From: Rhyzopertha dominica | Lineage: Eukaryota; Arthropoda; Insecta; Coleoptera; Bostrichidae | Length of the DNA: 64,000 nt | Assembly (NCBI GenBank): GCA_025024175.1 | Contig: QCXZ01000138.1 | Span: 43,371,092-43,435,091, forward strand | Direction of reading: 5' to 3' | Shown here: positions 1 to 64,000 of the stretch, piece after piece | Position numbering within the stretch: the stretch's first letter is position 1 | How the letters are laid out: each line of letters begins with the position of its first letter | Program-made: the position numbers and the translations under genes | Notes under the pieces: generated by a model | What the model was told of the DNA's origin: nothing | Databases searched by the model: none | The model's input: the letters and a program-made list of their open reading frames with translations, nothing else

Positions 1-1520
1 TGGAACTTGTAGTACTAATACTATTTGTTTAACAATAGCTGCCTAAATAGTACCAATAAAAAAACTATTTCTGTGAATTTGAAATGAAATCTGTTATTAC
101 ATGTTATCTAACTCATAAAAGGTTTTTTTTTAAGCCAAACCTGAAGTAATTTAAGTCCATCAGAAAAGTATACTTGGTGATTATTACAAGCAAGCGAAAC
201 GCCATAGACAAAAATTAGTATCTCATTTAAAAGCTACTTAATAAAAACTACCGTAAAAAGTATTCTCCTAATTCCACAAAAACTTTAAAATCAGAAAGTT
301 ACAAGCAATTTAAAAAAGATCGGCATTTAATTATTTTTTACCTAATAATTCAAACACTGCTGCAGATGTTAAATTTGAAAGCCTATTATTGTTGAGCATC
401 AAATTTAGCAACTTTGGATAGACACGAGGAGTGGGACACCCTGTACAGATTTTTGTTTACACACCATATTTTACCTACCATTTTCTCGATTTGTTTTCTA
501 TCCTGAGCTGCATTTAATTTGAGTACTGAACTACACAAGTAAGAAAACGAAACAGTTGCAAGTTCTACGTAATTTAACGTAGCCGGATATCCGTCTTTAG
601 CGTCTACAAAAAGCTGAATCTCCCGGTGTTCTTTCCTACGACCTTCCTGAAAGAAAACTGCACGTCCTTGCCGGTTGCCAGGCAACGAGCAACCGAGGGC
701 TTTATGAAACCTGTTACTTGTTTACTTTGCGTTCGTTGTTTTGGGCATGAGAATGATATATAATAACTCCTTTATTGAGTTTGTGTCGTGTCTTCCCTGT
801 TAGCTTTTTCTGTCAATGGGATACCGCCCTAGAGGAATTCTGCTTCAATACCTACCATAAATTGGCGACGAAGTATATACGTTGCGGAGGAAAACAGCTT
901 TGTTNNTTAGAAGGATATTACGCCAAACATGTTGAGCTGTACAGTGGTGCAAAAGGAGTTGTTGATAAGAGGTCAAAATTTGATTGGTGGGTTCGTTAAA
1001 AGTGGTTGTTTGTTAGCTATGTTTGCGAAAAGAAAGTCGATTTTAAATAGATACCTCGGAGATATGTGACTGTTTATATAAAAATGCTGTTCAGATTTGA
1101 CAACTACATAAACAGCTTCAAAAAAGTTAATATACGCCCGGTAATAACCCGTCATAAAAGCAAAACAGCCATCAAAAACTTGGAGAAATGATGTTTTCAT
1201 TTTTTCTAAGTGACTGATTTCGCAGACGCCACCAGAAATTAGCCGTTTTGTCAAACATATTGCGCTCTCCTGCCGCTATTTGTTCCTCAAACATCAGAGG
1301 CTGCCAACAGACTTTTTTGCTTTGAAGGAGGCACGGCCAAGTAAAAATAGCGAAGCTATTGAACATCAAAGCAGATGGAGTGAATGTCGGTACAGAGCGT
1401 TGGTGTGTAAAAATTGCGTTTGATCCTTAATAGACTATCAAAAATGCTTTATTATGGGCTACTCTAAACTACGCTTGATTGCCTTCCTAATCAACACGAC
1501 TATATTGAACGAACTAGATT
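1..1520. other. Unassigned AT-rich flank, no gene recognised
   Basis: No supported gene. Short open frames occur on both strands (for example 386-685 minus, 775-999 plus, 973-1254 minus) but overlap each other and match no family I recognise. Two ambiguous bases sit at 905-906. The stretch around 660-740 is locally richer in G and C than its surroundings, without a further signal I can read. Confidence 0.5.
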
Positions 1521-1522
1521 TA

Positions 1523-1750
1523 TACGAGCCCTAACAACTAAATATTGGGACGATTGCAATTTTGACTAAATACATCGCTCGGTTTTAAAAAGGCGTGCCG
1601 TGCGTTGCAGCTGAGTAGAATTCGATAACTTTACCAAGTATTCCGTCAACTCTAAGCATATTTATCAAAAGCCAACTTTATTTTTGATTGCAAAAATGAT
1701 ACAATATTGACACAATGTGTAATTTCTGCTGACAACTAAATATTGGGACG
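1523..1750 (+). repeat. Left terminal inverted repeat of the Tc1 element with two direct motifs
   Basis: About 228 bp, alignable along its length with the inverted right end. It carries the 19-bp motif at 1534-1552 (outer) and 1732-1750 (inner). Beyond the identical outer 44 bp the two ends differ by scattered substitutions and small indels, so the arms have aged while the four motifs stayed identical. Confidence 0.9.
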
Positions 1751-1760
1751 TTCATAAAAA

Positions 1761-2853
1761 CTAGTAGGTGGTGACATCCCCTTTGGCCTTGATCACCGCG
1801 CGAATTCTGGCGGGCATACTTTCCACTAATTTCTTGCAGAATTCAGGCGATAGAGCATCCCATATTCGCTGAATTTCTTGTCGTAAGTCCGCGATTGTCC
1901 GTTGTGGATGATTGCGCAAATGTCTCTTCATTTCATGCCATACGGCTTCGATAACATTCAAATCGGGGCTATTTGCTGGCCAAGATAAGACGTTAATGTT
2001 GTTGGTTCCAAACCATGCCTTAGTGGTGCGGGCTGTGTGACTGGACGCACCATCTTGTTGAAAAATACACTGTCCTTCAGGACAGAGGACTTCAAGACTG
2101 GGAAGTAAACAATCTTGCAAAATTGATTGGTACTTCGTTGCATTTACGATCCCCTCTATAAACATTAACTGCCCGACACCTTCAGCGGACATGCAACCCC
2201 AAACCATCTGCCCCTTGGCAAACTTGACTGTTCGCTTCAAACAATCCTTATGGAATGCCTCATTTTTTGCCCTGATCACACGTTTACGACTGTCACCAAC
2301 GCAGACATCAAATTTGGACTCATCGCTGAAGATAACTTTTTTCCAGTCATTATAAGTCCATGTCACTTTCGACTTTGCCCATATTAAGCGACGCTTCTTC
2401 TGTTCCGCAGTTAATAAAGGTTTTTCTTTTGCCTAAAACCATGTAAATAATTAAACTTGTACCTAGCTTTGCAGTACAAGTATCATATTTTGTGCTTACT
2501 TTGTAAAAGCTCAACCCCGAATGATGTATCCATCGACGGCAACATTCTCTTGACAAATTTAAATTTGTTTCGTTATTCCAACAAGCGGTGATTTCTCGTA
2601 ACGTGCTGCGACGTCCACCTTTGCAAATTTTGACCAGTTTTCGTTGGTCCCGCGGCTTTACCACAGAAGGTCTACCCGGACTTTTGCCTTTGATTTCTAA
2701 AGTGCCTCTGTCGGCATAGTATTTGGTAACGTTTCCCACTGATGATTTACTTAAGTTCAGCTCCGTTGCTATTTTTTGTATCGACAACCCCTTGCAGTAC
2801 ATGGAAATAATAATTTCCCGAACTTTTTTGACAATTGGCACACCTCTCACCAT
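1761..2853 (-). CDS. Tc1-family transposase, intact after removal of a 67-nt intron
   Basis: Cut-and-paste transposase that binds its own inverted repeats and inserts at TA in the nucleus. Exon 1 is 2853-2500 (118 residues) and exon 2 is 2432-1761 (223 residues plus stop), together 341 residues, the usual length for Tc1 transposases. The start is the ATG at 2853. Residues about 24-46 form a helix-turn-helix (SIQKIATELNLSKSSV), and a GRPS motif at 60-63 resembles the GRPR hook between the two DNA-binding subdomains. The catalytic triad is D155 (IFSDES), D245 (FQQDGA) and E280 (SPDLNVIEAVW), with 34 residues between the second D and the E, so DD34E. Read without splicing, the gene seems to be two ORFs in different frames. 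With the GTAAGC...TTTTAG intron removed, exon 1 ends FYK and exon 2 continues AKEKPLLTAEQKKRRL, which fits the family linker with no stop. No disabling change is visible; expression is unknown. Confidence 0.9.
2433..2499 (-). other. Predicted phase-0 spliceosomal intron in the Tc1 transposase
   Basis: On the minus strand the segment begins GTAAGC at 2499 and ends TTTTAG at 2433, 67 nt. It falls exactly between codons 118 and 119. Retained, it forces a frame change; removed, the helix-turn-helix half and the DDE half join in one frame with a family-typical junction. Introns inside Tc1-superfamily transposases are known (Tc1 and Tc3 of C. elegans). Splicing is inferred from sequence only. Confidence 0.82.
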
Positions 2854-2946
2854 TTTTGACGCAATAACGACGACTGCTCGTCACCAACAATTATCACTGA
2901 CAGTATCCAACAAACACACCGCGTGTATCATTTGTTTTACCATAGC

Positions 2947-3172
2947 CGTCCCAATATTTAGTTGTCAGCAGAAATTGCACGTTATGCCAGGATTGTGTTA
3001 TTGCGTCAGTGAAAAATAAAGTTAGCTTTTGAAAAATATCCTAAGAGTTGACTGAATACATATTAAAGCTAGAATTCTACTCAGCATCAACGCACGGAAC
3101 GCCCTTTTAAAACTGAGCGATGTTTACGGTCAAAATTGCAATCGTCCCAATATTTAGTTGTTAGGGCTCGTA
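2947..3172 (-). repeat. Right terminal inverted repeat of the Tc1 element with two direct motifs
   Basis: About 226 bp, inverted relative to the left end, with the same 19-bp motif at 2947-2965 (inner) and 3143-3161 (outer). The inner motif lies about 95 bp upstream of the transposase ATG, so the promoter of the gene probably lies inside this repeat. Confidence 0.9.
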
Positions 3173-3174
3173 TA

Positions 3175-4870
3175 CCATAATGATTTTTCCCTCGCTTATT
3201 CTAGAAAGCGTTATTTGCCCCACCAACAAACTATTATTGACGCGTTCGTTATCTCGACATAAACTTTAACCTCGTATCGATAGCGGTATTATGCATTTAT
3301 TTACAACCGTCCAATGGACCAGCTTATCGCACTATTATTCTTTTGTATCGCGCTATCGTAAACCTGCTTCGAGTGCGACCCCCTAATTTTTGGATGACCT
3401 TAGTGGAGAGATTTGATAGAAACCGTTATACTGATACGAGTAACTAATATTAACGAGAATCACTAAAGGCGTCAGCTCAAGAACTATGCGGTCATTCATT
3501 CATTATTATTTAACGCATTTTGTGTTTCAACATCTTCAACTATTTCACAGTGGATTCTAAAATACAACTTAAACTTATGTGGAATACCGTTTTACCCTTT
3601 ATTTGAAAATTTAGTAAAATATGATAAAAATAGACTGTCTTGTTAAATAAATGATTCGAAATATTCGAATTAAAATGATTGTTGTAATAATCTGGCAGTG
3701 TATATTACATACCTACTTTGGTATCCCTGTGCTCATACATTTACTGATAGGAACACAAATAATAAAGAGAATATTCTACCGAGTGTTGAATAAGTAACGC
3801 ATTAAATTCAAAATAAGGGTTATTTGCAAAAATATGAAAGAGCTTTATTTTGAAACGATTGAAACAGAACAGTCTGGTACTATGACGAATATATGACGTC
3901 ATCATTTTTTCAAATTGTCGTTCGAGCTTTTATTACCTAAGAAATTCAACCAATATATTATTATTGTTTATTTTTATTTTTACGGCCAGCTGCCTCCAAT
4001 CTCCCCTTGTTAAAGTAGCCGAAAGGAACTCTTAATGTTGTTTCGTCCGATATTTCCTCTTAGATGCATTTAACGTCATTGTTTGCATCGGAATTAGTCA
4101 GTCTATATAATAACTATACCTTCTGTATTTTTGTAATGGCAAGTCGCAAGATAGTCGGATACCAAGTATCTTTCAGCATATTGCGTCTACGAATAGAAAG
4201 CAGCTAATTCAGCTACATGGGGACTGACCTGACAGCGTAGCGCATTCTTACTCCAAAGAGACGAAAGTAACTTTAATATTAAAAAACAAGTACAACTCAC
4301 AAACACGTCTGATCCGATTGCTGATTTTTGTATGTTATACTTCAGAACACGATGCTGGATACGGTTGTACATTAAAGATCATTATTAAATTAGATGTATC
4401 TGCTTACCTCCATGGTTGCTAGGGACAACAAATTATAAGTAATATCTCGTTTTGACTTTTGACGACCTTCTTCGCGTGCAAAGAGCACTGAAGCGAAAGT
4501 TGCTCTATGAGATTACTTAATGCATTGTTCTTTAGATGACAGTAATGCTTTTGCTCAGAGCCTCGCACACAATTACCCGCTGCATGCAATTCCTCCTGTC
4601 TCCATTACATACAGAAGTAGAGTAATGTAGATTAAACCTGTTACTGCTATTAATAAAACTAAGTATTTGGTGAATATCTTGAATTAAAAAAGTCAGGTCC
4701 AAAAATAACCAAAAAGGCTTCGATTACTATCGATAAACAAAAAGTTATCCTGTGTAGCTTTTAGTGAAACTAAAAAAATCAGCATCTACCTAGTTTCTAT
4801 TAATACCAATCGCATTTTCATTATTTTTTGGAAGTGCTGATGTTCAATAAGTGAGTAGTCAAATCTGAAG
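3175..4870. other. Intergenic, no gene recognised
   Basis: No open frame or repeat I can name. One exact TGACGTCA octamer is at 3894-3901. The text from about 3780 (GAGTGTTGAATAAGTAACGC) resembles the edge of a dispersed element but I find no partner end. Confidence 0.45.
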
Positions 4871-4879
4871 TTCTGGTAA

Positions 4880-5690
4880 AGTTAGTAAAAGCAGGCTTAG
4901 TAACAATGCAGGATGGCTATCAAAAGCCGACTTTGTAAAGATACAATTTCCAAACAAGTAATTTAAATCTGTGACCTGCTGGAGTCATCAAGAAGTTTGT
5001 CAATTATTTAACATGGACATTTCATGAAACAGGTAGTGTGAAGAATTTCCAAAGATCTGGTCATTCCAAATTAAAAGACGACACAAAGTTAAATATTTTA
5101 TTAGAAGCTGAAGCTAATCCGAACCTGCTCCTGCGTCATGTGGCAATAAACAACGACATACACTACTTAGCAGCGGGTAAACTTTATCAAGAAGAAACAT
5201 TTTATCCTTATACAAGATCCGATTGATCCACGAACTTTAGGAGAAGATTCATCAAGATCCTAGCTTTTCAAAAAACGTCATAATCAGACAATTGTCGCTA
5301 CTGGGCACGAGAAAATCCTCACTGGGTTCATGAAATATACACGCAACGCTCTCAGAAACTCAATGTTTGGTCAACGCATTATCGGTCCTTATTTTTTTGA
5401 AGATAACTTATGCCAGTGCGGTATTTAGAAGACAATTCAAGACATTGGGTTGTTGAGATTTTGTAAAATGACCACTCTGATCGCCAGATTTGACTCTTTT
5501 AGTTTTGTTTGTTGTTTAATAAGTAGAGTATAGGTAGACCGTCCACACACTGTAAGAATCGTACTCGAGCTGAATTGCGAATGCTACCTTCAGACCCCAG
5601 ACGTTGTTGATCGCAGTGGTTAAAGTGTCTACGCCTGACTTGGGCAATTTCACGTTGTAAATGACTAAAGTCACTTGAAGACGTATTTTG
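4880..5690 (+). pseudogene. Decayed mariner/Tc1-superfamily transposase (plus strand)
   Basis: Conceptual translation in shifting frames gives a transposase of the insect mariner-like group. Near 5018 it reads FHETGSVKNFQRSGHSK (helix-turn-helix linker region), and 5080-5226 continues through LNILLEAEANPNLLLRHVA. Around 5300-5370 it reads NPHWVHEIYTQRSQKLNVW, the block following the first catalytic aspartate. Near 5478-5500 it reads SPDLTLL, the remnant of the SPDLTPLD block with the third acidic residue. A C-terminal remnant (TPDVVDR) is near 5605. Several stops and frameshifts separate these blocks and the first aspartate is not recognisable, so the copy is dead. I found no inverted ends. 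Confidence 0.8.
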
Positions 5691-5699
5691 TTTTATTTG

Positions 5700-8300
5700 T
5701 GAACCATTATTCCGGTTGTGTCCATTTAAATAGTTTTTTTTAATGCCAATTGACATAATGGTTGAGTTACTTAGATAATAAGAACACGACCGGAGCCTTC
5801 GACAGTCTAACGAGCTTGGAAGTATACCTCCACTTTCGTCGTGACGTCAAAATAGAAGCCGAACGATATGCACAGGGTCTTGAGGCGCCGTATGCAATTT
5901 TTTAGAGAAATGAAGGATTTACTCTGTAATTTCAGGAGCATTTCAACACTTCTTCGTTGTCTGTCAGGGCTATTAACCAATATTTCTAACATAACTCACA
6001 CATTCGCAGCAGGTGTTTCCTTTTATGAATACTATATGAAGTATATATGTATAAACGTTAATAAAACTATAGGCCGACGAAGAATAGGTAAAAGTTTGGA
6101 ATCGTTAAATTTCCCGAAAATTATAAGCTATTTGCAGTATATCAGTTTAAGTTAACCAAGAATAAGCGCTGCGACGTCTTATTTTGTACAAGATTCCAGG
6201 TAAATTCCAAAATGACGTCATGGAGGTATTTGGTATCGGGGCGACAGATGATTTGTAGTTCTGCTTAGTTTTAGTTTAAATACTAAAAACCTGTATAATC
6301 ACGACAAATATACATTTATTCACCCACTTGCCGGATTTTTTTGAAATATCAGAGATAAATATTTCGAATAAAAGTTACCGCACCTAGGAGTACTTGATAA
6401 AGGATTACGGCATTCTTTTCGGGTTCCGTGCCAAATCTATTTTTTTAATATAGACATTAATTTTTTTATATGGGATATTGATTATATATAAAATTTTCAG
6501 CAAAAGACTGTCAGGTACTAAGATATAATGCACTAAAATGAACGGTCTAGTTACAGTGCTCACCCATTTGATGGTTTTATTTGGAATCTTACGGAGAAAT
6601 GTTCATAATAAATGTTAAAGAAGCCAAGGAACACTCGATAAGGCGATATAGCATATTTTTACACGATGTTCAGTTTTTGGTACCGAGCCAAATTCGCGTA
6701 TTTTAAATCACTAACTTTTTTGACCGATTCTAGTTATAAATCGAGTTCTAAGCGATAAATTTTGATACATATACTTTAAAACTAACAGTTTCGTAAGTAT
6801 ATGATTGTATAGAAGGAGAACTTTCGTTTCCCTATACCGTTGATTAGATGTCAACCGAGGTTTTTACATATATCTACTTTTATTTTTGTGAAAAGCTTCT
6901 TGTTTTCTTGTTATTCTCAGAGTGTCACTGATCTATATGTATGTCACTTAACAGTTTTGGATCATTTCATCGGCTCGTTAGAATGTCGAAGGCTCCGCCT
7001 CGACACAAAAAAATGCATATGGTTTTACTAAAAAAAATGATTTAGTTACATAGTCAGGGTTTGTTATAATAACAGACTACTCTGGTTCAATCATCTCAAA
7101 ATAAATCTCGTTTTAAATTTTGTATGTTTAATCGTGTTTATAAATTTTCGCAAATAACCTCTTAGGTATTTTGAATTTTCAGCGTTACTTTGTACACTTA
7201 CAAATAGAGAGTAGAACAATGTTGTATGAATTTGTGTGAACAAGTTTTTTTAACAACAGAAGTATTGTTTTTCATTCAAACTTTTAAGTATCACAGTGGA
7301 GTCTGTAACTACTTCATAATTGTGGGTTGAAAAAAAAATTATACAAAAGTTCATAATCTTGTTCTGTTTTAGTCAATGGAGAATTTAAAAGGGATTGGAA
7401 AACAAAATTTAAACAAAATAAATTTCTACATTTCTAGGTACGTACATATATTTTAGAAATCTTGAATCACATGTATCCCTCATCGATACAAGTTCTAGTC
7501 GAGTGGAACTTTAAACGTTCCCGGTGCTGACCTTTAGAACAGAGGAAGGTGTGCATGATACCCTCCTTTCCCGGAATTGGAGATATCACTGGTTGAGTTA
7601 TTGAGAATGATGGATGGGTTTGCGCCGTGACGTCTAGGTGTATAATCCAGAATGGGATGCTGTGCGTTGCATGGACCGATAAGCAATGAGTTCTTGATCA
7701 AGATTGATCCAGCATCCCGAAGGGATACGGGCGGTTTTTTTCGATGATAAAGTCTGAAAAAGCTGCTGCAGTTGGTTTAAATACAGAAAATTACTTGAAA
7801 TTGGGTTCAGCAGTGCGAGCATGTGTATATAAAGAGGATGACGGATTAGTTAGTACCTATACTTTAACAGACACTGACCTGTATATGGTTCAAGAGCTAT
7901 TTTGGTAATTCCTTGCACTCCTCACACTTTCCTTATTTTAGAATCACTTAAATCAAGCTAGAGGCCCATTTACTACTGGTGCTGTGAAGGATTTATTGTA
8001 TCTGAGTGCTACATAAATTGTGTTGTGAGTTGCTGCGTAGTAAGGCAGATTATTCCTGATCAATGTTCTAATTTCATTAAAGCAACAATTATATAATTTA
8101 AATGCTTATTTATAAGAAGTCTGTTTTTATATATTCCTAGGGGCCCTGAAAATAAAATATCCGACATTTTGATAGGATTTATAAAAGAAAGATTTGGGTG
8201 GGCCGTATCTTCGAAACACTTGTACTATTATTATAGAAAGCGGTATTGCGTTAATGCAATACCCTCAAACTAACTGGTGCAGATCCATTTCGCTGGGTCT
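5700..8300. other. Intergenic, no gene recognised
   Basis: AT-rich, with short unrelated open frames only. Two exact TGACGTCA octamers occur at 5842-5849 and 6213-6220. No paired inverted ends or tandem structure seen. Confidence 0.45.
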
Positions 8301-8309
8301 GTACTTCTA

Positions 8310-9080
8310 TGCAGTCACCAGACCGTTTCGGCAATGTGCCACTACACTTCTTCTATTAAATGTTCTATAAAGTTCAATTACATTTTCTAAATGTCGATTT
8401 TCGACATCTTCATCATATATTGAATGTTCTAGAATGTTCTATTACTTCTCGAAACGTGCATTTTCGACATCTCAATCACAAAACGGTTACAACAATGTGC
8501 CATGCTTAAGGGTCTTTCTTTTGCTGATGAACTTTCTAGAAAATTTTAGAATGTTCCATGACATTCTCGAAACGTCATTTTTCGGCATCTACACAGCGAG
8601 AGCTTACGACACTACTACTGATAAATTTGACAGAATGTTGTATGACTTTCTCGAAACGTTGGCTAATAGCTAGACAATTACTTTTATTTAAGGGTTCTCT
8701 CGTCTGCTGACGAATTTTGCAGCAAATTCTATGAGCCTTTCAAAACGTCGATTTGCAAATTTTCCATCGCAAGACAGTTTTGGCAATGTACCACACTAAC
8801 GAGACGGTTTCAGCTATCTACCACACTTAAGGATTATCTCTTTTCCTATTGCCTCTTCCAGAATATTCTATGACATTCTCGAAACGTCAGACATTCCACT
8901 TTTCCCCGGTGATGAATGGCCCAGAATTTTACATAAGCATCTCTACGATTTTTTAATCGCGAGACAGTTTATTCTGTTTTCTGTCAAATTATCTAGAACG
9001 TTTTTTCCTCGAAACATAGATTTTTGGGCTCTCCACCTCGAGACGGTTTCCGGTTTCGGCAAACTGCCGTAATTAAGGAT
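8310..9080 (+). repeat. Highly diverged tandem array with CTCGAAACGT core
   Basis: A motif order recurs about six times: an (A)GAATGTTCTATGACATT-like block, CTCGAAACGT, TCGATTTTCGACATCT, a GAGACGGTTT block, GGCAATGTACCACAC, then TTAAGGGTTCTCT. The CTCGAAACGT-like core is near 8448, 8567, 8650, 8739, 8879 and 9007, so unit length has been made irregular by indels; a complete unit seems to be about 130-170 bp. This looks like an old satellite or minisatellite. The open frame at 8434-8673 is a by-product. Confidence 0.7.
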
Positions 9081-9119
9081 TGAGGATTAGACGTAATGTT
9101 TCCTGCTCCACTGTTTCAT

Positions 9120-10036
9120 ACTTAACCTTGTCTACGTTCGTTGGTCTTACCTAAAATTTGGAAAAAAACATACATTGGTTCTATAATAAAAAGGGCAACA
9201 TTTCTCAGGTTGAAAGTCACTGTCCTATCTCCGTAATTTGTAACTTTGCGAAGGTTTTTGAGGGTATTATCTATAACCATATATATTCGTGTATCAATAA
9301 GTCTAGATCTTGCGGTCAACATGGATTTATGCGTGGGAGATCTTGATCAGGACTTGGTCAGGTGGACCAATTGATCACTTTGTTCTTTTAAATTAGCTGA
9401 AATGAATTGGCTTCTCTTCCTTTTTGGTACTCCTTTTTTACTCATACCTGTCATTTAGACAAGATGCGTTATGCGAATTACATTTCTATTCCTTCTTTTC
9501 CTACCTCCAGAGTCCCGTAGGGATCTAATTTGGGGCCTCTTTTGTTTCTTATGTACATAAGTGATCTTCCTGACCCACTTACAAGTCCAAACCTCATCTT
9601 TGCGGATGATGTCTTACACTATTAATATTATAACTTCCTCCAAATGATCTAAATTATCTAAATACGTGTCTTACTACTCGCTTAAATCTCAATGTTTTGT
9701 TCTCTCTCTCCCTCCAATATAGTTAACCATGAATATAATCTTAACGGTATGCTTTGAACAGGGTGGATGAGTTCAGAGACCTCGGTGTTATTTTTGGCCA
9801 CAAGTTTACTTCTTGCAGTCACATATTGAACACTATCAATTCTTTTACAAATCCTATATATATTTATTTACAGGAACTGCAGAGAGTGCAGGTGATTGGG
9901 TACCTTGCAAACATTATACTTTTCCCTTGTTCACTATAAGTTGGAGTATGCAGCTTTGATCTGGTTTCCCATTTACAAGACACATATTGTTCAGCTGGAA
10001 TCTGTCCAGAGGAAGCTACTTAAATTCATGTTTTAC
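9120..10036 (+). pseudogene. Jockey-type LINE reverse transcriptase relic, 5' part
   Basis: Reverse transcriptase of a non-LTR retrotransposon, decayed. 9158-9346 reads as the finger region (NISQVESHCPISVICNFAKVF and CGQHGFMRGRS). 9529-9572 reads GSNLGPLLFLMYISDLP. 9599-9616 reads FADDVL, the catalytic FADD box carrying two of the three RT aspartates. 9754 onward reads VDEFRDLGVIF, the block usually seen downstream of the palm, and 9990-10036 reads QLESVQRKLLKFMFY. Stops and frameshifts separate the blocks. The sequence is cut at a TTAA by the element at 10041-10897 and resumes after it in the same frame. No 5' ORF or poly(A) end found. Confidence 0.85.
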
Positions 10037-10040
10037 TTAA

Positions 10041-10897
10041 GAGGGGCGTTTACCTAGAGCGAATCGGGTCATTTTAAGCACCTACCGTTTTACATTTTAC
10101 CGAGTTATTCGAAACTTTTTTTTTCTGAATTTGGTACAGTAATGTAAATATTTGTTGTTATATTTTGCTTAAAAATGCGTATTTTTGGCGAGCTATTTCT
10201 CGAAAACTAAGGCACATAAACGAAAAAATCGAACTCCACGTTGTAGCTACATATTTCTTTGTACACTACCAAAAACATGAGCACGATAAGTGAGTAAAAA
10301 CATTCAAAAAATCTAAAACCGCAAACCCTTTCGCACGACTCCGTCACGAGAGCAGAATGCGAATGCCCATCCCCACCAGGTCCGTCGCGTGGTATCCACT
10401 GAACAGTGAGGCTAAGATACAATCCTGTCGGGAATGATCGAGCGGTATACGATCTATTCCGATATGACTGGATTTCTAAGATTGTATGTCTAGTTAGTAA
10501 TTACACGGGACAAGTTTAATGTTAAAAGCTCTTTCACATTAATTTACTGTCTGCCGAAGCAATGGGGAGGCGGAAGGAAAATTGTTATAAAAGTTCCTAC
10601 AGAAATCATGCAGTTAGAATGAAATGTTATATAGTTCATATTTACAGAAATAAATGGGTTATTCCATATTTTGAATAAACTGGTATAATATCATAGTAAG
10701 TTACTAATATCATGCTTACTTTTTTGTGCACACCCTACAGTTAGCAATTTTCCGAATATTAGTTTAGCCCGTCTGTTGCTCGTACGATCTTTGCGCGATG
10801 TCTACCTATCGGCTACCCTCTTACGTCCCATGTCCCGCGGGTAATATGGGTTGCATAATTTACATTTCTGCCCGATCGCTCCAAGTAAATGCCCCTC
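10041..10897. mobile_element. TTAA-flanked non-autonomous (piggyBac-type) element
   Basis: An 857-bp insertion flanked by TTAA at 10037-10040 and 10898-10901. Its ends are imperfect inverted repeats of about 30 bp: left GAGGGGCGTTTACCTAGAGC and right, read inward, GAGGGGCATTTACTTGGAGC. It interrupts a LINE reverse transcriptase, and removing the element plus one TTAA lets the LINE frame read straight through (FMFY then LTEGYFSPRG), which confirms the boundaries and the 4-bp duplication. TTAA duplication is the hallmark of the piggyBac superfamily. The interior encodes no transposase, so it would need help in trans. Its terminal bases are not the canonical piggyBac CCC, so the family name is an inference. 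Confidence 0.85.
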
Positions 10898-10901
10898 TTA
10901 A

Positions 10902-11230
10902 CCGAAGGATATTTTTCTCCTAGGGGATATAATCATCAAACCTTGTTAGGCGGATTTGAGTTCACACCACTAGAAACTCCTCCTATTTGCGCTGTGGTCA
11001 AAATGTTGTATAATTTGTTGAGCAATAGGATTAATTGTAGTTTGCTGCTTTAGAAGGTTAACTAACTTGTACCTCATATAAATTCTCGACAACCACTGTC
11101 TTTCTATTGCAACAAAAGTCGTAAAAATGTTTCACTTCAGTCGTTTCTAAGTCTTGTGATATTCACTTTGATTCGCTCACTCCTGCAGGTTTTCATTGCT
11201 AGGACAGGCCCTCTATTCTCACCTGTTCCA
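10902..11230 (+). pseudogene. Jockey-type LINE reverse transcriptase relic, 3' part
   Basis: Continuation of the relic at 9120-10036 after the TTAA element. It reads TEGYFSPRGYNHQTLLGGFEF and then, across a stop, a C-terminal segment resembling the end of Jockey-type RT proteins (VNSRQPLSFYC-like, about 11085-11120). Homology fades near 11.2 kb and I cannot place the element's 3' end. Confidence 0.72.
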
Positions 11231-11234
11231 TTGA

Positions 11235-12660
11235 TCTTTAGTAGCATCGCTTGAATTTTTGTTTCTGAAAGATGGTTGCTCAATTAACTGAAAAGGGAGA
11301 GACAGAATAATCTAATTAATAATTATTTATGATGTTCTATTATACTAATGATTTTAGCTACTCCAATATAAAAGAAGCCATTCCGTGTCGCCAATTGAGA
11401 TGCAGACTTTAATTAACACCGTGTACGTCCGACAATTTTAAGCGCTAGATTAAATAAAAAAGTGCAAACTGTCTCATGTTGCAGCGGAATGACATTGCCG
11501 AGCAGTTCTGTACTAACCAGGCCACTTTTGAGTACATAAGCAAACTATATCTATGATAATTTTAATCCACCTGCATGTCCTGCTAGCCAGGAATATTTTC
11601 ATCGTCGTTTGTGTGAAGCAACCTCTCTCTAATTTCCCCTGAGCTACCGAGCGGGCATTTTTGGGGTTGCTTTCGAAGCGACTCAAGGCAAAGGGAATTA
11701 AAGAAGCCTTATGGGTATTCCATCGTATACGCGGAAACGTCGGTAGACGAAATTAATTACGGAACTTATGAGAGATCTCTTATCGATAAATATTGTAGCA
11801 ATTTAGGATTAATAGCACCAAAAAGCGTCAAATTCCGTGTATGTAGGAGCGAATTTTATAACGATGTAACAATGTAAACTGAAATAATAATATAATAAAT
11901 ATGTAACAAGAACGTCTACAAAAATTTTAGTCGTATTTGGCAAACAATCAAATATACTTGGTTATATTAGATTTTCACTGCATGAGTTAGTGCAAATGAA
12001 TATATTTTCAAGATATAGCGGTGCTTTCGATTCCATACCTGAAATAGCCATTAATATCCTCATTTTAGTGGGAATACTCTGTATATTTTTACATTTGTCA
12101 ATTCCTTATAATTTGTAATACACTTTTATGACCGTTCATAATATAGGAAATGGTGAAAATTTATGCTTGGTTCTCATGTATCCAAGAAAAATAAGTCAGT
12201 AAAAGATTAATCCAGGAATAGTTAATTGTTTAGCAAATTAAGGTGATTATAATTTATACAGGGTATTGCTTACATGTATTCAAATTAAAAAGTAATTTAT
12301 TTTCAAAGACAGCTATCTATTTTTAATACCGCCTTCTCGAAAGTCCTCAAATTTCACTCAAGTGAGTAATGTTATTTCCAAATGGATTTATTAAATAATA
12401 CAGCAGGAATCAAATTTAAAAAGTCATAAAATATGTCATAATTTTTTTGTGATGTGATTTTGAAAAACATAGTCAGTCAGTCTTGTTATAATATTATATA
12501 TCAAACATCCATACATTATAATGGGTTTACTTTAGACCAACATCGTATTTCAACTTTTTGGGGAAAGAAAGATCCTTTAGTATGCCTGAGGTAGGGACAA
12601 CGGTTGCGACGTATGTAATTTTCCTATTGTTTTTGATAATTCCATCTCTGTTACTGTCGG
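11235..12660. other. Intergenic, no gene recognised
   Basis: No supported gene. A locally GC-richer stretch near 11.60-11.73 kb has no open frame of note. Nothing else recognised. Confidence 0.4.
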
Positions 12661-12664
12661 GTTT

Positions 12665-12797
12665 GGCAGCGATGGTTGCTAGGTGAGGAGGAAATCCAGC
12701 AATACCCTATCTCGAGTTTGCACCTTAGGGAAAATAATCTTTATGTTTTTGTCTTCCCGGATCACACCCGAGACTAAAATTGGCGGTACCTTATATA
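12665..12797 (+). repeat. Diverged direct repeat flanking the palindromic element, copy 1
   Basis: Aligns in direct orientation with about 13606-13746. Shared anchors in order: CTATCTC, GCACCT-AGGGAAAA, ATCT-ATG, TTGT, CGGA, GAG-CT, TTGGCGGT-CCTTA. Copy 1 ends where the CAGGGTCC terminus of the element at 12798 begins. Confidence 0.6.
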
Positions 12798-13605
12798 CAG
12801 GGTCCGCCACCTAAAACTCCCCAGGCTAGTATTTTCTTAATTTTTTTAAGTACAACCTTAAGTTATATAATATAATAATTAGAACACTTGGTAATGTTTC
12901 AGATTTTATTGAGTTTAACCTTTTTAACACCCGCTCGTAGGTATAGAGGCTCATGCATGGGATCTGCATCTAACTTTAAGCTACAGTTTCGTTTTGTAAA
13001 CTCTTTGAGAAAGGCCTAATAAGCCGAAACATGTAAGAGGTTAAACTCAATAAAATCTGAAACATTACCAAGTGTTCTAATTATTATATTATTAATAAAA
13101 TGTTTCATTTAGCGCCGTCAAACAAGTCAATTGAAGTTACTTAAGTTATATGTCAAATTGTAGGTCTTTTTAAACTCTTTAAAAATAGCTTGGTGGATGT
13201 CCAAAAAAATTTTTTGCAGATTATAATATTTTGTATATAAAGTTATTTGTTGTAAATATTTTTTAACCTTACCTCGTATAATCAATATTGCGCTGGGTAT
13301 GTAGGCACAATTTGTACCGTAATAAGCTAATAAACCAACACTTCTGAACATGGCGGCGACTAGTTTTTCTTGTTTTCCGCTAAGAAGGAGTAAAAATTAC
13401 GCATGCACGGTAATGACACAAATTGAAGAAGACAAAAATCGGCATCGAACTATGAAGCAATATTTATTATACGGGGTAAGGTTAAAAAATATTTACAAAA
13501 ATTAACTTTATTTGCAAAATATCACAATATGCAAAAAAATATTTTGGACCCTCACTATGCTATATTTAAAGAGTTCAAAAAGACCTACAATTTGACATAT
13601 TTGAC
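12798..13605. mobile_element. Damaged palindromic TA-type element, same family as 26558-27543
   Basis: Begins TATA then CAGGGTCCGCC-CTAAAACTCCCC, as does the complete copy at 26558. It continues with the same subterminal text (ACCTTAAGTTATAT, then AAATTGTAGGTC) on the left arm, and an inverted version (GACCTACAATTTGACATAT) near 13583-13603 on the right arm. The right terminus is missing and the centre is shortened compared with the intact copy. It is interrupted at 12869-13139 by another insertion. No protein is encoded; the ORFs at 13127-13351 and 13529-13714 are the two arms read in opposite directions. Confidence 0.78.
12869..13139 (+). mobile_element. 271-bp insertion with 53-bp perfect inverted arms, 12-bp duplication and a tail
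   Basis: Inserted into the left arm of the palindromic element and flanked by an exact 12-bp repeat, CTTAAGTTATAT, at 12857-12868 and 13140-13151. It has two 53-bp identical inverted arms (starting at 12869, ending at 13090) plus a unilateral 49-bp tail (13091-13139). Between the arms, near 13009-13041, is GAGAAAGGCCTAATAAGCC followed by GAAACATGT, which resembles stem II, the GAAA core and the short stem III of hammerhead ribozymes found in Penelope-like elements. The CUGANGA core is degraded to TTGAGAA. Inverted terminal repeats plus a one-sided tail also fit Penelope-like structure. The assignment is tentative. Confidence 0.55.
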
Positions 13606-13746
13606 AACCTACCATCTGCTGGCGATTTTGAAATGCTACAATACTTGCTATCCTTGCTATCTCTCGCACCTCAGGGAAAAGCATCTCATGCCTCTTGTTT
13701 GCTCGGACTTCTAATTCGAGCTTAGAGTTGGCGGTGCCTTACTACG
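13606..13746 (+). repeat. Diverged direct repeat flanking the palindromic element, copy 2
   Basis: Partner of 12665-12797 in the same orientation. It starts directly after the truncated right arm of the palindromic element, so that element sits between two copies of this unrelated repeat. Confidence 0.6.
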
Positions 13747-13749
13747 AAA

Positions 13750-14690
13750 TCTGAGGGCTTATTTGCTTAAAAAAACATACTGCAAGATTCTAACACGATT
13801 AATTTGCAAGATGCATATTAGTATCAAAGGAACAGTTTGCACGTAATTGTACTTGTAATCGTCAAAAGTTGCATTATTTAGGTAACATAAAAATTTCTGT
13901 TAATTGTTTTTGCAGTTTTATTTTTTATAGCTAATGCATCTTCATTGTATCGTTTCGTCACACTTGTGCCCTTCCAGCTTCAATGACATTTCAGCACGTT
14001 TATAGCTGCTCCAGAATTAGTTAAGAGAGCAGCTGATGATTTTCTGAACCATACTGTTATTATTCCTGCAGCTAAAAGAAGCGGTTATTTCATCTCCATC
14101 AACAGTAGTGAACAGTCTCCACGACTCGTAGAATGTTAACAATTAAGTAAGGATGAACTTGCATCAACAATAAAGTCTACCGTCAAAGAGCATAGCTCTT
14201 CACGTCTGCAATCATCAAAAATATCAAAAACCATTACAACGTGCAATGCCATCACTTTTCACATACCTCTCTCATTGCTTGTAAAAGTTTTTGCCCGTTT
14301 GGCAACATGTCCTGTATTATTGCGTTTCATAAAACAATTGACTGCGGCGTATATGCATTTCGATGATACTTTTCTAGTGTTTATGCTTAATATTTTCACA
14401 GATTTTATATATTCTCATCGCTTTTTCTCAGTTACATAGATGCAAACCACATATCTGCAACAAATAAACAAATAAAAGTCGGTTTGATACTATATACCAA
14501 AACACGCTCAGTTTTCATGCAGTTTGTAACATAGTTACTGAATACAAAAAAAAGGTCTGTTTAGAAAGGGTTAATAAATTGTAAATTCCAGTGGACCTAA
14601 ATGGAAAAACGCAAGCGAATGTTATAAAGGGTTTTCCGATAGAGACGGTTCGACGCTGAAATGAAACTGTTGTTATTTTAAAGATCCGTG
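13750..14690. other. Intergenic, no gene recognised
   Basis: AT-rich, no open frame above noise, no paired repeats seen. Confidence 0.4.
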
Positions 14691-14699
14691 TATGTCATT

Positions 14700-15310
14700 A
14701 TCCATGAAATATAAGATCGTCAAATGTCGGCCGCGGCTTCTAACGGTGACACGTATCCGATAGTCTACCGCATAGATCCAGCTGAATTTGAGTAATGACC
14801 GGGGAATCCTTCTGGAATCACATGTTGCCCATGTCCATATGGTTTAATTCAGGCCAAAGCAATGTCGGTCCAAAATTCACACCACTCACTTTCTTGGATG
14901 CACTATCACCTGATGAACCTCATGTAGGTTGGCGTCATCCCATATATGGCAATTTTGTTTGTTAACGAAGCTATTAATCCAACAATGCGCCTCATCCCTA
15001 TTAGGGATTTTTCGGCCAAATGCTGAAAAGTGCAAGTAAATAACTTTGAACTCCTGGGTCAGTTGGATGTTGTACGGGTGCAGGCCCAAGTTGAAGTCTT
15101 GAAGGTGCACGCCGAAGAATTGACTGCCTCGGGTTCTTCTGCACACTTTCATGGACAGCTGCGATATTCGTGGCGTTCGTCGCTGGTTCGTTATTACCGA
15201 AATGATCGTCTCGAATTTGGTCACCAAAAGTTGTACTTTGAAGGGCCAGATGTGTCTGCTCTAAAATCATTTGGATGTGATACTCAATCATGTAATGTAA
15301 CAAGGAGATT
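14700..15310 (-). pseudogene. Decayed mariner-like DDE transposase (minus strand)
   Basis: Read on the minus strand, in shifting frames. From about 15300 downward comes a helix-turn-helix segment (ATNIAAVHESVQKNPRQSI), then LHPYNIQLTQEFKV. The first catalytic block, near 15005-14940, reads RDEAHCWINSFVNKQNCHIW, where DEAH carries the first aspartate. It continues HEVHQVIVHPRK, then GPTLLWPELNHMDMGNM, with a damaged second block (FQKD for the usual FQQD) near 14815. The remainder to about 14700 is weakly similar. Multiple stops and frame changes make it a relic. The overlapping plus-strand frame 15030-15353 is a shadow. Confidence 0.8.
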
Positions 15311-15319
15311 TGGTATTAG

Positions 15320-16270
15320 TGGTTTAAATAGGAGATTTAACAAGCGCAGTTAATTTAAAATTGCCGCGACTGCCTGTCAACATCGACCCGTCCATATCGA
15401 AAAATCCTTTATATGTGGATATTTGAATGCTTTACATTCATTCCTATTGGTAAGTATTACAAACCAAAATTACATTTAGTTGCAATCTATCGTTGAAGAA
15501 CAACCTAAAATAAATGCTGTAAAGTTTACATGTAACGAGATCATCCAGGGACCCAACACTTTACCATTTTCTGGGACAACATTTAAATTATAATGGTCAA
15601 CACACGTGTTTATTGTTGATCTAGCTTTTCAACAATGCGTTGTAACTTAATGTAATTTCGGTTTGTAATGATTACTAAGTAAAGCGAAAAGGAGTGTAAG
15701 CTAATCAGAAATACACAATAAAGTATCAAGCAACGATCTATGAGACTGACTTATGCAGAGGGTTTTACAGCTTGATGGTAGGCCGTCGTAAACTATTGTA
15801 TTGCAAATGAGTGTTTTTACAACCTTATGGTCGGCCGTCCTAAACTATTGGGATTAGTGGCACGCTTCCTTCAAAGTTCCTAATGGGCCGTATTCAAAAA
15901 AATCTTGTTGGCTAAAATTTTAACTTTACCACTATAAATTTTTGAAATTTGTTAGTTGTGATAATTTAGCAATCAATAAAAAATAGAAGTTTTTATAACA
16001 AATTTTATTTAATGCAGACCTGATGCTAACTGGCGCGACCCGCGATCTATTTTTATGTGATACTTTATTGGGTTTAAATTTTCCGATGTATAAAATAAAA
16101 GCCTTTGCATGTCATAACGAATTTATACAAATTTAATATAAAAACATACAAATTAGTAAGTAGAAAATTATTTACATTTGTTAGAAAAAATTTACAACAG
16201 TGCACAATGAAATTTATACACGGTATCGATTATCTTCATTACAGCTTGTTAATAAGCACATTATAAGAGT
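15320..16270. other. Intergenic with a short direct repeat pair
   Basis: No gene. Two diverged 36-bp direct repeats lie at 15763-15798 and 15815-15850 (TTTTACA-CTT-ATGGT-GGCCGTC-TAAACTATTG), a 52-bp period. From 15.9 to 16.27 kb the AT-rich sequence is probably the 3' flank of the transposase relic that follows. Confidence 0.5.
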
Positions 16271-16276
16271 CACAAA

Positions 16277-16840
16277 CTAAAAAGAACTTTCACTGCTAAA
16301 ATCACGATTAACTTCTATTAATAATTCTTGTACATGATTCGCTCTGTACCGATTTTCAATGGCCAGTACAGGCCAGACTGAATTTCTCCATGCATCGACA
16401 CTTGTTATTTCAGTTTCGTGTCTAATATTTAGCAGCATTTCATTGCTAATTTTTCCATCGGTGTTCCCTCGTCGAATTCTTTGTTTTAGCTGCCCCCATA
16501 TCATTTCAATAGCGCTGAAAATGAATTATATGGGGGTAATCGTAGAATGGTGTGTCCACATTCAGAGGCGAGAAAGTCTATTTTAAATTTCTTCGAAAAA
16601 TTTTCTTCCAACAATTGTTTTTTTGTGTAGTCCTCTTCGAAATATAAATCTTCTTTTCTTAAAAACTCTTGAATGGTTGCCTGATTAGTTGTTGTATTTG
16701 GAATTTTATCCAGTTGCTCCGAATGGTAACTGGCGTTGTCCATTACTATGACGCTGTTTGGTGGCAATTTGGGCAATAAAATGTTTTTGAACCAATTTTC
16801 AAACACTTCCGCATTCATATCAGAATGATAATCGTTTTAA
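16277..16840 (-). pseudogene. DDE_3-type transposase relic, 5' truncated, one frameshift
   Basis: C-terminal half of an IS630/Tc1-like DDE endonuclease widespread in insects. It starts near 16840 with DYHSDMNAEVFENWF, continues LPKLPPNSVIVMDNASYHS (the second catalytic aspartate in VMDN), then ECGHTILRLPPY. A one-base deletion (or equivalent) near 16525 changes frame, after which the reading continues SAIEMIWGQLKQRIR with the third acidic residue, to a stop at 16277. The N-terminal DNA-binding region and first aspartate are absent. A stop precedes the DYHSD block. Apart from the single frameshift the catalytic half is well preserved, so it may be relatively young. Confidence 0.85.
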
Positions 16841-16849
16841 AGTCAGCAA

Positions 16850-19800
16850 TAATCAGTTTGACCAGTTGCCCTGCGAAATGTATTTGTCACAAAAGCCTCT
16901 TAATAAGTGGCTTAATGTAAGAATATATGTAGGTATGACTGAACCAGTAAAAATATTGCACTTGGTACGCTTATATGCTGTAAAGCTTTAAAATATAAGT
17001 AAACACATATGCTTTCAATACCGTATATAGTAGGAGTAGAATAGTTCCGATTTCTTCTTATTTACAAAAAATTATACAGGTAGAAACCACGTTTATGACC
17101 CTCCGGATTAAAAGAAAATTTTAACCTGTGAAGAAACAGGGCAGAGGACGATTGCACACCGCGATCAAAAATTAGAAAGTATGGGCTGCCGCAATGAAAT
17201 TGGAATGTTTACCATTCATGGTTATAAAAATAGATAGTACTCATTAAATTAGGAAAGAATACGATTTAGTCATACATTAAAAGCTATTAGAAGAGAAACA
17301 TTTGTAGTTAAAATAATAATACCAAATAATGCTCATTGATTTATGTGTAAGGAAAAAAATTTTAAAAAAAGCCTAAACAGAATTTTTGGATACCGTACAC
17401 TCCGCTGCAAAATAGTGGAACATGCCGAACCAGTCCGTTATTTACGACAGCATCAGGTAATACTTGTAAATCATTGTAAGCGGTAATCGGCTGTTCGTAT
17501 AATGAGTGTCATAGATTGTTGCTTGCAACTATAACACCAGTTATGGCCGATACGTAAGTCATACTAATACAGCCTATTGGAAATAAATGCTTTCTAAAAG
17601 GAAGCTTTTCATATCTTCGAAACCGTCACCTTTAGGACTCATGTTTATTAATACTTATCTGCTAATTTTAGTCCATACTTTTACCACTTTAAATATTTTA
17701 CTCTTTTTAAGCCCCGTATACTATTCAGCTAGTTATAAACCACTTTATCCATAACGTACCTACATATCTTCGAGATCAAGCAATTGTTGGAAACGATTCC
17801 AAAAAAAATTAACAAATCTGCCTACGATATGGTGTATCTGGCTCAAATCCAGACATGCACTTTTCTCCATCAATTTTTAACACCTCCGGAGTACATTAAG
17901 GCATCCGCTACCCTTGGAGGTTCCGAACCGGCGTGCTGTCAGTTGAGAACGTCCCGACATTTTAACAAACGCATGTAAATGTCTTCATTAGGCATTCCTG
18001 TCAGGAGGCTGTTGTTGGAGGGCTACGCTCGTCGGATTCTCACAGTGATTCGCGTTGTTCGGCGGTGAAATCGAATATCCCCATGACGTTTTCACAATTA
18101 ATTTAGGGACCAGGAAGTCGGTTACATGCCCTTTGGGCAACTAAACATAATTCGGCCTGTCTCCGCGTTCCGGTCGCCCGCTATAAATTAATTTTGCAAA
18201 ACACAGGTGCGGAAATATTTTAATTTCGCCGTGTTATGCACAACGCTGCGGCAGGACTGCAGCATTTGTTGTACGGTGGTTTTTCATCTGGTAGACGGTG
18301 GTGTCCCGGCGCTGTTTTCGTGTTTTTCGAAGCTTTCACAATGCGATGTCCGGCTTTAAAAATACATGCGGTATATCCATGTTTTATAATTAGTCTTTAT
18401 ATGTGTCAAAGAACAAAAACACAAAATCCTACAGAGATAATGTAAACAGCTATATAGGTATAATTTCGCCACTAAATAAATATTATTTATACTATTCTCC
18501 GTTTAATAAGAATAGAGAGTAATAAATAATTATTATTCTCAAGAATTATTTCACCGAAGCAGCATCATTTGCCACCCCACTAATGCAGTGACAAAGTTTA
18601 GGTAATTACTTGCTTATTTGCAATAGAAATGCACCACCCCAATCCTCAAAACCATACACCAGGGGCGTATGTCCAGGGTTTGCGGTTGTATAGAAATATT
18701 TTTAAACTTGATATTTGTCTTTAAACACTCTAATCTAAACAAGAAAAATGATTCGGCACAGTGTTAATATTTTAAAAGATCAAAAAGGAAATGTTGAGGA
18801 ATCAGCTAGATATATGATGGGCTTGTTCCACACAACCAAAAAACGTAAAATAAATAATTTTGACTCAAAGTACTTGCTGTATAATTTTAAATGACGTCAT
18901 AAGCCTGCGATCTTATAAACTACCTACAGCGTTGTCACATGTAACACTTAATGGTCACCATTATTTCCTTTTTATTTATTTTGAACTTGTACATTTACTT
19001 ATTAGTGTAAAACTAAAACAGTAATACTTTAATAACACCTACATTAAAACAAAAATACAGTAACATATTAATTGAAAAGTTCCGAATTTTTATGTTTAAA
19101 GCATTACCCTTATTTGTCAGCACATGTTGATAACATTGCTCGTTCCTGCACTAGTTTCAACTAACAGCAAGCCATTAGAGTAGTAGCCCGCACAGGTGTT
19201 TATTATTTACCAACCTCAAATTTTCATTTTGTTGCTTTACATTGTATTTAATTGTTTTTTTTTTGTGTTTTGCCTCCGGTTTCTTACGATGTCGTCAAGA
19301 AGTGCAGTTAGTGAAGTTTTTTGCATTAATGCACAAAAGAAAACTTTACACGTCATATCTTGTTGAGCTAGGTCATGCACGACAAAAAAAAAACAAACGC
19401 TAACGCATGCANGGCGCNATGGCAGCNGTACAAATGAACTACGAATTACTAATTCACTTTATATGATTTTTCTTTGCACTCAGTCCTATGAGAAATGAGA
19501 GAGATAATCTATCAAAAGTTTGTTAACCGCATGGTGCATATAGATATTTGTTTAAAACACTATTGTGTTTCCCATGCCGCACGCCTCGGATGGCTCTCTA
19601 TTGCTGTTAGATTTATTACTCTCTCTACTTCTAAAGTAGAGTACAGTCTTGATATTTGTTAATGTTCAAAAATACCAAAAGATACAGAGATAATGTAAAC
19701 ACCATTTTAGCATTAAATTACTTTTTCTACTATAACAGAAATATCCTCAAATAGATAAGGTCATTTTGTTATTTGTTCTTGCATTTGAAGCTAAAACATT

Positions 19801-20920
19801 ACCGTTAAACTTTAATGATGGTTTAGTAAATCAAAGACTGAATAAACTGTCTATTAACGCCAACCAACTGTATTTATAATTCTCGGTGAGGGATATCTCC
19901 CTCGATGATACATTTAATGTAAATATAGGTACAGATATTAAATATACCTACATTTTTCATTAGTTAGGCCCCAAGAGTCCCATCGCGCATAAAATTTGAA
20001 ATGGTCATTATTTTGGCGACACTAATAGAATTTTTAATCATTTATCGCATAAAGGTTAATTATTTATACAAATTGGTTTTAAATTAACTTCATAAAGTGT
20101 AAGTCCGACTTTTAATTCAGATATTTAGCAACTTAGTAATTTTTTTTTGAATCGTGTTTCGCTAAAATCAACACAAAGCGTAAATATCAACTGATTGTTA
20201 ATCATTTCGTTTTAAGCCAAAAAAAACTTTCTATTACACAATATGATAACTGTTCGCTAAAATTAACAGTTATATTAATATTACTACAAGTCTGACTACA
20301 AAGGCAATAAATCAACACGAAAATTAAAAAGTATACCGGGTGTGGACATCGGGCGTATGTCAGTTTCGTTAAGTTTATATTGAAAATGAGTGTTATATTG
20401 AGGAGCTTTGAAAAAAATAGTTTCGGATTATCAATCCGCCGCCAAAAGGTCAAATAGACAGGCAAAAATAACAATTTAAATGGAAAGGTAGGTTAAAAGT
20501 ACTAAAATGACAATTCTTGTACCTACAGTTTTACATAATTTTTGTTTAAAGTATTTTAATGCAGTTGTATTCATGGAGGCAGCGGAGAAGAGCACATATG
20601 CATCTTGATATAGATCTTGATCAACTGTAACCCTTTGAGAAACTAAATTCTGCTTAATTCGGTCGTTCTTTCGGAATGTTGATTTGATAGTATAAAAATT
20701 GGAAAACACTGTTTGAGAGGTTTTAGCTTTTTCACGTTTATTAAAAAATATGCAAATGGAACGTTATGATATATATTTATAACCCTATTTAGTGACTACT
20801 TAAATCAGAACAAAAGATCTTTCCGGTTCAAGCTAATTAAATATCGAAAACTTAGCAGACAAAGCAAACTGTGAAAAATTTAAAAAGCAAATTAAATTAT
20901 TGAAATAATAGTTATTAGGA
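16850..20920. other. Long intergenic stretch, no gene recognised
   Basis: No supported gene. The part at 17.85-18.35 kb is GC-richer than its surroundings but has no coding pattern I recognise. A 19-bp string, TACAGAGATAATGTAAACA, occurs exactly at 18430-18448 and 19683-19701, so a dispersed repeat is present twice. One TGACGTCA is at 18892-18899. Single ambiguous bases lie at about 19412, 19418 and 19427. Confidence 0.4.
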
Positions 20921-20929
20921 TTCATATCT

Positions 20930-21275
20930 TATGATACAGCATTGCTGTACGCTAGTCACCTATTTCGTTGCAGACAAATCTTTCGGGAGGCACTACGAAT
21001 TCCCTGAATCATATTATTTTGAGTGGTTGGTGGTTTCTGACAAATATAAAAATAAAGATCAAGCACTGTGAAATCGAGGGATCTGGCTGGACATGGAACC
21101 AAGCTGCCTCTACCTATCCATCAGTTTGGAAAATGTTGCTCCAGCAAATGTGCAGAAACATGTTGTCTATAATAAACAATTATGCAGAAACCACATATCA
21201 GCTCCAGTTTTTGGTTTGCGGTGGGGTGCGCATATTTATGCCTTCACATTTAGTAAACTTCATCGTTCCATAAAA
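20930..21275 (-). pseudogene. Mariner-like transposase relic, C-terminal third (minus strand)
   Basis: On the minus strand, from about 21220 downward: DMWFLHN (remnant of the WF-HDG block with the second catalytic position, aspartate lost), then after a frame change LLEQHFPN, a stop, WIGRGSLVPCPARS and LDFTVLDLYF (the usual PARSPDLTPLDF block). It ends QKPPTTQNNMIQGIRSASRK, typical of the C-terminus. The last 60 or so codons are open, but catalytic residues are altered and the N-terminal half is missing. The overlapping plus-strand frames (20968-21273, 21093-21281) are shadows. Confidence 0.82.
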
Positions 21276-21279
21276 CATT

Positions 21280-24200
21280 AAATATTAACGAATAGTTCTG
21301 TTGTACACAAAAATGTGGTGATATAATTTCTCTTGCCATCGAAAAAAGGGTATTTTTGCCTATGGGACGAAGCCATTGCTAAACGTAGGTCGGATAAAGT
21401 ATACAGCGGCTTAAAAATATTTGGATCGGTAAAGAACTGGTGCTAGAAAACGACACGCTGTTTGCTCTGCTTCCGAACAGGCCGAAATTTTAAGTGCGCA
21501 AAAGAAAAATCGATTTATAGTTACAAACAAGACGCAATCATTGTTAATTAATATTAAGGCTTCTTTATTTTTGCATATTATGTTTAGAGGAAATGTATTT
21601 CTGTTGTAAATTTAAGAGATTAAAACTATTTTGCAATAAACGTGCTCTGAAAAAAAAAACTGATTTCGTTGCAAAACCAATACAACAGGTTTTAGAAAAC
21701 TTATAGCTAAGTTGTAGGATACTAATACTTTTACCTTTGTTTATGAAAAACCTAATTTTTATAATAAATAAAACTTTTAAATGCAAATTGCTCAGAAGTT
21801 ACCATCTGTCACATAATTTACTGCCAAGGTCCTCAATGTTAAGACATATTAAGTGGTTAATGTTTGCATATTTATATTGGAGGGGAAAAAAGAACAAATT
21901 TGAACTTTACTTTATGTGTTTCTGAAAGTAATCGTAATAGTAAATTTTAGAACGACTACAAATCAAAATGGCATTATCAGTACTGCCATCATACTTGATA
22001 TTTTACAGTTTCTGAAGTCGTCTTAGCATTGTCATATGATGATGTACCTATGTAAATTCGAGTAAAAACAGTCCCTTACCAAATCTGCGTTATGTCAAGA
22101 TGCTGAATTTTATTGGAAGTACATGTTCAAACCTTCCTTGGTGGACTGCCTAGTTACTACGATTGAAAATATTATCAATACACTTACTCATACGGCACCC
22201 GTCTTTCAAAACTATTATAATTGCTAATTTTCTCCAAACACCATTTATTGCAAAATGTGGCTCATTTTGTAAACAAAATATGAATGAATTTTATCTTGTA
22301 TGTGGTATTTTGTTGCCCCAACGCCTGCTTTTATTTCTCTAACAGATGTCTTTGATCTATTTTGATGTTTTCTGGAACACTATAGTCATTCTCAAGATGT
22401 TCTTTTTTTCTTCACTTTGATTACACTTTCTCTTTGAACCCGACTTGTATCTGTAATTTCGAGTAATTCGGTGAAGATGATGATGACTTACAGGCAAGAA
22501 CAGCTGGAATATTAGTATACGCATTTTCCTGAATCAGTGACCAAACTTCAATTATTTACGAAGCAACCCTCTAGACGTGTATGGCAGACGAACCCTCCCG
22601 GGTAAAACGTGGAAAATATTTGCCTCACCTCAAAACAACTATCGGGAACGTACTCGATCTAAATTTTATGCAGCCATCATAACGCGTATATCTGGCGCCG
22701 TATACCCTCACGTGCCGCTTACATATTCTGAATAACAAAACCCGAAGATCAAGCAGATATTTTATTACATGCTCTACCTGTGGGGTATTACGGCGGCATA
22801 AATCCTGATTAACGTAGCCATTGGCAAACATGGACATGGCATATCTCCGAATTTGGATGCGAGCATTCGTTCATATACACGAGCCTTTTTTATGAATTTC
22901 TATTGCTCTCTGAACGGATGTACATCCCCAGATGCCGAAGAGACAGTGAATTTTTATAGTAAGAGAACGATGGCATTTCTGGCGGTATGATACTCTGGTG
23001 GCCGTAACTTGAACAGTATGAGGATATTCTCGCCGAATATGGTAAGTTTCGTGCTTATTTTATGGGACCAAAGAGAAGAGCAGGCAGTAAAGAAAATTTT
23101 GTTATGGCTATGGCTAATACTTTTGATATAAAGCATGATTTAAGAAATCGCAGTTACCATCGACATCCGTATTCGTTTTTAGAATCATATAAGGGATGTT
23201 AAGCCTTCTGTTCGTCGTTTATGTTGGGATCGATGTTCTTTTAGTGACTGGAAGACATTTCATTGACTAAACGAAAATCTTACGTTACCTTTAATTTAAC
23301 GTTTGTTACATTTATAAGATATTAGTAGACGTGTTTAGTCTTTGTTCTCATGCACATATAGAAAAGTGTTCGCCTGTAAAAAAAATCATGAATATATTTT
23401 TGATGGAGCAGTAACAAATGAAACATAATCTTCAACCGACAGTCTTAATTTTCAATATACCTATGGTCGTCTCCAAAGCATGCTATTAAAAACTCAGCAA
23501 TATTAATTAAATTTGGTATTTATCTGTAAATCAGGTGCTCATCTAAAATAGCATATGCTGTAACACAAACTTCTTTAAAAAAACTAACGACTTTTTGTCA
23601 TTATTGAGTTGCAGATTTGTTATAATGCTGAAAAATTTCCCATTTTTGATTCTCAATTAGATTTATTTAAAAACGAAGTAAAAAGCTACAACATTTTGTA
23701 AAAGTTGATTGAAAATATCGAATTTAGTATTCCTGCAAGCAAAAAATGCCTTAGAAAATTAATTCAAAATATACTGGCAATACACAGGTCACATTTTTAG
23801 GTTCCTAGTGCTCAAAATTTACGCATGGATCTATTAAACAGTTTGCATACATTTTACATTGGAAAAGAAAACATAAAAAATAAAGCCAGCAGAGAGATAG
23901 TTTTTTAACCATAAATAACATCAGATATCAATGACGTCTGTAACAGTTGTGAAGCTTGTTCTACCCTAAAAAAAAACACAATTTTAGAGAATTATTAATT
24001 ACCCATTATATACCAAATCTACCTTGAATTCGCTAAGTTATAGGAGCTGATTTATTCGAATTTAAACAGAATATTATCCTTTGATGGTGGACGAGTTTTT
24101 ACATCGCAAGCACACTCTATTATACTTCCATTGCAAGCTCTCCACTTGAAAGGAAAGGAAATGGGCCCTTTTTCCGAGTACATAACGTCTCAGCAACCGT
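21280..24200. other. Long intergenic stretch, no gene recognised
   Basis: No family recognised. 22.56-23.1 kb is richer in G and C than the neighbouring sequence and gives moderately long frames on both strands (for example 22625-22837 minus), but I cannot match any. Confidence 0.35.
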
Positions 24201-24210
24201 ACCCGACACG

Positions 24211-24345
24211 ACCATTTTCTGCGGCCTTCCATTCCTCAAGGAACCACATTTCGGATAAATACCATGGTCTGCGGCCTTGCATCCCTAGATGGAGCTCACT
24301 TCTGATAAACACCATGGCCTGCGGCCCATCATCCCTCGATGAATT
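24211..24345 (+). repeat. Minisatellite, about three copies of a 50-bp unit
   Basis: Units begin at 24211, 24261 and 24311 with ACCATGGYCTGCGGCC-like text followed by CATCCCTCGATG and, in the first two, a GATAAA(T/C)ACC tail. The period is exactly 50 bp. This accounts for the plus-strand frame at 24131-24382. Similar AATTTAAAC-containing text lies on both sides (about 24060 and 24395), suggesting a slightly larger duplicated region. Confidence 0.8.
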
Positions 24346-24369
24346 TTACCCCTTTAGCCCACGATCCAA

Positions 24370-26030
24370 AAAATCCACCTAATTTATTGTTAGAATTTAA
24401 ACGGAGGTATTTACCTTTGATAATGAACTGTTTCTCATTTGTTTAATTGTTGCATTATATGTACAATATTCACGATATATAAGAGAATGTAATAAAACAG
24501 CTAAAGTTGATTTCTTCCAGACAAGGTACAATTCCTTTTATGCTAGTCACAGCACACACAATCCTCAATTTCCACATCAATCATTTGCTGATTTCTCAAA
24601 AAGTTTTAAACACGTCAAAACAAGTCCACATTATTTGCAGTCCAATGAAAATGATAGACGACTTATTCAAAGAATAAAAATTACTATTAAAATGTTATTT
24701 TTAAAAACGTGATACATAGGAACCTATCATTTCTTAAACTGCTAACCACATCAATAGATTGTGTTATAGGAAGTCCAGGACAGCTGTTCGATAGTAAACG
24801 ATTAAGGGGGTTCTACCGGTAACTACAAAACTACTACGACCAAATTGCGTGTATAACAGCAAGACAAAAACTAGGTTTCAAGAAAAAAATATTTAAAACT
24901 AAAAGTACTATGACAAAAGATGGTTAAAAGATGAGTTTTTGAAATGTTCACCTACAACCAATAATCTTACCTAAATCAAACTGTGACAATGGATCTGTGA
25001 AAACAACCAGGCCAAAGAACTTTAATACTAAATGAAACGATACATAACATATGACTTAATTAACATCGTCGCAGAATATATAAATCATTTCTAATATGCT
25101 TATGTATATATCATTGTTCTGATTTAAATTGATTTCAGTTAGTTGTGTGTTAAAAAATGTACCTACATATAAAAAGGCCACAAAGTTGATCATTAAGTAA
25201 GTAGTTAATTTGTTCATAGAAAACTTTGAAGGGTAGCGATAAATAGTTAGGTTCATGTAATTCAAAATATATTATCTGGCAGAATAAGATCATGCCCTTG
25301 AATTTGGGCAAGAAATAATCTGCACACAAAATTTATTTTCTAGTTGCACCTAAGAAGCACACTTCGTTACGAGAGGGTCATTTCAAATCCTCAAATATCC
25401 GTGAACAAATTTGTGCAGTATCTGGGGCGTATGCAAATATACTGAGCCGGTATGATGAAGTCGGAAATCCCATTTTGATTAAACTTTCTTGAAGTTTATC
25501 AACCCGACATGATGGAGTAGCAAGTGAGGAAAATGTTATTCAAATCCTTGACGGTTGTCCTCATATGTTACACTGCGTTTAGAATAAGGCGCATAATGTT
25601 AGCAGCTGACATTAATATTAAACTCAATGACATGAGATATTTTATCTAATGTTTTCCCATATATATTTCCTTGTATACGACTAAATCCGGTGTTTAACTT
25701 TCACTTAATTTTGTGAAGGTTCAACCGCAAACTGGAATTCCAACTCGTAATAAATAGTCCCAGATTCTCTCAATGACGGCCCAGGGCAGTTTTCAATAAT
25801 TTTATAGGTATCTAAATTTAAAGTACGCAAATTCATGTTTTGCTCGTTCGTATTATCTATTTTTACATCGTGAGAGTTACTTAACGCGGATTGACTAAAT
25901 TCCAAACGACCTGCTTACAATTTAATTAATGGACAAAAAATCTTCGTCACTGGATTCGTCATCTACATTATTAATTAAATTTGCTACCAATCTAGTTCTG
26001 ACGCTTAGTATTTTCCAACTTTCTTCTCAA
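24370..26030. other. Intergenic, no gene recognised
   Basis: AT-rich; short unrelated open frames (25056-25265 minus, 25705-25905 minus). Nothing supported. Confidence 0.4.
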
Positions 26031-26059
26031 TTAATGAAATGCATGCATGTGGTCAAGGC

Positions 26060-26555
26060 AATATAAGCCGGGAGTTGCTTTTACTGTACTGTCCGGTTAT
26101 TTTACCATTGCTTAGACACCTAATAAATACTTGTTTGTTTAGAGAATACGGTCCGTCCCTAACGCATGGAAAATTGCTAAAATTATACCGTTTCCAAAAT
26201 GTCAGAGGTGACATCTTTTGACGAACTTCGTCTGATATCTCTATTGCCGCCAATGTCGAAGGTTTTCGAAAAGATTATAGCACGGCAGATAAAACGGCGC
26301 CTGCAAAATATAACATCTTGCCGCTTAGGCAATCATGCTTTCGAAGGGATATAGTTGCCCTTTTCGGCTTCGTGAGCTTCATGAGCTGCTGGTTTCAATG
26401 CTGGGATATGTTGATTTTTCCCCACCTTCAGCATATCTATCTATCTTCTAAATCGAAGACAGTATACTGCAACGGATGTGGGTGCTTCCGCAGAGGGGAT
26501 TATATCGTCTGGAGTGCCTCAAGGCTCTGTGCTGGGTCCTATTTTGTTTTGTATA
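26060..26555 (+). pseudogene. Second LINE reverse transcriptase relic, 5' part
   Basis: Decayed non-LTR reverse transcriptase. Near 26160-26300, in more than one frame, it gives WKIAKIIPFPK, FDELRLISLLPPMSKVFEKI and ARQIKRRLQ, the fingers region of insect Jockey-like RTs. An internal deletion shortens the middle. 26505-26553 gives SSGVPQGSVLGPILFCIY, the RT block just before the catalytic box. It is then cut by the palindromic element at 26558 and resumes at 27546. It is a different subfamily from the relic at 9.1-11.2 kb, judging by motif wording. Confidence 0.87.
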
Positions 26556-26557
26556 TA

Positions 26558-27543
26558 CAGGGTCCGCCGCTTAAAACTCCCCAGGCTCGTATTTTCGCTA
26601 TTTTTTTAGGTACAACCTTAAGTTATATATGAAATTGTAGGTTCTTTTAAACTCTTTAAAAATATAATATTGTGTCCAAAAATTTTATTGTAAATATTTT
26701 CTAACCTTACCCCGTATAATAAATATTGCTTTATAGTTGGATACCGCCTTTTATTTTCTTCAATTTGTGTCTTTACCATGCATGCGTAATTTTTACACCT
26801 TCTTAGTGAAAAACAAGAAAAACTATTCGCCGTCATTTTTGTTAATAGGGTTGGTCAGAATTTTTTAAGTGTTATTTTAGTAGCTTATTACGTTACAAAT
26901 TATGACTACATACCCATCGCTGCACACAAAACCCCAAAATTTGGAGTAACTTTTTAATAAATAAAGTACAAAGTTCGTTCTACAGAGGAAGAGGCTAGAA
27001 AACGAAACCCTGCGATGAAGTTAGTTTGGTTTTCTACACCACGCACTAGCCTCATCGCAGGGCTTCGTTTCCTAGCCTCTCTCCCTCTGTAGAACGAACT
27101 TTGTACTTTATTTATTTAAAAGTTACTCCAGATTTTGGGGTTTTGTGTGCAGCGATGGGTATGTAGGCATAATTTGTACCGTAATAAGCTACTAAAGTAA
27201 CACTTAAAAAATTCTGAACAACCCTATTAACAAAAACAAAAATGGCGGCGACTAGTTTTTCTTGTTTTTCACTAAGAAGGAGTAAAAATTACGCATAATG
27301 TTAAAGACACAAATTGAAGAAAATAAAAGCCGGCACCCAACTATAAAGCAATATTTGTTATACGTGGTAAGGTTAAAAAATGTTTACAAAAATTATCTTT
27401 ATTCGCAAAATATGATAATCTGCAACATCCAATATTCTATTTTAAAGAGTTTAAAAAGACCTACAATTTGACATATAACTTAAGTTTGTACCTAAAAAAA
27501 TAAAGAAAAAACGAGCCCGGGGAGTTTTAGGTAGCGGACCCTG
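26558..27543. mobile_element. 986-bp palindromic (fold-back) TA-type element inserted in a LINE
   Basis: Begins CAGGGTCCGCC and ends in the inverted form; almost the whole element is two inverted arms of roughly 490 bp meeting near 27045. It is flanked by TATA on both sides. Removing the element and one TA lets the LINE frame read on (FCIY then TCNLLPCMNH), which favours a TA target duplication. Removing four bases instead gives a stop. TA duplication suggests a Tc1/mariner-related origin but no transposase is encoded and the superfamily is not proven. The arms contain the text also present in the damaged copy at 12798-13605. Long self-complementary arms could form one large hairpin RNA if transcribed. 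Confidence 0.85.
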
Positions 27544-27545
27544 TA

Positions 27546-28270
27546 TACATGTAACTTGCTGCCTTGTATGAATCACTGCACTCCTTAGGTATACGCTGAT
27601 GATACACAGATTAATTATATGTTTCGCCTTATAAATGTAGATTATGCAAACAATGCAATTAACGAGGATTTGAGACAGTTACTGCAAGTTTCGTCCCAAC
27701 ATCAGATGACCACAAACCCACTAAAGAGTTCTGTATTAGTATTTGGCAAAAATAGAGAACTGGCTGAAAAACTTTTTGAAATGATCAGTGACAGTGTGCT
27801 GTAGTGCTCAAGGGTGGTAAAGAGTTTGGGTGTAGAATTAAATACGGAACTGCGGCTTACAGGTCACGTAACAAAAAAAAAGATAAATGCTGCATATATT
27901 AATTTAAAAAAATGGTATCCTCATAGATACGTTCTGCCACCTAGACTAAAGATAGCGCTGACGGACACAACGTTATTGTGTCATATGAATTACTGCGATG
28001 TCCTTAATGGTCCATAGCGGATGCAAACCGTATTGAGCGTGTACAATAATCTTGTTTAAGGTTTATTTACTCAATTAGAAAATATTTTCCAGTTTCCCAA
28101 AAGCTAAAATTTGCTGGTTGGTTGAGCATGGCGTACAAACGTGAATTGCATAATATATATGGACATGGCTTTGTCCCCCCCCCCCATATCAACCTGATAT
28201 GATTAAAGTTCAAATGATACGGGAGAAGACAAGCAACTTTTAGTCCTCTATCTCTGACCATATGGTATTG
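27546..28270 (+). pseudogene. Second LINE reverse transcriptase relic, 3' part with YADD box
   Basis: Continues the relic at 26060-26555. 27589-27609 reads VYADDTQ, the catalytic YADD box. 27619-27804 reads FRLINVDYANNAINEDLRQLLQ and onward as an open frame. After a stop, 27814-28017 reads VKSLGVELNTELRLTGHVT and ends LCHMNYCDVLNGP. In other frames ANRIERVQNNLV-like and IRKYFPVSQKLKFAGWLSMAYKRELHN follow up to about 28150. Damage is limited to a few stops and frameshifts, so most of the palm and thumb can be followed. Confidence 0.88.
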
Positions 28271-28289
28271 TTTTCAAAACTTCCAACGA

Positions 28290-28620
28290 CTGTTTTATTA
28301 TGTTTTTTTTCAAATGAAAGGTCACTTGCATGAATGTCCTTTTGTTAGATGAACTATATGTAATTTTTTCTGTTTGTATCGAATGGTAGCATTGTCCATC
28401 ACAACCACAATACTTCTTTGAGAAATTAGGATGCCATTTTTTGGAAAACCGACGTTTAAATTATCACGGTAATTCACCTTTGCTTCTTTAATATCTTTTG
28501 TAGAAAGCAGTAAAGCGACACTTACCCAAGCAACGCCAGATCTAGCATGAAATATTATAACACGTTTGCTCCGTTATGGTGCAGTCGTTACTATCAAACC
28601 AGTGATCGAGGGCCACATTA
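28290..28620 (-). pseudogene. Second DDE_3-type transposase relic (minus strand)
   Basis: Same family as 16277-16840 but a different segment. On the minus strand, one open frame from about 28572 reads SKRVIIFHARSGVAWVSVAL, then LLSTKDIKEAKVNYRDNLN. After a shortened stretch it reads SIVVVMDNAT (second catalytic aspartate) and runs to a stop near 28330. The segment between RDNLN and SIVVV lacks the usual FENWF-LLP block, and the C-terminal part with the third acidic residue is missing. The 186-residue frame 28574-29134 overlapping its upstream part is not coding (see rejected items). Confidence 0.78.
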
Positions 28621-28829
28621 TTCTTGTTAATTGTTTTCTAACAACCCAATTCTTTAAAAAAAAATACGATAATGCTTCTGGCAACAGTTGATATCCAAAA
28701 CATAGTAAACTTGTAAAGTCTAAGCGGTTAAAACAATATTCGTTCCACTTAAATATGTATAAATAGATTTTATCGCCTATATAAAGTAAGTGTGTTCTAT
28801 AGGTGAAACAGGCAAATTTAAACAAAAAA

Positions 28830-29089
28830 GATTTCGCTTTGGCCGAAAATTGAACTCGTACCTTTGGAATGGCGCTCCATTGAGCATACCAACACACTAC
28901 CAAAGCACAAATGGTAAACGGCCAAAACTTATATTGCGCTAGATGGCGGGCTATTAGGCTTACTGTTAATTTAGATAACAGAAATAAACCTTGGGCCTTT
29001 GTAACTTGTGTTTTGGTAGTGTGTTGCCATTCATCTTGGAGCACCATTCCAAAGGTCCGAGTTCGATTGTCGGCCAAAACTAAATCTTC
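28830..29089. repeat. Inverted pair of tRNA-like (SINE-type) sequences
   Basis: Two arms of about 80 bp, 28830-28910 and 29005-29089, are inverted copies of each other (around 80 percent similar by eye) separated by about 95 bp. Reading the right arm forward, TTGGTAGTGTGTTG resembles a pol III A box and GAGTTCGATTG resembles a B box, spaced as in a tRNA, with CCATTCCAAAGGTC between. This suggests tRNA-derived SINE heads in head-to-head arrangement, not functional tRNAs: no clean acceptor stem or anticodon arm is visible. Confidence 0.5.
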
Positions 29090-29149
29090 TTTATCAGTAA
29101 AGCACACATTTAATATGTTTTCCTTATGCATCATATATTATTCTCCTTA

Positions 29150-31990
29150 TTGATCTGGTGGTCCAAATAGAGACTTTCCATGACCCTTTCTAACTGCCCA
29201 ACTGTGTCATTTAAAGTTCCATAAAGTTTCCATGATTTTAAATAAGCGTACACAATCCATATTAAGATTTTAGCAAGTGTCAGCAGATCAAGAAATTGGA
29301 CATTGTCATGCGTTACAATTTCAACGTCTTCTTTCGCTGTTGATGTGTTCATTGTCCTTGTACCAAAGTTTCCACGTGTCGAAGGTATAAAAAAATTACA
29401 ATCGAAATTAATTAATTATCTTGTTTCAATAGAATCTTGAGAAGGACTATTTTGTAAATGACAGTTGCAAATGATTCGCTGTAAAGAACAAAATTACACG
29501 AATGAAAAACCACCTCGACACTTCAATAGACCAAAAATTACAAATTACAAAATTAGCATCGGATTACTTATAAAGGGTCTTTATTACCTATGTACGACCT
29601 CGCTGTCCCGACAATATCAAATAGAAAACATTTTGGAATGTAGTGTCAAATTAGATATAATACGATGAAATTAGGATAAGGGCGAGTGCGATCACAGGAA
29701 ATATCCACAATAATACATAATATTTTACACAAGTACCAGGAAAACAGCTATTTATTTGATCGAATGTTTACCGTCTTCTAAAAGTTTATTTTAATTCACC
29801 TATTGCCTGCATCTCACGGAGACAAATAATTATCTTTAAATTCTCTGTAGCAGCCTCCGTCAGGACGAATATCCAAGGATTAGTAACAAATTTTAAATGA
29901 CTTAGTTTCTCATCTAAGACCTACGATACAGTGTCTCACACAAGTAGTTGAATCAAAACTATATATATCTTTAGGTAAATTTTAGCATTACAAGCGGTAG
30001 ATCTATTGTCACTGTCGACTTTAGTATTTTCCAGTATATTTGATCGTACTAAAACTAACAAAAACAGGGATTAGTTTTCCTGGACTATATATTTGACTAA
30101 ACGAAATAGATGGGGTTGGCACCTGCTGTTTACCTAACCCGATTCCAAGTTAAAGAACTACCTTTGTACCTAAACCACAAAGGAACAATATACACGACTG
30201 TTTAAATTTAGTGTCACAAACCTGTATACATGGCGAAATTATTCCGATTGTAAACTAGGGGGACACAAAGGTACCCAGCGGCCTGGATATTAATTAATTA
30301 ATATCCACACTGGAAATTTAACAAAGACGACGACCGTTCCAGACAAACACCACGGTGTATTTGCATATCATAGGACACAAGCGGCGTTGCCAGCTTCTAA
30401 AGATGTTTATTGAGAAATAGGATTGCGGAAGTACAGTGTTAGTAATTTCATAATTCATTTTTGTATTGTCTATGTTAAGAATTTTGCTACTTTTTCGACA
30501 AACATCCAATATTTGTATCTCATTATCTCGCGTTACTGAAATAGTCTATTTACTAGTATCTAACAATGAAAGACGAACCGCGCAAGTCACTTTTGGGTGA
30601 ACGTAGTTATAAAAAATGTGAAATTTGCAAATTTTGTACTTAAAACCTTCCGTGTAGACCAAAATCGTCATTATTCTTTAATTATTGTACATCGGGTGAC
30701 AATTGTAAAAGAAACCAATAAAGATAATCGAACAATCCCAGAACATCTTCTTTGCAGGTTACAGCATCCATTAGCAAATCTATTCAGTCACTTGGTAAAC
30801 TAGCAACAATTTCATGCTAGCTAGATCATCTAGAGAGTGTTGTTCTTTTTCGACATTCGCTGTACTTTATTACATTACTGAACTTCTCCTTCAGCAACGT
30901 AGGCATATTATTTCTCCGCAAAAATAAATCATATTTGCGATTGAAGCTTTTTGGCTCTCTCTACTAAAGTTCTGTCAATCCGCTCAAGTAGATAATATTA
31001 CGTTCGTTAAAGCTCATTTGACCTTTAATCTTTGACTTTTGATTTGAACCTTTAACTTTTAATGCTTGTTTTATGTCGTACATTTTTTATTTAATGATGT
31101 TTTTCTTGAAAATCATTATCATAGGATCATACACATATGCATTCTATTGCGCAGCATTTATGCTTTCACAACGAATGTTCAAAATAATTTCCGTCCTCCT
31201 CAAAACAGTGGCAGAATCATTGTTCGAACTCCTGGAGCACATTCCCAAAGATTTCGTTTGGAATATTTTTCAATTGTGAGAGGTTGGGTTTTACAAACTA
31301 CCGATTTCGGATGACCCCAGAGAAAACAATCAGTTGGTGATAAATCTGATGACCGATGTGTGTATTATGTAGAAACCCCCCTGCAAGTCCACTCTGGTTT
31401 GGGTAATTACCACCCAGCTAACCATATTCATCAGTTTAATTATCTAAGCACTAAACTATCAACTGTTGTATTATAGCATCCCTTAAAATGCCAGTTAAAT
31501 TTTATAGGGGTGCAATTTGTAGCGCTTTAGAACTTTTGTCACGGATCCAGATGTAATCATGTTGCACTAGCTGTCTCCCAACTGACAGATTTTCGTTGAT
31601 CGCGAAATCACAAAGTACTTAATTTTAAGCAGCTATTCGGTTGCCTTCTCTTCTTATTAACCACTGGCTTAGTGTTTAGGGTATCTTTAATTGAAAACCG
31701 CTGCTCAAATTCATTTGAACACCTTCAGCAGTACCGTAAACGATAACTTCAACAGTTCAAACGAACTAGGTAGGTACTCTTTATTTTATTGATTCTGGAA
31801 GGGCTCGTTTTAGATTATTGGGTAACTTTGCGCTATTCCATCCAAGGTTTATCTGACGATTTGATAAAATTTAATGTATTGTTATCAACAAAAAATGACT
31901 ACTTTGATTCAGTCTACACAGCTAGCATGAGATTGTTATGCAATCTGCCATCTAGATAGTTTGCGAAGCGGCCGACTAAATTTGCTAAAA
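29150..31990. other. Long intergenic stretch; one perfect palindrome
   Basis: No gene recognised. The only structured site noticed is a perfect 22-bp palindrome, GGATATTAATTAATTAATATCC, at 30285-30306. A stretch at 31.18-31.38 kb has overlapping open frames (31066-31314, 31073-31279) without a family match. Confidence 0.4.
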
Positions 31991-31999
31991 CTCGGGTTC

Positions 32000-32720
32000 T
32001 TTGAAGGTGGCGGACAACTAGAAGCACTAATGTTCCACTGCCACACAATGTTTAGTGCTTCCTTAGTGCTTCTTAGTGCTTTATTTCGGTACCCTAGCGA
32101 ACAACGCAACCTCTAGATATAAGAAAATATTTTTAGTCACATTTAGCGGGCAAATGGAGGCACTAGTGTTCAACTACCCTACAGTATTTAGTGCTCCGTT
32201 AGTGCTTCATATCAAAACCGCAACGGACACAGCCTTTTTAGATATAAGTAATTTTTTTATCTGCCAACTTATTCACATTTAGCGGACAACTACAAACAAT
32301 AACGATCTATTACCCCAAAGGACATGCCATTCTTGAGATATAAGCAAATGTTTATTATTTGCAGTATGTGTAGTTGGCGGTCAGATAAAGGCTCAAAAGT
32401 CTTCTACTACCCCATAATCTTTAGTGCTTCGATAGTGATTTTTAGTACTTCGTACTGGAACTCCAGTGTATGTACATCCCTTTCTAGAGATGTAAGCAAA
32501 TGCTAATTGTCTGCCGAGTATGAGGTTGGCGGACAACTAAAAACACTAATGTTATACAACCTCAAGACGTTTAAAAGCTTCGTAGTGTTTCATACCAAAT
32601 TAGAACACAACTATTTTTGAGATATAAACAACTCTCTTCACCAGAATCAGTAAATCTACTACCCCATGATGCTTAGTGCTTCATTAGTGTGTATCAGTGC
32701 TTCGGGATGAGATTCCAGAA
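32000..32720 (+). repeat. Diverged tandem array, unit about 130-150 bp
   Basis: A block order recurs roughly five times: GGCGGACAACTA-A-CACTAATGTT, CTACCCCA-A-T-TTTAGTGCTTC-TTAGTGCTT, then GAACACAAC-TTT-TAGATATAAGCAAAT. The GCGGACAACT anchor or its variants are near 32010, 32146, 32280, 32377 and 32527. TTAGTGCTT itself is repeated two or three times per unit. The units are heavily mutated, so this is an old satellite or minisatellite. Confidence 0.75.
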
Positions 32721-32724
32721 TACA

Positions 32725-33335
32725 TTTCGAAATTGCTAATCGAGATATTAATAAATTAATTAGTATATCCGTTGTCTTCGTAGTCTGTTGAATTACCAAC
32801 TCTGTAGTGAAATCTTAAAATAAGCTGAAAAATGGTGAAAGAAACTCGACACTTTTCCTCAACTCCCTCAACTTCCGCTTTAATTGTAAAACCCAAAAAA
32901 TAACAAGCGTAAAGGGCTGAAATTCCATTAATATTATTTGCAGCTACATTACATGCTTACAAATCGTCTATTGATATTTCAGGATTAGCCCTAGAAAATA
33001 TATAAAAATATATAAAACTTGCCCTTCTTTGTTCTCGCTATGGAGCTGAATTGAAATGAGGTTTTCCACAAATATTCATCAATTTCTTGATAACAAAAAC
33101 TGTTGCAACCTTGTAGCACATGGTTGGGTAGCATCTTTCACTGGCGAACCAACTCTGGGAACGGAATTGTTATGCAAAAATAGAGTTGGCGTTGATAGGG
33201 CCGAGTAGACCTTTAAAGTTACGTCTTTCGTACTCTTCCTCGATTCTAGTGAAACGGTTTTGGAGTTATTTGATTATCTTTTGAGGTTCAAAAGTTACAG
33301 TTACCTGGTCCTTTTACAATTGTCATCCGCTATAT
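32725..33335. other. Intergenic up to the start of the duplicated block
   Basis: No gene or repeat recognised. It ends where homology with the sequence after the scaffold gap begins (33336). Confidence 0.45.
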
Positions 33336-34850
33336 ATCTTTTCTCGAGTTCCGAATCTAGAACAATGTACCAAAACCAACTCTACTTTCTAGCTCTACTT
33401 CTTTTACAACCCTGCTTTGCAACGGTCCTATCAAGCTGAAACTTCAGCAAGTTACCCGGTTTCAGCAGCAACAGCCCCCCCACTGTTCCGTCTTACCGGT
33501 GGTGAATTTGCACTGCCATAATATTTGCTCTCATCCAGTCGCTTGTTGCCATAACCTGCGCTCGCTCGTTTGTGTTAACGTAAACTGCTGTGTGACGTAA
33601 CACAACTTCAGACGTTGAGTGCCTCTCTCATTTTGTTATTAGAGGCAGACGATATTATCTTTTAGGAAACAGCAAAAAGTTAAGCGGCGGTTTATTCGCT
33701 ATGGACGTTTTTCAGCGGTTGATCTTTGGGGAAAAGATGAGTTCAGTAATTAGCGCTTTAAGCAGTTCTGTCTGAAGTGTAGTTAGTTTTTGAGATTACA
33801 GAGTCATTAGCTAGCTTAAAGTACTATTATTCAAGTAGAATGCTATACAGGGTATAAAAATGTCCAAATTCAGGGCTATGCACCAACAAGTTATTCTTTT
33901 GCATTCCAGAGATATTAATTTTTAGACAAAATACTGAAAGAAACAACAATTGTCAGCTTCAAATTTTGGAATACAGTTTGTGTACGATTTGATGCCAATT
34001 TGATTCAATAGCTAGATATATTGAAATGAACTAATTGGCAATTGCGTGCTAGGTACACGGCTTTGCGCTATAACTGTATACTGGTGTAAACAAACAAAGT
34101 GGACTTCATTTTGCTCTCACGTGGAATTTAAAGGGCCGTATACAACCATTAATAAACGATTTTGTGTCTGCATTTCCTTTTCCAAGTGTTTACCTGTGGA
34201 ATATATATAATAAATACCACTGACATTTGCCAGTTATACGTAATAAAGTTCATGTAAGTAGCCCACTGCTAATTTAGGGTATACGTATTATAACATCAAA
34301 TACTACAGTAAGTATACGCTCTGTTATGTTTAGAATGTGCAGTACCATAATATATAGGAGTATTTGAAATATTACGGTCATTGGCTTTTATTCTTTTTAA
34401 TTAGCAAAGATGTTATTTATTTAATAATTAGACTTAATGGCAGCTGCATTGCAATAAAGTCTTACTGTTATCGTTTGTAAACCAAGGGTGTATAATAACA
34501 TTTGAAATAGTTCTATCCTCCATTACAGTGTTATTAAAAATTGTGGAATAGCACGCCTATTTCTATAAATATAACCTTTACAGCGAAATGTCCTTAACAA
34601 AGGTTTTTTGCTAACTATTTTTAATTGTTCTTAAGCTCACTTTTTATTTTTGTTTTTCAGATTTATATTGCTCTTTGTCCCTAGAATGACCTGGTTTGAT
34701 TGATTGAAAAATTTGAAGCTTCAAATAAAGGACAAATAGCGTTATCAAAACAGTTTTTGCAGGTTTCAGTACTGGTTTTGCTCGTTTGATAATAATTCTA
34801 GTCCTTGCAATACTTAATTAAATAGGCCGTTCAATAGTTCCCCGAATTTC
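33336..34850. other. Copy A, non-coding leader of the block
   Basis: No gene recognised. It contains a C-rich run near 33475, a CACTGCC/CGCTCGCTCG GC-richer part (33.48-33.60 kb), and the isolated string TATACAGGGTATAAAAATGTCC at 33844, which resembles a transposon terminus without a partner. Confidence 0.4.
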
Positions 34851-34859
34851 AATCCACAG

Positions 34860-35440
34860 ACCTGTGTCTTGTTGAAACCAGATATTGCGATTTGGCGTTC
34901 TTCACCCATCTTTATTTTTGTTCTAATGGCTCGCGTGAGACGATTCTAAACAGTGACCACTTTTCCAGAACATCCCTCCTGCGGAGAGCTGTGTACGATA
35001 TTTTTGGGTTTCGCTGAAGAAGGGTGACGCCATTTTTTGTTTGTTCTTTTAGTTCAGATTAATTAGAGTGCACCCACTACTCATATCCAGTCACCATTCT
35101 TGTCAGAAAAGCATCTGCTTCTGCTCCATAGCAACGTTCTTCACATGCATCAACGCGTCATTATTTTAGTTTTTTAGTCAATTGCTTTGACACCCATCTT
35201 TCTGAAACCTTGTGCAAATTGAGGATATCGTTCACATTGTGGTGCACAGAATCAAATGCTATAACACGATTTGCTTGAGCACATTGGTGAGAGCCATCTA
35301 GGCAATCTGTACACAAGCTGGAGTGACAATCATTAATTTCCATGCTGTATCTTCATTCTACGACAAATATCAGTGCGTCTTACGCCTTCACCGTGCAAGA
35401 AACGAATAACAGAACATCGTTCCTCCTTAAAGTGCAATGC
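34860..35440 (-). pseudogene. Mariner transposase relic, copy A
   Basis: Minus strand, in shifting frames. From about 35440: EERCSVIRFLHGEGVRRTDI and CRRMKIQHG (N-terminal helix-turn-helix), a gap, then 35230-35165 HKVSERWVSKQLTKK, then ACEERCYGAEADAFLTRMVTG. There the TGDESWVH block appears as TGYE-stop-WVH, so the first catalytic aspartate is lost. Then WRHPSSAKPKNIVHSS and, near 34895-34875, IWFQQDTG with the second aspartate kept. The third acidic residue is not found. The same lesions appear in copy B at 47.8-48.4 kb. Confidence 0.83.
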
Positions 35441-35449
35441 TCTAGTAGA

Positions 35450-38400
35450 GTGCAATTTTTAAGCTGTCGGTGTTTCCTGCAATATTTCATTAAGGCAGCC
35501 TTCTACATCTCAAAGGTTTTTCTAAATAATAAACTTCTAATAATGGCATCACGCAATAGATTCAAGTAGTTGCCCAATAATACTGTCTCACAGGTTTAGT
35601 TTCTGCAGATACTGTGTATACTGTTCCATCATCCAGTTAAAATTTTCAGGGCACTAGTAACACCAGTTATGCCTGTGTTATCCATTTAGGCAAAAAGTGG
35701 CTTGGTTGGAAATAAAACGTTGTTGTAGATTATCATTGGTCTTGTCCGTCATCATCGCACTGCATTCTTGTGTCAGAACCGTCTTCATCTAGCTTATGCA
35801 TAAGGATTTTGTATTTGTCTTTTTTTGTATATTCGAATAACTAGTATTATTTCCCCAAACAAGTTGTGTGATTGATGTGCATGAGTTATACATAGCACTG
35901 ACTAATACATTAGGAGCTTCAGATTCACTTTGAGATATCTTTTCATGTCCAGTGTATTTAGATTTCTTACCTTACTTGTACACTGTGCATTAAGCAATAG
36001 GATTTATCTCCGGATGAAAGTTATTGAATAATTCATAAATATATTAGTTTGAACGTTATCGATCTCCATAGCTAACCATTACCAGGATTTAATTCGTTCA
36101 GCTTCACTTATGTGTTTAGAAACTCCATCATACCATACAAAATAAACACCAGATCATTTCAAGGACAAAAAAAGATAGAAATAAGCAAAATCATTGGTTA
36201 TCATAAAAAAAGTATACTGTTACGGAGCTGTGTTAACATATAAACCAAAAGTAGACTTAGAAATTAAAAATAATCGGCAAAAATAACTTTTGCTAAGGTC
36301 ATTTTACTATAAATTTCATATTTTCACAAATAAAGCGGTTATTCCATAGTAACCATGCGTATTGTCACGTAGTTTGAGCTGATGAGATAGAATGATTTTG
36401 TGATTCCCTTGCATTAATTCCGCTTAGACTGAATGATTGTTTGAATTAACTTATTCGGTCGGAAACCATATAGATCATAATAGGCGTTTGTATAAACTAC
36501 CCGTCTGAACGTTGTCGAAATCTAGAACAACGCTAAAAATCACAGTGGCCTTTGGATTGTGTGAATCGAAGCACGCCACGCCGTATTACCTTGTTCAGTA
36601 CTCGACATTTTCGCGCTGTGACGCGTCGCGTTGCTCTTATGAATTGAAATAATACATCGCTGATTGTGATTTCGTATCGGAGCAATCAACATCCGTTAAC
36701 TATGTGTGACTTGATGCCTCATTAGTGTAAGCGGACACTGAACGTTTGCTGTTTAATTTAAGTGGCCAAAATTGGAGAACGATTAGGTTAGTGCGCGATT
36801 CCATTGTGATACCACAGGAGGTGAGGTAGGAGCCTAAAGAAAAAGGTATGATTTTCATTTACACTTAGGCTATTAGTCTAATAAACCTTACAAAAAGCAG
36901 GTACATGTAGCATAAATACATATGAATATATTGTAATTACCCAACAAATATAATATACAATATAGTATATAAAACACTATAAAAGTAGAGTTTACATTGG
37001 GTGTGAAGTAATAAACACTATATTTTTATAGCTAATATTAATTCTAAAACGAAACCTCGAACAAAACAGGGTTATTGCGTCCGTGATATTATCGAAACAG
37101 GTAGGGCAAGTGCTGTACTCACATTTTTCATTTATTTATTAAACAGTTTTGAGGGATCAGTAGCTACATAATGCACATATATTGAAGTATTTTTTAAGTA
37201 AACTAATTATGTTTTACCTTTTTTCGAAAACGGTCTTTACCGGATTGTCCGAGAGTGATACCTGTAAGCGTTATGGGACAGATACTTCGAACAGCATACA
37301 TGCATTGATTGCAATGAATACATTGCAGCCAACTGTTATTTTTCTTTTGTACTTACGTATTCCTCTCTACAGCCAACACAATAGGCACTTTGGTCATCTA
37401 GGTATTCCTTATCGGTGGAGTCATTTTGCTAGATGTACTACTTCTTGGTTTATAATTTCTGAAATGCTTTTCCATTGTCACTCCTAAAATTGATGGAGGC
37501 CATATATCTTCTTTTATAGAGATTTTTGTTTACAATTCATCTTTTCAAGGTCCTTGGAGGAATTCCATACTGCGTTACTGTGCGAGAACTTTCCGTAAAG
37601 TCCCTCTGTTTTCGTCGACACTTCTTACAGCCTAAGTCAGTTGATTTGGAGTCCCTTATCCGCAATATGGTCATTTTCCTTTATATTCAGTAGGAGTACC
37701 TGTTACTGAAACAAACCACGCCATGCAGTAAAATTCAATCTTACATCAATTAGGGTTACCAGCCCTTCTTTCTCGACAATCTTATAATGAACCTTATTAA
37801 GACAACAAAAAAGATTTTTGTTAATCCTACCATACAAAGATTCGTGCATCTCTCCCTACACCGAGTTCTGAATCTCTACTAAAGTTAAGGACGAGATTCC
37901 GTGTACAATTGTTTAATTTCGCGGCTAAACTTTTAACGCGCCACTAGGAAAAGCATAAACCTCTTATAATATCGCGCGTTCAAAAGCTAATAACTAAACA
38001 TCCAAAAGCGGACTAAAATATCACTCTACCATTGTAATTAATATTCCCCTTCATCCAAAACAAAAAACGCAAATAAGTAACACAGATCAGCGATGAAAAG
38101 GTTTTCTACATAATTTTACTTGAAACATATGGATTTTAGGGCTGCTGATTCCGATTTAGTTTTTGCGTATCACGTCACGTTTTTTTAATGACGGATGCCT
38201 GTATTTAATATTTATTAAATATCAGCAATTACAGTGAATAAATAATTACATCTGGTTTGAACGATTACACATCATACACATCATTCTCACTCTTTCTCGT
38301 CCCGATGTTTTTGTTATATATGTGGACAATGTGCCTTAGCGAAACAAAGAAAAAATATAACAGACTTTGCAAAAGATTCTTCTTTTGCTTACTTCGAAAT

Positions 38401-38680
38401 TCGGTTGGGACAAGATGAACAGTAGGTACCACATAAAGCATGTTTTTGCCTTGAAACACTGAGACGGTATACAAATATCATTTCCTTTTGGAACTCCTAT
38501 GGTGTAGCGCGAGCAAACAAATCATATTAACCATTGCTGTTNTTGTTTGAGCACTGTAACGAGNTATAATTCTANAACCATCACAAAATTGACTGTCCCT
38601 AATGATTCCTCGGTAACAGAGCCAATTCCACGTAGGCCCGAATTATCCATTCCCATTTTTTATAAAATGCTTCGAATCAA
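35450..38680. other. Copy A, no gene recognised; possible first-exon region near 36.55-36.85 kb
   Basis: 36.55-36.85 kb is GC-richer than its surroundings and ends in AAAAAG followed by GTATGATT, a plausible splice donor, so a non-coding first exon and promoter of a host gene is conceivable but unsupported otherwise. The frame at 37182-37487 matches no family I know and is conserved only because the block is duplicated. Confidence 0.3.
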
Positions 38681-38689
38681 CTTTATCTC

Positions 38690-40110
38690 GCCAAAATTCA
38701 GAATGTAATGATTTTTTTAGCAGCGGTGAAATTTTTAATCGTGTGATTGAGTCTTGACCCTTTAAGCACAAAAAACTTAATGATGCAGCCGAACTTCTAG
38801 GCTCACATCTAAAAGAAAACAATTTGTTAGACTTTTTATTGGTATCGAAGTTCGAGCAGTATCTTAAAAAGAGGAAAACTTGGTTTTCTGCTGTGATGTT
38901 GACGGTCTGGTACATAAATTTTGCATTGAGTACAAAACACAAGAATGGCTGCTATTTACAGACCCTTCGAAAAGAAGCCTGAAAAAAGTTCTTCTATATA
39001 TTGGCAATAGAATGCATCTATACCTGTTGCACATTCAGTTCAACTTAAAGAATCTTATAACAACTTAAAAAGTGTTTTTGAAAAATAAATTACATTAAAC
39101 ACAATTGGCTAATTTGTGGTGACTAATTCTGCATGGTTCTTCGTCAATAACAAGGCTATACAAAATTTCCATGTTATATTTGCAAAAGGGATAGTAGAGC
39201 ACAAGGTTTAAACTGCCCGCTTCGAAAAAAAATTAAAGCTGGAAAAAAGAATGTTATTCATGCCAATTTGATAGATCCTGAGAAGATATTGCTTTCATTA
39301 ATTTTTTACGTTTTCAGCAATTTACAGCTAGCTCCGCCGTTCAAGATTCTGCTTTAATGTGGGGGAAATTTGATTAACAGTGTTTTAATTTTCTTTTTAG
39401 ACTGAAAATTTATAAAGTTGATCGCAAAATGGTTGGTAATGGGGCGTTACACCACACCACATCAAACTTAGATTGATGAAACAATTTGTCAAGTCTTTAC
39501 CAAAAGATGGAGACACTTTTATCTATCTCTGTTCATGTTTTCCTAATGTATTTGATACACTAACTAATTACTAACTTACTTACCTTAACTAATTAAAGAG
39601 GAACATTTTGAAAATGTTATGACAGATTTAAAAAGAAAAACCTCGGAGTTCCTTAAAGAAATCTTAAATTGTTATAAAAACTCAGGTTACAACATGAGTT
39701 TGAAAATTCACTTTACTTTCAAAATTTTGTTTGAACTTGTGCCAGGCAAATTTTGAGGTTCTTCGTATCTGACAAAGATGTAATTGAAACGTCAGACTAT
39801 TAACTTTTTGTCAGTGTTTTCAAGAGACCGATCTATCCGACAAAAATATTATCTTATATTTATGGACGCTGAAAGCATTCACCCTCGTATTCATGTTTTA
39901 TATTCCCACATTGACTATTTTCCGGAAAATCTTGGAGATTATAGCGAAGAACAAAGGGAATGTTTTCACCGGGACATTAAAGATATGAAAAGAAGATATG
40001 AAGGCTATTGGGACGTCAGTATGATGGTTAACTATTGTCGAACGATCCACAGAGAAACAGATAAAGAACATCGGCGGAAACCAACAAAACGAAGCGTTTA
40101 CTTAATCCAA
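38690..40110 (+). pseudogene. Decayed gene of an arthropod repeat-associated protein family, copy A
   Basis: Blocks, in order, match a protein family I recognise from many arthropod genomes, where it is multi-copy and of unproven function. 38895-38965 reads VDGLVHKFCIEYKTQEWLLF, then TDPSKRSLKKVLLYIGN. Near 39150-39300 (shifted) QGYTKFPCYICKRDSRAQ and KNVIHANLIDPEKI. Near 39455-39540 PHHIKLRLMKQFVKSLPKDG. Near 39630-39705 FLKEILNCYKNSGYNMSLKI. 39895-40080 reads YSHIDYFPENLGDYSEEQRE, then CFHRDIKDMKRRYEGYWDVS and onward. Many stops and frameshifts, plus about 190 bp of extra sequence before the last block. Multiplicity suggests a mobile-element or domesticated origin; that is inference. Confidence 0.68.
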
Positions 40111-40114
40111 AGAT

Positions 40115-41735
40115 TTTATTTCACCAGAAATTTATACATAATTTTCTTTAAATGTTAAAATTACCTGTATTTGCTAAATGTGACGTGATGGGTACAATAA
40201 AATAGTGTTTTATATTTAACATCGGACTACTATAACGAACATTAATCATTCAGTAAAAAAACCTTTAATAAAGTTTAATTTCGTAGACCTGTGTAATTAG
40301 CAAATGATGCAAATTATTTTAGGGGCAACACGTAACCACGACTAGGATGTTTAAGACGTACAGTACACTAGCGACACAGTCAAGTCTGCGGCTAAAACTC
40401 GAGATATTTCAAATGGGCATATCACCCTGAATTACCGTATTATAGTTGTTCGTTAAATTTTTTTTCTATTCAAAGGACGCAAGCTTCTAGTTTATCGATA
40501 AAACGATTAGTAATTCAAATCTTCTCTGTTTAGGTAAATACTTAAAGCACTCAATTATAGTGCTTTGCCAAGGGAAAGGAGAAACCATATACATATAAAA
40601 TTACATTTTGCTTTATACATTATACAGAAGTAAAGGTACTGGGTGGGTATATTCCACATTCTAGATATCAAAACTAGCTATACTTAAGCATATTACGAGT
40701 ATTGAATTTTTATGAAAATATCAGCAATATCCTCCAGTGTAGAGAACAATGCTGAATATATTGGGAAGAGCTTGCTTGACTGAAAACATGTAATATCGAA
40801 ATAAAGGTGGATGCATTGTTGCCAAGTATATAAGGTGATGCGTGGTTATTGCTGCTTAGGATTGTGGTGTAGTTATACCGGGATTGAAGCAAAAATTGCT
40901 TGAGATAAAGAAAAAAGTCCCTTGGTATAGCAGCAGGAATCTATCAACCTGATAAAATTTTACTTCCTTAGGTTTTAATAAGGAATCTAATACTCTTAGC
41001 TTCAACAAAACAGCAAACACTTCATCCCACTTATTATGACAAACTTTTTCTACACTTTAGATCGGCATATCAAACCGACAACACTGTGAATCCTTTAGGA
41101 CAGTCTGCGACGATGGTCCGTCGCTTTTTTCATTTCCGTTTCCGCGTTTATAGTCCTGTGTTTGATGCACACAAACATAGATTGAATCGGACCCCAACAC
41201 AATGGCTTTATCGCAAATAAATATCGAACCGTGTGCGGATGTATGCTTACTGTTATGAGCCTGTGGTCGACTTGAGAGTCCATCGTCTATCTCTTTCGTT
41301 TTGCTCGTAGCACCTTTCAGATAATGTGTGCTGCAATGCCAAAAATGGGAGAGCATTGAAACATTTATTTACTTGAAGAGTCAATGTTATTCGATACATT
41401 AGGTTTTGAGGAACAAAAACAATGAAAGGAATGATAGGACATTACTCAAAAGTATATAATATTTGGGGTTGAAGTATTAAATAACATTCATCAACTTCTT
41501 TGTTCCACAATTTATTCTTTTTGTCCTTAATCAGTTGGAGTGGTTCTGTAAGGGTGTGATAGGTCAAAAGCAGCATAGATTTTTGAAAGGAAAATCAACA
41601 TTGACTAGTGTTCTTTGTTATCAATATCACTTGTTTAGTACATAGGAAAATCGGATAGTTTCAGGTCTCACATCAATAAACTACTTTAATCCACTCCTAA
41701 ATTAAATACTAGTAATAACGATAATGATAATGAAT
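40115..41735. other. Copy A, no gene recognised; contains the divergence boundary at about 41340
   Basis: Nothing named. The minus-strand frames at 41057-41356 and 41095-41283 are unmatched. At about 41340 the near-identity with copy B stops and ordinary divergence begins. Confidence 0.45.
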
Positions 41736-41742
41736 TGTTTGA

Positions 41743-42240
41743 TTGTTAATTGTTAAGATTGGATCATTACCCAACATTACAGGATTAACATGGAAATTAA
41801 TAAGAACTTTCTATAAATCAAACATAAAAATAGCTCAAAGTATCATTAAAAAGGTTAAAGTTTTTTTTCAAAATGAAAATCCAAAAGTTCCCAGTGTGTG
41901 TATGGTACATGTGAGAACAAGTATATTGGTCAGACATCATAATGGCTATCTAGCAGATTAGAACTACATAAAGGTGATAGGTATGTCAAAAAACATGTGA
42001 GATGTGCTCTAGTAGAACATGCATTAAAGAATAACCACATCATAAATTGGGATATTGTAAAAAATTTAGAAAAAGGGCGGAATACTAATAAAAGAATAAT
42101 TTTGGAGATGTACCTAATTAATAAGACTACTAATATTATTAATAAAAAATTGGATACACAAAATTTAAGTAATATATAACACATATTTGTTATCAACAGA
42201 AGTTTAAAAAAATTAATAAAACCTAAATTCAAGTAGTTTT
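41743..42240 (+). pseudogene. Penelope-like GIY-YIG endonuclease segment, copy A, frameshifted
   Basis: Homologous to the open version at 54706-55212. It reads LIRTFYKSNIKIAQSIIKKV, then GTCENKYIGQTS-like text disturbed by indels near 41930-41945, and continues in another frame CALVEHALKNNHIINWDIVK and INKTTNIIN. Copy A has lost the single reading frame that copy B keeps. Confidence 0.75.
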
Positions 42241-42861
42241 TGACGATTTCTTTTATAATATTTCAAAATTTCATTTTGGTGTACCATAATCTTTTATGTG
42301 GCATTGTTGCAATTTCAATATTAAACATTACAAGAAAATTTTAATATACATAATAAGAAACTTAGGAATCAAAATTCAAAAGCATAATATAAGCGGTTTG
42401 TGGATTTGACTGCTACGTCACCTTATTTGGTATTATGTATACATAAAATTTCTACTTTGTGTTATATGCCTAGTACATTTAACATATACTGGTTAAATTC
42501 TCTGAGTTTCGTAACTTATTAGAGTTTCCTAGTTTAAACTCAAATTTGTAATTAACATGTTGTTCCACTTCTTACAAATTAGTAAGCCTTAACGAAGACT
42601 GTAAAAAAGCAGTTGAAAGCTTGGCAGAAATAAAGAGTATTCGTTGATCTTTACCATCAGGTCGAATTCTCCCGATATATCTTAGCTTAATATTTACAAG
42701 TAAATGACCGCTAATAAGAATAGCACCTCAAATAATGAACCCGGACAATTTTGGTTGTTTGTAGACATGAAAGAGCGTATTCCTTATGGCGGCGGGCAAC
42801 GTTAATGTAGCGTGTAGCCACTAACATGTAACACACTCTTGTTGCATTGAAGCACTCTAAG

Positions 42862-43607
42862 CAGTGATGGGCGTTTACGCGTAAATTATAATTTTCTACA
42901 TTACCCGCGTAGAAAATGTAGATAAAGCATTTTGGCGTAGATTTTGAGTAGAAAATATGAGACGAGTATATTATGGCTATTGTATATTAAGTGTATTGTG
43001 CAAATTATTTTGTTCCAATTTCCCTGTTTTATGGGTCAATTCTTAAATTTTTTTAAAGCACTACAGTTTTTTAATATTTATATTATAAATTTGCATAACT
43101 TATTTTAGTAAGTCATCAGAATACCAAAACGGTTTTCTTACTTCTTTAGGACAAAACATGCGTTTCGAAGTCTTTTCTTCTACGGGTATATTAGGTATAA
43201 TAGGTAGCATATGAAATAGCCCGTCTTCTTCCGTTTATAGACAAAAAAGATAATGAAATCATAGTTTACAGTCATTTAAGAACCCATTGACCGATTGAGG
43301 GCTCCAAAGCACGCTTGTGCGTTCTGGCCCTAACAACTGTATGCCGAAACAAGTTATTGTTGTTTAACGTGTGTCTAGTTATTTTAATTACAACGAAGTA
43401 GTATTTTGTTTAGTTAGAAAGCAACAAAATTAATAATATACAAAATAATACTGTCATTTGGAGCTGTTAAAAGTACTAAACATTACTAGTTTGCTGTTTA
43501 TCTACATAATGTTATTTTCTACAGTAGGCCTTTAAAGTAGAATATTATATAGTTTGCGCGTAGATAATGGCGTAATCTACATGAAGTATTCTACGCGCCC
43601 ATCACTG
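42862..43607. mobile_element. 746-bp non-autonomous hAT-type element, only in copy A
   Basis: Starts CAGTGATGGGCGTTTACGCG and ends CTACGCGCCCATCACTG, inverted termini of 12 bp identical then similar, in the style of hAT ends. Subterminal regions at both ends are rich in short GTAGA/TCTAC and GCGTAGA motifs, as expected for hAT transposase binding. The interior codes for nothing recognisable. The flanking 8-mers (ACTCTAAG left, CTTATCTG right) do not match, so the normal 8-bp duplication is missing. Copy B, between the same flanks, has about 390 bp of unrelated sequence instead, so a deletion next to the insertion is likely. Confidence 0.8.
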
Positions 43608-43689
43608 CTTATCTGACTGTTTTAAATGTTTTAACTTACATAATGTCCTGTGTCATTTACTCTTTATACTTGTCATGTACTAGCTAATA

Positions 43690-44480
43690 AAATCTACAAC
43701 ATCAAGATGCCATAAAGTAAACATAGGCTACAATAAACTTAAACCCGTTGGGTGTATTAGTGTGCGCATTCGCAAATGAAACAAAACTAAAACAGAGCTT
43801 GCAAATATTGGAAGAAGAATTGAGAAAGAAGAACATGAAGATAAATACCAACAAAACCAAAAGTAATGGTAACTGCCAATTACACACATACAAATAAACA
43901 ATAAACAAATAGAACAAGTAGACAATTTTAAATACCTGCGAGTATCCATAGATAAAAGAGGGGAACATGGAATCTGAAGTTTAACGAAAGAATAAACATC
44001 GCAGCAAAACTGTGTCACAGCGTATCGACACATTCCTTAACAAAAAAAAGAAGTAAGTACACAAACGAAGATGACGATCTTCAAAACAATATTCAGACCA
44101 GTACTCACATATGGAAGTGAAATCTGGCTACTATCGTAACCCATAAAAAGCAAAGTCCATGCAGTTGATATGAAATATCTCAGAAGAGTAAAAGGGGTAA
44201 CAATAAGAGATAAAATCAAAGTGAAAAGGTGATAGAAGACCTCGACATAGAACCAGTTCTACACAGAATATAAAATCAGCAACTGAATGGTTTGGACAAC
44301 AATCGATCAGTTAAGATAGTATTGGAGACATTCCACGAGGAAGACCAAGAAAACATGAAACTCGAATGTTGCAGGAATTACTTACCAACATGGGGAAGTG
44401 GCAAAAACATTATCACTGAACAAAAAGAAGTGGTCAAAGTTTGTGCACAGTGGTGATAGTGAAAACATATAACAGTAGAG
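43690..44480 (+). pseudogene. LINE reverse transcriptase C-terminal relic, copy A
   Basis: Homologous to 56270-57110. Fragments: LQILEEELRKKNMKINTNKTK (in pieces), IQINNKQIEQVDNFKYL, TKMTIFKTIFRPVLTYGSEI and HAVDMKYLRRVKGVTIRDKI. These are the thumb and C-terminal region of an insect LINE RT. Frameshifts and stops throughout. The minus-strand frames here (43702-43968, 43728-44033, 44037-44219) are shadows. Confidence 0.8.
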
Positions 44481-44942
44481 AATATACAAAGAAGACAAAC
44501 AAAACTTAAACCTCACACCCATGGGTACAAAGAGGACTTGATTATATACCTGTATGTTCGCTAATGGTCTTAAACTTTATTCTTGCATTTCTTGTTGTTA
44601 ACGATTGCACGGTCACGCGAGATGATTGCATGGCGTAAGGTGTTACTACAATGGTTTGAACTAAATTATCAAAATGCAGCTGAACTGTGTAGGTTAACAA
44701 TATGAAGTCGTTTTTAAACAGGATTAACAAGTACATGGATGTTGGTGTCATTTTGATGATCTTTTAACAATCACATAATAGTTGTCATGGATAATGATGC
44801 ATCCTACATGTCATATGGTTGCACGGTACACTCAATTAATAATGAACATACTATTCGAGAAGAGTCTTCCGAAAGAAGATTTCTCAAGTTTCTGTCACAA
44901 CGGACTGATGGTTTTAACCATCTAGAGACTGTGACCATACAC

Positions 44943-46183
44943 GGAGAAAAATTTATTGTAAAATTAAAATCAATTGGTGTAGCCTTAATGACAATTTGTG
45001 TGTACATATGTGACAGCAATACAATATAGTTAATTTAGTTCAAAAATTGTTGTAGGTAAATTTTGTTACAAATTAGACAGTTTTATGGTTATACCATCCA
45101 TAATATTGTGGCAAAATTTTACAATTACTTGGTGCTTGACGGTACCGCAAAGCCAAGTGCTCAACAACAAATTGTGTTAAATTTAATATTATGTATATAT
45201 AATAAAATGCAAGATAAAATTGTAATCCTAACAGTAGTAAGTGTATAAGTAACAAACAACGTGTTCGTCTTCCATTTTTAAGTACCTGTCCCAACTAACC
45301 TATCCGTTTCATTAAACAACAATTTATAGCAAATCTACACAATTCTTGCTGCCACAATAAACACAAACGTTAATGTTGCTTCATATACATTTTTATGCAA
45401 GGAAATCAAATAAAATATTGTTAAAAAACAATTTTTTTATTAATATTGCAAAGAATAACCAAAAAACTAATTAGTAATAACATATATTTGTTATGATGTT
45501 TGATACTGAGAGTTTCTAGTATATTTACTTGAGACCAGGAAACAATGAATTCCATTTTTGCCTCCCTAAAAACAAAAAGTATTAAGTAATATGGCTACTT
45601 ATATTGCTGAAAATAATATTAGTAAACGCGCCAAACAAAATGCTATGTCGATAAACTAAAGCGTTAAAATTGAAGTAATACCTATAGGTTATTTGCAAAA
45701 ATTCCGAAAAATTTCGTGACACATAACTTAATTTATTTCAAAATATTTGACCAACGCCATAATTGCACTTAAATTATTCGCCGAAGCTTTCAAACAGCTT
45801 GACGAATGACATGTTTTTTTGCGCACAATCATTAAATATACCTAATGCAATCTAAAAACTTAAGTAAATACTTACCAGAAATCGATCAAGTAAAGATTCC
45901 ATTCCCCATTTATTTAACAAATTGCTACAAAATCGTCCATGCTGTTCATTGACAATGCGTTATATTTTAATGTCAAATTAAACGTACCTTCCGATTTTTT
46001 TCCTATACGAACAAAATCTTCATCAACAAACAGAACAATACCTAAAACTAATGGCGTCGTTTGTTTTCAACCGCGTTTCAACAACAACGATATTGTCGAC
46101 AGAGTAGTCAGATATGTTGGAAGTATTTCTCGTACCGATCACGACGAAATACTCGCACACAGGGCTGCCTTCTCATACGTCCG
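44943..46183. other. Unique sequence between copy A and the scaffold gap
   Basis: No match to copy B. Short open frames occur on both strands (44787-45029, 45063-45248 plus); none is recognised. An open plus-strand frame from 45939 runs into the gap, so a truncated exon cannot be excluded. Confidence 0.4.
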
Positions 46184-46283
46184 NNNNNNNNNNNNNNNNN
46201 NNNNNNNNNNNNNNNNNNNNNNNNNNNNNNNNNNNNNNNNNNNNNNNNNNNNNNNNNNNNNNNNNNNNNNNNNNNNNNNNNNN
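46184..46283. other. Assembly gap of exactly 100 N
   Basis: A run of 100 N. A fixed 100-N run usually marks a scaffold join of unknown length. Copy B begins at the first base after it. Confidence 0.97.
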
Positions 46284-47799
46284 ATCTTTTCTCGAGTTCC
46301 GAATCTAGAACAATGTACCAAAACCAACTCTACTTTCTAGCTCTACTTCTTTTACAACCCTGCTTTGCAACGGTCCTATCAAGCTGAAACTTCAGCAAGT
46401 TACCCGGTTTCAGCAGCAACAGCCCCCCCACTGTTCCGTCTTACCGGTGGTGAATTTGCACTGCCATAATATTTGCTCTCATCCAGTCGCTTGTTGCCAT
46501 AACCTGCGCTCGCTCGTTTGTGTTAACGAAACTGCTGTGTGACGTAACACAACTTCAGACGTTGAGTGCCTCTCTCATTTTTATTAGAGGCAGACGATAT
46601 TATCTTTTAGGAAACAGCAAAAAGTTAAGCGGCGGTTTATTCGCTATGGACGTTTTTCAGCGGTTGATCTTTGGGGAAAAGATGAGTTCAGTAATTAGCG
46701 CTTTAAGCAGTTCTGTCTGAAGTGTAGTTAGTTTTTGAGATTACAGAGTCATTAGCTAGCTTAAAGTACTATTATTCAAGTAGAATGCTATACAGGGTAT
46801 AAAAATGTCCAAATTCAGGGCTATGCACCAACAAGTTATTCTTTTGCATTCCAGAGATATTAATTTTTAGACAAATAACTTGAAAGAAACAACAATTGTC
46901 AGCTTTCAAATTTTGGAATACAGTTTGTGTACGATTTGATGCCAATTTGATTCAATAGCTAGATATATTTGAAATGAACTAATTGGCAATTGCGTGCTAG
47001 GTACACGGCTTTGCGCTATAACTGTATACTGGTGTAAACAAACAAAGTGGGACTTCATTTTGCTCTCACGTGGAATTTAAAGGGCCGTATACAACCATTA
47101 ATAAACGATTTTGTGTCTGCATTTCCTTTTCCAGTGTTTACCTGTGGAATATATATAATAAATACCCACTGACATTTGCCAGTTATACGTAATAAAGTTC
47201 ATGTAAGTAGCCACTGCCTAATTTAGGGTATACGTATTATAACATCAAATACTACAGTAAGTATACGCTCTGTTATGTTTAGAATGTGCAGTACCATAAT
47301 ATATAGGAGTATTTGAAATATTACGTCATTGGCTTTTATTCTTTTTATTAGCCAAGATGTTATTATTTAATAATTAGACTTATGGCAGCTGCATTGCAAT
47401 AAAGTTTACTGTTATCGGTTTGTAAACCAAGGGTGTATAATAACATTTGAAATAGTTCTTATCCTCCATTACAGTGTTATTAAAAATTGTGGAATAGCAC
47501 GCCTATTTCTATAAATATTAACCTTACAGCGAAATGTCCCCTTAACAAAGGTTTTTTGCTAACTATTTTTAATTGTTCTTAGCTCACTTTTTATTTTTGT
47601 TTTTCAGATTTTATATTGCTCTTTGTCCTAGAATGACCTGGGTTTGATTGATTGAAAATTTGAAGCTCAAATAAAGGACAAATAGCGTTATCAAAACAGT
47701 TTTTGCAGGTTTCAGTACTGGTTTTGCTCGTTTGATAATAATTCTAGTCCTTGCAATACTTAATTAAATAGCCGTTCAATATTCCCGAATTTCAATCAC

Positions 47800-48390
47800 A
47801 GACCTGTGTCTTGTTGAAACCAGATATTGCGATTTGGCGTCTTCACCCATCTTTATTTTTGTTCTAATGGCTCGCGTGAGACGATTTCTAAACAGTGACC
47901 ACTTTTCCAGAACATCCCTCTGCGGAGAGCTGTGTTACGATATTTTTTGGGTTTCGCTGAAGAAGGGTGACGCATTTTTTGTTTGTTCTTTTAGTTCAGA
48001 TTAATTAGAGTGCACCCACTACTCATATCCAGTCACCACTTCTTGTCAAGAAAAGCATCTGCTTCTGCTCCATAGCAACGTTCTTCACATGCATCAACGC
48101 GTCATTATTTTAGTTTTTTAGTCCAATTGCTTTGACACCATCTTTCTGAAACCTTGTGCAAATTGGAGGATATCGTTCACATTGTGGTGCACAGAATCAA
48201 ATGCTATAACACGATTTGCTTGAGCACATTGGTGAGAGCCATCTAGGCAATCTGTACACAAGCTGGAGTGACAATCATTAATTTCCATGCTGTATCTTCA
48301 TTCTACGACAAATATCAGTGCGTCTTACGCCTTCACCGTGCAAGAAACGAATAACAGAACATCGTTCCTCCTTAAAGTGCAATGCTCTAG
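47800..48390 (-). pseudogene. Mariner transposase relic, copy B
   Basis: Counterpart of 34860-35440 with the same block order (EERCSVIRFLHGEGVRRTDI, HKVSERW-, FQQD) and shared lesions, differing mainly by small indels. Not independent evidence of a second insertion. Confidence 0.82.
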
Positions 48391-48399
48391 TAGAGTGCA

Positions 48400-51300
48400 A
48401 TTTTAAGCTGTCGGTGTTTCCTGCAATATTTCATTAAAGGCAGCTCTACATCTCAAAGGTTTTTCTAAAATAATAAACTTCTAATAATGGCATCACGCAA
48501 TAGATTCAAGTAGCTTGCCCAATAATACTGTCTCACAGGTTAGTTTCTGCAGATACTGTGTATACTGTTCCATCATCCAGTTAAAATTTTCAGGGCACTA
48601 GTAACACAGTTATGCCTGTGTTATCCATTTAGGCAAAAAGTGGCTTGGTTGGAAATAAAACGTTGTTGTAAGAATTATCATTGGTCTTGTCCGTCATCAT
48701 CGCACTGCATTCTTGTGTCAGAACCATCTTCATCTAGCTTATGCATAAGGATTTTGTATTTGTTCTTTTTTTGATATTCGAATAACTAGTATTATTTCCC
48801 CAACAAGTTGTGTGATTGATGTGCATGAGTTATACATAGCACTGACTAATACATTAGGAGCTTCAGATTCACTTTGAGATATCTTTTCATGTCCAGTGTA
48901 TTTAGATTTCTTACCTTACTTGTACACTGTGCATTAAGCCAATAGGATTTATCTCCGGATGAAAGTTATTGAATAATTCATAAATATATTAGTTTGAACG
49001 TATCGATCTCCATAGCTTAACCATTACCAGGATTTAATTCGTTCAGCTTCACTTATGTGTTTAGAAACTCATCATACCATACAAATAAACACCAGATCAT
49101 TTCAAGGACAAAAAAGATAGAAATAAGCAAAAAATCATTGGTTATCATAAAAAAGTATACTGTTACGGAACTGTGTTAACATATAAACCAAAAGTAGACT
49201 TAGAAATTAAAAATAATCGGCAAAAATAAACTTTTGCTAAGGTCATTTTGGCTATAAATTTCATATTTTCACAAATAAGCAGTTATTCCATAGTAACCAT
49301 GCGTATTGTCACGTAGTTTGAGCTGATGAGATAGAATGATTTTGTGATTCCCTTGCATTAATTCGCTTAGACTGAATGATTGTTTGAATTAACTTATTCG
49401 GTCGGAAACCATATAGATCATAATAGGCGTTTGTATAAATTACCCGTCCTGAACGTTGTCGAAATCTAGAACAACGCTAAAAATCACAGTGGCCTTTGGA
49501 TTGTGTGAATCGAAGCACGCCACGCCGTATTACCTTGTTCAGTACTCGACATTTCGCGCTGTTGACGCGTCGCGTTGCTCTTATGAATTGAAATAATACA
49601 TCGCTGATTGTGATTTCGTATCGGAGCAATCAACATCCGTTAACTATGTGTGACTTGATGCCTCATTAGTGTAAGCGGACACTGAACGTTTTGCTGTTTA
49701 ATTTAAGTGGCCAAAATTGGAGAACGATTAGGTTAGTGCGCGATTCCATTGTGATACCACAGGAGGTGAGGTAGGAGCCTAAAGAAAAAGGTATGATTTT
49801 CATTTACACTTAGGCTATTAGTCTAATAAACCTTACAAAAAGCAAGGTACATGTAGCATAAATACATATGAATATATTGTAATTACCCAACAAATATAAT
49901 ATACAATATAGTATATAAAACACTATAAAAGTAGAGTTTACATTGGGTGTGAAGTAATAAACACTATATTTTTATAGCTAATATTAATTCTAAAACGAAA
50001 CCTCGAACAAAACAGGGTTATTGCGTCCGTGATATTATCGAAACAGGTAGGGCAAGTGCTGTACTCACATTTTTCATTTATTTATTAAACAGTTTTGAGG
50101 GATCAGTAGCTACATAATGCACATATATTGAAGTATTTTTTAAGTAAACTAATTATGTTTTACCTTTTTTCGAAAACGGTCTTTACCGGATTGTCCGAGA
50201 GTGATACCTGTAAGCGTTATGGGACAGATACTTCGAACAGCATACATGCATTGATTGCAATGAATACATTGCAGCCAACTGTTATTTTTCTTTTGTACTT
50301 ACGTATTCCTCTCTACAGCCAACACAATAGGCACTTTGGTCATCTAGGTATTCCTTATCGGTGGAGTCATTTTGCTAGATGTACTACTTCTTGGTTTATA
50401 ATTTCTGAAATGCTTTTCCATTGTCACTCCTAAAATTGATGGAGGCCATATATCTTCTTTTATAGAGATTTTTGTTTACAATTCATCTTTTCAAGGTCCT
50501 TGGAGGAATTCCATACTGCGTTACTGTGCGAGAACTTTCCGTAAAGTCCCTCTGTTTTCGTCGACACTTCTTACAGCCTAAGTCAGTTGATTTGGAGTCC
50601 CTTATCCGCAATATGGTCATTTTCCTTTATATTCAGTAGGAGTACCTGTTACTGAAACAAACCACGCCATGCAGTAAAATTCAATCTTACATCAATTAGG
50701 GTTACCAGCCCTTCTTTCTCGACAATCTTATAATGAACCTTATTAAGACAACAAAAAAGATTTTTGTTAATCCTACCATACAAAGATTCGTGCATCTCTC
50801 CCTACACCGAGTTCTGAATCTCTACTAAAGTTAAGGACGAGATTCCGTGTACAATTGTTTAATTTCGCGGCTAAACTTTTTAACGCGCCACTAGGAAAAG
50901 CATAAACCTCTTATAATATCGCGCGTTCAAAAGCTAATAACTAAACATCCAAAAGCGGACTAAAATATCACTCTACCATTGTAATTAATATTCCCCTTCA
51001 TCCAAACAAAAAACGCAAATAAGTAACACAGATCAGCGATGAAAAGGTTTTCTACATAATTTTACTTGAACATATGGATTTTAGGCTGCTGATTCCGATT
51101 TAGTTTTTGCGTATCACGTCACGTTTTTTTAATGACGGATGCCTGTATTTAATATTTATTAAATATCAGCAATTACAGTGAATAAATAATTACATCTGGT
51201 TTGAACGATTACACATCATACACATCATTCTCACTCTTTCTCGTCCCGATGTTTTTGTTATATATGTGGACAATGTGCCTTAGCGAAACAAAGAAAAAAT

Positions 51301-51630
51301 ATAACAGACTTTGCAAAAGATTCTTATTTTGCTTACTTCGAAATTCGGTTGGGACAAGATGAACAGTAGGTACCACATAAAGCATGTTTTTGCCTTGAAA
51401 CACTGAGACGGTATACAAATATCATTTCCTTTTGGAACTCCTATGGTGTAGCGCGAGCAAACAAATCATATTAACCATTGCTGTTTTTGTTTGAGCACTG
51501 TAACGAGATATAATTCTAAAACCATCACAAAATTGACTGTCCTAATGATTCCTCGGTAACAGAGCCAATTCCACGTAGGCCGGAATTACCCATTCCCATT
51601 TTTTTTTTAAAATGCTTCGAATCAACTTTA
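48400..51630. other. Copy B, no gene recognised
   Basis: Counterpart of 35450-38680, including the GC-richer part and the GTATGATT donor-like site near 49790, and the frame at 50128-50433. Nothing additional. Confidence 0.35.
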
Positions 51631-51639
51631 TCTCGCCAA

Positions 51640-53060
51640 AATTCAGAATGTAATGATTTTTTTTAGCAGCGGTGAAATTTTTAATCGTGTGATTGAGTCT
51701 TGACCCTTTAAGCACAGAAAACTTAATGATGCAGCCGAACTTCTAGGCTCACATCTAAAAGAAAACAATTTGTTAGACTTTTTATTGGTATCGAAGTTCG
51801 AGCAGTATCTTAAAAAAGAGGAAAACTTGGTTTTCTGCTGTGATGTTGACGGTCTGGTACATAAATTTTGCATTGAGTACAAAACACAAGAATGGCTGCT
51901 ATTTACAGACCCTTCGAAAAGAAGCCTGAAAAAAGTTCTTCTATATATTGGCAATAGAATGCATCTATACCTGTTGCACATTCAGTTTAACTTAAAGAAT
52001 CTTATAACAACTTAAAAAGTGTTTTTGAAAAATAAATTACATTAAACACAATTGGCTAATTTGTGGTGACTTAAAAATTTCTGCATGGTTCTTCGTCAAT
52101 AACAAGGCTATACAAAATTTCCATGTTATATTTGCAAAAGGGATAGTAGAGCACAAGGTTTAAACTGCCCTCTTCGAAAAAAAATTAAAGCTGGAAAAAA
52201 GAATGTTATTCATGCCAATTTGATAGATCCTGAGAAGATATTGCTTTCATTAATTTTTTTACGTTTTCAGCAATTTACAGCTAGCTCCGCCGTTCAAGAT
52301 TCTGCTTTAATGTGGGGGAAATTTGATTAACAGTGTTTTAATTTTCTTTTTAGACTGAAAATTTATAAAGTTGATCGCAAAATGGTTGGTAATGGGGCGT
52401 TACACCACACCACATCAAACTTAGATTGATGAAACAATTTGTCAGGTCTTTACCAAAAGATGGAGACACTTTTATCTATCTCTGTTCATGTTTTTCCTAA
52501 TGTATTTGATACACTAACTAATTACTAACTTACTTACTTTAACTAATTAAAGAGGAACATTTTGAAAATGTTATGACAGATTTAAAAAGAAAAACCTCGG
52601 AGTTCCTTAAAGAAATCTTAAATTGTTATAAAAACTCAGGTTACAACATGAGTTTGAAAATTCACTTTACTTTCAAAATTTTGTTTGAACTTGTGCCAGG
52701 CAAATTTTGAGGTTCTTCGTATCTGACAAAGATTACAGGTGTAATTGAAACGTCAGACTATTAACTTTTTGTCAGTGTTTTCAAGAGACCGATCTATCCG
52801 ACAAAATATTATAAAATATTATCTTATATTTATGGACGCTGAAAGCATTCACCCTCGTATTCATGTTTTATATTCCCATCACATTGACTATTTTCCTGAA
52901 AATCTTGGAGATTATAGCGAAGAACAAAGGGAATGTTTTCACCGGGACATTAAAAATATGAAAAGAAGATATGAAGGCTATTGGGACGTCAGTATGATGG
53001 CTAACTATTGTTGAACGATCCACAGAGAAACAGATAAAGAACATCGGCGGAAACCAACAA
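51640..53060 (+). pseudogene. Decayed gene of an arthropod repeat-associated protein family, copy B
   Basis: Counterpart of 38690-40110. Copy B keeps a slightly longer first frame (51770-52015, reading from MLDFLLVSKFEQYL through ENLVFCCDVDGLVHKF) because it has one more A in the run near 51812. The last block (52745-53014) ends at a stop in MANYC where copy A reads on with R. Otherwise stops and frameshifts are shared. Function unproven. Confidence 0.68.
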
Positions 53061-53064
53061 AACG

Positions 53065-54700
53065 AAGCATTTACTTAATCCAAAGATTTTATTTCACCAG
53101 AAATTTATACATAATTTTCTTTAAATGTTAAAATTACCTGTATTTGCTAAATGTGACGTGATGGGTACAATAAAATAGTGTTTTATATTTAACATCGGAC
53201 TACTATAACGAACATTAATCATTCAGTAAAAAAACCTTTAATAAAGTTTAATTTCGTAGACCTGTGTAATTAAAATGATGCAAATTATTTTAGGGGCAAC
53301 ACGTAACCACGACTAGGATGTTTAAGACGTACAGTACACTAGCGACACAGTCAAGTCTGCGGCTAAAACTCGAGATATTTCAAATGGGCATATCACCCTG
53401 AATTACCGTATTATAGTTGTTCGTTAATTTTTTTTTCTATTCAAAGGACGCAAGCTTCTAGTTTATCGATAAAACGATTAGTAATTCAAATCTTTTCTGT
53501 TTAGGTAAATACTTAAAGCACTCAATTATAGTGCTTTGCCAAGGGAAAGGAGAAACCATATACATATAAAATTACATTTTGCTTTATACATTATACAGAA
53601 GTAAAGGTACTGGGTGGGTATATTCCACATTCTAGNTATCAAAACTAGCTATACTTAAGCATATTACGAGTATTGAATTTTTATGAAAATATCAGCAATA
53701 TCCTCCAGTGTAGAGAACAATGCTGAATATATTGGAAGAGCTTGCTTGACTGAAAACATGTAATATCGAAATAAAGGTGGATGCATTGTTGCCAAGTATA
53801 TAAGGTGATGCGTGGTTATTGCTGCTCAGGATTGTGGTGTAGTTATACCGGGATTGAAGCAAAAATTGCTTGAGATAAAGAAAAAAGTCCCTTGGTATAG
53901 CAGCAGGAATCTATCAACCTGATAAAATTTTACTTCCTTAGGTTTTAATAAGGAATCTAATACTCTTAGCTTCAACAAAACAGCAAACACTTCATCCCAC
54001 TTATTATGTCAAACTTTTTCTACACTTTAGATCGGCATACCAAACCGACAACACTGTGAATCCTTTAGGACAGTCTGCGACGATGGTCCNTCGCTTTTTT
54101 CATTTNCGTTNCCGCGTTTATAGTCCTGTGTTTGATGCACACAAACATAGATNGAATCGGACCCCAACACAATGGCTTTATCGCAAATAAANATCGAACC
54201 GTGTGCGGATGTATGCTTACTGTTATGAGCCTGTGGTCGACTTGAGAGNCCATCGTCTATCTCTTTCGTTTTGCNCGTGNCACCTTTCAGATAATGTGTG
54301 CTGCAATGCCATGAATGGTAGAGCATTGCAACGTTTAGTTACTTGAAGAGTCAGTGTTATTTGATACATTGGGGTTTCAGGAACAAAAACAATTTAAGAG
54401 ATGATAGGACATTACTCAAATAAAGTATATAATATTTGGGGTTGAAGGGTTAAATAGCATTCATCAATTTCTTTGTTCTACAATTTATTATTTTTGTCTT
54501 TAATCAGTTGGAGTGGTTCTATAAGGGTGTGATAGGTCAAAAGCAGCACAGATTTTTGAAAGGAAAATGAACTTTGACTAGTGTTCTTTCTTATTAATAT
54601 CACCTGTTTAGTACATTGAAAAATCTGATAGTTTCACGTCTCGTATCTTTTAACTACTTTCATCCACTCCTCAAAATTAAATACTAGTAATTAACGATAA
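53065..54700. other. Copy B, no gene recognised; ambiguous bases and divergence boundary
   Basis: Counterpart of 40115-41735. Ambiguous bases at 53636 and at 54090-54280. Near-identity with copy A ends near 54310. Confidence 0.45.
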
Positions 54701-54705
54701 TAATA

Positions 54706-55212
54706 ATGAATTGTTTAATTGTTAAGATTGGATACATTTATGGACTAACAAAGAATTTAATAAGAACTTTCTATAAATTGAATATAAAAATAGCTCAAAG
54801 AAACCATAAAAAGGTTAAAGCATTTTACAAAATCAAAATCAAAAAGTCCATTAAAACTTCAATGGGGGGTGTATCTGGTACATGTGAAGACAAGTATATT
54901 GGTCAGACCTCACAATCGCTATCCAATAGATTAGAACTACATAAAGATGATAGGTATATCAAAAAACGTATGAGATGTGCTCTAGCAGAACATGCATTAA
55001 AGAATAACCACATCATAAATTGGAATAATGTAAGAATTTTAGAAAAAGAGCAGAACACTAATATAAGACTAATTTTGGAGATGTACCAATATAATAAAAC
55101 CACTAATATTATTAATAATAATCAGATACAGAAAATTGAAGTAATATACAAATATACACACTTTTGTATCAACAGAAGTTTAACAAGATTATTAAAACCT
55201 CAATTCAGATAG
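54706..55212 (+). CDS. Penelope-like retroelement GIY-YIG endonuclease segment, open
   Basis: A 168-residue open frame. Residues about 65-85 read DKYIGQTSQSLSNRLELHK: a YIG motif followed by the R/H region of GIY-YIG nucleases. ALAEHALKNNHIINW and a later LILEM supply the conserved histidine and glutamate. This combination, placed after a basic linker (FYKLNIKIAQRNHKKVKAF), is the C-terminal endonuclease of Penelope-like retroelements, which nicks target DNA during insertion. No reverse transcriptase is found upstream, so this is a 5'-truncated copy and almost certainly not a working gene by itself, although the domain is uninterrupted here and broken in copy A. The ATG used is simply the first in frame. 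Confidence 0.75.
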   Translation: MNCLIVKIGYIYGLTKNLIRTFYKLNIKIAQRNHKKVKAFYKIKIKKSIKTSMGGVSGTCEDKYIGQTSQSLSNRLELHKDDRYIKKRMRCALAEHALKNNHIINWNNVRILEKEQNTNIRLILEMYQYNKTTNIINNNQIQKIEVIYKYTHFCINRSLTRLLKPQFR

Positions 55213-55820
55213 TTTTTGACGATTTCTATCAAAATTTAAGTTTGGCGTACCATAATCTTTTATGTGGTATTGCTGCAATTTCGATATTAAACAAACAAGA
55301 AATTTTTAATATGAATAATAAGAAACTTAGGAATCAAAATTCAAGAGCATAATATAAGCGGTTTGTGGATTTGACCACTACATCACCTTATTTGGTATTA
55401 TGTATACATAAAATTTCTACTTTGTATTATTCGCTTAGTACATTTAACATATACTGGTTAAATTCTCGGAGTTTTGTAACTTATTAGAGTTGCCTAGTTA
55501 AAACTCAAATTTGTAATTAACACGTTGTTCCACTTCTTACAAATTAGTAAGCCTTAACGAAGACTGTAATAAAGCATTTGAAAGCTTGGCAGAAATAAAG
55601 AGTATTCGTTGATCTTTACCATCAGATCGAATTCTCCCAACATATCTTAGCTTAATATTGACAAGTAGATGACCGCAAATAAGAATAGCACCTCAAATGA
55701 ACCCGGACAATTTTGGTTGTTTGTACAAATGAAAGAGTGTATTCCTTATGACGACGGGCAACGTTAATGTAGCAAGTAGGCACTAACACGTAACACACTC
55801 TTTTTGCATTGAAGCACTCT
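55213..55820. other. Copy B, probable 3' flank of the Penelope-like segment
   Basis: Non-coding, shared with copy A at 42241-42855. Short frames (55164-55352, 55652-55858) are not recognised. Confidence 0.4.
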
Positions 55821-55823
55821 AAG

Positions 55824-56212
55824 GAGAAAGCAATTTTGAGCGCTTTGAAGCCTTCCAAGAACTTTCAAGTTTCTACAAAGAGATTGCGCTTGAACTCATT
55901 CTCTTTCGTTGCCTGACAATTTAAATATTATATCCTAACACTTACCAAATAGATAACTGTCTTCCCGTTTCACTATTACTCAACTTTTCAGACTGTTGTT
56001 AACCGAGCCATACTGGCCTACATGTTTGTTATTTCACCTGCACAGCACGGTTTCTATAAAAAAATTATTTGAGTTGTTTGGATTCTCATGCCCTTTAATC
56101 CAACTGCTTCGCCTTGTGTCTTGAGCAGAGAAAACAGTCCGGTATGCTAACTTTACCTCTATTCCTTTCACTCACACAAATTTCAGGCCATTTATTTTCT
56201 GATTTTCGACTT
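55824..56212 (+). pseudogene. Segment unique to copy B with a short LINE RT fragment
   Basis: Occupies the place of the hAT-type element of copy A, between ACTCTAAG and CTTATCTG. Near 55985-56070 it reads FQTVVNRAILAYMFVISPAQ followed by HGFYK, the RT block that includes QHGF. Only this block is recognisable, so it is a small fragment of a non-LTR element. No target duplication or terminus is visible. Confidence 0.55.
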
Positions 56213-56269
56213 ATCTGACTGTTTCAATGTTTTAACTTACATAATGTCCTGAGTCCTTTACTCTTTATT

Positions 56270-57110
56270 CTTGTCATGGACGAGCTAAGAAAATCTACAA
56301 CATCAAGATGCCATAAAGTGAACATAGGCTACAATAAACTTAAGCCCGTTGGTGTATTAGTGTGCGCCTTCGCAAACGAAACAAAACTAAAACAGAACCT
56401 GCAAATATGGAAATCAGAATTGAGAAAGAAGAACATGACGATAAATACCAACAAAACAAAGGAATGGTAACAGGAGAAGGAACTGCAATTACATACATAC
56501 AAATAAACAATGAACAAATAGAACAAGTAGACAACTTTAGAGAAGGGAGCATGGAATTTGAAGTTACCGGAAGAATATCCAGCGCAACAAAACTGTATCA
56601 CAGCTTATGCAACACATTCCTTAACAAAAGAGAAGTTAGTACACGAACAAAGATGACGATCTTCAAAACAATATTCAGACCAGTACTCACATACGGAAGT
56701 GAAATCTGGGTACTATCGTAGCCTATAAAAAGCAAAGTCCATGCAGTTGATATGAAATATCTCAGAAGAGTAAAAGGGGTAACAATAAGAGATAAAATCA
56801 GAAGTGAAAAGGTGAGAGAAGACCTCGACATAGAACCAGTTCTACACAGAATATAAAATCAGCAACTGAAATGGTTTGGACAACAATCGATCAGTTAAGA
56901 TACTATGAGAGACATCCACGAGGAAGGCCAAGAAAAACATGGAACTCGAATGTTGCAGCAATACTTACCAACGTGGGAAGTGGCAAAAACATTATCACTG
57001 AACAAAAAGAAGTGGTCAAAGTTTGTGCACGGTGGTGATAGTGAAACATAGAACAGTAGAGAATATACAAAGAAGACAAGCAAAACTTAAACCTCACACC
57101 CATAGAGTAC
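56270..57110 (+). pseudogene. LINE reverse transcriptase C-terminal relic, copy B
   Basis: C-terminal portion of a LINE RT. 56276-56470 reads VCAFANETKLKQNLQIWKSE and NMTINTNKTK. 56362-56721 continues in another frame as ITYIQINNEQIEQVDNF, then GRISSATKLYHSL, FLNKREVSTRTKMTIFKTIF and RPVLTYGSEIWVLS to a stop. A further frame gives HAVDMKYLRRVKGVTIRDKI and EDLDIEPVLHR, then HPRGRPRKTWNSNVA near 56915. The catalytic palm is absent (5' truncated, as is common for LINEs). Stops and frameshifts confirm it is dead. Confidence 0.85.
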
Positions 57111-57524
57111 AAAGAGGACTTGATTATATACTTGTATGTTCGCTGATGGTCTTAAACTTTATTCTTGCATTTCTTGTGTTAACGATTGCATAATCACGCG
57201 AGATGATTGCATGGCGTAAGGTGTTACTACAATGGTTTGAAACTAAATGATCAAAATGCAGCTTAACTGTGAAGGTTAACAATATGAAATCGTTTTAAAC
57301 AGGATTAACGAGTACATGGATGTTGGTGTCATTTTTGATGATCTTTTAACGATCACATAATAGTTGTCATGGATAATGATGCATCCTACATGTCATATGG
57401 TTCCACGGTACACTCAATTAATAATGAGCGTACTATTCGAGAAGAGTCTTCCGAAAGAAGATTTCTCAAGCTTCTGTCATAACGGACTGATAGTTTTTAC
57501 CCATCTATAGACTGTGACCATAAA

Positions 57525-60140
57525 GCACATGGATTCTAATTAACATCCTTTACAACGCGTGGTTAGTTTCTTTCTAACTTAGGTAATAATAATACAGACT
57601 ACATTACTCTCCTTTCCGGGAATCAATTTTTTGGTACCAGTTCGAAGACGACTTTTTATTACGATAGCAAGGAATCAGTGGTTTTGTTTAGACACTCAAT
57701 TAAAATTGTGCGTTATCCATTAATTTGATCTCTGAAGTCCTCACATTTACTCTGCTTGCTTTATTGGCAAGCCACACTCTGAAAAATGACTTTGTTGTCT
57801 TCAATGGGGTTTTAGTTACTACAACAAAAAATCTCAATTCATTTGGACACAACTAAAATATTTGTTAGCGTAACAATTTGTTTTAGTTGAGGACGGTCTC
57901 AGTATCCCCAACAAAATACCTGTCACGGTTACAAGTACTAATCATTTCGGGTAACTTCTGCACTTTCTTATTGCTTGTATAGATGACCAATTACTAGGAG
58001 TGATTGCAAACTATGCTCTTACGGCAACTAGTTTTTGTTGTTTGTGGCAAAGTAGGTAAAATGTTGTAGTAAGTAGTAATATTTTTGTATTAACTATCGT
58101 TTAATAATAATAATAAAAGTAATAATAAAGGTGATGATAATAATACTAATAAAATAAAATAACTTATAACTGCCTTTACCTCTTATTTTCATATATAAGG
58201 TCTAGAGCTAGGGTTTCATATCTGACCATTTTGTTCACTTATGTCTACATACATTATGTAACAAATAATAAAAATGGCATATACTTTATTAATATTATTA
58301 TTGTTAACCTTGTGTACCTATTAATGGGAGTACACAATAATAGCAATAACAATAATAAAGTATGCGCTTTTTTATTGTTTATTGACATATATAGACACAA
58401 GTATACAAAACTGTCCGTTACGAAACCCTAGCACCAGACCTAAATACAAGAATAAAGGAAAAAACAATAATAACAGAAGTTTTCTTCTAAAACCAAAAAG
58501 CCTGCTACGCAAACAAGTACCTAATCAGAATTATTTCGAACAAGAACGATGTAACAATAATAAAAACATGCTTTTTAAGGAACCTGATTTATTATAAAAC
58601 TTTTACATCAAAACATAGAATAAAATTTTTTTATCTACTTATTAGTAGATATGGGAATACACTTATCAGAAGTCTATAATAAAACACAGAATTTAACATT
58701 TCCTTATCTAAAAAACATACAAGTGCTCCAAATATTTAACAGTTTAAAGATATTCAACAATAAAACAAAACTTCTCTTCAAAATGTAATAAAACTTAAGT
58801 GTACTTATTTATTCAAATAGCTTGCGATACTTAACTATCTGATATATTATCTATATAATCTAATAATCTAAATAATGAGTTGGTTGTAAACTTGTCGTCT
58901 GCAACTCTTCAAGCCCCTAAAATAAACAAAAATATTAAGATTTCGGACAAGGTGAGTATAATCTTTAACTTATTATTTTTTAAAGTAAAAATTATGCAAA
59001 TAGTGCCCGTGTCTATTATATATAAGAACTATGGGAACAACTGGAAAAATAGCAATAGTTTTTAAACATTCCATATTAATATCAACAAACACACCAACTT
59101 TTACTTACTGATTATTATTATTCAGACTATTAAGTAACAAACTTTTTAAAAATGTTCAATAATAGATAAGAATTTTTTAAACACCCTCTATCATCTTTAG
59201 TCTGTCATGCAAAAGCTTAAGCCATAAGTAATCTCAGCAGATTTTAGTCTACTTCCAATATAAAAATTGGCATATCAACTAAATAAACCTTAAGATATTT
59301 TAATTAATTGTTTCAGCGTATTTAGTAAAATATATTACGTAATGTACACACCTAATTTTTAATTTAAAATGCATTCGCCCCAGTAGACTACAAAATTCCA
59401 TAGGAAAGAGAAAGCCAATGATAATACATGTGATGTATAACAACATTTCCTCATGTTGTGCACAGCATAGACATGATTTAGATCAACATCAATGTACGTT
59501 TAGATAAAGCTGTTACTATTTTAATTGGTTATTCTTTTTGAACATATTAGATATTTAAAATTTTCTAAATCTGAAGCTGAAGTGTAGATATTGTTGCAAA
59601 TTAATGTTGTACCCATTATCATTTGCTCTTTCTTTGCTATGTAACTTTTTACATAATCTGTAGATATTTCAAAAAGTAAGATATTATCATTATATGAATG
59701 AAATATATTCGAATTATTTCAGTAAAAATAAACTGACTCCAATAAATAAAGTAATATAAATCTCACCAATAATAATTTTTGTGCGTGTGCAATACCAAGA
59801 TCCCCAGAATATCTTATATTCCGCCATGATCGTTATCGGGAAGCAAAGCAGTCGTGCTGCAGAATATATTCCATGATTCCGTAAACTTGTCAAATTTAGC
59901 CATGATCGCTATCACGAAACAAAGCAAAATGTAAAAATGATCAAATATGGTTTAACAAAGCTATCTTGTGTATAACGTTTTTGTGATCTTATAGGTTAAC
60001 TTACTTGTACAATTTAAACTTTTCCTCTTAAAATTTAATAAAGAACAATTAATATAATTTAAAATATATTAGGAAAACATATAAGAACATAAAAATAAAC
60101 ATTACAAGCTAATACTAAGATTATTTATTGCACTTTTTCA
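57525..60140. other. AT-rich intergenic with (AAT)n tract and a short direct repeat
   Basis: No gene recognised. An imperfect AAT/ATA microsatellite lies at about 58085-58165. A diverged 28-bp direct repeat (GCCATGATCGYTATC-GAA-CAAAGCA) is at 59823-59850 and 59899-59926, period 76 bp. Unmatched frames at 58231-58431, 58382-58597 and 58880-59065 reflect low complexity. Confidence 0.55.
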
Positions 60141-60145
60141 TAAAT

Positions 60146-61765
60146 TTAAACATTTTCTTCTTCAGAATCTGAACTTGAAACGAGATCTTCCCGCGTGGGT
60201 TGAAAAGTCAGAATTGTCCTATCAGGTCTCCATGCTGCAGCACCTCCTGGATAAGCTCTTAATACATCATTCACCTGAAGAATGGCTGAGCATGTTTTTA
60301 CCGTCAACTTGTTTCTAATGTTGGTTTTTGTTAAGGACATTTGTGAAAACACCCTTTCTGCGGCAGCAGAAGAATGAGATAAACTTAATATAACTTTTAC
60401 AACGGACATTAAATTTGAAAAAGCATATTCGTCCAAGTTATTTTTCGTATTCTCAACCTGCCCCCAAAAAGTCATCAAATCTGTCTTTGCATCACATCCA
60501 GGAATAGTGGTCTCGCCCAGCAGTTGCCACTCTATATTCACTTGCTCTATATCCACTGCCACATCAGGAAACAAATTTGCAAATTGAGCAATTGAACGTA
60601 TGTTTCCAGACAATGCTATTTCTGGTTTAAAAGTAGACGCAAATTTAAGATATTTATTACTAAAGTCAAATCTAGCCCGGATCTGTTTCGAAAGTTCTAT
60701 ATAAAATTGTAATATACGGATTTTGAAGTCATGCAGGTCTCTTTTATACTCATTTTGAGGTAAAGATTGCAGGAAAGCGTCCGCTTTAGCTCCAAAATAT
60801 ATATCATTAACTGAAAGGTAATTATGAGGATCATTGGCATTTACGTTTTCCAAGGGAACTGTTTTTATAACACTACTTTTAATGAACGCTTTTAAAATAA
60901 TCTTGTATGAGTAGATAATCTTTTCAAGCAATAATGGAACTTTTGGCTTTTCTGCCTGAAGCTCCAAGTTCAATCTACAAATGATTTCTAAAATATAACT
61001 TAAGAATAGTAAGTATAATTTATATATTGGGTTACTCAGGCAGCTACTGATCCGTTGTGCTGAAGGAAGATTGTCTTCAAGGGCAGCTCCTTGGAAAAAA
61101 ATAGTCAATGAGTTCCACTGCTGTAACATCCTGTCTACTACAGTTCTTAATGACAGCCATCTTGTTTGACTAGGTCGTAACATTTTTTGTGGTTTCTCGT
61201 TTACAAAAATTTGACACTCTTGCAGTTCCTGACATATTTTACTGCTATTGGAGAAATAAGAATATACATCCCTTGTAAACTGCTCAATCTCATTTGGTAA
61301 TTTGTTAGCAGCCGCAGATGCACACAAGTGAAGAGAATGGCATGTGCAACCCTGTACAAACAAATTGGGTATAATTTCTTTGAGTCTTTGCTGAACGCCT
61401 GTTAAATGTCCCATCATTGTGTTAACGTTGTCTGCTGCAAAACCAATTACATTTTTGTAGGGAATCTTATTCTTGTCTAGTATATTTTTAAGAGTTAAGT
61501 AAACAACTTCAGCTGCGCCTGAAGTTAGTTCTATTAAATTCAAAAATCTATCCTGAATTTTCCCATCCTTCCAATATCTGACTATAACAGCCAATGCTTT
61601 CTTTGTACCAACATCAGTAGTTTCATCAATGATGATAGAAAAAGTAGAGTTTCTTAAAAACGCAATAATGTCTCCATTTAGAGCAGGTGCTAAAATTTCT
61701 ACAATCAGCTTTGTAGCTTTTTTCCGTTTCATTTTGATTTGTTGTGCAATCTGCGAGTCAGGAAA
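60146..61765 (-). CDS. hAT-family transposase core and hATC region
   Basis: Catalytic part of a hAT transposase or a gene derived from one. From the Met at 61732 the frame gives 528 residues without a stop, ending 60146; the frame extends about 11 codons upstream (FPDSQIAQQIK) to meet the zinc-finger part. The RNase H-like core shows SIIIDETTD (D36), FAADNVNTMMG (D101) and GCTCHSLHLC (C/H motif near 129-132). RPSQTRWLSL is conserved in this hAT subgroup. The C-terminal dimerisation region reads SSAAAERVFSQMSLTKTNIR with the presumed third acidic residue E459. The tail is acidic (SSSDSEEENV). All expected catalytic positions are present. Related to the ZBED/FAM200/SCAND3-like insect hAT genes. 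Whether this is a mobile element or a domesticated gene cannot be decided: I found no terminal repeats or 8-bp duplication. Confidence 0.88.
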   Translation of the reverse strand, partial: FPDSQIAQQIKMKRKKATKLIVEILAPALNGDIIAFLRNSTFSIIIDETTDVGTKKALAVIVRYWKDGKIQDRFLNLIELTSGAAEVVYLTLKNILDKNKIPYKNVIGFAADNVNTMMGHLTGVQQRLKEIIPNLFVQGCTCHSLHLCASAAANKLPNEIEQFTRDVYSYFSNSSKICQELQECQIFVNEKPQKMLRPSQTRWLSLRTVVDRMLQQWNSLTIFFQGAALEDNLPSAQRISSCLSNPIYKLYLLFLSYILEIICRLNLELQAEKPKVPLLLEKIIYSYKIILKAFIKSSVIKTVPLENVNANDPHNYLSVNDIYFGAKADAFLQSLPQNEYKRDLHDFKIRILQFYIELSKQIRARFDFSNKYLKFASTFKPEIALSGNIRSIAQFANLFPDVAVDIEQVNIEWQLLGETTIPGCDAKTDLMTFWGQVENTKNNLDEYAFSNLMSVVKVILSLSHSSAAAERVFSQMSLTKTNIRNKLTVKTCSAILQVNDVLRAYPGGAAAWRPDRTILTFQPTREDLVSSSDSEEENV

Positions 61766-62370
61766 TAGTATTTACAAAAGCTGGGTAATGTGTCCATTAA
61801 CGAAAGTGCCAATCGATGCTCACATATGTATGCACACACTCTTAATTCAGTCTCTTTAATTACCAAACTCTTCAAATTTTTTTCAGAATTCATTAGTAAA
61901 GTGGGAATTTTTAGTGAAGTTTTAGCAGCTTCTTCCAGTTTTTTGTGAGATGCTGTTTGCTCATGGCGTTGTAGATGGAATCTACCGCCAGATAGTTTCG
62001 TTTTACACAGCAAACAGAAGGGAAAAGTTTTCGATGGGTCGATCCATTTGAACTCATCAATCACACTTTTGGTTTTTAGAACAAAAGCTTCTCTTTTCCT
62101 TTTTTTGGGAAAGTCATCAGATGCAATAATTGCAGCACTACCGTCCGCATTATTTTCCTGGTTTTCTTCGCCTAATGCGTGATTTTCTTCATGTTCCAAG
62201 AATTGACTTTTAGTACTTCCACTTGAACTACTTGCAGTATTTTTATTATCCTCAATGCAGGTATTTTGTTTAGAATTAGATTTGTCAGAGGTTCTTATGA
62301 TAAACCTGAAATATTTAATCTGTAAGTAATGACGAACAATTAAATACCAGAATAACACTTGCTTATCCAT
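61766..62370 (-). CDS. N-terminal BED-type zinc-finger part of the hAT protein
   Basis: Read with the downstream part it completes a hAT protein. The frame starts at ATG 62370. It has a serine- and acidic-rich leader, PKKRKREA at 89-96 as a nuclear localisation signal, and FKWIDPSKTFPFCLLCKTKL with C119-x2-C122-x13-H136-x5-H142, a BED-like DNA-binding finger. It continues ELRVCAYICEHRLALSLMDT. Near 61765 the frame must change by one base to reach FPDSQIAQQIKMKRKK of the core; in the original frame it runs on to a stop at 61729. So there is one frameshift, a real mutation or a sequencing error. The first ~25 residues (MDKQVLFWYLIVRHYLQ) look intron-like: TTACTTACAG and ATTTCAG are possible acceptors, so the true start may be in an upstream exon. 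Confidence 0.78.
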
Positions 62371-62399
62371 AACAATTATTTATAAATTAGATTAACAAG

Positions 62400-64000
62400 A
62401 AATAATGTTAATGCCGATTTAATAATGTTAGGTTATGGACACGTTATGGAGATGCCATGTTTGTTTAGGTTTTAGGTTAGTTTAGCAATGACAGGGTGTA
62501 TTGCTGGCGGTCTACATCAGATGCTATTCGTCGTTACCAACCTAACAGAACAAATTGTGTCAATATGGAAATAAAATCGTACAATATTTTGTTGAGATTA
62601 AAAAGTACACCAAACAACGCAAAATGGACAAAGAGGTACAGTTGTATTTATTAAAAGCAAATTGTACAATTTTTGTACAATTGTACAGCCAGGAACATCA
62701 CTGTTTAAGACGTACGAGGTACGACAAAGACATTATGGTGTATGGTGTTGCTAACGAACAGGGCACGTATTGTACCGATCTTTACCGATTCGGATTATAA
62801 CGTTAATTATTGAAGTTGATAAGCGGGACGATTTATTGGAATTACTAGTATGCTGCTGCCACAACAATATAGTATTTAAAGTAAAAGTGAGTAACTACAA
62901 GCGTTTGATAACTGTTAGAGCAACAAAAGTTTACTACAAACAGCAATTTCTCTATGTTCATGCAAAAATTTCATGTCAACAATTAAAAATTTGTCAACAC
63001 AAGTAAGTCATTTTTTAGAGTGCAGATATAGCCATGGTGTCTGCGTTGGGACTATAGCTCTGCTGAGGAGGCTTCATACACCGAAACAGCTCTCCACAGA
63101 TTGTTCTGATGCAGGCAACATGGCCTAGACTTAATTTAGTCACTTATAATGGGTTTCCCGTATAAATAAATTAATATTTTTATTATTAGCAAAAGCATCG
63201 TACCAGCTAATTAACCGGCAGACACTGGCGAGTTTCTCTTTAAGACATTTATATTTATATATAACTTTAACTTCTTGAAAACTAATGTTGGGAGGGTTAA
63301 ATAACAAATCGAAATGAAGGGGTTTAGAATACCCCTTCCATATTAATGTCACCAAAGCTATGTCCCCAATTCCTTTTTTGCAAGACGTCGCCTTCCGGCA
63401 AGACGCTATCTCATCCTCGGGCTTATCTATTCCGAGAGCCTGATTTACAACAAACCATTATGTATCCCGTTCGAATAGGCATTTATCACAACAACAATGG
63501 AACGGGGTAGTTGATCTGGCGCGTTGCAAAATTTATTATGCCGTGCCGACGAGGATTTTCTGTTTGCACAGGAGAAAATCATAATTTAATAAGTGAAAAA
63601 TGAACGTTGACACGTATAAATGCGTCTGCTGTCGAACTTGATATATTGAATTTTTATGACACATTTCGCCCGTAGGGGAGGGACTAACGTGCTGTGGAAA
63701 AATGCGACTCGATATATTAAATTTTCAAGTGGACTTCGAGCAAATGGGGACATGTTACTTTGTTCATCCAGACTGAAAGCACTAGGCATCCGATAGTAAT
63801 TCCTCATGTCAGATGACGTTACAAACTTAGTGATGAAGCGGCGATGAGAAGTTTTTTACCATACTTTTTCTCTGAACCAGTCAGCTTCTAACACACCTAC
63901 ACTATGGTTTCTCCTGAAATTCATAAGGATGGCTGTCTTACCAGAAAAACTAATTCATATATCGACACACATGAGTTATGGGTTTGCTTCTAGCTCTCTT
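62400..64000. other. Intergenic to the window end, no gene recognised
   Basis: Upstream flank of the hAT gene, so its promoter should lie here. Short frames at 62555-62800 and 62770-63006 (plus) and 63140-63355 and 63586-63807 (minus) are unmatched. GCAAGACG appears twice within 33 bp near 63379 and 63399. No hAT terminus recognised. Confidence 0.4.

Follow-up and report, generated by a model that had tools for sequence, protein, structure and literature searches.

Anatomy of the element and of its surroundings

A Minos-like Tc1/mariner (DD34E) transposon of 1646 bp (CGAG...CTCG) occupies positions 1525-3170 on the minus strand of the analyzed window, i.e., the whole 64-kb stretch of DNA considered here, in which no second copy of the element was found. 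It lies between TA target-site duplications at 1523-1524 (left) and 3171-3172 (right). The initial annotation of this locus had described an apparently intact Tc1-superfamily transposon with IR/DR ends and TA flanks, extending from 1523 to 3172. The repeats, the motif, the frame and the genomic copies all bear out this description and the TAs are indeed present, with one adjustment of the extent: 1523-3172 counts both TAs, and the element proper is set to 1525-3170 because its 22 copies have differing flanks and the three related (paralogous) empty sites hold a single TA.

The terminal inverted repeats (left, 1525-1750, plus strand; right, 2947-3170, minus strand; ~225 bp, range 224-226) are 85% identical over 226 columns, and each contains two directly repeated motifs, which defines an IR/DR layout; the transposase gene has its 3′ end on the inner side of the left repeat. 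An alignment of 1521-1750 with 2947-3174 spans 230 columns, 34 of which differ. The outermost 44 nt, with TA counted (1523-1566 and 3129-3172), are identical inverted copies, as had been claimed, and this run extends to 46 columns (two flanking bases forming a further TA that matches here, the TA duplication and 42 bases of the element); the innermost 30 columns are identical as well. When the same matches and mismatches were reordered, an outer identical run of this length appeared in 0.026% of 200,000 shuffles, and the outer run together with the inner 30-nt run in 0 of 200,000. The 19-bp motif, previously reported as present four times without change, is exact at the outer (1534-1552) and inner (1732-1750) direct repeats of the left end, both on the plus strand, and at the inner (2947-2965) and outer (3143-3161) direct repeats of the right end, both on the minus strand; a search of the window with up to three mismatches returned the same four sites alone (shuffle mean 0.04, 100 shuffles). 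The conservation of the motif, along with the precedent of other IR/DR elements, points to these four sites as putative transposase binding sites. The sole AATAAA hexamer on the minus strand of the element, located within the left repeat (1677-1682), is a candidate poly(A) signal.

The transposase gene consists of exon 1 (2500-2853, minus strand, residues 1-118, DNA-binding domains) and exon 2 with the stop codon (1761-2432, minus strand, catalytic domain), separated by a 67-bp GT..AG intron (2433-2499, minus strand) between codons 118 and 119. The open frame requires the removal of this intron, whose splicing is predicted from sequence; the joined frame (2853-2500, then 2432-1764, with the stop at 1763-1761) encodes 341 aa, in agreement with the earlier proposal of a transposase free of stops after intron removal and carrying D155, D245 and E280. 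These three residues form the catalytic triad, in which the second D and the E are spaced by 34 residues (DD34E), and in a 41-row protein alignment both D are present in 41/41 rows and the E in 40/41. Pfam matches to HTH_Tnp_Tc3_2 (residues 70-140, E=1.8e-14) and DDE_3 (E=6e-15) both score over the curated cut-offs, and the catalytic domain of Sleeping Beauty (5cr4) is the sole match among solved structures at E<=0.001 (residues 115-341, E=8.8e-41). Of the 51 columns in which at least 90% of 40 full-length relatives agree, the window protein departs at one, C104, where 36 of the 40 relatives have T; this departure, as well as a G113R replacement in one genomic copy (L014), could affect activity.

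Several unrelated features were recorded elsewhere in the window. A direct duplication of ~9.6 kb (33336-42864 and 46284-55826, 96% identity) has a neighboring pair of ~1.35 kb (43608-44939 and 56210-57522, 90%). Remains of a hAT-like transposase at 60149-62379 (minus strand) include a 541-aa open frame (60149-61771) with Dimer_Tnp_hAT and DUF4371 matches, whose six best species-named relatives are all beetle proteins, and an adjoining 216-aa frame with no Pfam match. Long near-palindromic inverted repeats at 26554-27547 (84%; pieces also at 12792-13600), 58164-58473 (72%) and 28824-29092 (70%) are perhaps foldback elements, and a 111-aa frame at 16504-16836 (minus strand), with a weak DDE_3 match under the curated cut-off (E=7e-06), is read as the relic of a further transposase, Tc1/mariner-like or related. 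Neither the Rfam nor the tRNA scan of the window gave a match.

Copies and empty sites in the host genome

A search of the host assembly (479,159,283 bases, 138 contigs) for further copies and empty sites, a check suggested with the initial annotation, yielded at least 22 full-length copies of ~100% identity, distributed over seven contigs (C3, C42, C53, C64, C75, C136 and C137) and three empty sites; the copy count is a lower bound, with 40 of 203 candidates scored. Repeat-to-repeat matches inside the 22 copies aside, the next-best genome matches among these 40 of 203 candidates are just 64-71% identical. All 22 copies are bordered by TA at either end, and their flanks differ. Each whole copy differs from the window copy at no more than five positions, and eight of the 22 (L002-L009) are mutually identical. 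The total variation amounts to 11 substitutions and seven indels, every one private to a single copy (the window copy, L001, contributes one private base, at 3062), and five ambiguous bases (N) are spread over four copies.

No disabling mutation is shared among the copies: frames are open at 341 aa in 20 of the 22, the protein being identical to that of the window in 17 and differing by one or two residues in three (L011, one; L014, the above-mentioned G113R; L021, two), and two copies (L020 and L022) are frameshifted. Intron borders are intact in 22/22. Coding changes across copies (four non-synonymous, three synonymous) are too few for an inference of selection; the neutral expectation is ~71% non-synonymous, 24% synonymous and 5% stop, and no selection is shown.

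Loss of the motif from related copies is likewise not observed: the exact 19-mer occurs 88 times genome-wide, four per copy in all 22 copies and 0 elsewhere, with 16 further matches at two mismatches vs. six for a reversed control. The 42-bp terminal sequence, searched with up to three mismatches, has 43 genome matches, all perfect and all within the 22 copies (reversed-pattern control, 0); the absent 44th match is an end of L019 with a 1-nt deletion. No solo ends were thus detected in the assembly by this search, and, given that exact 19-mers outside the copies are also lacking, no relics are seen. The divergence of the inner parts of the inverted repeats had been taken to argue against a brand-new insertion, which is not borne out: the left-right differences are identical in every copy and were, therefore, inherited from the master, so that they are uninformative on insertion age. 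This corrects a common error: the age of a DNA transposon insertion cannot be read from how far its two terminal repeats have diverged from each other. The alternative suggestion, that the motifs alone are constrained, is consistent with the unchanged ends and motifs, on which the transposase probably imposes the constraint.

The copies together with the empty sites demonstrate past movement of the element. Related empty sites with one TA at the junction were found for L009, L010 and L018. The joined flanks of L010 match a nearby related repeat at 93% over 123 nt, unbroken and with a single TA at the junction; those of L018 match at 85% over 141 nt, also with a single TA, and those of L009 at 81% over 158 nt (gaps away from the junction; further copies too). 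These sites show that TA is duplicated upon insertion. Raw base counts around the TA sites look AT-rich; they also look symmetric, but by construction, both orientations having been counted. An estimate of copy number from public-contig records, in which the two exon frames appear in 6 contigs (longest 1622 nt), was rejected: such records tell nothing of copy number because the repeats of the element are enough to fragment even one simulated copy (to 1256 nt at k=31 and 1642 nt at k=41).

A probable recent burst and its possible origins

The private-only distribution of variants is the pattern left by a burst from one master. The mean distance from this master is 3.0e-4 per site (11 substitutions over 22 x 1650 bases), an upper bound with errors included and N kept, which, at insect mutation rates of 2.8e-9 to 5.5e-9, corresponds to ~55,000-108,000 generations, again as an upper bound. 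We are highly confident in the overall reading of a complete, autonomous-looking Minos-like DD34E/Tc1 transposon with a very recent burst, presumably driven by a working transposase, and a probable horizontal acquisition; points against this reading include two frameshifted copies and one copy with an indel in an end. Many copies could encode a working transposase, and the family may still be moving. The earlier observation at this locus is confirmed, and it is stronger than first stated.

Family knowledge of DD34E transposases suggests a cut-and-paste mechanism. The transposase mRNA would be spliced once, the resulting 341-aa transposase would bind both 19-bp sites of each repeat and excise the element adjacent to the terminal CGAG, and the element would then insert at a TA, which would be duplicated.

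Two further Minos-like families, each with two copies, were examined in the same genome. Their transposases are ~47-66% identical to the window transposase by stretch, and in both families the exons join at the same K/AKEKP place as in the window element. In L033/L034 (both G000:C43; 98.7% identical over 1511 nt, and possibly also a young family), identity to the window transposase is 49-66% by exon, and the exons meet at this place across a 56-nt gap. L031 (G000:C1) and L032 (G000:C136), with in-frame stops and repeats of 85-88%, form a decayed family, whose inner repeat motif nevertheless shares 22 of 23 bases with the window element, though the transposases differ widely. The clade, thus, has a history in this genome, while the window element's own family shows none. 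A Diabrotica protein (P0086) resembles L031/L032 by eye; taken with the beetle relatives of the hAT-like protein, it makes a beetle the likely host, as far as transposon proteins can tell.

The absence of old relics is the reason to propose that the element probably entered the lineage from another species shortly before the burst, although no donor was found. A lone vertically inherited copy that reawakened would look similar to a horizontal arrival, and persistence of one or a few copies by vertical descent, followed by a recent burst without any transfer, is the foremost alternative. Such persistence is favored by the presence of two other Minos-like families that share the intron place; no decayed relatives at ~71-100% identity were seen among the 40 of 203 candidates scored (a sampling in which decayed pieces could escape notice), and the lack of solo ends and of stray exact motifs also speaks against it, so that we regard this history as rather unlikely. 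Far less credible is a dead or domesticated element retained by chance at one place, which could invoke the two frameshifted copies of 22 but is contradicted by the empty sites and by 22 interspersed, near-identical copies that are flanked by TA, 20 of them with open frames. It is equally improbable that the high identity reflects gene conversion among older insertions or a collapsed or erroneous assembly rather than recent movement: sequencing errors may account for some of the private indels, but the copies lie on 7 contigs with differing flanks, an all-against-all comparison revealed no flank conversion beyond short repeat pieces, and every variant is private, as expected of a burst.

Our preferred reading, a recent burst that probably followed horizontal acquisition, can be carried one step further, to a more specific scenario on which our judgment is evenly divided. 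The element would be a Minos-like transposon with natural activity, observed while its invasion of a genome, probably that of a beetle, is under way after horizontal transfer, with at least 22 copies, most of them transposase-capable and none old, residing beside two Minos-like families; should this be true, the older, decayed L031/L032 ends, with their near-same motif, might be mobilized by the transposase of the newcomer or titrate it.

Only ten naturally active Tc1/mariner elements, Minos included, are counted in a 2010 review (PMC2874221). A family of no fewer than 22 near-identical copies, 20 of them with open frames, makes the element a strong candidate for a further one. It is also a possible gene-transfer tool for the host's group, and the family offers an opportunity to follow, as they happen, an invasion and its control by the host.

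Placement near Minos and comparison with known systems

A protein search returned 1347 matches at E<=0.001, the best 120 of which were examined. Among these 120, the best species-named match is the Drosophila hydei Minos transposase (P0006; 52% identity over the full length); the nearest full-length relatives (~60-65% identity) are P0001, P0002 and P0004 from short public contigs, and the nearest overall are the partial P0005 and P0122, also from short public contigs (83% identity to the window protein across the 201 aa of exon 2 and 79% across exon 1). A tree of 41 rows, all of them matches to the query (the window protein and 40 matches of 320-400 aa from the best 120; rooted at midpoint for drawing only), joins the window element with P0001, P0002 and P0004 at 100/99 and places it in a 16-row group holding Minos (support 100/98), with fish Tc1 elements outside the group. 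Judged by its protein sequence, the element is a member of the Minos-like subfamily of DD34E/Tc1, a kind already known. No relative was found in viral contigs by protein or exact motif search, and no title among those returned by the literature searches concerned a Minos-like element in a beetle.

Inserts at the intron place, read through in frame, are present in four of the 40 full-length relatives (P0002, P0004, P0022 and P0081), P0002 and P0004 among them thus resembling the window element. They consist of 19-24 extra residues located exactly between the K and A of FYK/AKEKP (in P0081, between FST and PRAKP); the partial relative P0055 has the same insert, and P0069 also fits the scripted insert pattern. 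More relatives may have the intron, because read-through is visible just when the intron is a multiple of three without a stop.

A side-by-side comparison with Minos of D. hydei reveals a common DD34E-type Tc1-like transposase and a common TA target. Minos has CGAG at its termini, a sequence also present in the footprint that it leaves; its motif is, presumably, different from the 19-bp motif of the window element. The dimensions also differ: Minos is ~1.8 kb long with repeats of ~255 bp and one 60-bp intron (PMC2874221, PMC10992017), vs. 1646 bp, repeats of 224-226 bp differing by 15% and an intron of 67 bp in the window element. Minos is termed DD34D in the above review (PMC2874221), against which P0006, the Minos transposase itself, has E at the third triad place.

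The IR/DR layout and DD34E signature, as described in PMC4120734, are shared with a broader group of elements with long ends that includes Sleeping Beauty, Bari, S and Paris. By sequence, the SB100X catalytic domain of Sleeping Beauty (5cr4) belongs to a common fold family with the window transposase, at a lower identity. PMC4120734 also describes Tc1-mariner transposase genes as usually devoid of introns, unlike the window gene, whose conserved intron thus stands out within a superfamily usually described as intronless.
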